In this document: positions 1-49,034 of the stretch, one piece after another
Position numbering within the stretch: position 1 is the stretch's first letter
Layout: each line of letters starts with the position of its first letter
Assembly: GCA_023667055.1 (NCBI GenBank)
Contig: JAMPAV010000001.1
Coordinates: 62,540 to 111,573, forward strand
DNA from: Muribaculum sp.
Lineage (GTDB): Bacteria > Bacteroidota > Bacteroidia > Bacteroidales > Muribaculaceae
Direction of reading: 5' to 3'
Length of the DNA stretch: 49,034 nt
Made by a program: the position numbers and the translations under genes
The notes under the pieces: model-generated
Told to the model about the DNA's origin: nothing
Seen by the model: the letters and a program-made list of their open reading frames with translations, nothing else
Databases searched by the model: none

Positions 1-305
1 GCCTGCAGGCCAAAAATAGCTCCAAGGCTGCGACCCCAGCCACTGCCATTTTTTTGAGTCGGGGCCTAAGTTGGAAGATATAAGATTGTGACATTAAAAA
101 GTTGGTTAGTCAACTATATACATTTGCTATAAAATATGGAAAAATACGTATATGTTTAAAGCGAATAATTGCAAATTGAAACATAAATAAATTTTATTTT
201 TATTGTTAACATTTATTAACAATAATTTATGCATATATATCGATATTTTATGTAATTTTGCGAAAAATTATACAAAAGGTTGTTAATGATTTCAAATAAA
301 TACTA
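1..305. other. Gene-poor leader region at window start
   Basis: No gene is recognised. The first 60 bases are GC-rich and could be the edge of a neighbouring gene: on minus, an ATG at 49 opens a frame that runs off the window, and on plus one frame stays open to a TGA at 55. Neither short peptide is recognisable. The rest is very AT-rich and serves as leader for the secreted protein gene starting at 306. A Bacteroidota -7 box, TAATTTTG, lies at 253-260, but no clear -33 element is seen at the usual distance. Confidence 0.5.
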
Positions 306-2273
306 ATGAAAAAACTTTTACTTCCACTGTCACTATGTTGTGCATATCTGAATATATATGCAGTGATACCCCAGCTGGTCAACAGCGTGCTATATTCCGA
401 CTTCACTAATGCTATCACGCAAAGCGACAATCTTCCAGAAGGCTGGCACTCAAAAGGCATTGATGCCAAACCATCCGCGCAATGGAATTCTCTCTTCAGC
501 AAATATTCATCCGACAACGCATATTCCCTTATGCTTTCAGGAGGGCAGGAGTCAGCGGTTTTTGCTTATACACCATCCGAATTTCAGGGAAATACTCCTT
601 CCGACCAGTGGCTATACACACCGGAATTCGAGGTGACAGCTGACCCTATGCTAATAACATACACCGTATCAGCTGTCGGAAACACAGTAAGAAACAACTA
701 CAGCATATACATCTCGGAATCCGGACCCTCACAGGAAAACTTCTATGAGATAATGGGAAGCACCATCACCGGAAAAGGAGACAACGCCGCTTCGGAAATA
801 CGCTCATTCGTTCTTGACGGCTATCAGGGTGAGAAAGTTATTCTCGCTTTCGTCAATAACGGCAACACAACCGGAATGATGGGATTCGGAGAAATTTCTG
901 TGGCACCTTTTTATCTCGCCCTCGACAATCCGGACAAATATCGCAACATTATAGTTGACGAAGACCATACCGGATTCACCGTCAATGGTCTCGTGGCTAC
1001 CCCGGTCAACACACGAAACATGAAAGCCGTCCTGCAGACCTCCGCCGGCTACGAATACGAATATAATTTCAGCGGATCCATCAGCGCAACCCCGTCAGAA
1101 ATGACCCTGCGTTTCCCCACCATCGACATGATGGGTCAATCAGCCACTGACTACACTATCACTATTACTCCTGACTACAAGGGCGCGGTCCCGGCTGTAT
1201 TGTCAGGAACCATCAACTACGGTGAGCATACATATCCCGGAGTTCTTGTGCTTGAAGAACTAACCGGCACATGGTGTGGATATTGCACCTACGGAATTGG
1301 TTCCATGGAATACCTGCAGCATACCTACAACGGCACCGACGGACTCGCTATTGGTGTCGCAGTGCATGGCGGCAATGGGGCGGCAGCAGATCCCATGGAG
1401 ATAAAGGAACTTATGTCGCTCACTGAGGCCATGGCCCGTCCGATGGGCTTCAGCGGATACCCACACATGATTGTCAACAGGTCTGCCGGCGGACACCCGG
1501 CGGAAATATTCAAACTCTGCGACCAACTTATAAGCAAAGGCTCATACGCCAATGTTAAAATCTCCGACATTGTCTTTGATGAAAAAACAAGGGAAATGAC
1601 AGTGAAATACAATGCTTTCCTTTCCTTTGATGCTCATGTGGCAAATATCAACGCCCTTGCATACGTGACACAAAACAAGATGTCGGGAGTTGGTAAGGAC
1701 TGGTTCCAGAACAATAATCTATGCAACTACACCACAGAGCAAATTGTGAAAGAAGTTGGTAATGAGGTTGCTCCCTATTATTCAGAATTCATAAATGGCG
1801 CACCTTCACTGATAAAGCTGGAATTCAATGACGTGGCAAGATACGCTTATCCATCTTTCTATGGCGAACGAATGGAAGGAGAATGGACAAAAGACACAGC
1901 AAAGGAATGCGAGATGAAATTCACACTTCCCGCCGATGTCACCGACTGGAGAAATGCCGAAGTTGCAATCATTCTTACCAATTCCAACACTGGCGAGGTT
2001 ATAGCCGGCGACAGGATGCAGGCAACCGGCCTGACCGCTGTCGGAATGATTGAGAATGCCGATGAAATATCTGTAAGCACTTCAGGAAACGAACTGAAGA
2101 TATTTTCTTCCGACGCGGGCAAAGCCGAACTCTTCACCACTGATGGCAGCAAGATAAGCACTCTGGCTATTTCTGCAGGTATGAATACATTCACTCCCGA
2201 TGCAAAAGGACTTTTGATAGTGAAAGTGAATGCAGGATCCAAATCAAAATCATGTAAAATACTATTAATTTAA
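306..2273 (+). CDS. Secreted Omp28-like protein with thioredoxin-type CxxC and type IX-like sorting tail
   Basis: This is a 655-residue exported protein. A signal peptide covers about residues 1-19. Residues 40-200 resemble a choice-of-anchor-J/cleaved-adhesin jelly roll (LPEGW near the start, then a WLYTPEF strand). The middle holds a thioredoxin-like segment with W323-C324-G-Y-C327, as in Omp28-related surface proteins of Bacteroidota, so a redox or disulphide role is possible but unproven. The last 70 or so residues resemble a type A sorting domain of the type IX secretion system. It is followed 10 bases later by a second secreted protein, so the two are probably co-transcribed. Domain calls are inferred from sequence pattern; the substrate is unknown. 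Confidence 0.75.
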   Translation: MKKLLLPLSLCCAYLNIYAVIPQLVNSVLYSDFTNAITQSDNLPEGWHSKGIDAKPSAQWNSLFSKYSSDNAYSLMLSGGQESAVFAYTPSEFQGNTPSDQWLYTPEFEVTADPMLITYTVSAVGNTVRNNYSIYISESGPSQENFYEIMGSTITGKGDNAASEIRSFVLDGYQGEKVILAFVNNGNTTGMMGFGEISVAPFYLALDNPDKYRNIIVDEDHTGFTVNGLVATPVNTRNMKAVLQTSAGYEYEYNFSGSISATPSEMTLRFPTIDMMGQSATDYTITITPDYKGAVPAVLSGTINYGEHTYPGVLVLEELTGTWCGYCTYGIGSMEYLQHTYNGTDGLAIGVAVHGGNGAAADPMEIKELMSLTEAMARPMGFSGYPHMIVNRSAGGHPAEIFKLCDQLISKGSYANVKISDIVFDEKTREMTVKYNAFLSFDAHVANINALAYVTQNKMSGVGKDWFQNNNLCNYTTEQIVKEVGNEVAPYYSEFINGAPSLIKLEFNDVARYAYPSFYGERMEGEWTKDTAKECEMKFTLPADVTDWRNAEVAIILTNSNTGEVIAGDRMQATGLTAVGMIENADEISVSTSGNELKIFSSDAGKAELFTTDGSKISTLAISAGMNTFTPDAKGLLIVKVNAGSKSKSCKILLI

Positions 2274-2283
2274 TAAAACTGTT

Positions 2284-3003
2284 ATGATGAAAAAATTTAC
2301 TTTTGCTGCAATGGCTGCCCTCTTGGCTTCAAGCGCAATGGCAATCAACACCGAACCCGTAATCGACGCCGAAGGCGAGGAAGTGCTCTACACCCAATAC
2401 ATGAATGGCTATTCATTCGGATTTCAAGAAGACCTCGAACTTAAGGATGCGGCTATCTACTTTGCCGACGACAACAAGGTGTATTTCCTGAATATTGATG
2501 GCATGGATTATGACACTTTTGTGGTAGGCGAGAAGAAAGGCAACAAGATTGAAGTGGTCCTTCCGCAGCTTGTGGCCGATGAAGGAATTATGAGAATAAA
2601 CTTCTCAGTGGTTGAGCCCGTTCCGACACCGGAGGATATCCTTGACCTATGGGGTGAGGAAATTGACCCCTATTATGCTCCCGTCAAAGATGCTGAGACT
2701 GTAGTCACTTTCACTATTGCTGAGGATGGCACAATCACACTTGATACACTTCCGGACAACAAGGGAATCGGCTCGGTGGAAGTTCCAAATCTTTCCTATT
2801 TTGACTGCATGTATGCTATCACTGAAATGAAATATACACCAAACATTCCAACAGCTGTTGACTCCGTTGAAAACACGACTGTATCAGAAGAATACTATGA
2901 CCTCAGTGGCCGCTATGTGGCAAATCCGTCAGAGGGCGGAATATATGTCAAGATTGCTACAAAGGCAGATGGCAGCCGCAAAATCAACAAAGTATTTAAA
3001 TAA
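2284..3003 (+). CDS. Small secreted protein with sorting-like C-terminus
   Basis: This is a 239-residue protein with a clear signal peptide (residues 1-20, ending in SSAMA). The mature part is acidic and beta-rich and I do not recognise its family. The C-terminus has the pattern YYDLSGRYV...GGIYVK...KINKVFK, typical of the short sorting tails of type IX cargo. ATG codons occur at 2284 and 2287; the second gives a signal peptide starting MKK and is equally likely. It sits between two larger secreted proteins with similar tails, so a joint surface role is inferred. Function is not known. Confidence 0.7.
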   Translation: MMKKFTFAAMAALLASSAMAINTEPVIDAEGEEVLYTQYMNGYSFGFQEDLELKDAAIYFADDNKVYFLNIDGMDYDTFVVGEKKGNKIEVVLPQLVADEGIMRINFSVVEPVPTPEDILDLWGEEIDPYYAPVKDAETVVTFTIAEDGTITLDTLPDNKGIGSVEVPNLSYFDCMYAITEMKYTPNIPTAVDSVENTTVSEEYYDLSGRYVANPSEGGIYVKIATKADGSRKINKVFK

Positions 3004-3057
3004 TTCAACTTTCAGTTGAGGTTTATGGGTTTATAAACCCATAAACCCAAAGTAAAG
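3003..3057. repeat. Stem-loop followed by palindromic TTTATGGG array
   Basis: A small stem-loop (CAACT/AGTTG, 3006-3018) directly follows the stop codon. It is followed by a palindromic array built from GGTTTATGGGTTTATAAACC-type units. The same design (variable stem-loop, then 7-8-nt direct repeats) recurs at 9196, 24614, 26680 and 48958. Confidence 0.7.
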
Positions 3058-3065
3058 AGTCCAAC

Positions 3066-6000
3066 ATGAAAATTCTAAAAACATTAGGTATTTTACTAAC
3101 GGCTCTGTGTCTTCCCTGCATGTCGCAGGCTCAGATCACAATCCAGGAGGCCAAGACCCTTATAAAAGAGGGTAAGGCCAAGAAATTACCGGAATACAAA
3201 ATTTTTAGGGATTGCACAGATTCCGGCATCAAAATACCCAATGCATCTGATGCATTGGTTGGCACTGTGAAGACCGACAAAAAAGATTCTTCTTCCGAAG
3301 AGGGACTCATCAAGCAATCTTTCAAGGTCCCCTCTAAGGTCACAAACGGCGGGTCGGAGGTTTATGGTTTTTGCCGATACAGTGAAGACGAGACAGTGAT
3401 GCCCGTCGGTCTCTACTATATAGAACCGAATGGACTTCTACCTATGTGGGAGGATGAGTTCTACTATACGGAATTTTATACTCTCAACAACGGTTTTCTC
3501 TACAATGGCAGTCTTATAGGCACAGCCACATACGCATTCATGGGATACATGTTCGGATATTCACGTCTGGTGATTGACTTCGAGACAGGTCGCATTATAA
3601 GCCGCACTGATTACGATTTCCAAAACCCTGATGTCATAACCTACGAGCTTATTGCTTACAACACAAACGACGGTTGCGTGTATGGAACAGCCCGGGCTAA
3701 CGATGGGAAATACCATTGGTATCGCACCTCAATGGAAGATCTTGGAAGTGGCGACGACTTGGGTGTGACCAGTCCTGACATTACATCTCTTTGCTATAAT
3801 GAAATTGACAATGCCTTTTACGGCACAGACCTTAACGGCTATTTTGTGAAAATCGACCTTGAGGGCAACTGCACACAGCTTTTCAAGCTGGATGCCTCCG
3901 ACATCAACTTCAAATCAATGGCATCGCTTGTGTATTGTCCGGTAGAGAAACTTTACTATACAAATCTCCGATCCACCGGCTACGGCTATATTATGGCCAT
4001 TGATGCTGAGAAAAAAGTGATTGTCAGCAAAGACAGAATGCCCGTAAAGGCTCAGTTCAGCGTGATGGTCACCACCGATGAAGTGGTAGAGAATCCCATG
4101 AAACCGCTTGCCCCTCAAATCAAGAGCCTCACTTTTGAAGATGGAAGCACCACGGGATACGGAGATTTTGTCATGCCCTCTATTTCTGTAAGCGATCAAC
4201 CTCTTGCAGGTGAAATTCTGGCTTATCCAAGTGTCAATGGTGTGATGGTTGCCCCTGAAGGTATTCTATCGGCCCCCGGTGAAACACTCAGGGTTGATTT
4301 CACAGATCTTCCCGAGGGCAGGAACACTTTCAAGATGTTTGTCAGATATGATGGCATCTCAAGCCGCACTGCCACTGAGACAATCTATCTCGGCAATGAT
4401 GTGCCGTTGGCTCCAAAGAACGTGCAAATCAATGATTCTTTGGTGAGATGGTCGGCCGTTCGCAAAGGTGTCAACGATGCATTCCTTGCAAGGAATGAAC
4501 TCAGATACAAGGTATATGTCAATGATGAATACATCGGGGAGACAGAAAACACAAGAATGCCTATATCGCTTCCAAAAGACAAGGAATATGCACTCTACAC
4601 AGCCAAGGTGATTGCAGTTTGCCGTGGTAAGGAATCGGAACCCGCTTTTTCAAGTGGATTGGCTTCAGGCGCACCTTTCAATCTGCCTCTCTATATCATA
4701 CCGACAGAGGAGCAATCAAACCTCTGCAGCATCTCCAACAGCAATATGGACGAGGCCATGTGGTGGTATAACGACTACTACGATGCTTTCGTGATGGGCT
4801 ACAATGACTATAGGAAGAGCGACGACTGGGTGATTATGCCTCCTTTTGAAGTGAAGGACACTGAAAAGTATTATCAGCTTTCCTTTGAGATTGCAAGGGC
4901 AAGCCAGAAATATACTGAGGAGTTCCTGAGCGTATATACCGGAACTTCCAACAAGCCGGAAAGCATGACCAACGAAATAATGGCTCCGTTCTCCCCCATC
5001 AACTACGGCACTACCTACGACAAATACATAATACCTTTCAAGGTGGGTGTAGATGGTGGATGCCATGTAGGATTCCATTGCACGTCTGATGCCGGACAGT
5101 ATGGCATGCGTCTCAAGAATATTTTCATCGTTGACAACAACATCACGGATGAATCCCCGGCTCAGGTGCTCAACCTTGACATACAGCCCTACGAGGCCGG
5201 TGAACTGAAGGCCGATATTTCGTTTAATCTTCCCCGAAAAACCCTCTTCGGCGATCAGCTTCCAAAGGATGTGGAGGTAAGCGCTATAATAATGGGCGTG
5301 GATACAATCACCGTCAGCGGTCGTCCGGGTGAAAGGATGAAAGCAGTCATACCCACTCACCAGGGCAGAAACGTCATCAGCGTCATGACCAAACTCGGCG
5401 ATTTGGGTTCGGTGGAGACAGAAGCCACTGTCGTCACAGGTGTGATGCAACCCGAGACACCGGTAGTAAACGGACTCACCATTGCTCCCGACATGCAGAG
5501 CATGACAATGACTTGGAAACCGGTCACCACCGGCATGGAAGGTGGCTACGTAGTTCCTGAGGATATCACCTACGTCATCTATCAGCAGAAACAGACTGTG
5601 CTGGGTGCGGATTATTGGGATGAGATAGCTAACGTGGGCACAGCCACAAGCTACACCTTCGTATGCGAACCCGGTGCACCCCTCGACTTGGTCACTATCG
5701 GAGTGGCATCCTTCAATGCAGCGGGTACCAACGGTTATGTAGGTGCGGGACAAGGTCAGGTAGGCACACCATATACAGTACCGATGGAGGAGGATTTCTC
5801 AAAAGGATATATCAACCTGAATCCATGGTTGATACTTGACCCGAACCCATCTTACTCAGCCGAATATGAGGTGATCGAGACAGTGGAGGTTGGCAATTTC
5901 GACACAGACGCCGAGTATCTCATGATAGGTCAGGGTGAGAAAGGGTCGAAGGGTCGCCTTGCAGTGCCACGTTTCACTTCCATGGATCTTCAGAATGCCA

Positions 6001-6479
6001 ATATCTCAATGACTGTATATACCGGAGCAAAGGCTGCCCCGATGACAATATACGCCGGTTATCAGGGGGCCCAGAAGCTTTTGGTGATGGGAAATATCGA
6101 AGCCAATCCGGAAGGTCCAGAATTCTCTACGGTGACGTTCAACATACCGGAACAGGCCATGGGACATTATTGGGTGCAGATCTATATTGACTCCGAATTC
6201 AAGGAAGAGGACCAACTTTTCATGATGCAGAATATAAGCGTTCAGCCTGGCGAATACACCGCTGTATCTACTCTCGGAGAAGAAAAAGTGAAGGTGTCAG
6301 GAGCCACCGGACAGATTATAGTGGAAGGATGCGAAAACAAGCAAGTCAGCATTACATCTTCCGACGGCATGGTGTTTGCAAATGAGACAGTGACTTCAAA
6401 TGTCAAGACATACCCGCTTGCCAAGGGTATATATGTAGTGACAGTAGGAAGCAAATCCTTTAAGATTGCAGTGAAATAA
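3066..6479 (+). CDS. Large secreted multidomain protein (adhesin-like) with sorting tail
   Basis: This is a 1137-residue protein with a signal peptide (about 1-22, ending in CMSQA). The N-terminal third (about 90-340) looks like a repeated beta-structure, possibly a propeller. The middle has fibronectin-III-like stretches (PLAPKNVQIN..., PETPVVNGLTIAP) alternating with jelly-roll choice-of-anchor segments (LCSISNSNMDEAMWWYND and the segment near 905-1060). The last 75 residues form a type IX-like sorting domain ending KGIYVVTVGSKSFKIAVK. It is probably a cell-surface binding or adhesion protein; no catalytic motif was seen. It is the third sorted protein in a row, and a strong terminator follows at 6504. 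Confidence 0.7.
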   Translation: MKILKTLGILLTALCLPCMSQAQITIQEAKTLIKEGKAKKLPEYKIFRDCTDSGIKIPNASDALVGTVKTDKKDSSSEEGLIKQSFKVPSKVTNGGSEVYGFCRYSEDETVMPVGLYYIEPNGLLPMWEDEFYYTEFYTLNNGFLYNGSLIGTATYAFMGYMFGYSRLVIDFETGRIISRTDYDFQNPDVITYELIAYNTNDGCVYGTARANDGKYHWYRTSMEDLGSGDDLGVTSPDITSLCYNEIDNAFYGTDLNGYFVKIDLEGNCTQLFKLDASDINFKSMASLVYCPVEKLYYTNLRSTGYGYIMAIDAEKKVIVSKDRMPVKAQFSVMVTTDEVVENPMKPLAPQIKSLTFEDGSTTGYGDFVMPSISVSDQPLAGEILAYPSVNGVMVAPEGILSAPGETLRVDFTDLPEGRNTFKMFVRYDGISSRTATETIYLGNDVPLAPKNVQINDSLVRWSAVRKGVNDAFLARNELRYKVYVNDEYIGETENTRMPISLPKDKEYALYTAKVIAVCRGKESEPAFSSGLASGAPFNLPLYIIPTEEQSNLCSISNSNMDEAMWWYNDYYDAFVMGYNDYRKSDDWVIMPPFEVKDTEKYYQLSFEIARASQKYTEEFLSVYTGTSNKPESMTNEIMAPFSPINYGTTYDKYIIPFKVGVDGGCHVGFHCTSDAGQYGMRLKNIFIVDNNITDESPAQVLNLDIQPYEAGELKADISFNLPRKTLFGDQLPKDVEVSAIIMGVDTITVSGRPGERMKAVIPTHQGRNVISVMTKLGDLGSVETEATVVTGVMQPETPVVNGLTIAPDMQSMTMTWKPVTTGMEGGYVVPEDITYVIYQQKQTVLGADYWDEIANVGTATSYTFVCEPGAPLDLVTIGVASFNAAGTNGYVGAGQGQVGTPYTVPMEEDFSKGYINLNPWLILDPNPSYSAEYEVIETVEVGNFDTDAEYLMIGQGEKGSKGRLAVPRFTSMDLQNANISMTVYTGAKAAPMTIYAGYQGAQKLLVMGNIEANPEGPEFSTVTFNIPEQAMGHYWVQIYIDSEFKEEDQLFMMQNISVQPGEYTAVSTLGEEKVKVSGATGQIIVEGCENKQVSITSSDGMVFANETVTSNVKTYPLAKGIYVVTVGSKSFKIAVK

Positions 6480-6503
6480 TGGTCATCTTACAATAAAGCA
6501 AAG

Positions 6504-6533
6504 GCCGCCCACTTCCCCAAGTGAGCGGCTTTT
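6504..6533 (+). terminator. Intrinsic terminator after the secreted-protein cluster
   Basis: An 11-bp stem with one mismatch (GCCGCCCACTT / AAGTGAGCGGC), a CCCC loop and a T-run. It lies 25 bases after the stop at 6479 and separates the + cluster from the convergent - gene ending at 6569. Confidence 0.85.
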
Positions 6534-6546
6534 ACTTTTTACTCAT

Positions 6547-6578
6547 TACTTATCACTTGCTATACTTATCACTTGCTA
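6547..6578. repeat. Tandem duplication of a 16-mer at the 3' end of the plug gene
   Basis: ACTTATCACTTGCTAT occurs twice back to back. The second copy overlaps the stop codon of the minus-strand plug protein gene, so the 3' end of that gene has been duplicated into the intergenic space. Confidence 0.8.
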
Positions 6579-7264
6579 TGGTTCTTCATGGTGACAAGTA
6601 TGGCACCGTTGGCACCTCTAGAACCATACTGGGACGCATCCTTCAGCACTTCCACATGATCCACATCCTGAAGACTGATGTGGTCGATGGAATTAATCTG
6701 CACCCCGTCCACCATATAAAGAGGTTCACTTGAAAGCATCAGTGATCTCTGACCTCTGATGTTGACTGAATAATTGCCACGGCTTCCGGTAATGGTAAGT
6801 CCGGCCACCATACCTTTCAGCGCACCAAGTATATCACGCTCACCCGTTGCTCTCAATTGCTCCCCGCTAATTCCTGAGCTCACACCGGTAAATTCGCGGC
6901 GTTTCACGTATCCGTAACCTGTATTAGCGAGTTCCTCGTCATACTCAACCTTCGGCGCGATACCAACTTCATTTGCAAGAACTATCTTCATGCTCTTTTT
7001 TCCCTCTACTGGTATGCGGATTTTCTTTTTCTTTTTCAACTCTATCGTAATGGTGTCGTCAGCCTCCACGTTGGTAAGCCCGAAACGTCCCTGTTTGTCG
7101 GTTGTGGCATACCGTTTTGGATTCTTCACATATATCTTTACCTTCTTCACAGGCTGCAGTGTATTGTCGAGAAGCAGTCCGTTGAACGGCACATCTTCCT
7201 CGGCATGTATCACCAAAGGGATTGCCATAAATGTCATTCCAAGAAATTTAAAAATCCGCTGCAT
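6569..7264 (-). CDS. TonB-dependent receptor plug protein lacking the beta-barrel
   Basis: This is a 231-residue exported protein. Signal peptide about 1-21; a carboxypeptidase-regulatory-like domain about 28-95 (PFNGLLLDNTLQPVKKVKIY); then a TonB receptor plug domain about 130-229 with the usual GMVAGLTI, VNIRGQRSL, LYMVDGVQI, VEVLKDASQYGSRGANGAILV landmarks. SusC proteins continue with a barrel of some 700 residues, but here the protein ends right after the plug. The frame is intact with a clean stop, so it may be a genuine stand-alone plug rather than a fragment. It begins 8 bases after the stop of the cstA-like gene on the same strand and is probably co-transcribed with it. Its role is unknown. 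Confidence 0.75.
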   Translation of the reverse strand: MQRIFKFLGMTFMAIPLVIHAEEDVPFNGLLLDNTLQPVKKVKIYVKNPKRYATTDKQGRFGLTNVEADDTITIELKKKKKIRIPVEGKKSMKIVLANEVGIAPKVEYDEELANTGYGYVKRREFTGVSSGISGEQLRATGERDILGALKGMVAGLTITGSRGNYSVNIRGQRSLMLSSEPLYMVDGVQINSIDHISLQDVDHVEVLKDASQYGSRGANGAILVTMKNHSK

Positions 7265-7272
7265 ATCAAAAT

Positions 7273-8727
7273 TTATATTGTTTCAGTATCGAGAGTCAAC
7301 TGACGCTGCCATTTGATAAAAATAAAAGTGCATGCCAACATTGTCAACATACCAATTACCTCACTTGCAAAGAGAGGCAATCCAACACCCTCCACGTATG
7401 CCCCGAGAGGTGCATAGCAAATGAACGACACGCATAAAGCCGTCATGAACATGGCAGGAATCATAGTGATCAGATAAGCCTTCCCGTAGCGTGCAAGATA
7501 CACACTGCAAGCCCACAAAGTGAATATAGAAAGGGTCTGGTTGCACCACGCGAAGTATCGCCACAGGACATCGAAATTTATATTAAGAAGCAAGAAGCAA
7601 ACACCCACTACAGGCAAGGTGACCAACAGACGCTTTATGAATTTCTTCTGTTCAAGCCCTATTGAATCGGCAATAATCAGTCGCAGGCTTCGCATTGCAG
7701 TGTCGCCTGTGGTGATAGGGGCCGCTATCACACCAAGTATGGCAAGAATACCACCAAACGTGCCAAGCCATGTCACACACACATCATGCACCAGAATGCC
7801 GGCATCTGAGCCGTTTTCGGCCATGTATCCGGCAAGTTTCTCATAGCCTCCTGTAAAAGCTATCGCAGCAGCAGCCCATATAAGAGCCACTATTCCTTCC
7901 GACACCATGGCACCGTAGAAAACCTTTCGTCCATGCTTCTCATTGTTAAGGCAACGGGCCATCATGGGACTCTGGGTGGCATGGAAGCCTGAGATTGCAC
8001 CACACGCAATCGAAATACACATCATGGGCAATATGGGGGCCGACTCTCCGGCCGGATGTCTGTTGAATAATCCGTCGGAAAATCCATCGGGAATTACAAC
8101 TCCATTGAATATCATATATCCCATTATGCCGACAGCCATGAAAAGAAGGGCGAAACCAAACAGTGGATACAGATTGCCTATCAGTTTATCCACAGGCAAG
8201 AGAGTGGCCAATATGTAGTAAAGGAAAATGCAGCTTGCCCAGAAAGTGGCATTGAGATTTTCAGGTGTGAGCGTGGCAAGCAGATTGGCCGGTGTGCGCA
8301 CAAACACAGCTATGACCATCACAAGCAAAACACAAGTGAACACACTCATCACCATCTTTACCTTTTTGCCAAGCTCACTGCCTACAATTTCCGGCAATGA
8401 TTTGCCTCCGAGTCTGAGTGAAATCATGCCTGAAATGAAGTCATGTACTGCTCCTGCGAATATAGTCCCAAGCACTATCCACAGAAATGCCGACGGCCCA
8501 TACATTATGCCCATTATGGCACCGAATATCGGGCCCACTCCGGCTATATTAAGAAATTGAATCAGATATACTCTCCATGTGGGCATCTCCACATAGTCGA
8601 TGCCGTCGGCCATAGTGGTGGCAGGAGTCTTCCGTCGGGGATCTGTCTTAAACACCCTCTCCACAATGCCGCCATAAAGAAAATATCCCGCTATTAATGC
8701 TACAAGCGCTATCAAAAAAGATGTCAT
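7273..8727 (-). CDS. cstA: Carbon starvation protein CstA-like peptide/pyruvate transporter
   Basis: This is a 484-residue polytopic inner-membrane protein of the CstA/BtsT family, which imports peptides or pyruvate under carbon limitation. Family landmarks include MPTWRVYLIQFLNIAGVGPI, GAVHDFISGMISLR, ACGAISGFHATQSPM and GDTAMRSLRLIIAD. It is some 200 residues shorter than the E. coli CstA, as in many Bacteroidota homologues. The frame is open further upstream, but the start at 8727 (MTSFLIAL) puts the first membrane helix at the N-terminus and is preferred. A -7 box TATCTTTG lies upstream at 8766-8773. The next gene downstream encodes the plug-only protein. Confidence 0.9.
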   Translation of the reverse strand: MTSFLIALVALIAGYFLYGGIVERVFKTDPRRKTPATTMADGIDYVEMPTWRVYLIQFLNIAGVGPIFGAIMGIMYGPSAFLWIVLGTIFAGAVHDFISGMISLRLGGKSLPEIVGSELGKKVKMVMSVFTCVLLVMVIAVFVRTPANLLATLTPENLNATFWASCIFLYYILATLLPVDKLIGNLYPLFGFALLFMAVGIMGYMIFNGVVIPDGFSDGLFNRHPAGESAPILPMMCISIACGAISGFHATQSPMMARCLNNEKHGRKVFYGAMVSEGIVALIWAAAAIAFTGGYEKLAGYMAENGSDAGILVHDVCVTWLGTFGGILAILGVIAAPITTGDTAMRSLRLIIADSIGLEQKKFIKRLLVTLPVVGVCFLLLNINFDVLWRYFAWCNQTLSIFTLWACSVYLARYGKAYLITMIPAMFMTALCVSFICYAPLGAYVEGVGLPLFASEVIGMLTMLACTFIFIKWQRQLTLDTETI

Positions 8728-8765
8728 ATATATTGTTTTATTGAGCAAGATACAGAATGAAATCA

Positions 8766-8773
8766 CAAAGATA
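8766..8773 (-). promoter_or_regulatory. -7 box TATCTTTG of the cstA gene
   Basis: Matches the Bacteroidota TAnnTTTG element on the minus strand, 38 bases upstream of the chosen start. No TTG at the ideal distance, so confidence is moderate. Confidence 0.5.
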
Positions 8774-8817
8774 CAACAAAATTCCCATTTTAAGAATTTG
8801 TCAGATAAAATTTAACT

Positions 8818-9183
8818 TTATTTGGCAAGTGAGGTACCAAGAAAACATGCGGCAACACCGAGGATGATGCTAAGGGTTATATAAAGAAGGCAGAGTAGCC
8901 ATTGTCCCTGACGCAGCAATTCGAGGTTATCATTGCTGAATGTGGAGAAGGTAGTGAAACCACCGCATAAACCGGCTGTCAGGAAAAGACGCAATTCAGC
9001 CGACATGTTCAGTTTTGATGAAAGGGCATAAAACAAGCCTATCAAAAAACTTCCTACAATATTCACTGTGAAAGTGGCCCAGGGAAAATTATAGATTGAG
9101 ATGCGCTCATGCATGAGCATCTGCACGCCATATCTCATCACACTTCCCAATCCCCCTCCTATAAAAATTGCTATGTAATTCAT
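8818..9183 (-). CDS. crcB: Fluoride channel CrcB/Fluc
   Basis: This is a 121-residue four-helix membrane protein of the CrcB/Fluc family, which works as a dual-topology dimer to export fluoride. Visible landmarks are the N-terminal GGGLGSVMRYG, the WATFTVNIVGSFLIG helix and the GLCGGFTTFSTFS signature that carries the pore residues. Length is normal for the family. The gene is on the same strand as cstA, about 90 bases upstream of it. I looked for a fluoride riboswitch before the start and did not see one; the leader instead holds a short stem-loop and AAGGTTAA repeats. Confidence 0.93.
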   Translation of the reverse strand: MNYIAIFIGGGLGSVMRYGVQMLMHERISIYNFPWATFTVNIVGSFLIGLFYALSSKLNMSAELRLFLTAGLCGGFTTFSTFSNDNLELLRQGQWLLCLLYITLSIILGVAACFLGTSLAK

Positions 9184-9195
9184 TTGATTAATTTA

Positions 9196-9250
9196 TAAAC
9201 TTTCGCAAGCTGAAGTTGAAGGTTAAAAGGTTAAAAGTTTAGGAGTTTAA
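9196..9250. repeat. Stem-loop plus AAGGTTAAA direct repeats
   Basis: An AACTT...AAGTT stem-loop is followed by GAAGGTTAAAAGGTTAAAAG-type repeats. It belongs to the same composite design as the elements at 3003, 24614, 26680 and 48958. Confidence 0.6.
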
Positions 9251-9290
9251 TCTGCCTATTGATGTGTTTCATACAGAAGGCATTGCTTTA

Positions 9291-10865
9291 TCACTCGATG
9301 AGCCAGGAAGAGATGCGGCGGGTCTTTGAGGAGAAGTTGGCTCCTATCTTGATAATGCGGCGCGGGTCGTTCTGATATCTCAGTGCATATTCCTTCTCGT
9401 TGATCTGCCTGAGGGCGGCCTGGGGAGTGCCGTCGTATTTAAGCTCGATGATGTAGATGAAATCCTCGGTCTTTATCACCATGTCGATGCTGCCGTCGGA
9501 GGTCATCACCTCAGCGTCGGTCTCAATGCCTATGAGCGACATCAGGAGAAAGAAGGCATTCTGGAAATTGTTCTCGTTGTCCATCTTCAGCTTGTATGGC
9601 ACGCCGGCGAAGAAAATCTGAAGGGCCTCCATGAATTTCTCCGGATTGCCGAGAATCAGCGAGACAATGAGGTTGTTCAGGACGTATGAAGTATCCCCGA
9701 CCTTCACATGCACATACCGGGGAAGAAGCAGCTTGAAGAAACCCTGTTTCACCTCGTTGTTGGGGATGCCGAGGTGGTATTTGTGCAGCCGCTTGTTGTA
9801 GCTTTTGATTGTGAGGTATCCGGTCTGGTACATCAGGGCGATTGGCTTGGGATCAAGCAGGTCGAAGCCCTTCAGCTCGTCCTCATCGCAATATATGTCG
9901 AGATATTCCTGCAGATTCACCCTGATTCTGCTGAGAGACTCCACGAGCAGCGATGGAAAACCGGTCTCATTCCAGTAATTGGATATGCTGTGACTTGCAA
10001 GGCAGTTAAGCAACGACCATGGATTGTAGATGTCGCTTCCTCTTTTTGCAAACCTGTAGCCGTCGTAGTTCTTCTTCAACTTGGCGCAAGCCCGGTCAAA
10101 AGAGATTTCGTATTCTTCAGCCAATGCACTTATGCCAATCTTGAAGTAATCGTAAAGTTCCTTTTCAGTGATGCCACAAATGTCGGCGAACTCATCATCA
10201 AAGGTAATGTCCCTAAGGTTGTTGAGACCGGAGAAGACAGAGAGTTTGCTGAAACGGCTCACACCGGTCATGAAGACGAGCTGTATGTCGTCGGCGCATG
10301 TCTTGAAGTTGGAGTAGAGTGCGGCCAACTTCTCACGGTAAGCCTCGAAGTTATCCTTATTGAGGTTCTTTACAAGCGGTTTGTCATATTCATCCACAAG
10401 GATTATGCACTGCCTGCCGGTCTGATGATGGGCTACCTTTATTACATTGCGGAATCTTGTGGTGACATCCCTTGTCTCTGCTACTATACTATATTTCTTT
10501 TCCCATTCCCTAAGCAGATTGTCTATCACAATATCAAGATTGTCCGGACTTGTATATTCCCCAGCATTCAGGTCAAGGTGAAGCACGGGCCTTGACTGCC
10601 AGTCCCAGTCCATAGAATCTGCATAGAGACCCTTGAAGAGGTCTCTCTCTCCCTGGAAGAAATAGCGCATGGCCGACAGAAACAGGCTCTTGCCGAAGCG
10701 ACGCGGACGCGCAAGGAAGAAGTATTTGCTTCTCCCTCTTAATATTCTCTCTATATACTGTGTCTTGTCAACGTAATGTGCCTCGTCAAGCCGCAGGGTC
10801 TTGAAATCCTGCTGGCCTATGGCATACAAGTACTTGTCTTCCTCAATAGATCTATCTTTTTCCAT
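9291..10865 (-). CDS. AAA-ATPase-like / PD-(D/E)XK nuclease superfamily protein
   Basis: This is a 524-residue protein of the AAA-ATPase-like plus DUF1703 type, common in many copies in gut Bacteroidales. Residues 15-30 carry the conserved QDFKTLRLDEAHYVDKT start. A Walker A-type loop RPRRFGKS is at 53-60, and a Walker B-type ILVDEYD at 155-161. The C-terminal region (about 460-485) has the nuclease pattern of an acidic residue followed by IIELKYDG. The cellular role is not established; proposals include defence and mobile-element-associated functions. It is cytoplasmic, with no signal peptide. It lies 42 bases downstream of the TonB-domain gene and on the same strand, but nothing shows that they work together. 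Confidence 0.85.
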   Translation of the reverse strand: MEKDRSIEEDKYLYAIGQQDFKTLRLDEAHYVDKTQYIERILRGRSKYFFLARPRRFGKSLFLSAMRYFFQGERDLFKGLYADSMDWDWQSRPVLHLDLNAGEYTSPDNLDIVIDNLLREWEKKYSIVAETRDVTTRFRNVIKVAHHQTGRQCIILVDEYDKPLVKNLNKDNFEAYREKLAALYSNFKTCADDIQLVFMTGVSRFSKLSVFSGLNNLRDITFDDEFADICGITEKELYDYFKIGISALAEEYEISFDRACAKLKKNYDGYRFAKRGSDIYNPWSLLNCLASHSISNYWNETGFPSLLVESLSRIRVNLQEYLDIYCDEDELKGFDLLDPKPIALMYQTGYLTIKSYNKRLHKYHLGIPNNEVKQGFFKLLLPRYVHVKVGDTSYVLNNLIVSLILGNPEKFMEALQIFFAGVPYKLKMDNENNFQNAFFLLMSLIGIETDAEVMTSDGSIDMVIKTEDFIYIIELKYDGTPQAALRQINEKEYALRYQNDPRRIIKIGANFSSKTRRISSWLIE

Positions 10866-10907
10866 GCTTGCTCCTCTCCTTTATCTATTACAACGCAGAA
10901 ACGTTTA

Positions 10908-11834
10908 TTATTTCTTCTTTTTCTCCTCTTTTTGTCGTTTTTTCTCGGCCTTTTTCTCCTCTTTCATTTTCTTTTTCGCTTCCTTAAACTGTTTTTTCTC
11001 CTCTTTTGACATTAGTTCCTGAAGTCTGAAGCTTATTGGGAGTATGAAATATGATTTCACGGGCTTGCCACATAGCCGTCCGGGAAGCCAATCAGGCATA
11101 TCGCCGGCGACTCTCAGTGCTTCTGCATCCAGACTCTCGTCGATTCCTTTGACCACCCTGGGTTCTGTGACCTTTCCTTCCTCATTAATGATGAACTGGA
11201 CTATTACACGACCATGTATGTTCTTTCTATAAGCCTCTCCCGGATATTTGATGTTTTTTGAAAGATATTTCATAATGCCGTTTATGCCTCCAGGGAATGC
11301 TGCCGTCACTTCCACGATGGTGAATGTCTCTCCATCAGGTCCTGCCTTTATCTCTTTTCCCTTGGCATTTGGATTCACAGTATCTGCCGACGGGACATCA
11401 TAAGTCAGCACAAATCCATCGAATTTCTCCGGCATGAATCGGATATAATTGTCGGGAATAGGATCTGAAAGTTTGATTAGGTCCTGAATGATGAAATCCA
11501 CTGTGAAATCCTCGTCGGTCTTTAAATTTGGAAATTGGAATGTTGAGGCATATCGGAGTTCATTTTCCGGAAGAATATACCATACGCACACCGGTTTGCC
11601 TATTGCCTGCTGAAGACCTTTCCCCTTGAGTTGGAATTTGAAGCCATCTGTCTGACCCTCTTTGTCCGGCCCGGAGTAGGTGACACTCTCCACCTCGAAA
11701 TCCTTTGCCACATCGGTATCGGTGATAGTCTTGATGGTGGTTGACACTTCCGGAGGAAGTGCATACCGGCAGTGAGCTGTCAAGCCTCCGAAGAATACGG
11801 TAAGCAATAGGATGATAATCTGAAATTGTTTCAT
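10908..11834 (-). CDS. Secreted TonB C-terminal domain protein with lysine-rich tail
   Basis: This is a 308-residue protein. An N-terminal hydrophobic signal or anchor covers about residues 1-20. A TonB C-terminal domain lies at about 185-275 (IKYPGEAYRKNIHGRVIVQFIINEEGKV, then ESLDAEALRVAGDMPDWLPG). The last 30 or so residues are almost entirely Lys and Glu and form a highly charged tail that may be helical. Full TonB proteins have a proline-rich periplasmic spacer, and that is missing here. It may supply a TonB-like activity to SusC receptors, but this is inference. A perfect 16-bp inverted repeat lies directly before the start. Confidence 0.75.
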   Translation of the reverse strand: MKQFQIIILLLTVFFGGLTAHCRYALPPEVSTTIKTITDTDVAKDFEVESVTYSGPDKEGQTDGFKFQLKGKGLQQAIGKPVCVWYILPENELRYASTFQFPNLKTDEDFTVDFIIQDLIKLSDPIPDNYIRFMPEKFDGFVLTYDVPSADTVNPNAKGKEIKAGPDGETFTIVEVTAAFPGGINGIMKYLSKNIKYPGEAYRKNIHGRVIVQFIINEEGKVTEPRVVKGIDESLDAEALRVAGDMPDWLPGRLCGKPVKSYFILPISFRLQELMSKEEKKQFKEAKKKMKEEKKAEKKRQKEEKKKK

Positions 11835-11839
11835 AATCT

Positions 11840-11881
11840 TTATGTTTAAATTTGTTATTCATTCCACAAATTTAAACATAA
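11840..11881. promoter_or_regulatory. Perfect 16-bp inverted repeat in the leader of the TonB-domain gene
   Basis: Arms TTATGTTTAAATTTGT (11840-11855) and its exact complement (11866-11881) with a 10-nt loop, ending 5 bases before the start codon of the minus-strand gene. It could be an operator or an RNA hairpin that masks the start. No T-run follows, so it is not a terminator. Confidence 0.7.
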
Positions 11882-12427
11882 ATCCTCAAAATACCAAATA
11901 TTATCACATTTGCCTTATATTGATTTACAGCAATGCAGCTAAATTAAAGTATGAACACAAAATAAATGTGCATTTTATCTTCTGCAATGGATGGGAGTGA
12001 TTTTGACTCCAACGCTAATCCGGCTTCGCCGGTTGGGGCGCGGATTTGGCGCGGATTTCTTATATTTCAATGCTTCGGCATGGCAATACAGATTGATTTC
12101 GCTCAGCGAAATCTCGGATCGAAGCCGATGGATGCGGAATTTGCTCCAGCAATCAAAATGTACAATTACTTTGTGCGTGTACTATAAAATCTTCACAAGT
12201 CAATTTATAGAACCTGCCTTAAGGGACTTCAAGCCCCTTACACAGGAGGGAAACCGATGTTTTCTGTGATTAATTTAGCGACATTATGATTTACAAATGA
12301 CAAGGGTAGATATATGCCTTTGGTAAGTATTTTGAACAAATAACATCCTTTTTTGTTGTTTTATTATATCTAACTAAAAAATTGTCGTTGATTCTTTCAG
12401 AATGACTTACATTCGGTTTACATCTTG
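11882..12427. repeat. Gene-free region with hairpins and an inverted-repeat-bounded element
   Basis: No gene is seen. AATGCAGCTAAATTA at 11932-11946 and TAATTTAGCGACATT at 12271-12285 form imperfect inverted ends (13 of 15) of a 354-bp element. Inside are three perfect hairpins: 12020-12032 (CCGGC/GCCGG), 12070-12081 (ATGC/GCAT) and 12095-12113 (GATTTCGC/GCGAAATC), plus a direct repeat of GGCGCGGATTT. The right part (12210-12285) is a degenerate copy of the 80-bp element found twice at 15739-15917. Confidence 0.65.
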
Positions 12428-12435
12428 TAAATTTG
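12428..12435 (+). promoter_or_regulatory. -7 box TAAATTTG before the first susC-like gene
   Basis: Fits the Bacteroidota TAnnTTTG consensus and lies 30 bases before the preferred start at 12466. A matching TTG at about 20 nt upstream is not seen. Confidence 0.5.
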
Positions 12436-12465
12436 AATACATCAACGACATTACTACAACTACTT

Positions 12466-15400
12466 ATGAGAAAAATATTTACACTTTTATGTCTGGTCAT
12501 TGCATGTCAGCTGCACCTGTATGCACAAGTCATCAATTACCACGGCACAGTCGTTGACGCAGACACACAGGAACCACTCATCGGCGCCACAATCATGCCT
12601 GTCGGCGGCGGAAAGGGTGTCACCACCGACCTTGACGGAAAATTCACACTTTCAGTTCCCAAATCAGTGATGCAGATCAACGTGTCATACGTAGGCTATA
12701 CCCCAATGACAATCAATCTCTCCAACAATATGGTGATAAAGATGCACTCTGTGGCCACCAACCTCGATGATGTGATGGTGGTGGCTTTCGGTTCCACCAC
12801 CAAGGAGGCCTTCACCGGTTCGGCATCTGTGATACGTGCCGATGAGCTCCAGACCAAAACCACCGCCAACGTGGCGAATGCCCTTGTGGGCAGTGTGCCG
12901 GGATTGCAACTGCGTTCCTCATCCGGAGCACCCGGTGCCGGTAACGGCAGTCTGAGCATCAGAGGCTTGTCGTCCATTTATTCAGGCACACAACCACTCA
13001 TCATAGTGGATGGCGCTCCCTACACTGAAAGTCTCGGCAACATATCCCAGGATGACATTGCATCAATTTCAGTGCTGAAAGATGCAGCCTCAGCAGCTCT
13101 TTATGGAGCACGCGGTGCATCAGGAGTCATAATAATCACCACCAAGAAGGGCAACAACCATGAGTCTGAAATAAAAATCAATGCCAAGTGGGGAGCCAAC
13201 AGCCGTGCAGTACAAGACTACGACGTAATCACGGATCCGGGTGAATACTATGAGGCATTCTACGCCCAAATTTTCAACTACAATACTTTCCAAATGGGAA
13301 TGTCGGCCGAGGAGGCAAATGCCAAAGCCAACGAGTCACTCATTAATCTTCTAAAATATAATGTATTCACAGTGCCCGAGGGTGAAAATCTCATCGGCCT
13401 CAATGGCAAGATGAATCCCAACGCCACACTTGGACGCTACTATCAGCTCAATGGTGAAAACCGCTATCTCATTCCCGACGATTTCAACGACATTGCCTAC
13501 AAGACAGGTTTCCGCCAGGAATACAACCTGAGCATGACCGGCGGCAACAGACGCTCAAACTTCTATGCAAGCCTTAATTATCTTGGAGAAGAAGGCATAT
13601 TGAAACCATCCAACTACGACCGCATCACCGCCCAGCTTCGTGCAGAATACCAGCTAAAGAAATGGCTGAGGGTAGGAGGCAGGGTATCATATACGCATAC
13701 ATCCACCACAGGCAACTCCAACATAAGCGACTCTGCCCAGAACGCCACCAATGTGCTTTACTTCACATCTATGGCCGCGCCCATATTCCCTATGTATATT
13801 CGCACATTTGACAACACAGGCGGATCATCCGGCACTCCTTATATAATTACAGATGCCAGCGGTGTGCCATCGTACGACTTCGGAGTCACCACATACGTCA
13901 ACGGGTCGCGCCCCTTCATGGCCCCGGGCAATCCGATAGGCGCACAGGCCCTTGATGTGGCCAACACTTCCTACAATAATCTTAACGCCACCATCAATGC
14001 CACCCTCGACTTCACAAGTTATCTGAAGCTTGACGTGCTTAGCAATGTCAGCTGGGGACTGGGGCAATATGAATATTACGGAAGTTCACTCAACTCACTC
14101 AACACCTCAGTCAACGGCAAACTCACAAAGAATGACACCAACACAGTGAGAACCAACAATTCGCAGACCCTCACTTTCTATAAGTATTTCGGAGACCACT
14201 ATCTGAATGTACTCGCCGGACATGAATATTACCGCTCCGACACCAATTTCCTGCAGGGATATGCCGAAGGTGGGTTTTCGCCCGAAATACTTGAGCTTTT
14301 CGCATTTGCCAACCATAACTTCAGCAGCAACACCTCCTATAAGTCACGCTACAACGTGGAGGGGTGGCTGGGAAGCGCACAATATAACTTCCGTGAGAAA
14401 TACTATGCCTCCGCATCCTATCGCCGGGATGCATCCTCGCGTTTTGCAAAGTCACACCGCTGGGGCAACTTCTGGAGCGCCGGGGCTGCATGGATCATTT
14501 CAAAGGAAAACTTCATGGACAAGACACGCCGCTGGCTCGACTATCTGAAACTTAAGGTAAGCGTGGGCCAGCAAGGCAACGACAACCTGGGTGGCAACTA
14601 TTACTGGACCGACAACTATACGCTCACCCCAAGTTCAGACACCTCAGTGTCTCCCATATTCCGTGCGCTTGGCAACAAGGACATCACCTGGGAGACCACC
14701 ACCAACATGAACGTGGGCGTAGAGTTCGGTTTCTTCAAAAACCGTCTGTCGGGCAACATTGATTTCTACGACAAGAATACCCGCGACCTCCTTTTCTATA
14801 TCTCCATACCGGAATCGATGGGTTCGCAGGGATACTACGGCAACATAGGCAAGATCCGCAACTTGGGAGTGGAAATATCGCTTGAGGCAATTCCGGTGCA
14901 GACAAAGGATTTTGAATGGACCTTGGGCGCCAACATCTCCACCAACAAAACCAAGATAATTTCGCTTCCATCTCAGAAGACCGAAAACTATGGCGGTTTC
15001 TTTGAAAGCAACCACTGGTTTGAGGAAGGTGGTCAGCTCTATAACTACATGACATACGCATACGCCGGAATCAACGACAAGGGAGAGGCCCTTTACTACT
15101 ATGACCCCGGACAGATGTCGGACGATGGAAGCATCAACAGCGCATACCCCGGCAAAATAAAGTCGATGCAATATGTCACCACAAAGACCACCGAGGCATC
15201 ACGCTATGCCGTGGGCTCTATTCTTCCGAAGGCATACGGAGGTTTCACCACATCGGCACGTCTCAAATGGTTTGACTTCACCCTTAATTTCGACTATCAG
15301 ATAGGCGGCAAGGTGATGGACACCCGCTACATGAGTCTTATGGCGCCGGATGCCAACCTCAGCTCTACATCCGCCACCAACATCCACAAGGACTACATAA

Positions 15401-15714
15401 AGGAATGGAGTCCTTCCAACACATCATCCAATCTTCCACGCTGGCAGCAGGGCGACCAGTATGGATATGTGGCATCCGACCGGTTCCTCACAAATGCAAG
15501 TTATCTCAACTTCCAGTCGTTTGTGGTAGGATTTACAGTGCCGCATTTCTGCAAAGAGATTGAAAAACTCCGCATCTATTGCGCCGGTGAGAATTTGTGC
15601 TTCTGGTCGGCCCGCAAGGGACTTGACCCCCGCTATTCTTTCGATGGAAACACGGCACTCGGCGCCTATTCTCCGATGCGAAGCATATCGGGAGGCATTG
15701 AAGTTACTTTTTAA
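12466..15714 (+). CDS. SusC-like TonB-dependent outer-membrane transporter
   Basis: This is a 1082-residue SusC/RagA-family importer that, with a SusD partner, takes up glycans or peptides through the outer membrane using TonB energy. Signal peptide about 1-20 (ending LHLYA). A carboxypeptidase-regulatory-like domain (about 22-100) precedes the plug (about 105-225: VVAFGSTTKEAFTGS, LSIRGLSS, IIVDGAPY, LKDAASAALYGARGASGVIIITTKKG) and the barrel, which ends in MRSISGGIEVTF with the terminal aromatic. The start at 12466 is chosen because MRKIFTLL opens the signal peptide and a -7 box lies upstream; the longer frame begins inside the leader. It is paired with the SusD gene 277 bases downstream. 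Substrate unknown, since no enzyme genes adjoin it. Confidence 0.93.
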   Translation: MRKIFTLLCLVIACQLHLYAQVINYHGTVVDADTQEPLIGATIMPVGGGKGVTTDLDGKFTLSVPKSVMQINVSYVGYTPMTINLSNNMVIKMHSVATNLDDVMVVAFGSTTKEAFTGSASVIRADELQTKTTANVANALVGSVPGLQLRSSSGAPGAGNGSLSIRGLSSIYSGTQPLIIVDGAPYTESLGNISQDDIASISVLKDAASAALYGARGASGVIIITTKKGNNHESEIKINAKWGANSRAVQDYDVITDPGEYYEAFYAQIFNYNTFQMGMSAEEANAKANESLINLLKYNVFTVPEGENLIGLNGKMNPNATLGRYYQLNGENRYLIPDDFNDIAYKTGFRQEYNLSMTGGNRRSNFYASLNYLGEEGILKPSNYDRITAQLRAEYQLKKWLRVGGRVSYTHTSTTGNSNISDSAQNATNVLYFTSMAAPIFPMYIRTFDNTGGSSGTPYIITDASGVPSYDFGVTTYVNGSRPFMAPGNPIGAQALDVANTSYNNLNATINATLDFTSYLKLDVLSNVSWGLGQYEYYGSSLNSLNTSVNGKLTKNDTNTVRTNNSQTLTFYKYFGDHYLNVLAGHEYYRSDTNFLQGYAEGGFSPEILELFAFANHNFSSNTSYKSRYNVEGWLGSAQYNFREKYYASASYRRDASSRFAKSHRWGNFWSAGAAWIISKENFMDKTRRWLDYLKLKVSVGQQGNDNLGGNYYWTDNYTLTPSSDTSVSPIFRALGNKDITWETTTNMNVGVEFGFFKNRLSGNIDFYDKNTRDLLFYISIPESMGSQGYYGNIGKIRNLGVEISLEAIPVQTKDFEWTLGANISTNKTKIISLPSQKTENYGGFFESNHWFEEGGQLYNYMTYAYAGINDKGEALYYYDPGQMSDDGSINSAYPGKIKSMQYVTTKTTEASRYAVGSILPKAYGGFTTSARLKWFDFTLNFDYQIGGKVMDTRYMSLMAPDANLSSTSATNIHKDYIKEWSPSNTSSNLPRWQQGDQYGYVASDRFLTNASYLNFQSFVVGFTVPHFCKEIEKLRIYCAGENLCFWSARKGLDPRYSFDGNTALGAYSPMRSISGGIEVTF

Positions 15715-15991
15715 GGATAAAGAGTTAAGAGTTAAGAGTAATGTAGCTAAATCAGGGGGCTTGAAGCCCCTTACACAGGAGGAAAACCGATGACTACAGT
15801 GATTAATTCAGTGACATTAGAGTTAAGAGTTAAGGGCAATGTCGCTAAATCAGGGGGCTTGAAGCCCCTTACACAGGAGGAAAACCGATGACTACAGTGA
15901 TTAATTCAGTGACATTAGAGTTAAGGGGTAAGGAGAATTATTTATTGGAAATTTATTTATTTCAGCAATAGATACTTAAAATATAAGGAAA
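15715..15991. repeat. Two tandem copies of an 80-bp inverted-end element
   Basis: Copies at 15739-15819 and 15838-15917 are nearly identical and spaced 98 bases apart. Each starts AATGT(A/C)GCTAAATCA, contains the hairpin GGGGCT/AGCCCC, and ends TGATTAATTCAGTGACATT, which is complementary to the start with small indels. AGTTAAG repeats surround them. They separate susC from susD, where a transcribed hairpin could set the ratio of the two products. A degenerate copy is at 12210-12285, and a relative with a different centre at 28239-28349. Confidence 0.8.
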
Positions 15992-17665
15992 ATGAAGAAA
16001 AGTTCACTATATATATCAGCTGTGGCGCTAATGCTGCTTTCCACATCCTGCATACAGGAGTTTGCAGCCGAACAGAATGACTATATCACCACCGACCAGG
16101 CTGCCAATGCACCCGGATCGTATGACAACTTTGTGAATGGCATCATCGACAACAACAACGGCCACCCTACCATAGCCGGCGGTCTTGCCAATGACTTCGG
16201 CTATTCCTCTTTCTATCTCGAAAGGGATGCCTGCGGCAACGATATGGTGGCATACGGAGGTAATATCAATTGGTTTACCTCATGGTATCAGTCAAGCTAC
16301 AAACTCGGCCCTACATATAGCAGGGACTGCCAGTTTCCCTGGACTTTCTACTACCGCCAGATACATGCCTGCAACATTGTGCTCGGCATGGCCGGCGAGC
16401 AACCAGAGCCATCCAGAATCACCGGAGCCGGAATAGCCTACACCATGCGCGCTCTGTATTATCTTGAACTTGCACAATTGTTCGCACCAAGGACATACGG
16501 AACCGACAAGGAGGCCCCCACAGTGCCCATAGTCACTGAAAAGACCACCACACAGGAATCGCAAAACAATCCACGCGCCACAAACGAGAAAATATTTGAG
16601 TTCATACTCTCCGACCTCAGCAAGGCCGAGACGATGCTTGCCGACTATAAGAGAACTGACAAATACACTCCCGACCTGTCGGTGGTGTATGGACTTAAGG
16701 CACGGGCCTATCTTGTGATGTGCGACTGGCCCAATGCTGAGAAATATGCCAAACTGGCGATGCAGGGCTACGAGGTGCTTACAGCGGAGCAATACACCGA
16801 CCGCAACCACGGCTTCAACGATGCCAATTTCGGCAATTCCTGGATGTTTGCCATAAATGTGAAACCTACCGATCCATGTCAGACTTCATTCGACGGCGAC
16901 AACAGCTGGGGCACATGGATGATCTGCGAGTTTCCTACCGGCGACGGAGGCCTTGGCTACCTTAACTCTTACGGTGCATCGCTTATAATGGACCGTCATC
17001 TCTATGAGACGCTTCCCGCGACAGACTGCCGCAAGAAATGCTTCCTTGATTTCTCTCTCGACGAGATGACATCGAAAGATGAGATAGTGGCGGCTCTCGC
17101 CGAATATTCTGATGTGCCTGAGAATGTATATGGCACCGGACTCGCCCAGCAGCAGTTTGGCGGTCTGCCCCTTAAGTTCCGCTCTAAGGATGGCAACCAC
17201 GACAGTCCGCAATATGTGGGATGGTGTGTGGATATCCCCATCATGCGAGTGGAGGAGATGAAACTCATAGAGGCGGAGGCCGCCGGAATGCAGAATGAGG
17301 GCAACGGCATATCATTGCTCACAACTTTTGCCCTTACACGCGACCCCAACTATGTATATGGCCAACACAATGAGGCTTACTACAATGAAAGCACGCCGGC
17401 ATTCCGGAATGAGATATGGTGGCAGCGACGCGTCGAATTCTGGGGTGAGGGACTCGCCACATTCGACATCAAGCGTCTGCAAAAGGGTATAATAAGGAGT
17501 TATCCCGGCACCAACCACATCGAGGGCTACCGCTGGAATGTGGAGAATGTGCCGGAATGGATGAATTTCTGCATATATCAAAGTGAGAGCAACTATAACA
17601 AGGCGATAGTCAATAATCCCGCACCGGTGGCTCCTACCGGAGATTCGCCTGAGTATATATGGTAG
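15992..17665 (+). CDS. SusD/RagB-like outer-membrane lipoprotein
   Basis: This is a 557-residue nutrient-binding lipoprotein that caps the SusC channel. The lipobox LLSTSC places the lipidated Cys at residue 20. The family pattern is seen in the N-terminal part (QIHACNIVLGMAGEQ, AYTMRALYYLELAQLFAPRTYG, TNEKIFEFILSDLSKAETMLADY, LKARAYLVMCDWPNAEKYA) and near the end (IMRVEEMKLIEAEAAGMQ, NEIWWQRRVEFWGEGLATFDIKRLQKG). It is separated from its SusC by a 277-base region of repeats. No SusE, glycosidase or regulator follows on this strand. It converges with nadA, with only 5 bases between the stops. Confidence 0.93.
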   Translation: MKKSSLYISAVALMLLSTSCIQEFAAEQNDYITTDQAANAPGSYDNFVNGIIDNNNGHPTIAGGLANDFGYSSFYLERDACGNDMVAYGGNINWFTSWYQSSYKLGPTYSRDCQFPWTFYYRQIHACNIVLGMAGEQPEPSRITGAGIAYTMRALYYLELAQLFAPRTYGTDKEAPTVPIVTEKTTTQESQNNPRATNEKIFEFILSDLSKAETMLADYKRTDKYTPDLSVVYGLKARAYLVMCDWPNAEKYAKLAMQGYEVLTAEQYTDRNHGFNDANFGNSWMFAINVKPTDPCQTSFDGDNSWGTWMICEFPTGDGGLGYLNSYGASLIMDRHLYETLPATDCRKKCFLDFSLDEMTSKDEIVAALAEYSDVPENVYGTGLAQQQFGGLPLKFRSKDGNHDSPQYVGWCVDIPIMRVEEMKLIEAEAAGMQNEGNGISLLTTFALTRDPNYVYGQHNEAYYNESTPAFRNEIWWQRRVEFWGEGLATFDIKRLQKGIIRSYPGTNHIEGYRWNVENVPEWMNFCIYQSESNYNKAIVNNPAPVAPTGDSPEYIW

Positions 17666-17670
17666 TTGCG

Positions 17671-18615
17671 CTATGACATCTGAAGCATCCGCTCTATGGG
17701 GCGGATTGCTTTTTTCGCCACTTCCGGATCCACCACTATCTCGGGTTTTTCGTCGCGGAGTGCGTTGCGCAGTTTCTCAAGGGTGATCATGCGCATGAAG
17801 TCGCATTCGTTGCATTGGCATTCGGCATCCTGGGCCGGGGCTGCCAGAAAGTTCTTCTCAGGGCATGCCTTGCGCATGTCGAAGAGTATGCCGCTTTCCG
17901 TCACAACTATATATTCCTTTGCATCGTCATTTCTTGCGAAGTCGAGGAGGGCGGCGGTGCTTCCCACTTTATCCGCTATTATCTGAAGAGGCCTGCGGCA
18001 TTCCGGATGTACCAATATCTTGGCTCCGGGATGCTCTTTTTTCATCTCCACTATCGCCTCGAGGGAGAATCGGTCGTGCACATGGCAAGCTCCGTTCCAG
18101 AGCATCATCTGCCGGCCTGTGACTGAGTTTATGTATTCTCCTAAATTATGGTCAGGGCCAAATATTATTTTCTCATCTTCCGGAAGCGCCTCCACAATCT
18201 TTCGTGCATTGCCCGATGTCACCACAATGTCGGTATGGGCTTTCACGGCGGCGGAGGTGTTGACATAGCTTATCACCGTATGATCGGGATGTTGCCTGAC
18301 GAATTTCTCAAATTCCACAGGGTCGCAACTGTCGGCAAGCGAGCATCCGGCATTGGGGTCGGGAATGATGACCTTGCGGTCCGGACAGAGTATCTTGGCA
18401 GTTTCTCCCATGAAGTGCACGCCACACATCACTATTATCTTTGCATCTGTCTCGGCAGCCTTGCGGGCGAGGGCAAGGGAGTCGCCTATGAAATCCGCCA
18501 CTTCCTTCACTTCATCGCGCTGATAGTAGTGGGCCATTATCACTGCATTCTTCTCTTCTTTGAGTTGCTTTATTTCTTCGGCTATTTCGGAAAGCCCGGA
18601 ATTTTTCGGGGTCAT
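17671..18615 (-). CDS. nadA: Quinolinate synthase NadA
   Basis: This is a 314-residue cytoplasmic enzyme that condenses iminoaspartate with dihydroxyacetone phosphate to quinolinate in de novo NAD synthesis. The three cysteines for the [4Fe-4S] cluster are visible in MCGVHFMGETAK, NGACHVHDRF and CQCNECDFMRM. Other landmarks are IMAHYYQRDEVKEVADFIGDS and HPECRRPLQ. The frame is open upstream to 18660, but the start at 18615 (MTPKNSG) avoids an odd hydrophobic AT-coded extension. No nadB or nadC is in the window. The upstream region is the gene-free segment with TTATCTACA boxes. Confidence 0.95.
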   Translation of the reverse strand: MTPKNSGLSEIAEEIKQLKEEKNAVIMAHYYQRDEVKEVADFIGDSLALARKAAETDAKIIVMCGVHFMGETAKILCPDRKVIIPDPNAGCSLADSCDPVEFEKFVRQHPDHTVISYVNTSAAVKAHTDIVVTSGNARKIVEALPEDEKIIFGPDHNLGEYINSVTGRQMMLWNGACHVHDRFSLEAIVEMKKEHPGAKILVHPECRRPLQIIADKVGSTAALLDFARNDDAKEYIVVTESGILFDMRKACPEKNFLAAPAQDAECQCNECDFMRMITLEKLRNALRDEKPEIVVDPEVAKKAIRPIERMLQMS

Positions 18616-18627
18616 TTGTTTTTCTTT

Positions 18628-19060
18628 TAAATTTAAATAAAAAATTAAAAATTTAATCAAAATTAAAACAACAAAATTAAAGCGTGTAGATAAATGTCCA
18701 TTACTTTTCCTCTCTAAATTTGGAAATGTCGGTTATCTTACGAATCCTCAGGTTTATCTACAGGTTATGAAATCTCAAAACATTGATAAATCGCATGATG
18801 TCGTTTTTATCTACACGCTGTAAATAAGTGCAAAGTTAATAAATTCTTTTGTAAATATTGTAGAAAAACCTGCCAAATTACATGGATAAGGGGTAAATTT
18901 CAATGTAGATAAAAGGGGTAGGATTGTAGATTCTCTCCGGTGAGGTCTTGAGGTATATAAAGCGTGGGTTGTGAATCATCGGTTTATCTTCTTTTTCTAC
19001 TGACTTGTCAACCGCTTATGGACATTTATCTACAGGATATCTACACATCGCTGCAATGTG
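18628..19060. other. Candidate replication origin or regulatory region: AT tract plus TTATCTACA boxes
   Basis: A 50-base, almost pure A/T tract (18628-18680) borders five exact TTATCTACA boxes: 18685-18693 (-), 18754-18762 (+), 18807-18815 (+), 18904-18912 (-) and 19026-19034 (+), plus a near match at 19037-19045. The boxes lie in inverted arrangements: TGTAGATAAATGTCCAT at 18685-18701 is exactly complementary to 19018-19034, and AGCGTGTAGATAAA at 18681-18694 is exactly complementary to 18806-18819. TTATCTACA differs by one base from the DnaA box TTATCCACA. No gene is seen here. An origin is possible, but a multi-site operator for nadA is equally possible. Confidence 0.45.
18878..18893 (+). 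promoter_or_regulatory. Copy of the 16-mer TTACATGGATAAGGGG
   Basis: This exact 16-mer also occurs in front of the portal gene (24732) and of the scaffold-like gene (26163). Here it lies within the TTATCTACA cluster and is followed at 25 nt by a poor -7-like TAGGATTG. Its meaning at this place is unclear. Confidence 0.55.
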
Positions 19061-19120
19061 CGTAGGGACGTGCCTTTGGCACGTAATATAAAAAAAACGT
19101 GCCGAAGGCACGTCCCTACG
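19061..19120. repeat. 60-bp palindromic GTAGGGACGTGCC element
   Basis: Two 24-base arms (CGTAGGGACGTGCCTTTGGC and on, and the complement with one change) surround a 12-base A-rich centre. Each arm also contains its own small hairpin (GTGCC..GGCAC). A second element of the same family is at 21034-21094. Confidence 0.85.
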
Positions 19121-19165
19121 ATGTTGTGTCATGAGGATATACTGTGGCAGTTATAAAAGAATAAA

Positions 19166-19193
19166 AAAAGGATGCTCGCGAGAGCATCCTTTT
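19166..19193. terminator. Terminator after gap, usable in both directions
   Basis: 12-bp perfect stem AAAAGGATGCTC / GAGCATCCTTTT with a GCGA loop. A-run and T-run flank it on both sides, so it can act on either strand. It lies 21 bases after the gap stop on minus. Confidence 0.85.
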
Positions 19194-19213
19194 ATGATTG
19201 GGCAAATCTTGGA

Positions 19214-20602
<1,389 letters not shown>

Positions 20603-21031
20603 ATGGGAAAATTTTTATCTGACTTCAAAGAGTTTGCCATGAAGGGCAATGTGGTCGATATGGCAGTCGGTGTGATCGTCGGCGGAGCCTTCGGCAAAAT
20701 AGTATCATCACTGGTCAACGACATCATCATGCCGATCATATCGCTTGTCACCGGCGGCGACGGCTATAAGAACCTGAAGTATGTCATCACAGCCGGAAAG
20801 GAGGCTGTGGGCGATGCAGCCGCTGTGGAGGAAGTGGCCATCAACTATGGACTTTTCATCCAGAACATAGTGGATTTCCTCATCATAGCATTCTCCATCT
20901 TCGTGGCTCTTCGCGTCATCATGAAGTTCAAGAAGAAGGAGGAAGAGGCTCCCGCCCCCGCTCCGGAACCGACACCAGAGGAAAAACTTCTCACTGAAAT
21001 ACGCGACCTGCTTAAAAACCAACAGAAATAA
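20603..21031 (+). CDS. mscL: Large-conductance mechanosensitive channel MscL
   Basis: This is a 142-residue inner-membrane channel that opens on membrane tension and protects against osmotic downshock. The N-terminal helix and first membrane span carry the family signature ([32 protein letters not shown]). A second span ([19 protein letters not shown]) is followed by a Lys/Glu and Ala-Pro-rich linker and a short C-terminal helix ([15 protein letters not shown]). Length is normal. The metG gene follows after a palindromic element. Confidence 0.96.
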
Positions 21032-21033
21032 GA

Positions 21034-21094
21034 GTAGGGACATGCCTTTGGCATGTTGTCAATATCTATATACGTGCCAAAGGCACGTCCCTAC
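21034..21094. repeat. Second GTAGGGACRTGCC palindromic element
   Basis: Arms at 21034-21056 and 21072-21094 are complementary with one or two changes. It is the same family as 19061-19120 and fills nearly the whole mscL-metG gap. As RNA it would form a stem just before the metG start at 21110. Confidence 0.85.
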
Positions 21095-21109
21095 ACTGGC
21101 AATGACAAT

Positions 21110-23146
21110 ATGATGAATTTCAAAAGAACGCTTATCACTTCCGCTCTCCCATACGCCAACGGCCCGGTCCACATCGGCCACCTTGCCGGTGTGTATGTGC
21201 CGGCCGACATCTACGCCCGCTATCTTCGCCTCAAAGGCGAGGAGGTATTCTTTGTTGGCGGCAGCGACGAACATGGTGTGCCCATCACCATAAAGGCGAA
21301 GAAGGAGGGTGTCACCCCACAGGACATTGTGGATAGATACCACAACATCATCAAGGATTCCTTTGCCGAACTTGGCATTTCCTTCGACGTGTATGGACGC
21401 ACCACCTCCGAGACTCACCGCAAGACGGCTTCCGATTTCTTCCGCAAGCTTTACGAGAAGGGAGAATTCATAGAGAAAAGCTCCATGCAGCTCTACGATG
21501 AGGAAGCAGGACAATTTCTCGCAGACCGCTACGTCACAGGGACTTGCCCCCACTGCGGCAATGAGAACGCCTACGGCGACCAATGTGAGAAATGCGGTAC
21601 TTCTCTCAATGCCACCGACCTTATCAATCCGAAATCGGCTATCACCGGCAATACACCTGTATTGAAAGAGACATTCCATTGGTTTTTGCCCCTCGACAAG
21701 TGGGAGCCGAAACTCCGCCAGTGGATTCTTGAGGAGCACAAGGAGTGGAAACCGAACGTATATGGCCAGTGCAAGTCATGGCTTGACCTAGGACTGCAGC
21801 CGCGTGCCGTGAGCCGTGACCTCGACTGGGGTATTCCGGTTCCGGTGGAAGGCGCAGAGGGCAAGGTGCTTTATGTATGGTTTGACGCCCCTATCGGTTA
21901 TATATCCAATACAATTGAGGCTCTCGGCGATGACTGGGAGAAATGGTGGAAGGATTCCGACACCCGCATGATACATTTCATTGGGAAGGACAATATAGTG
22001 TTCCACTGCATAGTCTTCCCATCGATGCTGATGGCCGACGGAAGCTACAACCTGCCCGACAACGTACCGGCCAATGAGTTTCTGAATTTGGAAAACGACA
22101 AGATTTCCACCTCCCGCAACTGGGCTGTGTGGCTACATGAATATCTGCGTGAGCTGCCCGGCAAACAGGATACTCTTCGCTATGTGCTGACCGCAAATGC
22201 TCCGGAGACCAAGGACAACAACTTCACATGGAAGGATTTCCAGGCCCGCAACAATTCCGAACTTGTGGCAATCCTCGGCAATTTCATCAACCGAGCGCTG
22301 GTGCTTCTCCACAAATATTATGGCGGCAAGGTGCCTGAGGTTGGTGAGATGACACCGCTCGACACAGAGATGATGGCCGACACGGAGAAGGCTGTGGCCG
22401 CCATTTCCGCCAACCTTGACGAGTTCAAGTTCCGCAAGGCCTTGGAGGAGGCAATGCAGGTGGCGCGTATCGGCAACAAGTATCTCGCCGATGCAGAACC
22501 CTGGAAACTTTGGAAGACCGACCCTGACCGTGTTGCCACGATTCTGAATCTTTCAGTCCAGCTTTGTGCACAGCTTTGCGTGGTGTTTGAGCCGTTCACT
22601 CCCTTCATGAGCGAGAAACTGCAGCAGTGGCTGCATCTGCCGAAACTGAAGTGGGATATGGCCGGCAAGTTCAATCTGGTGGCCCCCGGCACTCAGATAG
22701 ATGAGCCGACACTTCTTTTTGAGAAGATTGAAGACAGTGTGATTGATGCTCAGGTGGACAAACTGGTAAAGGCTCGCGAGGCACGTCTTCTCGATGAGTG
22801 GCAGCCGGAACCGGTGAAGGAGACTGTGGATTTCCCTACATTTGAGAAGCTTGACATCCGCGTGGGCAAGGTGCTGGAATGCACCAAAGTGCCGAAGGCC
22901 GACAAACTGCTTCAGTTTAAGATAGACGACGGCATGGGCGGACGCACCATTGTCAGCGGTATTGCAAAATACTATAATCCCGAGGATCTTGTCGGCAAGG
23001 AGGTTTGTTTCATAGCGAACTTCGCGCCGCGTAAGCTTAAGGGAGTTGAAAGTCAGGGTATGATTCTTTCTGCTGTGGATGCTGATGGCCGCTTAGTTGT
23101 CATCTCTCCCTCCGATATAGTTCGCCCCGGTTCCTCAGTGGGATAA
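21110..23146 (+). CDS. metG: Methionyl-tRNA synthetase
   Basis: This is a 678-residue class I synthetase that charges tRNA-Met. The HIGH motif is in [10 protein letters not shown] near the N-terminus. The zinc knuckle is [17 protein letters not shown], and the KMSKS counterpart reads KISTSRN. The last 110 residues form the tRNA-binding (Trbp111/EMAP-like) domain, [14 protein letters not shown]...SQGMILSA, as in long MetG forms. The frame is open back to 21053, but that part is inside the palindromic element, so the start is taken at 21110 (MMNFKRT; 21113 is possible). A strong terminator follows. Confidence 0.96.
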
Positions 23147-23170
23147 TAAAATTAAAGAAAATAAATAAAA

Positions 23171-23214
23171 TAGGTCTCAGACTGCAAGAAGCTTGCAGTC
23201 TGAGACCTATTTTT
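23171..23214 (+). terminator. Strong terminator after metG
   Basis: 18-bp perfect stem (TAGGTCTCAGACTGCAAG and complement) with a 3-nt loop, followed by a T-run. It separates metG from the recA promoter 22 bases later. Confidence 0.93.
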
Positions 23215-23235
23215 AAGATTTATTAAGAATTTGAT

Positions 23236-23267
23236 TTTGGAGGGCTTTCCAAAAAGCACTACCTTTG
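23236..23267 (+). promoter_or_regulatory. recA promoter (TTTG - 20 nt - TACCTTTG)
   Basis: Matches the Bacteroidota consensus at both elements with ideal spacing. Transcription should start near 23273-23277, giving a leader of about 160 nt that contains the 10-bp repeat array. Confidence 0.85.
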
Positions 23268-23290
23268 CAAAGTGAAAGTCAAAATCATTC

Positions 23291-23400
23291 ATTCATGATG
23301 ACTCATGATGACTCATGATGACTCATGATGACTCATGATAACTCATGATAACGCATGATAACTCATGATGACTCATGATGACTCATGATAACTCATGATT
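23291..23400 (+). repeat. Eleven 10-bp repeats ACTCATGATR in the recA leader
   Basis: Eleven head-to-tail 10-mers, most exactly ACTCATGATG or ACTCATGATA, with variants at units 1, 7 and 11. Each contains the palindrome TCATGA, so identical faces recur about once per helical turn. Every unit also carries an ATG that soon meets a TGA, giving overlapping tiny upstream frames. The ATG at 23385 is in frame with recA. The array lies between the promoter and the recA start. Confidence 0.95.
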
Positions 23401-23435
23401 ATCCATTCAAAATTCAAAATTCAAAATTAGATAAA

Positions 23436-24611
23436 ATGGCAAAGAAAGTAGCAAAAAAGCCGGTAGGCGGAAGAATATCAGATATGGACGAGAAGCGCAA
23501 GGCTCTCGATGTGGCAATGGCACATCTTGAGAAAGACTTCGGAAGCGGCACCATCATGCGTCTTGGTGATGACGCGGTGCAGGATGTGGAGGTGATACCG
23601 ACAGGTTCCATAGGGCTCGACTATGCACTCGGTGTAGGAGGTCTTCCCCGTGGCAGAATCACCGAGATATATGGTCCTGAATCTTCAGGTAAGACGACAC
23701 TTGCCATCCATGTGATAGCGGAAGCCCAGAAACAAGGAGGAATATGCGCCATTGTCGATGCGGAACATGCTTTTGACCGTTTCTATGCTGAAAAACTCGG
23801 TGTGGATGTCAACAATCTGTGGATTGCGCAACCCGATAATGGCGAACAGGCTCTCGACATAGCCGAACAGTTGATAAATTCCGGTGCCATAGATGTGCTT
23901 GTGGTGGATTCAGTGGCTGCACTCACCCCTAAGGCCGAGATTGAGGGTGAGATGGGCGACAAGAATGTGGGTCTTCATGCCCGGCTTATGAGCCAGGCCA
24001 TGCGCAAGCTTACGGGCACCATTTCCAAGACACGCACATGCTGCATTTTCATCAACCAGATTCGTGAGAAGATAGGTCTGATGTTTGGCAATCCGGAGAC
24101 TACCACCGGTGGCAATGCATTAAAATTCTATAGTTCTGTGCGTCTTGAGATTCGCCCCAGCGGCTTCATCAAGGATGGAGAGCAGGCCGTAGGTCGTGTG
24201 GCCAAAGTTAAGGTGGTGAAAAATAAGGTTGCACCTCCATTCATGAAGGCTGAGTTTGAACTGATGTTTGGAGAGGGAATATCGAGAGTTGGCGAGATTG
24301 TGGATCTTGGTGTGGAACATGGCATAATCCAGAAGTCGGGTGCATGGTTCAGCTACAATGGCAACAAACTCGGACAGGGTCGTGATGCAGTGAAACGAGT
24401 GCTGAAAGAGAATGAGGAGCTTGCTGATGAACTTGCCGAGAAAATCTATGAGAAGATGAATGCCGACCGTGACGCAAAGCGTCCGTCGGGCAATCCCTTC
24501 CTGCCAAGCCGTGACAATGTGGTGACATCTGAGGATGATGATATCGATATTGCGGCCGAGCCATCTTCCACCGGTGCGGAAGATCTCTTCGGGGATGACT
24601 TTGCACTTTGA
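23436..24611 (+). CDS. recA: Recombinase RecA
   Basis: This is a 391-residue RecA, the ATP-dependent strand-exchange protein for homologous recombination and DNA damage response. Walker A is GPESSGKTT, and Walker B is in [11 protein letters not shown]. Loop L1 and L2 regions are intact ([35 protein letters not shown]...[16 protein letters not shown]). The acidic C-terminus is longer than in E. coli. The start at 23436 (MAKKVAKKP) is chosen; an in-frame ATG at 23385 in the repeat array would add 17 residues. Phage head genes follow directly on the same strand. Confidence 0.97.
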
Positions 24612-24613
24612 TA

Positions 24614-24680
24614 TTCATCTTTAGCGAAGCTAAAGATGAAGGTTATAAGGTTATAAGGTTATGGGGTTATAAGGCTTTTT
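24614..24680. repeat. 12-bp stem-loop plus GGTTATAA array after recA
   Basis: Perfect stem TTCATCTTTAGC / GCTAAAGATGAA (24614-24640), then GGTTATAAGGTTATAAGG units. A close relative, with stem TCATCTTTCGC, follows the scaffold-like gene at 26680. Confidence 0.8.
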
Positions 24681-24731
24681 GAGTGAAGTATGATATGTGG
24701 AGGTCCCTGTCTCGGAAGAGACGGGGGCTTT

Positions 24732-24775
24732 TTACATGGATAAGGGGTTGAGATTTTGTTTTGTCCGTAACTTTG
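24732..24775 (+). promoter_or_regulatory. Portal-gene promoter: TTACATGGATAAGGGG - 20 nt - TAACTTTG
   Basis: The 16-mer at 24732-24747 is followed after exactly 20 bases by a -7 box TAACTTTG at 24768-24775. The same 16-mer, spacing and box type recur before the scaffold-like gene at 26163. The 16-mer may replace the usual -33 element or bind an activator. Confidence 0.7.
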
Positions 24776-24789
24776 CGGCTAAAAAAGTT

Positions 24790-26193
24790 ATGGATGAAAT
24801 ATTCGAGAAAGCATCGCGTGCATGGAATGCGATGGACAAATTCCGCTCCGACCGGTCAAGATGCAAAAGGTTTGTCTATGGCGACCAGTTTGGCGATCCG
24901 GTGGAATATGACGGACGCAGAATGACAGAACGCCGATATATAGAGGAAATGGGGCAGACACCTATGAAAAACAACATACTGCGTCGTATCCTCAGAAATG
25001 TGGTGGGGGTATATCGTTCTTCCTATAAAGTGCCTGTAGCCACCAAATTTGACTACAGCGGATCAGGAATAGTCATCAAAGACATAAACAGAAACCGGAA
25101 AAACACATTCAGCGAGAACTATCTGGATGAATTGCTTCCTCGCCAGCTTGAGGAGTTTCTTATTTCCGGTTTGGCTGTGGTGAAGGTAGCATACCGGAAG
25201 ATATCAGGAGCCGGAGAACCGGGTATAGGTATTTTCCCTGTCACTCCCGACAATTTCTTTTTTCATTCCGACGGGTATGATCCGCGTGGTTGGGATGTGG
25301 ATATGGTGGGTGAGGTGCACAATGTGAGTTATGCCAACCTCATTGCATCATTTTGCCGCAATGCAGAGGATTTCAGAAAATTGGAATCGGTCTATGCCGG
25401 ACATAGTGAGAGCGGAAGTCCATGCCGTGTGATGGAGGTGTGGTACAGGGCCACTGATATGTGGTGTATGGTTCATGACGAGAACAGCGCCAGTGTAAGA
25501 AAAATGCCGTTGTGGCAATTTCACGAAAGATTAAAGATGAATGGTCCTGGTAAAAGCCCCGGAATTGACCTGAACAGAGTGAAGACAGATTTGCGTACAT
25601 GTTGGAGATGTGCCTGGTATTCTCAAGATGGCATATTGCTGAAAAAAATAAATGTCAGCCATGATATGCACCCATACGTGTGGAAGGCCTATCCATTTCT
25701 CGACGGCGAGGTGCATTCTTATATAAGCGATATTATCGACCAACAAAAATACGTGAATCATCTCATCACTCTCTATGATTTCATAATGAAGTCAAGTGCC
25801 AAGGGTGTGCTGCTTTTTCCCGATGAGTCATTGCCACGCGGCATGAGTCTTCAGGATGTGGCCGACGAGTGGTCTCGGTTTAACGGGGTGATTCCATATC
25901 GTGCACAGCCGGGAGTGGCGTTGCCAACACAGGTGAGTGGAAATGCCGCCAACATCGGTATATCGGAATTGCTTAAGATTGAGATGCAGATGCTTGAAGA
26001 CATCAGTGGTGTGTCACCCACACTTCAGGGCAAGTTGCAGACGAATGTGTCGAGCGGCACACTCTTTGCCCAGCAGAATCAGGCTGCATTGACATCTCTG
26101 CTTGATGTGGTACGCAGTTTCGAGGAGTTCACGTCGGCCATAGCTAAAAAAATAGACACATCTTACATGGATAAGGGGCGGAGGGGTCTTTGA
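24790..26193 (+). CDS. Phage-type portal protein
   Basis: This is a 467-residue protein that resembles tailed-phage portal proteins, the dodecameric ring at the capsid vertex through which DNA is packaged. Seen: an early MKNNILRRILRNVVGVYRS helix, the IFPVTPDNFFFHSDG segment, AYPFLDGEVHSYISDIIDQQKYVNHL and a C-terminal ISGVSPTLQGKL...SSGTLFAQQNQAALTSLLDV region typical of portals. The frame is open to 24697, but the start at 24790 (MDEIFEK) lies 14 bases after a -7 box and is preferred. It is intact. It stands directly behind recA, and its last codons contain the promoter of the next gene. Family call is by pattern only. Confidence 0.7.
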   Translation: MDEIFEKASRAWNAMDKFRSDRSRCKRFVYGDQFGDPVEYDGRRMTERRYIEEMGQTPMKNNILRRILRNVVGVYRSSYKVPVATKFDYSGSGIVIKDINRNRKNTFSENYLDELLPRQLEEFLISGLAVVKVAYRKISGAGEPGIGIFPVTPDNFFFHSDGYDPRGWDVDMVGEVHNVSYANLIASFCRNAEDFRKLESVYAGHSESGSPCRVMEVWYRATDMWCMVHDENSASVRKMPLWQFHERLKMNGPGKSPGIDLNRVKTDLRTCWRCAWYSQDGILLKKINVSHDMHPYVWKAYPFLDGEVHSYISDIIDQQKYVNHLITLYDFIMKSSAKGVLLFPDESLPRGMSLQDVADEWSRFNGVIPYRAQPGVALPTQVSGNAANIGISELLKIEMQMLEDISGVSPTLQGKLQTNVSSGTLFAQQNQAALTSLLDVVRSFEEFTSAIAKKIDTSYMDKGRRGL

Positions 26194-26206
26194 GGCAGTA
26201 ATTTTG
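26163..26206 (+). promoter_or_regulatory. Internal promoter for the scaffold-like gene, same design as the portal promoter
   Basis: TTACATGGATAAGGGG at 26163-26178, 20 bases, then TAATTTTG at 26199-26206. The 16-mer lies in the last codons of the portal gene (YMDKG). At 24732 the same bases are non-coding, so the conservation is likely for DNA function. Confidence 0.7.
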
Positions 26207-26236
26207 CATCAGTAATCATTCAACATCTAAATAATC

Positions 26237-26677
26237 ATGGATAAAGAAAACTATACAGCTTATGACCTCGAAAAAGAAGAACCTCGGAATCCTCAGTCGT
26301 CTGAAATTCCGAGAAAGTCGAAAGACGCCGGAGACACAGCAGACAAAGGAAATTCCGGAGAATCAGGACACGACCGAAATTCCGGAAATGCCAATAACCC
26401 TAAAAATACCGATGACGCCAATGGTACAGAAGATAATAAAGATTCTGAAGATACTCAGGTTTCTGACAGACCTGATACTTCAGCTCAAAAGGAGATTGAG
26501 AAAATGATAAGGGAGCAAGGTGCGGAAAGAGTTCTGGAGATTATCAGGGGCAACAGAAATGCAGCCGCCCAACAGATCATGAAGGAAATGGAGGATGACA
26601 CCGATGTCACACTTCAGTCGGGCACTTCTATCGGCGGACGATGCCAGTCGATCTTCGACCTTGCCTCACTTGCCTGA
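26237..26677 (+). CDS. Acidic scaffold-like protein of the head module
   Basis: This is a 146-residue hydrophilic protein. Residues 10-85 are low-complexity and rich in Asp, Glu, Asn, Ser and Pro. Residues 88-125 form a likely amphipathic helix (QKEIEKMIREQGAERVLEIIRG). The C-terminus contains QSIFDLASLA. No family is recognised. Its place between portal and capsid genes, its size and its charged helical build fit a phage scaffolding protein, which is an inference from gene order. It has its own promoter. Confidence 0.5.
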   Translation: MDKENYTAYDLEKEEPRNPQSSEIPRKSKDAGDTADKGNSGESGHDRNSGNANNPKNTDDANGTEDNKDSEDTQVSDRPDTSAQKEIEKMIREQGAERVLEIIRGNRNAAAQQIMKEMEDDTDVTLQSGTSIGGRCQSIFDLASLA

Positions 26678-26679
26678 AT

Positions 26680-26737
26680 TCATCTTTCGCTTTGCGAAAG
26701 ATGAGGGTTATAAGGTTATTGGGTTATAAGGTTAATT
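26680..26737. repeat. 11-bp stem-loop plus GGTTATAAGG array before the capsid gene
   Basis: Stem TCATCTTTCGC / GCGAAAGATGA (26680-26704) followed by GGTTATAAGGTTATT units. It matches the element after recA in both stem base and array. Confidence 0.8.
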
Positions 26738-26781
26738 AGCCTAAGATAGATTCAAAATTCAAAATTCAAAATAAAATAATT

Positions 26782-28227
26782 ATGAACCAAAGTATTGTTT
26801 CCGGCGAGGCAGCAACTGTAAATTCACTCGCCAATGCCACCGGCGGCATAAATGCCGGAAATTTTGTGGAAACGGATGTAGATAAGCAACTTTTTCTATT
26901 CAACATCGACGATACCCCACTAATGAATCTGATGTTGAGAGCGAAGAAGGTAAAGGTAAATTCTCCTGAAGTGGATCATTACATGATAGACGAGCCTAAG
27001 TCAATTTTGACAGTGGTGGCAGATTGTAAGGGCAACAGAACGCAGAATGTGCTTCAGCTGGCAAATGGAGAGCAGAATCTTCCGCGCCAATACACCACAT
27101 TGCTTGTGAAGGGGGTGGATGGCTATGACAAGGATGGAAAGAACCCGACCCACGGTAAGGCTCTGATGCTTTTTGTCACCGGGCATGACACTGCTTCGGG
27201 AAATCCGATAGTGAAGGCTGTCAATGGCAGCAAGAATTCACCTGATGAGGAAATGTCTATGATACCGGAGATACCTGCCGGTACAAAGGTGGTGATGCTT
27301 GCAAATTCGCTCTATGAGACTCAGAAAGAGGTGGATCCCGACATAATAGTGCCACAGCCCACAAGAATCTATCTTCAGAAACGCGGCATGAATCAGGTGG
27401 TGAGCGATTATTTTGATTCCCAGCGCAAGAGGATACCATTCACTAAAGCTGTTGTGGCGGAGCAGGCTATTGCCAACTTCAAGGTGCGTGGCAACCGTAC
27501 TCTATGGGCAAGCCGTGCAGGAAAGATTCAGGTCAATGTGCCAAACATGGGTATGCAGTATGCCTACACCACAGAGGGACTTCGCTGGCAGTTCAAGCGT
27601 GAGCTTCAGCATTCCGGACGCTGGAGTGTGGAGAAGATAATTGCTCTTGCAAAGATGTTCTTCACCGGAGAGGATGTGCCGAAGACCGCTCTTCTGCTTG
27701 CCGGTAAGGATTTGCTCGAACAGATACAGTGTATCGACTACTCAAAGCATCCGGAGATTCAGATTTCCACAAAAGTCAACAGTGTGGGATGGACTGTGAC
27801 CAATTTCCATACGGTCTTCGGCGATATTGAGATAAAGCGCGAACCCACTCTCGACCGTCTCGGATGGAGCCGAAGCGGTGCCCTGATAGGTGAAGACAGG
27901 CTTGTGCACTATGTGTATAGCTCGGAGCATACGTTTGCCGACCGGGTTGAGGGTCACGAGGCTTCAAGAAGCGGAATACTTATATGGGATGCGCTTGCCC
28001 TGAAGGGAAGCTGCCATATATGGATTGATGGAGAAGGAGAGATAGCTTCTGATGAAAGTGAACATCTCATGCTTTGGGATTCGGAAGATGCTCCCACCCC
28101 CACAGCCGGCAGTGTATATTATCTGGTGAATGACTGTCCCGGTATCTCACCCATGGCGAAGAGTGGCTCAATGTGGACTTGTGAAGAAGGTGACTGGAAA
28201 GAATACACCGGAGAAGTCAATGTTTAA
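26782..28227 (+). CDS. Phage-type major capsid protein (HK97-fold-like)
   Basis: This is a 481-residue protein that looks like a tailed-phage major capsid protein of the SU10/DUF5309-like kind. The N-terminus has a long extended arm, then VDKQLFLFNIDDTPLMNLMLRAKK, the usual start of such proteins. Further on come RGMNQVVSDYFDSQRKRIPF, a region rich in beta strands, and DRLGWSRSGALIGEDRLVHYV. The last 70 residues look like a small extra surface domain. No catalytic residues are expected. Position after a scaffold-like gene is the classical head order. Frame intact. The family call rests on pattern and context; a structure prediction would settle it. Confidence 0.65.
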   Translation: MNQSIVSGEAATVNSLANATGGINAGNFVETDVDKQLFLFNIDDTPLMNLMLRAKKVKVNSPEVDHYMIDEPKSILTVVADCKGNRTQNVLQLANGEQNLPRQYTTLLVKGVDGYDKDGKNPTHGKALMLFVTGHDTASGNPIVKAVNGSKNSPDEEMSMIPEIPAGTKVVMLANSLYETQKEVDPDIIVPQPTRIYLQKRGMNQVVSDYFDSQRKRIPFTKAVVAEQAIANFKVRGNRTLWASRAGKIQVNVPNMGMQYAYTTEGLRWQFKRELQHSGRWSVEKIIALAKMFFTGEDVPKTALLLAGKDLLEQIQCIDYSKHPEIQISTKVNSVGWTVTNFHTVFGDIEIKREPTLDRLGWSRSGALIGEDRLVHYVYSSEHTFADRVEGHEASRSGILIWDALALKGSCHIWIDGEGEIASDESEHLMLWDSEDAPTPTAGSVYYLVNDCPGISPMAKSGSMWTCEEGDWKEYTGEVNV

Positions 28228-28238
28228 TAGTTAAGAGC

Positions 28239-28349
28239 AATGTCACTAAATTAGGAATGAGGAAAGAGGAATTAGGAATTAAAAGACGCAGGAAACCAGC
28301 TTCGACTCTTTTCGGATTCAAGAATTTCAGGGCTTAATTTAGTGACATT
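28239..28349. repeat. 111-bp element with perfect 15-bp inverted ends
   Basis: AATGTCACTAAATTA at 28239-28253 and its exact complement at 28335-28349. The interior differs from the elements at 15739-15917, but the ends are the same, as in a family of non-autonomous elements. It lies between the capsid gene and the next small gene. Confidence 0.85.
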
Positions 28350-28422
28350 AGAGTTATGGGGCAAGAGTTAAGTTGACCCTTAAAGCTAAAACTAAAAACT
28401 AAAGACTAAAGACTAAAAACTA

Positions 28423-28908
28423 ATGATAAAGAGATATGAAGTAAGAGGGATGATGGAATGGCATCCCATGTTTGCCGTAGGTCGCGCGAGGATACAGGTC
28501 TCCTTCACCGGAGGCCACCTCGGCGAGGGATGCTCCACTCCTGCTGCATACATTACCTCCGACCCGGTGGTGCAGAGAGTGATAGAACATTCCGAGGCAT
28601 TTCTTAACCACAGGATACGTGTTGCAGCCTGTTATCCTGATACGTCAGATAAAAATGTTGTGCCAAAGAATAAGAAAGCGGTCAAGGCAGCTGCGGCATC
28701 CCCTTTCGCAACATCTGTAAAGAAAGCTGTCTCAGAAAACAATTCTGAAGACATGGAGATAATGGAATTTGATGACTATGAAGATGCTGCAGATTTTCTG
28801 CACTACAAGAAGAATATACCTGTAGATCAGTTGCTTGATTGGGAAAGCTGTGTGGTTGAGGCTAACCGACAAGGTATAAAATTGGTATTAAAAGATGAAA
28901 AAATATGA
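28423..28908 (+). CDS. Small protein of the head module, function unknown
   Basis: This is a 161-residue protein. Residues 1-70 include MEWHPMFAVGRARIQVSFTG and STPAAYITSDPVVQRVIEHS; a Lys/Ala-rich linker (85-105) is followed by an acidic helix. I do not recognise a family. The gene overlaps the next one by 4 bases, so the two are translationally coupled. Its place behind the capsid gene suggests a head-completion, decoration or connector role, which is inference. AACTAAAGACTAAA-type repeats lie just before the start. Confidence 0.55.
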   Translation: MIKRYEVRGMMEWHPMFAVGRARIQVSFTGGHLGEGCSTPAAYITSDPVVQRVIEHSEAFLNHRIRVAACYPDTSDKNVVPKNKKAVKAAAASPFATSVKKAVSENNSEDMEIMEFDDYEDAADFLHYKKNIPVDQLLDWESCVVEANRQGIKLVLKDEKI

Positions 28909-29477
28909 TTTGCAGCATTGAGCAATTGATTGAAGATGTCATGTCGAGGATGGGGGAGACTTCCGAGGTCTCCCCCTCCGCCGGCTTGACAGGAGTTCCC
29001 ACATTGGAAGATATCTTGAAGAGAAAGATAAGCAGTTTTCTTCCTGAGGTTGGAAAAAAACTGCTTGTGGAGGCATCTGCCGAAATGCTTGCAGGTGCGG
29101 AGGATTATCATGTGGAGGTGTCAGCGAGGAAAGTCCCGGCGGGACTATATGCTGTGGATATACCTTTACCGGAAGATTTTGTACGTCTTGTGTCGCTGAA
29201 GATGAGGAGTTGGCAGAGGAGCGTGGAGAAGGTTTTCACGCCCGGATCTGACGGTTTTCAGCGGCAGTATTCCGCCGAACCCGGCATATCCGGTTGTCCG
29301 TTGTGTCCGCAGGCTTATCTCAGCAATGGCATTCTCAGCGCCATTGGAAGCGAGACTGCGTCTGACACTTTGGAGCATCTGCATCTCTGGCGCATCCCCA
29401 CGCCGGATTCCGCCGGCAATTTCCATTTCCCCGCCCCCCTATATCCGGATTTGCTCTCCCATTTGATAAATAATTGA
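28905..29477 (+). CDS. Putative head-tail adaptor-like protein
   Basis: This is a 190-residue protein coupled to the gene before it by a 4-base overlap. The N-terminal helical half (SIEQLIEDVMSRMGE, LEDILKRKISSFLPEVGKKLLVEASAEML) is followed by a beta-rich half (GLYAVDIPLPEDFVRLVSLKM, then LEHLHLWRIPTP). This layout is reminiscent of neck or adaptor proteins in phages, but no family is recognised with confidence. It is the last gene of the module; the next gene is host-type and on the opposite strand. No tail gene is seen. Confidence 0.5.
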   Translation: MICSIEQLIEDVMSRMGETSEVSPSAGLTGVPTLEDILKRKISSFLPEVGKKLLVEASAEMLAGAEDYHVEVSARKVPAGLYAVDIPLPEDFVRLVSLKMRSWQRSVEKVFTPGSDGFQRQYSAEPGISGCPLCPQAYLSNGILSAIGSETASDTLEHLHLWRIPTPDSAGNFHFPAPLYPDLLSHLINN

Positions 29478-29531
29478 GAATTGGGAATTGGGAATTGGGA
29501 ATATAAACCCTTAACTCTTAACTCTTAACCC
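29478..29531. repeat. GAATTGG and CTTAACT direct repeats between head module and GH97
   Basis: Short arrays GGGAATTGGGAATTGGGAAT and CTTAACTCTTAACTCTTAAC fill the convergent gap. No hairpin terminator is seen. Confidence 0.7.
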
Positions 29532-31469
29532 TTAACTCTTAATAACGAATCCATCTCGCTTCCTGAGGGTCAGCTGCACTTTTTCCGGATTCTTTATTTT
29601 AATTGTCTTGGCGGCAAGAGGATTCTTGCCGTCTTCTTCATATATGGTAACTTCCTGTCCTTTCTGGAGCATAGGGAGATTCAAGTTCAGTTTCAAGGGC
29701 TTATCCTCCGCACTCACTCCGGAGATATACCACTTGTCGGCGTGACGGCGTGCAATAACCACATACTTGCCCGGATAACCATCAATGAAAACAGTATCGT
29801 CCCAAGTGGTTGGCACCTCCTTCATGAAAGCGATGGCATCAGCCGGTGCATCAGTAAGATTATTCGGGGCAAGAGCGAAGTTCTGGATCGGATTCTGATA
29901 TAGTGTGGCCACAGCAAGCTGGAAAGCATCGGTGGTCCGGCGTATATTCCCCTTGTCATTGTTGCGGCTGAAACGCTTGTTGAGCACAGTCCCTCCATAT
30001 TCCATGATGCCGGCCGCATTCCGTATGAATGGATGAAGCGTGGCGTTGAAATCCTCAATGTCGCAGAAATCCTGCATAAACATCAGGTTTTCAGAAGCCA
30101 ACACAGCTTCACTCCCCACATAGTTCGGATACATCCTTTCCCAGCCTCTCGGCATGGTGCAACCATGGAACACCACGCTGATGCCATAATCATTCGCATC
30201 GCTCAGTATATCCTCATACAGGCGCATCGTCTCCTGCTTGTCGCCTCCGAAGAAATCCACCTTTATTCCTTTCACTCCTATAGATTTCAGCCATTCGAAT
30301 TCCTTCTTTCTCGGTATGGGGCGCGACATCTTGTTGACGGGACCCTGCTCTATGTCATTCCACCATCCGCTCGACGAATACCATATAAGGAGATTCACAC
30401 CCTTGCTATGTGCATACTTCGCAAGTTTTTCGATGCCATCCTTACCGATGTTAGTGTCCCACCAGTTATCCACAAGCACATTCTCATATCCCATTGCGGC
30501 AGCAAGATCGATATATTTAATCTGGTCATCATAGTTGATCGAACCATCCTGCCACATTATCCAGCTCCAGGTGCCTCGGCCCGGTTTCACCTCTCCTTTA
30601 GCCTCATACAGTGGATCCACAAGATTCCATGGTATTGTGGTCTCCACGATTGGCTTCAGAGTATTGCCGACTGTAATGGTGCGCCATGGTGTTTTGCCGG
30701 GAAGGCTGATGGCCGGATTGGCGCTTCCATTACCATTGTTTTCCTCCGGCATGGGATATTCTATGCTGAAGACTCCATCCTTATAGTCGCTCAGACGGCT
30801 TCCGCAGAAATATCCATCCACACCTGTCTCGGTAAGTAGAGCCCATCCATTGTCGCCGACATGAAAGAGAGCCGGGAAAGTGAATCCGTGTCCATATTGT
30901 GATTTTTCCGCCAATGGCGCATCTGCCTTGTAAGGCTCCTCGTAGGAGGGCTTGGTGCGTTTCCAGCCAATCATCGCGTCACTCTGCGGAGTGAGGAAAG
31001 TAGTGGTGAAATCAGGGAACCGGAAACCGGAAGCCTCTTTTTCGATGATAAGGCTGCGGGTCTCTCCCTCTACCGGAATCAGATAGCGGAAGGCGAGGTC
31101 ATTGTTGCCGACCTGCCATTCGATGCTCATCTTCTGTTTTTTTGCATTCTCGAATGTCTCGGTCAGTGTGTTGGCCTTCCAGTCTATGTGTGATTTCTTT
31201 ATTTTGGCCTGGTCGTATGATTTCGACACTTCCCCCGTTTTCTCTCCCAGGAGAGTCAGTCCGGAGGTGAAGTTTCCGATATTGGTGTCGAAACCAAGAG
31301 GTGAGTTTTCGAGGATGGTCTTTCCGTCGTAGCTGACGGAATAAACAGGTTTCCCATTGTCAAGGCTTGTGGTAAGTGCCAGACGACCGTCAGGGCTCAG
31401 CACGGTGGCAGCCGGCAAGAAAGCGAAATGAGTGAAAGTCAGTACACCCAAAAGGATTATTTTTTTCAT
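29532..31469 (-). CDS. Glycoside hydrolase family 97 enzyme
   Basis: This is a 645-residue exported glycosidase with a signal peptide (about 1-20). The N-terminal beta-sandwich (about 22-290) and the barrel (about 295-555) match GH97 (SusB-like) enzymes, which release galactose or glucose from alpha-linked glycans. In the barrel, GIKVDFFGGD places Asp405 where retaining GH97 alpha-galactosidases (BtGH97b type) have their nucleophile, and GSEAVLASE gives candidate acid/base Glu454 or Glu460. The frame extends upstream to 31691, but that part covers the terminator repeat; the start at 31469 gives the signal peptide, and a promoter lies just upstream. It is not next to a SusC/D pair. Confidence 0.9.
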   Translation of the reverse strand: MKKIILLGVLTFTHFAFLPAATVLSPDGRLALTTSLDNGKPVYSVSYDGKTILENSPLGFDTNIGNFTSGLTLLGEKTGEVSKSYDQAKIKKSHIDWKANTLTETFENAKKQKMSIEWQVGNNDLAFRYLIPVEGETRSLIIEKEASGFRFPDFTTTFLTPQSDAMIGWKRTKPSYEEPYKADAPLAEKSQYGHGFTFPALFHVGDNGWALLTETGVDGYFCGSRLSDYKDGVFSIEYPMPEENNGNGSANPAISLPGKTPWRTITVGNTLKPIVETTIPWNLVDPLYEAKGEVKPGRGTWSWIMWQDGSINYDDQIKYIDLAAAMGYENVLVDNWWDTNIGKDGIEKLAKYAHSKGVNLLIWYSSSGWWNDIEQGPVNKMSRPIPRKKEFEWLKSIGVKGIKVDFFGGDKQETMRLYEDILSDANDYGISVVFHGCTMPRGWERMYPNYVGSEAVLASENLMFMQDFCDIEDFNATLHPFIRNAAGIMEYGGTVLNKRFSRNNDKGNIRRTTDAFQLAVATLYQNPIQNFALAPNNLTDAPADAIAFMKEVPTTWDDTVFIDGYPGKYVVIARRHADKWYISGVSAEDKPLKLNLNLPMLQKGQEVTIYEEDGKNPLAAKTIKIKNPEKVQLTLRKRDGFVIKS

Positions 31470-31507
31470 GATATATGGATATTTAAGGATTGCGTAAAAA
31501 TGCAATG

Positions 31508-31537
31508 CGAAGTTAATGAAATTTTGGCACACAGCAA
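31508..31537 (-). promoter_or_regulatory. Promoter of the GH97 gene (TTG - 19 nt - TAACTTCG)
   Basis: TTG (31535-31537) and a near-consensus -7 box (31508-31515) on minus. One mismatch in the box. Confidence 0.6.
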
Positions 31538-31557
31538 AATTAATTTGCACAAGAAAG

Positions 31558-31629
31558 ACAAGGCGGGGCGGCATCACGCGGCCCCGCCTCTCGCGGTTGT
31601 GTTTATATTTCGGAATGTGTGTCTTTACG
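31558..31629 (-). terminator. Terminator-bearing repeat, copy 1
   Basis: On minus: TAAAGACACACATTCCG, about 20 bases, then the GGCGGGGC/GCCCCGCC hairpin. It is the same roughly 70-bp unit as at 33511-33583 and 36113-36185, with one base changed in the stem. Here it lies behind the small membrane-protein operon. Confidence 0.8.
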
Positions 31630-31639
31630 GATGAAAAAT

Positions 31640-31664
31640 CCCCACAACCTTGACGGATGCGGGG
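31640..31664 (-). terminator. Terminator after the 36-residue peptide, copy 1
   Basis: CCCC...GGGG stem around GCATCCGTCAAGGTTGT followed by a T-run on minus. It is duplicated together with the peptide gene at 35275. Confidence 0.65.
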
Positions 31665-31671
31665 ATGTGGA

Positions 31672-31782
31672 TTAATTTTGTTGAGCCTCATTCTTTTCTT
31701 CTATTTTGTCTTGATGGCGGAAATAGAAAAAACCACCGATTGCAACTGATATTACCATTGCATACATTATCAAAGCTCCCAT
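31672..31782 (-). CDS. 36-residue single-span membrane peptide, copy 1
   Basis: This short frame encodes a hydrophobic span (MGALIMYAMVISVAIGGFFY) and a charged tail ending in EEKNEAQQN. An identical peptide is encoded at 35305-35415 with a single silent change (GAA/GAG), which argues for real coding. The start lies one base after the stop of the 71-residue membrane-protein gene, so they form an operon. A terminator follows. Function unknown; a small membrane regulator or toxin-like peptide are both possible. Confidence 0.75.
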   Translation of the reverse strand: MGALIMYAMVISVAIGGFFYFRHQDKIEEKNEAQQN

Positions 31783-31783
31783 T

Positions 31784-31999
31784 TTATTTCTTTCTTTTTG
31801 TTGTCTTCGTTGATGATTTCTTTATTTCTTTTTGGTCAGCGACAAAATACAACCCAAATCCGAGAGATACCATGGCTGCAACTACACCTCCGACATAAAT
31901 TATCACAGGTTCAGCTCCTCCAAACACAGATGCCAACACGACTGCTGTGACTATATATTTGGCTATATCCATAAGCCACTTTCCAAACTCTTTTTTCAT
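31784..31999 (-). CDS. Small two-span membrane protein (DUF6722-like)
   Basis: This is a 71-residue protein with two hydrophobic spans (IAKYIVTAVVLASVFGG and VIIYVGGVVAAMVSLGFGLYF) and a Lys-rich tail. It resembles the small Bacteroidales family DUF6722, of unknown function. A frame from a TTG at 32008 would add three residues; ATG at 31999 is chosen. The promoter box ends only 6 bases before it, so the mRNA is probably leaderless or nearly so. It forms an operon with the 36-residue peptide. Confidence 0.7.
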   Translation of the reverse strand: MKKEFGKWLMDIAKYIVTAVVLASVFGGAEPVIIYVGGVVAAMVSLGFGLYFVADQKEIKKSSTKTTKRKK

Positions 32000-32005
32000 A
32001 ATATG

Positions 32006-32037
32006 CAAAGTTACATATTATTTAAATAATAAACAAA
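32006..32037 (-). promoter_or_regulatory. Promoter TTTG - 20 nt - TAACTTTG of the small membrane-protein operon
   Basis: Perfect consensus on minus: TTTG at 32034-32037 and -7 box at 32006-32013. The ATG follows after 6 bases, so transcription should begin at or beside the start codon. Confidence 0.8.
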
Positions 32038-32084
32038 TAAATCTTCAATTTGTTTTCAATGGAATACCATTGTAAGGGATAAGA

Positions 32085-32112
32085 AAAAAGGCGGGGCTGC
32101 ATCACGCGGCCC
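32085..32112 (-). repeat. Truncated copy of the terminator-bearing repeat
   Basis: AAAAAAGGCGGGGCTGCATC and on to GCGGCCC on plus is identical to the hairpin part of the copies at 33511 and 36113. The match ends at 32112, ten bases before a REP element. The missing half is not found on the other side of the RAYT gene. Confidence 0.75.
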
Positions 32113-32122
32113 AGACAGCACA

Positions 32123-32286
32123 CCGCGCACTATATGCGCGGCACAGTAACAAATATCACAGACAATGGAAATCCATCAGGAAAAGGCATCTGAAAGCCAT
32201 TATGGGAAAGAAGATGGAATGGAGCTTCCGCGTCTATGTGTCGAGGACTGTGATATTTGTTACTGTGCCTCGCATACAGTGCGAGG
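32123..32286. repeat. REPIN of RAYT-1 (two inverted REP units)
   Basis: Left REP 32123-32161: hairpin CCGCGCA/TGCGCGG plus tail CACAGTAACAAATATCACAG. Right REP 32248-32286: the same 20-base tail inverted without any mismatch, plus hairpin CCTCGCA/TGCGAGG. The stems differ in sequence but keep their pairing; the tails are identical. It lies 20 bases beyond the 3' end of the RAYT gene. Confidence 0.9.
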
Positions 32287-32306
32287 TAAAGATGCAAGGC
32301 TTATGC

Positions 32307-33311
32307 TTATCGCATCAGCTCCTCCGGATTCTTGGCAATCCAGAAAGCAAGGCCATTCATGCGACGGCAAAGATCGCGACTAATGCGGTTGGCGGTATAG
32401 ACGCCGCTGTTCATGGCGGCGAGGAGCATGCGCCCCTCAGCGCAATGATAGAAGTCGGAGCCCTGGGGCTTCGCCCTGTCGAGGAATCCATCATAAATTA
32501 CTTTGATGACTTTTGCCCCAAGAAGCAGCCCCTTGTCAAAGATGGCCTTCTCTTCCTTATGGATGAAAGGGGAAATAAGCACCCCGCCATTCTTGGCCAC
32601 GCGCAGAGCCTCCTTCTTTTTCTTCTGCCACTCCTCCGCCGAAAATTTGTGGCTGAATTTCACCACGCAAAGCTCCGGGTATTGCAGTAGCAGGCGATTG
32701 CCATAGAGCTGAATCAGCGGCTTATGATCCGGAAGCCACAAATCAGCAGGGAATTTATCGGAATTGACGATGCTTGTTCTGGAGAAGAATTCCGGGGTGG
32801 AGCGCATCAGCCATAGGCGGCGCGGGTTGTCGAGGACATAATTGGTCCAGATGTCGAGCTGATTTTCCTGCTCTGCGAAAAGAATCCGGTCATTGAAACC
32901 GGTCTCGAATACCGACTCATTGGTATGATTTCTAATCATAGCCTTCTTATGTAAGGCCTGAGTGCAAGCAGTCTTCAGATAGCCGACATATTTACCAAGA
33001 TGCAGTACTGTCCTTATCGTAACATACAAAATGATATGCACATGATCTGGCATTATGACATATCTCCACACCCTGATAAAAGGAAAATCCTTGGCAAAAG
33101 AATTGATTCCATTATAAATTGCCCAACCGGACCATGTGAAGTCAGTACTGATGAAAAGCCCATTATTCACCAATGTAGAGAAAAACGGCACCTCCGACGA
33201 AGGATTCTTCACAAAGGTGATTAGATAGAAGCAAGGAGCGAAATAATCATGGAAATCGGCACGTCGGAGCTTATTGTGCTTGAGTTCGGCATAGAATTCG
33301 GGAGGGATCAT
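32307..33311 (-). CDS. REP-associated tyrosine transposase (RAYT-1) with extra C-terminal domain
   Basis: This is a 334-residue protein. The N-terminal half is a Y1/HUH transposase domain of the IS200/RAYT superfamily: YVIMPDHVHII gives the HVH metal site at residues 90-92, and Tyr108 or Tyr111 in GKYVGYLKTA are candidates for the nucleophile. Residues about 150-334 form a second domain with GGVLISPFIHKEEKAIF, LGAKVIKVI and DFYHCAEGRMLLAA, reminiscent of a Rossmann-like (DprA/SLOG) fold and not part of standard RAYTs. The start at 33311 is chosen by alignment with the paralogue at 43542. A canonical promoter precedes it, and matching REP elements flank it on both sides. Confidence 0.85.
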   Translation of the reverse strand: MIPPEFYAELKHNKLRRADFHDYFAPCFYLITFVKNPSSEVPFFSTLVNNGLFISTDFTWSGWAIYNGINSFAKDFPFIRVWRYVIMPDHVHIILYVTIRTVLHLGKYVGYLKTACTQALHKKAMIRNHTNESVFETGFNDRILFAEQENQLDIWTNYVLDNPRRLWLMRSTPEFFSRTSIVNSDKFPADLWLPDHKPLIQLYGNRLLLQYPELCVVKFSHKFSAEEWQKKKKEALRVAKNGGVLISPFIHKEEKAIFDKGLLLGAKVIKVIYDGFLDRAKPQGSDFYHCAEGRMLLAAMNSGVYTANRISRDLCRRMNGLAFWIAKNPEELMR

Positions 33312-33340
33312 GGAAAATAGTCTTTTTTCGTTATGCAGTG

Positions 33341-33371
33341 CAAAAGTAAAGAAAAAGATTGGAATAGGCAA
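33341..33371 (-). promoter_or_regulatory. Promoter of RAYT-1 (TTG - 20 nt - TACTTTTG)
   Basis: -7 box at 33341-33348 and TTG at 33369-33371 on minus, with ideal spacing. It lies between the upstream REP (33410-33447) and the gene. Confidence 0.75.
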
Positions 33372-33409
33372 CTAAAAAGTGAGGTCATTGCTGATGTGGA
33401 GCATACCCA

Positions 33410-33447
33410 CCGCGCACTATATGCGCGGCACAGTAACAAATATCACA
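33410..33447 (+). repeat. Single REP of the RAYT-1 family, upstream of the gene
   Basis: Hairpin CCGCGCA/TGCGCGG plus tail CACAGTAACAAATATCACA, identical to the left REP at 32123. No inverted partner follows. Confidence 0.9.
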
Positions 33448-33510
33448 TTTAACGGGAGGCATAATGGAAAAAACGAGAGATATCTTAAGAAATTCTAAAA
33501 TCGGGCGAGC

Positions 33511-33583
33511 AAAAAAAGGCGGGGCTGCATCACGCGGCCCCGCCTCTCGCGGTTGTGTTTATATTTCGGAATGTGTGTCTTTA
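33511..33583 (-). terminator. Terminator-bearing repeat, copy 3, behind a gene remnant
   Basis: Minus strand: TAAAGACACACATTCCG..., then GGCGGGGC/GCCCCGCC hairpin and a T-run. The first three bases are the stop codon of the SusE-like remnant, exactly as at the end of the intact gene at 36183. Confidence 0.85.
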
Positions 33584-33711
33584 CAGTTTAATGTCGTAGG
33601 CCTTCAAAGGCTCAATGACACTCTTGAAGAGTGTGATGTTCTTAGGCAGCTCGCGCTTTGCCACCTTGGCAGGCTTTTGAGCAGAGTGAATAAGGTCAAG
33701 AGTGAAGGTGA
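33581..33711 (-). pseudogene. 3' remnant of a SusE-like lipoprotein gene
   Basis: On minus, a frame ends with ITFTLDLIHSAQKPAKVAK, then NITLFKSVIEPLKAYDIKL and stop. This matches the C-terminal part of the lipoprotein at 36183-38156 (FTLEFSATAAKPGKIAKSLK...LTPLKGGMKPLKAY), and the same terminator repeat follows. The rest of the gene is gone; the ATPase gene stop at 33714 lies directly at the break. It is best read as a relic of a duplicated SusE-like gene. Confidence 0.7.
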
Positions 33712-33713
33712 TC

Positions 33714-35144
33714 CTATTCCTTGAATAGCTGATCGGCTGTCACCTCATTTTGTAGGTCATTCCATTGTGCATTATGCCTTACACCATTCACGGTCACCAT
33801 AGTGAGATGAAGGGCTTTTTTTGTTTTAGTGGAGGTTCGGAATTTACCAACTCGTTCGATCATTTTCCTCATATAAGCCGGAGAAATGTCATACTCTTCA
33901 CGAGAATATTTCATCTCGCAAAGATTTATTGTCTCATCCTTACGATCAATAACCAAATCAATTTGAGCCGTTTTTTTGCCATCCTCCATTCCTATCCATG
34001 AAGATATTTCTGTAGCTACCCCGGAAATACCAAGAGCCTCCTTTATTTGTTTGATATGATGAAGGCACACCTGCTCGAAAGCATATCCACCCCATGAATT
34101 TTGAGAAGGAGAGTTTACATTAGAAAGCCAAAATCCTTCGGTTTCAGATCTATGATCCTTAACCTGCTTGATATAGAACAAAGTGAATAGATCTGACAAT
34201 TGAAATAGCCTGTCACGCTCCTTCTTGCCAAATGATTTATATTCACGAATGAAATCGCATTTAATAAGATTTTTTATAGCTTCTGTAAAATTGCCTCCAT
34301 CCGGAACTTTAAGCAAAGATATAATCTCTTCCCGAGTCATACCGGTTGATTTTTCTGAAAGCAATTCAACTATTCGGCTATATAGGACAGAATCTTTAAA
34401 GAGGGATCTAAACAGGAATTCATACTCATCTCTAAGTTCACCTTCATGATGGAAGAAAAGTCTATCCACATTTTGCGAAAGACTTTGTCTTTTGTCCATT
34501 TTCGCTAAATAGAATGGTGTGCCTCCTACTATCATATAGCATTCTACAATTTGATGACGGTTCCATTTGATTCCATTAGCACGAAGCAGGCTTTCAGTAT
34601 CATGCAGATTGAATGGTGCAAGATATATTCTCCTTGTAACGCGATTGTGAAGCCCCCCTTTATCACCAAGCAACTTGTCGGTCATCCATGTTGTTGCCGA
34701 ACCACAGACTATGAATTTAAGATTACTCTGACTATCTCCCCAACCGTTCCAGAAGAATTCCAAAGCCCTTATGAAGCGCGAACGAGGAGTATCAAGCCAA
34801 GGCAATTCGTCTATAAAAACCACAATCTTCCTTTTCCGAAGAGATGATAAATATTTTTCCAACTGGCCGAACGCCTGCATCCAGTTTTTGGCCATAGGCC
34901 AGTCCTTACCGGAATATTTTGACAATTGAGAATTAAACAGTGCAAGAGACTCCGACAAATTACTTTCATATACCCCTGTCAAATAAAAATCAAATTTATT
35001 ACGAAAAAATTGTTTTATGAGGAATGTTTTTCCTATGCGTCTGCGACCATAGACAGCGACAAACTCAGGATGTCTTGATTCCATACAATCTCTAAGAATC
35101 ATTTGCTCATTATTTCTACCTATTATTTCTTGAAATGATTTCAT
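33714..35144 (-). CDS. ATPase_2/DUF234-type AAA ATPase with nuclease-like C-terminus
   Basis: This is a 476-residue cytoplasmic protein. N-terminal P-loop ATPase of the archaeal-ATPase type: Walker A GRRRIGKT at 33-40, Walker B IVVFIDELPWLD near 102-113, and a sensor region IVCGSATTWM. A winged-helix stretch (TGMTREEIISLLKV) precedes a DUF234-type C-terminus with the PD-(D/E)XK-like pattern AQIDLVIDRKDETINLCEMKYS. Such proteins are widespread in gut Bacteroidales with unknown role. It replaces the 5' part of a SusE-like gene. An imperfect inverted repeat lies before it. Confidence 0.85.
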   Translation of the reverse strand: MKSFQEIIGRNNEQMILRDCMESRHPEFVAVYGRRRIGKTFLIKQFFRNKFDFYLTGVYESNLSESLALFNSQLSKYSGKDWPMAKNWMQAFGQLEKYLSSLRKRKIVVFIDELPWLDTPRSRFIRALEFFWNGWGDSQSNLKFIVCGSATTWMTDKLLGDKGGLHNRVTRRIYLAPFNLHDTESLLRANGIKWNRHQIVECYMIVGGTPFYLAKMDKRQSLSQNVDRLFFHHEGELRDEYEFLFRSLFKDSVLYSRIVELLSEKSTGMTREEIISLLKVPDGGNFTEAIKNLIKCDFIREYKSFGKKERDRLFQLSDLFTLFYIKQVKDHRSETEGFWLSNVNSPSQNSWGGYAFEQVCLHHIKQIKEALGISGVATEISSWIGMEDGKKTAQIDLVIDRKDETINLCEMKYSREEYDISPAYMRKMIERVGKFRTSTKTKKALHLTMVTVNGVRHNAQWNDLQNEVTADQLFKE

Positions 35145-35187
35145 TTATTCTTCTTATTTATAAATAATTATCATAGTTTAAAACGAA

Positions 35188-35238
35188 TTATAATATAGCG
35201 GTAAGTCAATTATTTTGGCACTTACCGCATAATTATAA
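35188..35238. promoter_or_regulatory. Inverted repeat upstream of the ATPase gene
   Basis: Arms TTATAATATAGCGGTAAGT (35188-35206) and ACTTACCGCATAATTATAA (35220-35238) pair at 17 of 19 positions with a 13-base loop. It is AT-rich outside and GCGGTAAGT inside. It could be an operator or an end signal for the toxin-antitoxin operon. Confidence 0.6.
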
Positions 35239-35274
35239 CGAAATAATGGGATTAAATATTGCAACAAAAAATCC

Positions 35275-35415
35275 CCTCAACCTTGACGGATGCGGGGATG
35301 TGGATTAATTTTGTTGAGCCTCATTCTTTTCCTCTATTTTGTCTTGATGGCGGAAATAGAAAAAACCACCGATTGCAACTGATATTACCATTGCATACAT
35401 TATCAAAGCTCCCAT
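35275..35415 (-). CDS. 36-residue membrane peptide, copy 2, with duplicated terminator
   Basis: The coding part (35305-35415) encodes the same peptide as 31672-31782. The downstream CCCC/GGGG hairpin is also duplicated, with one base changed. Here the start lies 4 bases after the stop of the antitoxin gene, so the cassette is the last gene of a different operon. The identity ends close to the start codon. It is thus a roughly 140-bp cassette copied behind two unrelated operons. Confidence 0.75.
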
Positions 35416-35419
35416 AATT

Positions 35420-35728
35420 TTAAAAAGTAAAGGAAGGTTTTAGAATTTCAAAACGAAGGCCGAGGGCAGAGATAATACGCAGGAACAGACTTGCGCTCGG
35501 TTCTATGTTTCCGTGTTCAATATTGGATATATAAGATTTGTTTGTACCGACTCTTCTTGCCAGTTCTGCCTGGGTCATTTTTTCCTGCTTTCTTGCATCA
35601 AGAACCATTTGTCCGATACAAAAAGACTGAGCTCTTTGCTCAAGATCATCGCGTTTTGGAGTGCCAATCTCACCAACTGTCAAATCCAACAGAGAGTCAA
35701 AACTATGAAGATCATTGTTTGCTTGCAT
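35420..35728 (-). CDS. HigA-like helix-turn-helix antitoxin
   Basis: This is a 102-residue protein with an XRE-type helix-turn-helix at about residues 48-100 (MTQAELARRVGTNKSYISNI). The N-terminal part is probably the toxin-binding arm. It overlaps the toxin gene before it by 17 bases. Order toxin then antitoxin is the HigBA arrangement, in which the antitoxin neutralises the toxin and represses the promoter. Confidence 0.88.
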   Translation of the reverse strand: MQANNDLHSFDSLLDLTVGEIGTPKRDDLEQRAQSFCIGQMVLDARKQEKMTQAELARRVGTNKSYISNIEHGNIEPSASLFLRIISALGLRFEILKPSFTF

Positions 35729-36041
35729 AATATTCAGATTTAATTTTTAATGCCTTCTGTATTTCTGATTGAGGAGTTTTCTGCGTTTTCTTCTGAAACC
35801 CATTGAATAAAACGACAATATTATTCCCATCAAGAATGAAAAATACTCTATATATATTGCTTTGATATTCGATTCTCATTTCAAAAAGTCCATCCTTTAT
35901 ATATTTGACAAACCTTTGATTCCATCGATCCGACTGCTGAATATAGCGAAGCACATAAGTGACTTTGTCTCTGACATCATCATTTAGACTGAGAAAAAAA
36001 TCTTTAAAATAATCCTTGAAATATATGATAGAGCGTTTCAT
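35712..36041 (-). CDS. RelE/HigB-like toxin
   Basis: This is a 109-residue basic protein of the phage-derived Gp49-like/HigB type (RelE superfamily), predicted to cleave ribosome-bound mRNA. Seen: VRDKVTYVLRYIQQ helices, then KYIKDGLFEMRIEYQSNIYRVFFILDGNNIVVLFNGFQKK, the family core. The frame is open to 36098, but ATG at 36041 (MKRSIIYFKDY) lies 4 bases after a perfect promoter, so the mRNA is probably leaderless. It is the first gene of the operon. Confidence 0.88.
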   Translation of the reverse strand: MKRSIIYFKDYFKDFFLSLNDDVRDKVTYVLRYIQQSDRWNQRFVKYIKDGLFEMRIEYQSNIYRVFFILDGNNIVVLFNGFQKKTQKTPQSEIQKALKIKSEYYASKQ

Positions 36042-36045
36042 AACG

Positions 36046-36076
36046 CAAAGATAACAAAAGTTATTATATATGACAA
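36046..36076 (-). promoter_or_regulatory. Toxin-antitoxin promoter (TTG - 20 nt - TATCTTTG)
   Basis: -7 box at 36046-36053 and TTG at 36074-36076 on minus, ideal spacing. The start codon is only 4 bases downstream. Confidence 0.8.
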
Positions 36077-36112
36077 CTTTTTTAAAGAAAAAGTTCAAAT
36101 TTATGACTAAGC

Positions 36113-36185
36113 AAAAAAAGGCGGGGCTGCATCACGCGGCCCCGCCTCTCGCGGTTGTGTTTATATTTCGGAATGTGTGTCTTTA
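36113..36185 (-). terminator. Terminator-bearing repeat, copy 4, behind the SusE-like gene
   Basis: It starts with the stop codon of the lipoprotein gene and ends in the GGCGGGGC/GCCCCGCC hairpin and a T-run on minus. It closes the SusC/D/E operon. Confidence 0.9.
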
Positions 36186-38156
36186 CTTGATGATGCCACG
36201 GCGGGGTGACTTCGATGACTTGGCGCGGGCTGCAACCTTGGGTGCATCCTCCACTTTATTAACCTTGAAGTAAGCTTTCAGAGGCTTCATGCCGCCTTTG
36301 AGAGGAGTGAGATTGCGTGATATTGCATTCTTCAGGCTCTTGGCAATCTTGCCGGGTTTCGCAGCCGTTGCTGAGAATTCAAGGGTGAAGTCGGCATCGC
36401 AGAGATAAGGGCCGTCGTTGCCAAACATAGCCACAAAGTTTGAGTTGCTTGCTGCGCCATTGAATGCCGGCAATGTGACTTTGTTGTCCTTGTATGTACC
36501 CCAGTATATTTCGGGCAGTTCAGAAGCGGCAGTGCCATTGAGCATGAAATAGTATGAAATGCTCATCAGACTCATTGCATCGCCACCATCCAAGATTCCG
36601 GTATCGGAAAGCGGGAAATATACATGGTCGGGGTCGGAAGCGTCAAATTCGATTGAGCCAAAGTCTGCCACATCAAGGCCATACTGAGCAAAATCAGCAA
36701 AAGGATTCACAATACGGTAGAGTCCCTCATAGTCGTCGCTCTTCTGCACTGTGACTGTGACCGGGTAATTAGCAAAACTTGATGCGCCAAACATAGTTGC
36801 AACTATATTATCAGTATAGGTTGCATCTTCGCTGACAGTGGTCCAGCCTTCCCAAGGGTTGAAGGTGTCGAAGTAAAAATCAAGGTAAGTGTCATTCTTT
36901 GCTTCTGTCACGCCGGCATTGTCGGTATGGAATGCCACTGCCACCATGGTATAGTCACCGGGGGATGAGAATGAAACCGTGATATTCTTGGAAGTTCCTT
37001 CCACAGTGTTTATATCGTATGTGGTAGAGGCATTATCAGGGTCAAGGACCTGTGCAGCGATGCCATTTACCACCTCAGCATAGGCGTCTTCGTCGAGAAC
37101 CTTTTCGCCATCCACATCTTTCATGAGGGACTTGACAATCGTATAGGCTGAGAAATCCACATGAGAAGTTGCGCTATAACCTACAACGAGATAATCTCCT
37201 CCAAGTTCTATTTGGCCCTTGTTGGTGAGGGAAATTGAATAGTCGTTGGTATCTACATATCCTACGAGATTCAGGTATTCATCGCCAGGACCCCAACCAC
37301 CGGCGGAGACATAGTAGTAGAGATTAAGGGTAAACTGTCCCGTGACGCTGTCAAAGAAGCTCAGACCATTGTAGCTTGCAGATCCGGTGTAGGTGTAAGT
37401 GTCAGCCACAAGTACATCGCCATAGTTGGCATTGTCGGCAAATTTCTGCTCGGGAACTCTGATGGTCTTGCCTCCATCCTTGGTGTAGGCAGTCATGAAA
37501 GTCGCGTAGCCAAGATCCGGATTATCATTATCAATAAGCCATTGGAACTGGAACTCGATATCATTGGGATCATCTGGCACGTGGCGTTCGAGAACGAGAA
37601 CCGGATCTTCAGTTCCTGAATAATACTGAGTAAAGGTATATGAACCGAGACCGGTGCGACCGAGTTCCTCATTAAGACCGAAGGGAGCCCAGGCGGTGTA
37701 TTCGCTCTTGTTGAGATTTACAGTTATGGTGCGGATGCCATAGACATCGGCATTTGCCTCATCCACAGTAATTGAAACCGGATAGAGAGTATTTCCCTTC
37801 ATTCCCGCCGCATCATAACCGATGGTGATTGTGGCATTTGGAGAACCGGCTGCAAAAGTAGCAGTCTGCGGCACTTTAATTACAGTGCCAAGTATTCCCT
37901 CTTCCGGGCAGAAAGATTGAAGTTGCACTGTGAGTTCCGGTGCATTTTCATCCTGAGGGCGATAGAGCAAAATGTTGAAGGAAGAGGCTTCAGGATCGAT
38001 ATTTTCCGTCATTGAGGATGAAGTAAAGAAAATTCTCTGCTCTTCGGCGGGTTTTGTGGCTCCGTTGTAGCCGGGTTCATCCTTACCGTCGCAAGCTGTG
38101 AAACCTGCCGCAACCAAAGTCAGCATTGCCGCTGATATATAATGTTTGATTTTCAT
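36183..38156 (-). CDS. SusE/F-like surface glycan-binding lipoprotein
   Basis: This is a 657-residue lipoprotein with lipobox FTAC (Cys22). The N-terminal 100 residues contain an Ig-like domain typical of SusE/BT_3987-like proteins (RIFFTSSSMTENIDPEASSFNI). Several beta-rich domains follow, then a basic C-terminal tail rich in Lys, Ser and Arg. It probably binds the glycan at the cell surface for the SusC/D pair directly upstream in the same operon. The substrate cannot be told. A remnant of a related gene lies at 33581. Confidence 0.75.
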   Translation of the reverse strand: MKIKHYISAAMLTLVAAGFTACDGKDEPGYNGATKPAEEQRIFFTSSSMTENIDPEASSFNILLYRPQDENAPELTVQLQSFCPEEGILGTVIKVPQTATFAAGSPNATITIGYDAAGMKGNTLYPVSITVDEANADVYGIRTITVNLNKSEYTAWAPFGLNEELGRTGLGSYTFTQYYSGTEDPVLVLERHVPDDPNDIEFQFQWLIDNDNPDLGYATFMTAYTKDGGKTIRVPEQKFADNANYGDVLVADTYTYTGSASYNGLSFFDSVTGQFTLNLYYYVSAGGWGPGDEYLNLVGYVDTNDYSISLTNKGQIELGGDYLVVGYSATSHVDFSAYTIVKSLMKDVDGEKVLDEDAYAEVVNGIAAQVLDPDNASTTYDINTVEGTSKNITVSFSSPGDYTMVAVAFHTDNAGVTEAKNDTYLDFYFDTFNPWEGWTTVSEDATYTDNIVATMFGASSFANYPVTVTVQKSDDYEGLYRIVNPFADFAQYGLDVADFGSIEFDASDPDHVYFPLSDTGILDGGDAMSLMSISYYFMLNGTAASELPEIYWGTYKDNKVTLPAFNGAASNSNFVAMFGNDGPYLCDADFTLEFSATAAKPGKIAKSLKNAISRNLTPLKGGMKPLKAYFKVNKVEDAPKVAARAKSSKSPRRGIIK

Positions 38157-38176
38157 CTTTAGTTACTTTTTAAATA

Positions 38177-39790
38177 TTATTCTTCTGTTTTAACAGGAGT
38201 AGGCTGTGGAGCCGGATCATTGTTGTCAGCACTTGTGAATCCCTTATTGCCGTTTTCCTCGTCTTCCGGAATGCAGAGCAAGAGAACCGGATCATCAGGC
38301 TCGATATAGTAAGTATAGTCAGCCTGGTATCCTGCACCGCGACGGTCGAATGGCTTTTTCAGACGCATGAGGTCGAAAGTAGAGAACCCTTCACCGTATA
38401 ATTCCACGCGGCGCTGCATCCACACTTCGTTCTGAACATCCTCTGCAGAACCGCCTGCGAAAGAATATTTCGGGTCACGATAGGTCTTCACGAAATTTAC
38501 CAAATCAGCAGCTCCACCGGCGGGATCACCACCCATGGCTTTTGCTTCTGCCTTGATTAGATACATCTCCTCAATTCGCATCAGCGGAACGTCGCATGCA
38601 TTCTGGCTTTGTCCGAGCACATCCTGATAGGGAGCGAACTTAACCTGTGTGTATGCCGGAATCTTGTTTGCGTCGCAATAAGCCTGCTGAGCCTCGTCAA
38701 GATTCAAGCTTACACCATCCTCATTAAGGAACCAGCCTTTACGGACATCGGAAAGAGAAATGTAATTGTAAAGATTGATGTTCACCCTTCTCCAAGCACC
38801 TACAGAAGCATAACCGTAGTTGAGTGAACCCATGTGGCTTGGGAAGTTGATTATACCGGAAGTAACTACGCGGTCGGTGGTGGCGATTGCCACACCAAGC
38901 ATCCAGTTGTTGGCAGAAATGTCACCGAATCCGGGGACTGAAGCAGCCGAAATGCTTAGCGGAGTGCCACGGAAACTGGCTATTGCAGCCTCAGCATCGC
39001 TTTGTGCGGCTGACCAATTGTTCATCACGAGATTTACGCGTGCACGCAAGCCATAAGCAGCAGCCAACGAAAGGAAACGTTTTGGCTTCGAGTCGAGCAC
39101 ATCTTCGGGTTTCACACCGCTGGTTTCGATAAAAGAGATAGCTTTGTTGCAGTCATCCAGTATCTGTGCGTATGTATCAGCCACCGTGGAACGTCCGCAT
39201 CCATTGGCAGCTATTTCATCTTCGTTGGTCTCATCTACAAGCATTACACATGGCTTATCCTCATTTCCTTTGTAGGTGAACTGATATGTCTGGGCAAGGA
39301 GGAAATAATCGTATGCGCGGAAGCCGTGGGCCTGACCAAGATAGAACTGGATTTCCGGATCTGTTGTCTCAGGGTCAAGACTTTTCAAAGCAGCATTGCA
39401 AGCGAATATCTGGCGATAGGCATGAGACCATGTAAGCAACGATGTGTCAGAATTGGAAGCGCAGTCGCTGAATCTGACCTGAGCGGAGTACCAGTTGTAG
39501 CCGGTCACTTCCGATACGAGGTCAATTCCGCGTGATTCGGATGAAATCATGAGAGAAGGGAAACCGAAATCACTGTGATCATCATCAATGACCTGCATGT
39601 AATTAGAGAAAAGAGCGGTGATACCGGTGATTGCGGCCTGAGCGATTTCCGGGTTGGCTTCCACAGCTGCCACCTTCTCACCATCTGTCACGTATTGGTC
39701 CATCGGGATGGTATCCATCTCGTAGCAACCTGTGAGGCCAATGGCCGAAACAAAGCCAAGAGCCGGGAGTATCAGATATTTTGAGTTCAT
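38177..39790 (-). CDS. SusD/RagB-like outer-membrane lipoprotein
   Basis: This is a 537-residue lipoprotein; lipobox GLTGC gives Cys22. Family landmarks: HAYRQIFACNAALKSLD, GQAHGFRAYDYFLLAQTYQF, YAQILDDCNKAISFIE, AYGLRARVNLVMNNWSAAQSDAEAAI and VPLMRIEEMYLIKAEAKAMGG with EVWMQRRVELYGEGFSTFDLMRLKK. It pairs with the SusC 33 bases upstream and the SusE-like gene 20 bases downstream. The tight spacing shows one operon. Confidence 0.94.
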   Translation of the reverse strand: MNSKYLILPALGFVSAIGLTGCYEMDTIPMDQYVTDGEKVAAVEANPEIAQAAITGITALFSNYMQVIDDDHSDFGFPSLMISSESRGIDLVSEVTGYNWYSAQVRFSDCASNSDTSLLTWSHAYRQIFACNAALKSLDPETTDPEIQFYLGQAHGFRAYDYFLLAQTYQFTYKGNEDKPCVMLVDETNEDEIAANGCGRSTVADTYAQILDDCNKAISFIETSGVKPEDVLDSKPKRFLSLAAAYGLRARVNLVMNNWSAAQSDAEAAIASFRGTPLSISAASVPGFGDISANNWMLGVAIATTDRVVTSGIINFPSHMGSLNYGYASVGAWRRVNINLYNYISLSDVRKGWFLNEDGVSLNLDEAQQAYCDANKIPAYTQVKFAPYQDVLGQSQNACDVPLMRIEEMYLIKAEAKAMGGDPAGGAADLVNFVKTYRDPKYSFAGGSAEDVQNEVWMQRRVELYGEGFSTFDLMRLKKPFDRRGAGYQADYTYYIEPDDPVLLLCIPEDEENGNKGFTSADNNDPAPQPTPVKTEE

Positions 39791-39823
39791 AACAGAATAA
39801 TCTAAATGTGAAATAAGGATTAA

Positions 39824-42800
39824 TTAAAACTCTACGCGGAGACCGCCGGAGAAGGAACGGATCGGCGAGTAGGTGGAACTGTTGGATGTACCGTATGCCT
39901 GACGTGGGTCGAGACCACGGCGTTTGCTCCAGAGGGCTACATTCTCAGCAGCTCCATAGATTCTGATTTTATCCACGCCGAATTTCTTGGTGAATTTCTC
40001 AGGAAGGGTATATCCGAGAGTGATATTGTTGAGGCTTAGATAATTTGAAGAGATCATAAAGCGGTCGCTGGTCGATGCAGTGTATTGGTCAGCAGCATTC
40101 AGACGTGGCACGTCGGTGTTCGGGTTTTCCGGAGTCCAGTGTTTTAGGATGTCGGTGTGCCAGTTCTGTCCGTAGTATGAAGAGGTGTAGGGGTGCATCA
40201 TCACTGCATAGGTGTTGTCATATACCTTGCCACCGAATTGATAAGCGAAACTCATGCTGAAATCAATGCCGTAAGCACTGAGCGTTGTGCCGAAGCCGCC
40301 GTAAGCCTTGGGCATGGTGTTGCCGGTGGCCACACGGTTTTCAACAAGACCTTTGCTCTTATTGCCGCTGTAGCAATCTGCCCAGTTGGTAGTGGTGATT
40401 TCAGTTCCGTCATTTTGTTTTGCCCAGTAGAGAGCCTCACCGGTTTCGGAATCGACACCTGCATACTTCACAAGATAGTAGTTATACATGGATTCGCCTT
40501 CCTTGAATATACGGGAGCCGTTAATCCATTGTCCATCCTCAACAAGGTCGGAAGGAAGCTTTATAATCTTGTTGGCCATTGAAGTTATATTGGCATTCAC
40601 GCTCCATTGTATGTCCTTGGTATTGATGATATTGACCGTCAACTCGAGTTCAACGCCGCTGTTGCGCATGGAGCCTACATTGGCTGGATATGAGGAATAA
40701 CCGAGTGATGGAGCAGTAGGCAGGAAGAATAGCATGTCGGAAATCTGACGCTGATAATATTCAAGAGTACCTACAAACATACCCTGGAGGAAACTGAAGT
40801 CAAAGCCGATATTGAAAGCGTTACTCTTTTCCCAAGTGATGTCTTTGTTGCCTTTGTAGTAGAGAGTAGCATCTGTCCAGACGCCATCAGCACCTGTGGC
40901 TTGATACTGGTCGGTCCAGGCATAATAGTATGCGGATTCAATGCCGAGGTTGTCGTTACCGTTCTGACCGAAAGAAGCCTTGAATTTCAACTGGTCGATC
41001 CACTCTACAGGCTGCATGAAGTTTTCCTTGGCGATGTCCCATGCGGCAGACACAGAGAAGAAGTTACCCCAGCGTTTGCCCGGAGCAAAGCGTGAAGAAG
41101 AGTCGCGGCGATACGAAACATGACCGAAGTATTTGCCGTCGTAGTTATATTTTACACGCACGGGGATGCCACGGGTGGTGTATTGGATCGGGCGTGAGCC
41201 ATAGCCGTTGCGGCGGTCGATGGTGTTGTTGACATCCCAGCCATCATGGCGATAGAGGTTGTAGCCGATAGCCTCGACATCTTCAACTTCATAATTGAAA
41301 GTTTCGTAGCCCACCATAAGGTCAATGTTGTGCACATCGTTGAAAGTCTTGCTGTATTCCGCGATCGCCTGAAGATTGATGGAGCGACCACGCTGTGATA
41401 TCTGATATGCCATACCCTTGCTTTCAGCAGTCTGGCCGTAGAATGGGTTGTCGAGAAGATGGGTGCGGTTATGAGTTAGATAGTAACCCGCGTTGCCGGA
41501 AATGCTAAGTCCGTCAATCGGTGTCAGCGTGATATACCATTTGCCATCGAATACGTCGTTGAGATATTCGGAAGTATTGTAGTAAAGGTTTCCTACCGGG
41601 TTTGACATAGACATGAACTGACGGGTGAAATTTGTGGATGAACCGTCGCCGTAGTCATAAACAGGGTAGCCGTAGAGAGGGTCGATCACCACCTGGCCTT
41701 CTGCATCGCGCACAAACATAGGATAGATGGGAGCGATCTGGTTGGCGATATAGAACATGTTGCCGGAGCTGGTGGCGTAGTCAAGGTCATTGTCGCCGGG
41801 TAAATCCTGCTTTGAATATGTATATGCCATGCTTGTGCCGATTTTGAGCCATTTCTTAGCTTGATAATCCACAGTGGCGCGGGTATTGAAGCGGTTGTAG
41901 CCTGAAGACTTCACGATACCCTCATTTTCCAAATAGTTGCCGCTTACATAATATTTGATTTTGTCATTACCACCGCTTACACTGACATTGTATTCCTGAC
42001 GGAAACCATTGCGCATAGTGTTGTCGGTCCAGTCGTCGGGTGTATAATAGTAAGTACCATCGCTGTAGCCGAGAGTGGCGTTAGGATTGATCTTACCATT
42101 GCGGCCTACAAGATACTCACCCTGCGGCACGGTGTAAATCTGATAGCCTGATGATGTAAGTGCTTTATTGGCAGCATTGCGCCATGCCACATCGGCACTA
42201 TAGCCCTGAGACGTATATTGATTATAGAATGCCTCATACACAAGTTCATTGTACATGTTGGCGCTTGTGAGGACATTGTAGTTAGGAATCGCACGGTCGT
42301 TAGCACCCCATCGCATATCCACCGAAACCTTGGCTTCTCCTGTGCCGCCACGCTTTGTAGTGATCATGATGACACCGTTGGCACCGCGGGCACCGAAAAG
42401 AGCTGTGGATGCGGCATCCTTAAGCACTGTCATTGACTCTACATCGTTGGGGGCGATATCTGCGATGGTGCCATCGAATGGCATGCCGTCGAGCACGATG
42501 AGAGGATTTGCACTTGCATTGATAGAACCGACACCACGGATTCTGATTGTAGGAGCCTGTCCGGGAGCACCGTCGGAAGACTGTAGCTGAACGCCTGCAA
42601 CCTTGCCGTTGAGCGCGGAAGTGACCGTAGTGGTAAGGGTATTTTCGATTTGATCGGCCTTCACTACAGAGGCAGAACCCGTATATTCGCTACGCTTGGT
42701 TGTGCCGTAAGCTACAACGATTACGTCATCGAGCTCGGTATTTTCCGAAACGAGCTTGATTTCAACTTTTCCGTTTGCAGGGATTCTCACTTTCTGGGTA

Positions 42801-43039
42801 GCCATACCGATATAACTTACCTGCAGAGTGTGACAGTTTTGGGGAACTGAAATTGAGAACCGGCCATCTACATCAGTGGCTACACCCTGGGCACCGCTGG
42901 AAGGCAGCGGGAGAATAGTAGCTCCAATCACCGGTTCATTGTCGGCTGCCGATACCACAGTACCGGTCACGGTGCGCTGTGCCATGGCTGCTGCTGAGCA
43001 CATTATCACCGAAAGGAGAAGAAACAGAATCTTTCTCAT
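39824..43039 (-). CDS. SusC-like TonB-dependent outer-membrane transporter
   Basis: This is a 1071-residue importer. Signal peptide 1-20 (ending SAAAMA); carboxypeptidase-regulatory-like domain about 22-100; plug about 105-225 (VVAYGTTKRSEYTGS, TIRIRGVGSI, IVLDGMPF, LKDAASTALFGARGANGVIMITTKRG); barrel to the C-terminal SFSGGLRVEF. First gene of a SusC-SusD-SusE-like operon without enzymes or a regulator, bracketed by the two RAYT regions. The first SusC in this window (12466) is a clear paralogue of similar length. Confidence 0.95.
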   Translation of the reverse strand: MRKILFLLLSVIMCSAAAMAQRTVTGTVVSAADNEPVIGATILPLPSSGAQGVATDVDGRFSISVPQNCHTLQVSYIGMATQKVRIPANGKVEIKLVSENTELDDVIVVAYGTTKRSEYTGSASVVKADQIENTLTTTVTSALNGKVAGVQLQSSDGAPGQAPTIRIRGVGSINASANPLIVLDGMPFDGTIADIAPNDVESMTVLKDAASTALFGARGANGVIMITTKRGGTGEAKVSVDMRWGANDRAIPNYNVLTSANMYNELVYEAFYNQYTSQGYSADVAWRNAANKALTSSGYQIYTVPQGEYLVGRNGKINPNATLGYSDGTYYYTPDDWTDNTMRNGFRQEYNVSVSGGNDKIKYYVSGNYLENEGIVKSSGYNRFNTRATVDYQAKKWLKIGTSMAYTYSKQDLPGDNDLDYATSSGNMFYIANQIAPIYPMFVRDAEGQVVIDPLYGYPVYDYGDGSSTNFTRQFMSMSNPVGNLYYNTSEYLNDVFDGKWYITLTPIDGLSISGNAGYYLTHNRTHLLDNPFYGQTAESKGMAYQISQRGRSINLQAIAEYSKTFNDVHNIDLMVGYETFNYEVEDVEAIGYNLYRHDGWDVNNTIDRRNGYGSRPIQYTTRGIPVRVKYNYDGKYFGHVSYRRDSSSRFAPGKRWGNFFSVSAAWDIAKENFMQPVEWIDQLKFKASFGQNGNDNLGIESAYYYAWTDQYQATGADGVWTDATLYYKGNKDITWEKSNAFNIGFDFSFLQGMFVGTLEYYQRQISDMLFFLPTAPSLGYSSYPANVGSMRNSGVELELTVNIINTKDIQWSVNANITSMANKIIKLPSDLVEDGQWINGSRIFKEGESMYNYYLVKYAGVDSETGEALYWAKQNDGTEITTTNWADCYSGNKSKGLVENRVATGNTMPKAYGGFGTTLSAYGIDFSMSFAYQFGGKVYDNTYAVMMHPYTSSYYGQNWHTDILKHWTPENPNTDVPRLNAADQYTASTSDRFMISSNYLSLNNITLGYTLPEKFTKKFGVDKIRIYGAAENVALWSKRRGLDPRQAYGTSNSSTYSPIRSFSGGLRVEF

Positions 43040-43377
43040 ACCTTAATTTATTGATTGTTAATTATTGATTAAATTCTAAGTTTAGTTGGAACATTGCAGC
43101 ATGAAATAATTATAAATCCCGAAAACAATCACACAACACAATATACCTGTAAAAATTTGTTAATATATCTTTCTAAACAATGGTTTTAGTTAAAAAGTTC
43201 AAAAAGATTTTATTGAAAATGCAGTGATTTTTGCAATATTATTGATTTGTTGCAAATTAAATTTTATTGATTTTTTACTTAAATTTATTAAAAATGGCGA
43301 GAGGAGTGGAATTTTGCAATCTTTCCGCTCTTTTTTATTGCAAAAACGGCAAATTCCTTTGAGACCTTGACAAGACT
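43040..43377. other. Leader of the SusC operon, no gene
   Basis: AT-rich sequence with no recognisable gene and no convincing promoter pair. The short minus frame at 43199-43591 is judged spurious because it runs through the REPIN. It ends at the first REP of the RAYT-2 family. Confidence 0.5.
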
Positions 43378-43533
43378 CGCGGCCCCGAGTGGCCGCGACA
43401 CGGAACAAGATATCTCCGACTTCGGAAAGCATTCGGAAGAAGCTCAGCTGCAGGAGGGCGCAGAGGAGAGCTGGAGTGTGGGTGCAGATTGCGGAGATAT
43501 CTTGTTTTGTGCATCGGCCACTTGGGGCCGATG
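43378..43533. repeat. REPIN of RAYT-2, downstream copy
   Basis: Left REP 43378-43418: hairpin CGCGGCC/GGCCGCG plus tail CACGGAACAAGATATCTCCG. Right REP 43492-43533: the tail inverted with small changes, plus hairpin CATCGGCC/GGCCGATG. It lies 8 bases beyond the 3' end of RAYT-2, as REPIN-1 does behind RAYT-1. Confidence 0.88.
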
Positions 43534-43541
43534 GCGATGGC

Positions 43542-44546
43542 TTATCGCTGCAGCTCCTCCGGATTCTCGTAAATCCAGAAGGCGAGGTCATTCATTCGGC
43601 GACAGAGGTCGCGACTGATGCGGGTGGCGGTATAGACGCCGCTGTTCATGGCGGCGAGGAGCATGCGCCCTTCGGCGCAATGGTAGAAGTCGGAGCCCTG
43701 GGGCTTCGCCCTGTCGAGGAAGCCATCATAAATCACTTTTATCACCTTAGCCCCGAGCAGCAGCCCCTCTTCGAAGATGGTCTTCTCCTCCTTGTGGATG
43801 AAAGGAGAAATAAGCACACCGCCATTCTTGGCCACTCGCAGCGCATCCTTCTTTTTCTTCTGCCATTCCTCAGCCGAAAATTTGCTGCTGAATTTGACCA
43901 CGCAAAGCTCCGGGTATTGCAGTAGCAGGCGATTGCCAAATAGCTGAATCATCGGCTTATGCTCGGGAAGCCACAAATCGGAAGGAAATTTATCTGAATT
44001 GACGATGCTTGTTCTGGAGAAGAATTCCGGAATGGAGCGCATCAGCCAGAGGCGGCGAGGGTTGTCGAGGACATAATTGGCCCAGTTTTTGAGTTGGCCA
44101 TGTTGAAGAAGGATGCGGTCGTTGAACCCTTCGGAAAAGACAGATTCCTCTATGAGTCCATATACTTTTGATTTGCTCCGGAATCCGAATGTGCATTGCT
44201 GCTTAAGAAGTCCTATGTAATATCCCAGGGGCTGCTCTATTTGCCGGGTTACCTCTATAATTATATGAACATGATCAGGCATGATGACATATCGCCGGAT
44301 CTTTACGGTGATAGAGTTTCTCTTGAATTTTTCTATTCCATTGTAGATGCCCCATCCGGCCCATGAGAAATCGGTGGCTATTTCTCTTCCTTTCTGTATC
44401 AGTTGAGAAAAGAGGGGGATGGAGGAGGAGGAATTCTTCATGAGCGTGATGAGATAGAAGCAGCGGGAATGATAATCATGCCATTCGGCACGGCGGAGCT
44501 TATTATGCTTCAATTCTGCAAAAAATTCAGGGGGGAGCACACTCAT
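43542..44546 (-). CDS. REP-associated tyrosine transposase (RAYT-2), paralogue of RAYT-1
   Basis: This is a 334-residue protein, the same length as RAYT-1. HUH motif YVIMPDHVHIII (HVH at 92-94); candidate nucleophile Tyr109 or Tyr110 in LGYYIGLLKQ. Residues 1-150 differ strongly from RAYT-1, while about 150-334 are almost identical, including the GGVLISPFIHKEEK and DFYHCAEGRMLLAAMNSG blocks. REPIN elements with a different tail lie on both sides. A weak promoter (TTG - 19 nt - TAAACTTC) may precede it. Confidence 0.85.
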   Translation of the reverse strand: MSVLPPEFFAELKHNKLRRAEWHDYHSRCFYLITLMKNSSSSIPLFSQLIQKGREIATDFSWAGWGIYNGIEKFKRNSITVKIRRYVIMPDHVHIIIEVTRQIEQPLGYYIGLLKQQCTFGFRSKSKVYGLIEESVFSEGFNDRILLQHGQLKNWANYVLDNPRRLWLMRSIPEFFSRTSIVNSDKFPSDLWLPEHKPMIQLFGNRLLLQYPELCVVKFSSKFSAEEWQKKKKDALRVAKNGGVLISPFIHKEEKTIFEEGLLLGAKVIKVIYDGFLDRAKPQGSDFYHCAEGRMLLAAMNSGVYTATRISRDLCRRMNDLAFWIYENPEELQR

Positions 44547-44583
44547 AATTTTGAAGTTTAAATAGGATTAATGTATTGACAAC

Positions 44584-44652
44584 ACTCGCGGCCCCGAGGC
44601 TGCTTTCCTTTACTGCGCTCGCGGCCCCAAGGCTGCTTTCCTTTACTACGCT
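44584..44652 (+). repeat. Tandem partial REP-2 units
   Basis: About two copies of a roughly 34-bp unit, CTCGCGGCCCCGAGGCTGCT and on to TTTCCTTTACT.CG, lead into the full REP at 44653. The hairpin's first half is kept while the second half is replaced, which looks like slippage or abortive copying. Confidence 0.75.
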
Positions 44653-44852
44653 CGCGGCCCCGAGTGGCCGCGACACGGAACAAGATATCTCCGACTTCGG
44701 AAAGCATTCGGAAGAAGCTGAGCTTGAGGAGGACAGGGGAGAGCTGGAGCAGGAGTGCGGAGGAGAGATGGAGCAAGATGCTGAGGAGAGCTGGAGCGGG
44801 GTGCTGATTGCGGAGATATCTTGTTTTGTGCATCGGCCACTTGGGGCCAATG
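44653..44852. repeat. REPIN of RAYT-2, upstream copy
   Basis: Left REP 44653-44693 is identical to 43378-43418. Right REP 44811-44852 matches 43492-43533, with one stem base changed. The interior starts like the downstream copy (ACTTCGGAAAGCATTCGGAA) but is longer because GAGGAGAGCTGGAG-type units are repeated. A further hairpin-like piece follows to 44885. Confidence 0.88.
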
Positions 44853-44903
44853 GCGAAGCGGCCACTTCGGGCCGATGGCGATGGCCAATCGGGATTGGCA
44901 AGC

Positions 44904-44934
44904 AAAAAAGGAAGCGAAAGTCGCTTCCTTTTTT
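44904..44934. terminator. Terminator at the end of fabH
   Basis: 14-bp stem AAAAAAGGAAGCGA / TCGCTTCCTTTTTT with an AAG loop. It overlaps the fabH stop codon by two bases and can work on both strands. Confidence 0.88.
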
Positions 44935-45922
44935 AGTCGATTGCCCAGACAAGATACATGGCTCCCCAGGTGAATCCCGCGCCAAAGGCAGTCAGGACTA
45001 TCTTGTCGCCCTTGTGCAGCCGGTGTTTGTATTCGTCAAGACAGATGGGTATCGAAGCCGCCGAGGTGTTGCCACGCTTCTGGATGTTGACGAGTATTTT
45101 CTCGTCGGGCAGCTTGATACGCTTTCCTATCGCTTCTATAATCCGGAGATTTGCCTGATGCGGCACAAACCAGTCGAGGTTGTCGGCATCCAGTGCGTTG
45201 CGCTTCATCACGGCCTGCGAACTGGTGAGCATGTCGAACACGGCATGCTTATATACCGCGCGTCCCTCCTGATACACGTAATGCTCGCGTGCCTCCACAG
45301 TCTCGATGCTCGCCGGCTTCACGCTGCCTCCGGCTTTCATCAGAAGATGGGGAAGACCGGTGCCATCCACATGGATTTCCGCATCCATGACGCCAAGGGT
45401 CTCGTCGTCGGTGGGCTCCACAAGCACAGCTGCGGCCCCGTCGCCGAAGAGCGGACAGGTCTGGCGGTCCTGGTAGTCGGTCATCGAGCTCATCTTCTCG
45501 GCGCATACCACCACGATTCTCTTGTAGAGTCCTGAGGTGATATAAGCCCTTGCATCCTGCATGCCGACGATGAATCCCGCGCAGGCAGCCTGGATGTCGT
45601 AGGCGTATGCGTGGCTGAGCCCGCATTCGTGTGCGATCACCGATGCCGTGGATGGGAAACGATAGTCAGGGTTGGATGTCGGGCAGATGAGCAGGTCGAT
45701 GGACTCGGGGTCGATATTATTCTCGGCAAACAGACGGCGTACAGCCTGAATGCCGAGATAGCTCGAGCCTTTGCCTTCCTCATGAAGTATGCGTCGCTCC
45801 TTGATGCCCACGCGTGTGGTGATCCACTCGTCGTTGGTATCCACCATCTTCGACAGCATTTCGTTGTCGAGGACATCGTCGGGCACGTAGGAAGCGATAC
45901 CGGTGATTACGGCATGTGTCAT
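44933..45922 (-). CDS. fabH: Beta-ketoacyl-ACP synthase III
   Basis: This is a 329-residue enzyme that starts fatty-acid chains by condensing an acyl-CoA with malonyl-ACP. The catalytic triad is visible: Cys in DIQAACAGFIVGM, His in FVPHQANLRIIEAI and Asn in QKRGNTSAASIP. The C-terminal GAGFTWGAMYLVW is also typical. It is the last gene of the yceD-rpmF-fabH operon; its ATG overlaps the rpmF stop by one base (TAATG). Confidence 0.96.
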   Translation of the reverse strand: MTHAVITGIASYVPDDVLDNEMLSKMVDTNDEWITTRVGIKERRILHEEGKGSSYLGIQAVRRLFAENNIDPESIDLLICPTSNPDYRFPSTASVIAHECGLSHAYAYDIQAACAGFIVGMQDARAYITSGLYKRIVVVCAEKMSSMTDYQDRQTCPLFGDGAAAVLVEPTDDETLGVMDAEIHVDGTGLPHLLMKAGGSVKPASIETVEAREHYVYQEGRAVYKHAVFDMLTSSQAVMKRNALDADNLDWFVPHQANLRIIEAIGKRIKLPDEKILVNIQKRGNTSAASIPICLDEYKHRLHKGDKIVLTAFGAGFTWGAMYLVWAID

Positions 45923-46104
45923 TACATCACTGCTTTCTCAATCACGAGTTTACCGCGGTAGTATCCGCATTCTCCACAGATAGTGTGCCAAACGTGCCAT
46001 GCGCCACAGTTGGGGCAGATAGCGAGAGTAGGGATGAGCGCCTTGTCGTGGGTGCGGCGCTTTGCGGTGCGGGTGTGCGATTGTCTTCGTTTAGGATGTG
46101 CCAT
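45922..46104 (-). CDS. rpmF: Ribosomal protein L32
   Basis: This is a 60-residue protein of the 50S subunit. It begins MAHPKRRQSHTRTAKRRTHDK, and carries the zinc-ribbon CPNCG...CGECGYY. Gene order yceD-rpmF-fabH is conserved in many bacteria. It is translationally coupled to fabH. Confidence 0.97.
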   Translation of the reverse strand: MAHPKRRQSHTRTAKRRTHDKALIPTLAICPNCGAWHVWHTICGECGYYRGKLVIEKAVM

Positions 46105-46187
46105 TTTTATTCAAAGTTTATACGACAGGCGATCATCTCTCCCTTGCCGGGAAAGGCTCTCAGCCGTCTTCGGTTTATAATTTTCTT

Positions 46188-46673
46188 CTATATGTCTTCC
46201 TCATCCTCCTCCAGACCGGGGTCTTCGGCGGAATGTTGTCGCATTATCTCCTCCATCCGGGGGTTGCACTCCCCTTCCGGATGCACGTGGCGGAGTGGTA
46301 TGCTCAGGAGCACAGTGTCGGCGATGAGGGGCGCCAGGTCAAACTCCGTCTCGTCTTCGGGCAGCGTGATGGTGTCGTCGGTCTCGCCATATTCGTCGCC
46401 GTAGCGGACGTTGACATCATAGTCTTCATCCACATCAAGGCGCATCGGGTCGAGACATCTGTCGCAGGGTATCTCAATCCAGCCCTGGCAGGTGACGCCA
46501 ATCTGATACACGCCGTGACGCACATCGATATCGACATACGCCATGATGTCGGCATCCGTCACCTCAACGTTTCCACGTTGGGCGAAGAGAGCCGCATCAG
46601 CCTTCAGTTCCAGCTCGTGGTGGCCATCGCCAAGGGCTGGAAGGGATATTTTGAATTGCTTTAGATCACACAT
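46188..46673 (-). CDS. yceD: YceD/DUF177 protein
   Basis: This is a 161-residue protein of the DUF177 family, which sits before rpmF in most bacteria and is linked to 23S rRNA or ribosome assembly in plants and bacteria. The family motif IPCDRCLDPM is present, followed by an acidic region (DVDEDYDVNVRYGDEYGETDDT) and an HPEGECNP segment. The C-terminus is very acidic. It is the first gene of the operon and has a perfect promoter. Confidence 0.92.
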   Translation of the reverse strand: MCDLKQFKISLPALGDGHHELELKADAALFAQRGNVEVTDADIMAYVDIDVRHGVYQIGVTCQGWIEIPCDRCLDPMRLDVDEDYDVNVRYGDEYGETDDTITLPEDETEFDLAPLIADTVLLSIPLRHVHPEGECNPRMEEIMRQHSAEDPGLEEDEEDI

Positions 46674-46700
46674 TTTTCAGGGTGCGTTTCATTTGCGCCG

Positions 46701-46732
46701 CAAAGTTAGCAAATTTTCTCCGATAAATCAAA
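46701..46732 (-). promoter_or_regulatory. Promoter of the yceD-rpmF-fabH operon (TTTG - 20 nt - TAACTTTG)
   Basis: Perfect consensus on minus: -7 box at 46701-46708 and TTTG at 46729-46732. It separates the operon from the terminase gene upstream. Confidence 0.85.
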
Positions 46733-46754
46733 TTTTGCAACGCAAAAATTTGAT

Positions 46755-46846
46755 TTTAGTTTAGGGTTTAGGGTTTAGGGTTTAGTTTATTCGCAGATTT
46801 GCTCCTCCCATAAACTAAACTCTAAACCCTAAAAACTAAAAACTAA
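46755..46846. repeat. TTTAGGG array with inverted counterpart at the terminase 3' end
   Basis: Three to four TTTAGGG units (46757-46785), a short spacer, then CTAAACTCTAAACCCTAAAAACTAAA in inverted sense. The second arm runs into the last codons and stop of the terminase gene (46836-46838). Confidence 0.75.
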
Positions 46847-48947
46847 AGAAGGAAAGCTGGGTGGCAGTGCGCATCAGGGGGCGCGACGACCCGTGCCGGG
46901 TGCGGATATCGGTGACGAGACGCGGCGCAGCCATCTCGTTGAAGCAGATGTGAAGTCCTATGGCGCGGGTCATCAGCATGTCGTCGTGTTTGCCTGATAT
47001 TGCCCCGTAACTCCCGTTGGGGCGGCGCTCATACGTGAGATATTCCTCCAGACACTCCAGGTCGCGCTCTATGTACATTCCCTCGCGAACCACCCTCACA
47101 AGATTTGATATCACTATCGGTTTGGTGCTGACATTGGTGTGGAAACCGTACTTGCGCGGCGCCCCCTCCCTGATGTCATCCGGCGACTGCCGCCGGGCAT
47201 ACAGATTCGGATAGCAGTCGCGTATCTGGTCAAGGATGAAGAGCGACTGGTCGCCATCCACATATCGGTCGCGGTCGCGCGTCTCAAGCGTGTTGGATTC
47301 TATGACAAGCAGGGAGTTGCCATACCATTTGGCAATCCTCGCCGCATTCCATGCAAGAAGGTCCATGTCGCAGTGTCCACGCCATTGAGCCACCACGGCC
47401 GGACAACCGCTGCCACGGTTTCTCGCCATCCGTATGCGGTCGAATACCACAATCACACTCCAGTCGGCCTTCACGCTTCTGCCGCCAACATCCACCACCG
47501 TCAGATAACGGTCATAAATCCCGGCGCTCTCCCCCTCTTCATCCACGTCAGGCATATCCCAAATTTTCAGTCGGCCGTTGGGGTCATCCTCAAACTCGAT
47601 CATTTGCAATGCCTCTTCGCCTTGGTCGCCGCGAGCCACGAGTTCGCCGCTGCGCACAGGGGGCATACATCTCTTCCGGAGCTTCAGCACACGGTTGCGG
47701 TTGAAAACGTGCGCCCCACTGTTGACAAACGCCTCCACGTCATTGCTCGGATACTCGGAAAGCATCTGGTCGGCATTGCTGTAGCCTGAGCGGGTAGCCT
47801 CATACCATGCTATGGCTTCGAGTGTGGCACCTGACTCCCAGAGTTCCCAGATGTAGCGACCTGTCGGATAACGATCGTCGTCGCTGAAACTGTTGCTTCG
47901 CTGCCTGACTATCCGCTCTGCCATCTTCCGGGGATTTGCGACGGGACTTGAATACTTGGCAATCTCATACCATGCCACAAACACAGGACGATAGAGTGAT
48001 TTCCCTTTCTTCGCCGCAGTGTATTCCCGGTCGAAAAATGTACCGGCGCCGTTGGCTGTGGATTCCATCACTATCATAGTCTCCGGTTGCAGGAGCACTC
48101 CTGAGGTTGCTGCGCGGATGATATCCTCCGGCGACTTCCCTTTGGTCTTCTTCCACAGCCCCACCTCGGTAAGATGCACCAATGAGTAATCGCCACCACG
48201 ACTTGAGTCGGGACGCTCCGCGCTCCCCACCTTTATGCGGAAATTACGACTCGGTATCTTTATGGAACTTCGGCTGAATCCTCCGCTCGCATACACCTTG
48301 TCTTTTTCTCCAAGCGACTCCCCCTCCTCGGCAAGAAGCCATCGAGGGTAATAGTCGAGTGCCATCTTCGCCATGGACATTACTTCTTCGGTGCTGTTGT
48401 TTTGATGACCTATGATAAGGGAGTTGGAACTGTACTGCCGCATCAGCTGGATCCATAGCATGTAGATCTGAGTGGCGGTGCTACCACCCCACTGACGCGC
48501 TTTCACAAGCACCACACGGATAGGCAGTCGCTCCTCGCGCATCTTCTCAAACACCCCTATCAGTTTGCGCTGAGGGGCATTGAGCAGAAACGGCCCGTCT
48601 TTTATGGTGCCGTCACCCTTGCATTTGATGCGCACCGTCTTGAAGGCCCAAAACGGGAAGTCGTATCTGCATCGAAGGCGAAACCATCGCCGTCGGGCAT
48701 TCTCGAGGCTGCCGGGGAAGACCTGCGTCAGTGAAAGTCCCGACATCAAGGATTTCACCTCGGGAAGGGTCTCCATCTCAATGGGGAGTCGCATGCGTGA
48801 GGGTTCCAGTTCGGGACAGGAGAAATCAAAACGGGTGCCGGGACTGAGCAGTCCCGACACGGGGTCGTAGGGTGCTTTCTTGGCGGCTGTCCGCCGGGCG
48901 TTTTCAGCGAGCACCTCATCTATCAGTTTTTCTTCAGGGTCTTGCAT
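46836..48947 (-). CDS. Phage-type terminase large subunit
   Basis: This is a 703-residue DNA-packaging motor and nuclease. ATPase: Walker A KARQWGGST at 149-157, Walker B-type SLVHLTEVG with Glu261, and coupling motif MESTANG at 294-300. Nuclease (RuvC/RNase H-like): Asp486 in VVDVGG, Glu550 in LVIES and Asp655/656 in KHDDMLM. All key residues are present and the frame is intact, so the protein should be active. No small terminase, portal or other phage gene lies next to it; the head genes are 17 kb away on the other strand. It lies upstream of the fatty-acid operon, which has its own promoter. Starts at 48947 (MQDPEEK). Confidence 0.9.
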   Translation of the reverse strand: MQDPEEKLIDEVLAENARRTAAKKAPYDPVSGLLSPGTRFDFSCPELEPSRMRLPIEMETLPEVKSLMSGLSLTQVFPGSLENARRRWFRLRCRYDFPFWAFKTVRIKCKGDGTIKDGPFLLNAPQRKLIGVFEKMREERLPIRVVLVKARQWGGSTATQIYMLWIQLMRQYSSNSLIIGHQNNSTEEVMSMAKMALDYYPRWLLAEEGESLGEKDKVYASGGFSRSSIKIPSRNFRIKVGSAERPDSSRGGDYSLVHLTEVGLWKKTKGKSPEDIIRAATSGVLLQPETMIVMESTANGAGTFFDREYTAAKKGKSLYRPVFVAWYEIAKYSSPVANPRKMAERIVRQRSNSFSDDDRYPTGRYIWELWESGATLEAIAWYEATRSGYSNADQMLSEYPSNDVEAFVNSGAHVFNRNRVLKLRKRCMPPVRSGELVARGDQGEEALQMIEFEDDPNGRLKIWDMPDVDEEGESAGIYDRYLTVVDVGGRSVKADWSVIVVFDRIRMARNRGSGCPAVVAQWRGHCDMDLLAWNAARIAKWYGNSLLVIESNTLETRDRDRYVDGDQSLFILDQIRDCYPNLYARRQSPDDIREGAPRKYGFHTNVSTKPIVISNLVRVVREGMYIERDLECLEEYLTYERRPNGSYGAISGKHDDMLMTRAIGLHICFNEMAAPRLVTDIRTRHGSSRPLMRTATQLSFFSF

Positions 48948-48957
48948 AGTTTCAATT

Positions 48958-49034
48958 TAAGTTTCGCAAGCTCAACTTAAGGTTTATGGGTTTATAGGTT
49001 TATGGGTTTATAGGTTTATGGGTTTATGGGTTTA
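48958..49034. repeat. Stem-loop plus GGTTTATGGGTTTATA array at window end
   Basis: AAGTT/AACTT stem-loop around TCGCAAGCTC, then at least six 7-8-nt GGTTTAT(A/G) units running to the window edge. It lies in the terminase leader region. Confidence 0.8.

Follow-up and report, generated by a model that had tools for sequence, protein, structure and literature searches.

Dispersed genes of a short-tailed phage particle in Muribaculaceae may encode a gene transfer agent of the Bacteroidota

The region behind recA in a Muribaculum genome contains phage head genes, and a large terminase gene lies 17 kb beyond them. Directly behind recA, the window, meaning the whole stretch of 49,034 nucleotides that was analyzed, has five intact frames arranged like phage head genes (24732..29477). 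The original prediction had described this head module from the sequence, and its gene order and intact frames are confirmed here. It had missed the terminase, which is separated from the head module by host genes; all six frames are intact. The features are listed below, with reference to the Bacteroides phage BS-TP4.

23436..24611, + strand: recA, a neighbor outside the system
24790..26193, + strand: portal protein, 467 aa, homologue of BS-TP4 gp4
26237..26677, + strand: acidic scaffold-like protein, 146 aa, in the position of BS-TP4 gp10
26782..28227, + strand: major capsid protein, 481 aa, homologue of BS-TP4 gp11
28423..28908, + strand: gp12 homologue, 161 aa, no assigned function, linked via locus L030 and an iterated profile
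28905..29477, + strand: gp13 homologue, 190 aa, head-tail adaptor by position only
46836..48947, - strand: large terminase, 703 aa, homologue of BS-TP4 gp7

Sequence comparisons relate the head proteins to phage proteins with differing strength. The portal protein matches P22_portal (7.8e-20) and PHROG portal proteins (8.1e-42), and the family portal profile matches the solved portal 8jov (5.8e-10). Its frame opens at a GTG (24697), and the portal of a relative (L089) starts at the residues of the ATG at 24790, which on this comparison is the likely start. The capsid protein matches gp11 (phmmer, 7.1e-17), while its match to SU10_MCP (6.5e-5, 23.0 bits) is below the cut-off of 24.1. The family capsid profile matches the solved VP1 major capsid 9in6 (1.4e-13), and 1565 capsid homologues were found among the scored candidates. 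An AlphaFold capsid model built from close relatives was of poor quality (pLDDT 52.6) and was left unused. The scaffold-like protein was recognized by its place before the capsid gene, its acidic composition, and a C-terminal SIFDLA stretch in common, seen by eye; it had no profile match (none with hmmsearch, 58% with hhalign). BS-TP4 gp12 gives no direct match to the 161-aa protein, and the two are linked through an iterated profile and through the phage-type L030 protein (blast, 1.7e-11), which matches gp12 at 6.8e-5. The 190-aa protein matches gp13 (phmmer, 3.2e-6) and PHROG 22135, whose function is not known (1.1e-6). Searches with the gp13 and gp23-25 profiles gave no credible match to a solved structure. 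Since the iterated E-values and the figures from hhalign compare alignments with members in common, they are not independent, and the claim of homology to BS-TP4 rests on the direct phmmer matches.

Genes matching BS-TP4 virion genes are found at a minimum of three chromosomal loci in the window's genome. The terminase matches PHROG terminases (9.6e-18) and is 51% identical to that of BS-TP4, and the residues of its ATPase and nuclease motifs are conserved in 50 aligned rows. The third locus, on contig C50, carries gp9 and gp23-25 together with a 452-aa protein that may be a tail nozzle. This nozzle candidate is a weak match (blast 2e-4, hhalign about 10%), with no Pfam match, and it is missed by the family profile. 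For gp26, a confidently predicted structure from one family member resembles the tail nozzles of P22 and SU10, and gp26 is predicted to be the nozzle; its gene is found in 109 of 119 Muribaculaceae genomes. A search for tail genes elsewhere, which had been proposed along with the head module, gave candidates both in the family and at the C50 locus. Genes for gp23-25 are found in only 70 of the 119 genomes. No tail-fiber homologue of the gp14 type was found in the window's genome, and within the genus it is present in 7 of 61 genomes and missing in 54. Contig C33 has a degenerate terminase-like ORF. A capsid-like segment on contig C9 was rejected as part of the system, since by eye its ORFs make up another prophage, one that has terminase-, portal-, and capsid-like frames of its own.

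The position next to recA is particular to the window. The portal gene is within 10 kb of recA in one of 109 genomes, which is the window itself, and the suggestion of a recA-linked transfer particle was therefore rejected. In three relatives (L089, L105, and L106) metG recurs near the portal gene. The gaps between the head genes were said to carry the same stem-loops, arrays, and inverted-end element as the gaps between host genes. The stem-loops (24614-24640 and 26680-26704) and the 15-nt inverted ends (28239-28253 and 28335-28349) are real, and copies of the end motif with one mismatch are found at 12271, 15804, and 15902. The sharing of arrays with host-gene gaps is weakly borne out within the window: GGTTATAAGGTTA has exactly four copies, all of which lie between recA and the portal gene or between the scaffold and capsid genes, and one copy with one mismatch at 9221 (0.01 expected). 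Promoters of Bacteroidota type had also been claimed for the head genes. The Bacteroidota promoter consensus, TTTG-18..22-TAnnTTTG, has six matches in the window, and not one of them lies immediately before any of the five genes.

The closest phage relatives include BS-TP4, a temperate phage with a contiguous genome, while most of the Muribaculaceae genes lie scattered among host genes. The Bacteroides phages BS-TP4, BKO1-TP3, and BF1-TP2 (PQ571277, PQ571269, and PQ571263) all have homologous terminases (44-51% identity) and portals (35-37%). BS-TP4 also has counterparts of its scaffold, capsid, gp9, gp12, gp13, gp23-25, and gp26 in the family loci. It is a single 64-kb genome in which integrase, repressor, replication, RecT, and endolysin genes are annotated, and it encodes a 5391-aa protein and a portal of 657 aa, whereas the Muribaculaceae loci are without the 5391-aa protein and their portals are about 460 aa. 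As noted originally, no integrase, repressor, lysis, or tail gene is seen around the head genes (24.7-29.5 kb). Nine BS-TP4 proteins, including the integrase, the repressor, and proteins of replication, recombination (RecT among them), and lysis (endolysin), had no match anywhere in the 49-kb window, and the window does not contain an uninterrupted BS-TP4-like genome complete with genes for integrase, repressor, and replication. Seven phage-type stretches used as controls likewise had no integrase-type match, so this absence says little in stretches of 9-20 kb. An integrase-like ORF is found directly before the portal gene of one relative (G182, locus L093) among 56 other loci examined. No lysis genes were identified for the system.

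The distribution of the genes suggests that they belong to the family as a whole. Among 119 Muribaculaceae genomes the portal is found in 111, the terminase in 110, and the capsid in 110, counts that include phage-type copies; the genes are usually single-copy and mostly intact, and they occur in 29 of 30 genera. In two genomes the phage-type copy is the sole match among the matches listed (portal and terminase in G028, terminase in G064). Portal and terminase are within 10 kb of each other in only 18 of 105 genomes, eight of these being phage-type copies, although fragmented draft assemblies inflate the number of placements on other contigs. In G057 the loci are 2.55 Mb apart by coordinate and could not travel as one piece. 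Four genomes keep the capsid and portal with no terminase match (G005, G052, G079, and G104), two have a terminase without the nuclease part (G050 and G113), and one has a short terminase frame (G086). In a sample of 247 genomes of the order, 16 from other families have matches, 14 of them with longer, phage-type portals.

Phylogeny and substitution rates point to vertical inheritance under purifying selection. Of 11 genera represented by at least two rows, eight form clades in both trees; the exceptions are g6 in the portal tree and g1 and g9, which are divided between two lineages. Distances track those of host metG (Mantel 0.45-0.59, p 0.001). By its sequence the window's version is part of the second lineage, nearer the phages, suggesting that conversion probably occurred twice or that one set replaced the other. 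The proposed check of dN/dS gave mostly 0.03-0.16 in close pairs; the window's own genes had no pair with unsaturated dS. A phage-type pair is also low (0.063 and 0.075), so selection alone does not separate phage-type from domesticated copies.

These genes are probably one of at least three loci encoding an exapted gene transfer agent (GTA) of the Bacteroidota, a short-tailed phage particle inherited with the host genome. In the definition of Kogay et al. 2022 (PMC9662315), GTA particles are made of caudoviricete-derived proteins, encapsidate mostly random host DNA, and deliver it to other cells. They are fully endogenised, often at several loci, with a head too small for their whole own genome, and they are inherited mostly vertically and co-diversify with the host. 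At the gene level, the present system has phage counterparts, in BS-TP4 and in PHROG, Pfam, or PDB entries, for the portal, capsid, terminase, and other virion genes. The original proposal of a domesticated element or GTA is strengthened by family-wide presence, dispersal, vertical signal, purifying selection, the terminase, and the candidate tail genes. The particle genes would be under host control. A prohead would assemble from capsid and scaffold proteins on the portal and be filled with host DNA by the terminase, and the adaptor and nozzle would then seal it. Cell lysis would then free the particle, and the DNA could be delivered to a related cell for recombination. Being in pieces, the element could not travel whole. 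A broader proposal has about an even chance of being correct. It holds that a near-universal, functioning Muribaculaceae/Bacteroidota GTA arose from BS-TP4-like phages by two or more domestications, one set having replaced the other, and that this GTA is a principal route by which members of the gut community exchange DNA.

A GTA in this family would add to a short list of such elements. Three groups are recognized formally, in Alphaproteobacteria and spirochaetes (PMC9662315), and the word 'bacteroid' has no occurrence in that paper. RcGTA and the other recognized GTAs share caudoviricete-derived genes, several loci, and vertical inheritance with the present system, but their packaging and transfer have been shown. 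The Faecalibacterium element FpGTA, of 2026, styles itself the first GTA of the human gut (PMC12946183). It is likewise from a gut bacterium and has podovirus-like genes in two separate operons, but it belongs to another phylum and a single genus, and its particles, DNA of about 9 kb, and proteomics have been shown. No description of the present system was found in open-licence PMC articles on GTAs in Bacteroidota, on prophages and domestication in Muribaculaceae, and on transductomics and VLPs. A host-encoded transfer particle in almost all Muribaculaceae would be a built-in route for moving chromosomal genes. Kleiner et al. (PMC7667829) found coverage of generalised-transduction or GTA-like type on 46 contigs in mouse VLP DNA, and 83 Bacteroidetes contigs with some transduction pattern. 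If the GTA reading is right, the particle is a candidate source of these generalised-transduction or GTA-like patterns.

Host-encoded particles can be selected for reasons other than gene transfer. PBSX of Bacillus subtilis is a phage-like particle, encoded by the host, that packs random 13-kb host DNA, acts like a bacteriocin, and does not transfer that DNA (PMC7667829). A similar killing or sterile particle is unlikely here, although the data concern conservation and not delivery, and most genomes of the genus are without the tail-fiber homologue. PBSX is one defective prophage cluster, whereas the present genes are mostly dispersed and extend over nearly all genera, and a portal with a predicted short-tail nozzle suits DNA ejection. 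The capsid genes could also have been recruited to a different role, for example in a compartment, and no longer serve to package DNA. The six genomes noted above with capsid and portal and no intact terminase agree with this, but a compartment needs neither the terminase, with its motif residues kept, nor the nozzle, and both are widespread, making this explanation improbable.

The remaining explanations involve phages that are decaying or still moving. A decayed prophage was originally the main alternative to a GTA, and for the family it is not supported. For the window's genome there is a small chance of decaying prophage remains: its lineage groups with phages, some genomes have phage-type copies, and the C33 ORF and the integrase-like ORF of one relative also count in its favor. 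The intact window frames argue against decay, as do the portal matches in 45 of 46 high-quality genomes of the genus and the portal dN/dS of 0.09-0.22 in the closest relatives. A satellite or split prophage that remains mobile between hosts is improbable. Relatives do move, since phage-type copies with the same scores are found in two genera (G081 and G090), and the window's lineage also turns up in two other genera, in one genome each (G102 and G118). However, an integrase-like match was seen at one of the 56 other loci examined, the phage-type copies are contiguous with long portals, and the dispersed copies follow the host tree.

The original prediction of five intact frames behind recA is borne out by the reading frames. 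The prediction noticed no terminase; the window does hold one, 17 kb past the head module, where it adjoins yceD. Host genes, for example those for a GH97 enzyme and fabH, separate the two. The genes are:

24790-26193: portal (Pfam and PHROG; the family profile finds the solved phage portal 8jov, 5.8e-10)
26237-26677: acidic protein, scaffold candidate by position, acidity and a C-terminal stretch judged by eye
26782-28227: capsid-like protein (Pfam, slightly below cut-off, and PHROG; the family profile finds VP1 major capsid, 1.4e-13)
28423-28908: small protein 1 after the capsid gene, intact frame
28905-29477: small protein 2 after the capsid gene, intact frame
46836-48947, minus strand: terminase, 703 aa

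Repeated CATGATGACT units form an array directly ahead of the recA start (23290-23400). The window also has a pair of similar ORFs (32307-33371, and 43542-44546 on the minus strand), the first of which has a weak likeness, below cut-off, to IS200-type (Y1) transposases (0.00046).

The system is related to Bacteroides phages. The portal is matched by three of 50,697 phage records (BS-TP4, BKO1-TP3, and BF1-TP2) at 35-37% identity. The terminase is matched by 184 records, and the best are the same three phages, at 44-51%. The annotation of BS-TP4 has 62 features, integrase, repressor, replication, RecT, and endolysin genes among them. Its terminase (PQ571277.1 20340-22436) carries the label 'tail spike protein' and therefore escapes searches by name. 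BS-TP4 proteins gp1-gp28 were searched against 61 loci. Dispersed Muribaculaceae loci, with copies scattered among host genes, have homologues of gp4 (portal), gp7 (terminase), gp9, gp10 (scaffold), gp11 (capsid), gp13, gp14, gp23, gp24, gp25, and gp26 (predicted tail nozzle), and gp12 is linked to them via phage-type relatives and an iterated profile. Phage-type copies are contiguous with long portals, like the BS-TP4 phages, and all seven of the 61 loci that match the giant gp3 are of this type. Two small ORFs at 35420-36098 of the window (minus strand) resemble gp15, a RelE-type toxin (2.2e-12), and gp16, a transcriptional regulator (8.3e-19).

The BS-TP4 integrase, repressor, replication, RecT, SbcC, methylase, gp32, and endolysin proteins have no match in the window. 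They have two in 56 non-phage-type loci: a methylase on contig C50 and an integrase-like ORF in genome G182 (L093:4876-6084, plus strand; 3.7e-11 to gp61). The latter overlaps the portal gene start and may mark either a mobile element sitting there or a remnant of the phage. Missing integrase and other genes carry little weight at such stretch lengths, because the seven phage-type stretches likewise have no match to these proteins. Phage-type terminase and portal matches score equally in G081:C276 and G090:C1, from two genera, either because a related phage spread recently or because the drafts are cross-contaminated.

The main genes are widespread in Muribaculaceae, which are gut dwellers. 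Among 119 evenly spread genomes (30 genera, 92 high quality), portal matches occur in 111, terminase and capsid matches in 110 each, nozzle matches in 109, gp9 matches in 105, and gp23-25 matches in 70. These counts take in phage-type copies, which are the only ones listed for the portal and terminase of G028 and for the terminase of G064. The host genes metG and recA are found in 116 and 117 of the same genomes. All four main genes occur together in 100 genomes, and at least three are missing in 4, versus 0.2 expected under independent losses. Within the window's genus the portal is matched in 87/111 genomes, and in 45/46 of high quality. In a sample of 247 genomes from the order, 20 match the portal, 4 from Muribaculaceae and 16 from elsewhere; of these 16, 14 have phage-like frames of 622-724 aa, another has a truncated frame, and the last is a weak match. 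Median portal lengths are 462 aa (19 rows) and 469 aa (38 rows) for dispersed copies and 654 aa for seven phage-type copies.

Portal and terminase, both present in 105 genomes, are at most 10 kb apart in 18 (8 of them with phage-type copies), farther apart on one contig in 15, and on different contigs in 72, which gives no distance because the drafts are fragmented. At most 10 kb separates portal from capsid in 70/108 genomes and nozzle from terminase in 62/105; therefore the usual layout is a head cluster plus a nozzle-terminase cluster. In the six closest relatives with flank on each side (L089, L092, L093, L096, L098, L099) the portal has no capsid or terminase nearby, and gp23-25 homologues are near it in four. 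A third locus in the window's genome, on contig C50, contains:

356-1714, minus strand: 452-aa ORF, candidate nozzle
1868-2245, minus strand: gp9 homologue
2463-2915, 2985-3485, 3503-3991, plus strand: gp23-25 homologues, three in tandem

The 452-aa ORF beside these homologues may, weakly, be a nozzle: blast gives 2e-4 to a single relative and hhalign about 10%, and the ORF has no Pfam match and is not found by the family nozzle profile. MgtE and MutS genes lie downstream. The contig starts with a repeat array (L143:2-256) translating as VYGFIGLW again and again, perhaps of the same kind as the window's GGTTATAA repeats.

Trees of terminase (50 rows) and portal (55 rows) include 11 genera with at least two rows. 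Eight are monophyletic in both (g3, g7, g8, g14, g15, g16, g21, and g23, the last with terminase support of only 88/59), g6 holds together in the terminase tree but not in the portal tree, and g1 and g9 are split. In the main lineage, tree distances correlate with those of host metG at 0.59 for terminase (34 genomes), 0.59 for portal (36), and 0.45 for capsid (31), each with p 0.001 in 1000 permutations and one metG row shortened by a stop. Among the 16 most similar pairs per gene (own NG86 script), dN/dS is 0.046-0.216 for portal (13 pairs with finite dS), 0.026-0.095 for capsid (11 with finite dS), and 0.054-0.145 for terminase (9 pairs), with dS above 2 in some pairs; a phage-type pair is equally low (0.063, 0.075). 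In 50 aligned terminases K149, S156, T157, and E261 are invariant and G155 is found in 48; the nuclease acids D486, D495, and E550 are kept in 48/49 and D656 in 47/48. These residues are assigned to what we take to be their motifs.

In both trees the window's type clusters with the phages, with support of 100/100. It includes G030, G069, G100, G146, and G190, G102 and G118 from other genera, and G123 in the portal tree; the six such genomes in the family sample have one full terminase match apiece. We see in this type either a second domestication or a replacement; since the trees are midpoint-rooted, the direction of change is inferred.

Most likely the system acts as a gene transfer agent (GTA) and is one, which was among the candidate readings of the original prediction. 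Kogay et al. (PMC9662315) define a GTA by six features; three are testable by sequence, and all three are found in this system at the level of its genes, while the other three are packaging, head limit, and delivery. Counting against a GTA are truncated terminases in G050 and G113, the rarity of the tail-fibre homologue (7/61), the integrase-like ORF in G182, and the lysis genes, of which none were found.

Other phage-like loci occur in the window's genome. Contig C9 has a prophage-like region (L003:5392-18413), and a 495-aa protein on C9 shares a segment with window capsid residues 79-173 (37% over 97 aa), possibly an inserted capsid domain common to both. Contig C33 has a degenerate terminase-like ORF of 333 aa (L144:6997-7998, minus strand), 25% identical to the window terminase, in which Walker A is altered and the nuclease part is absent.
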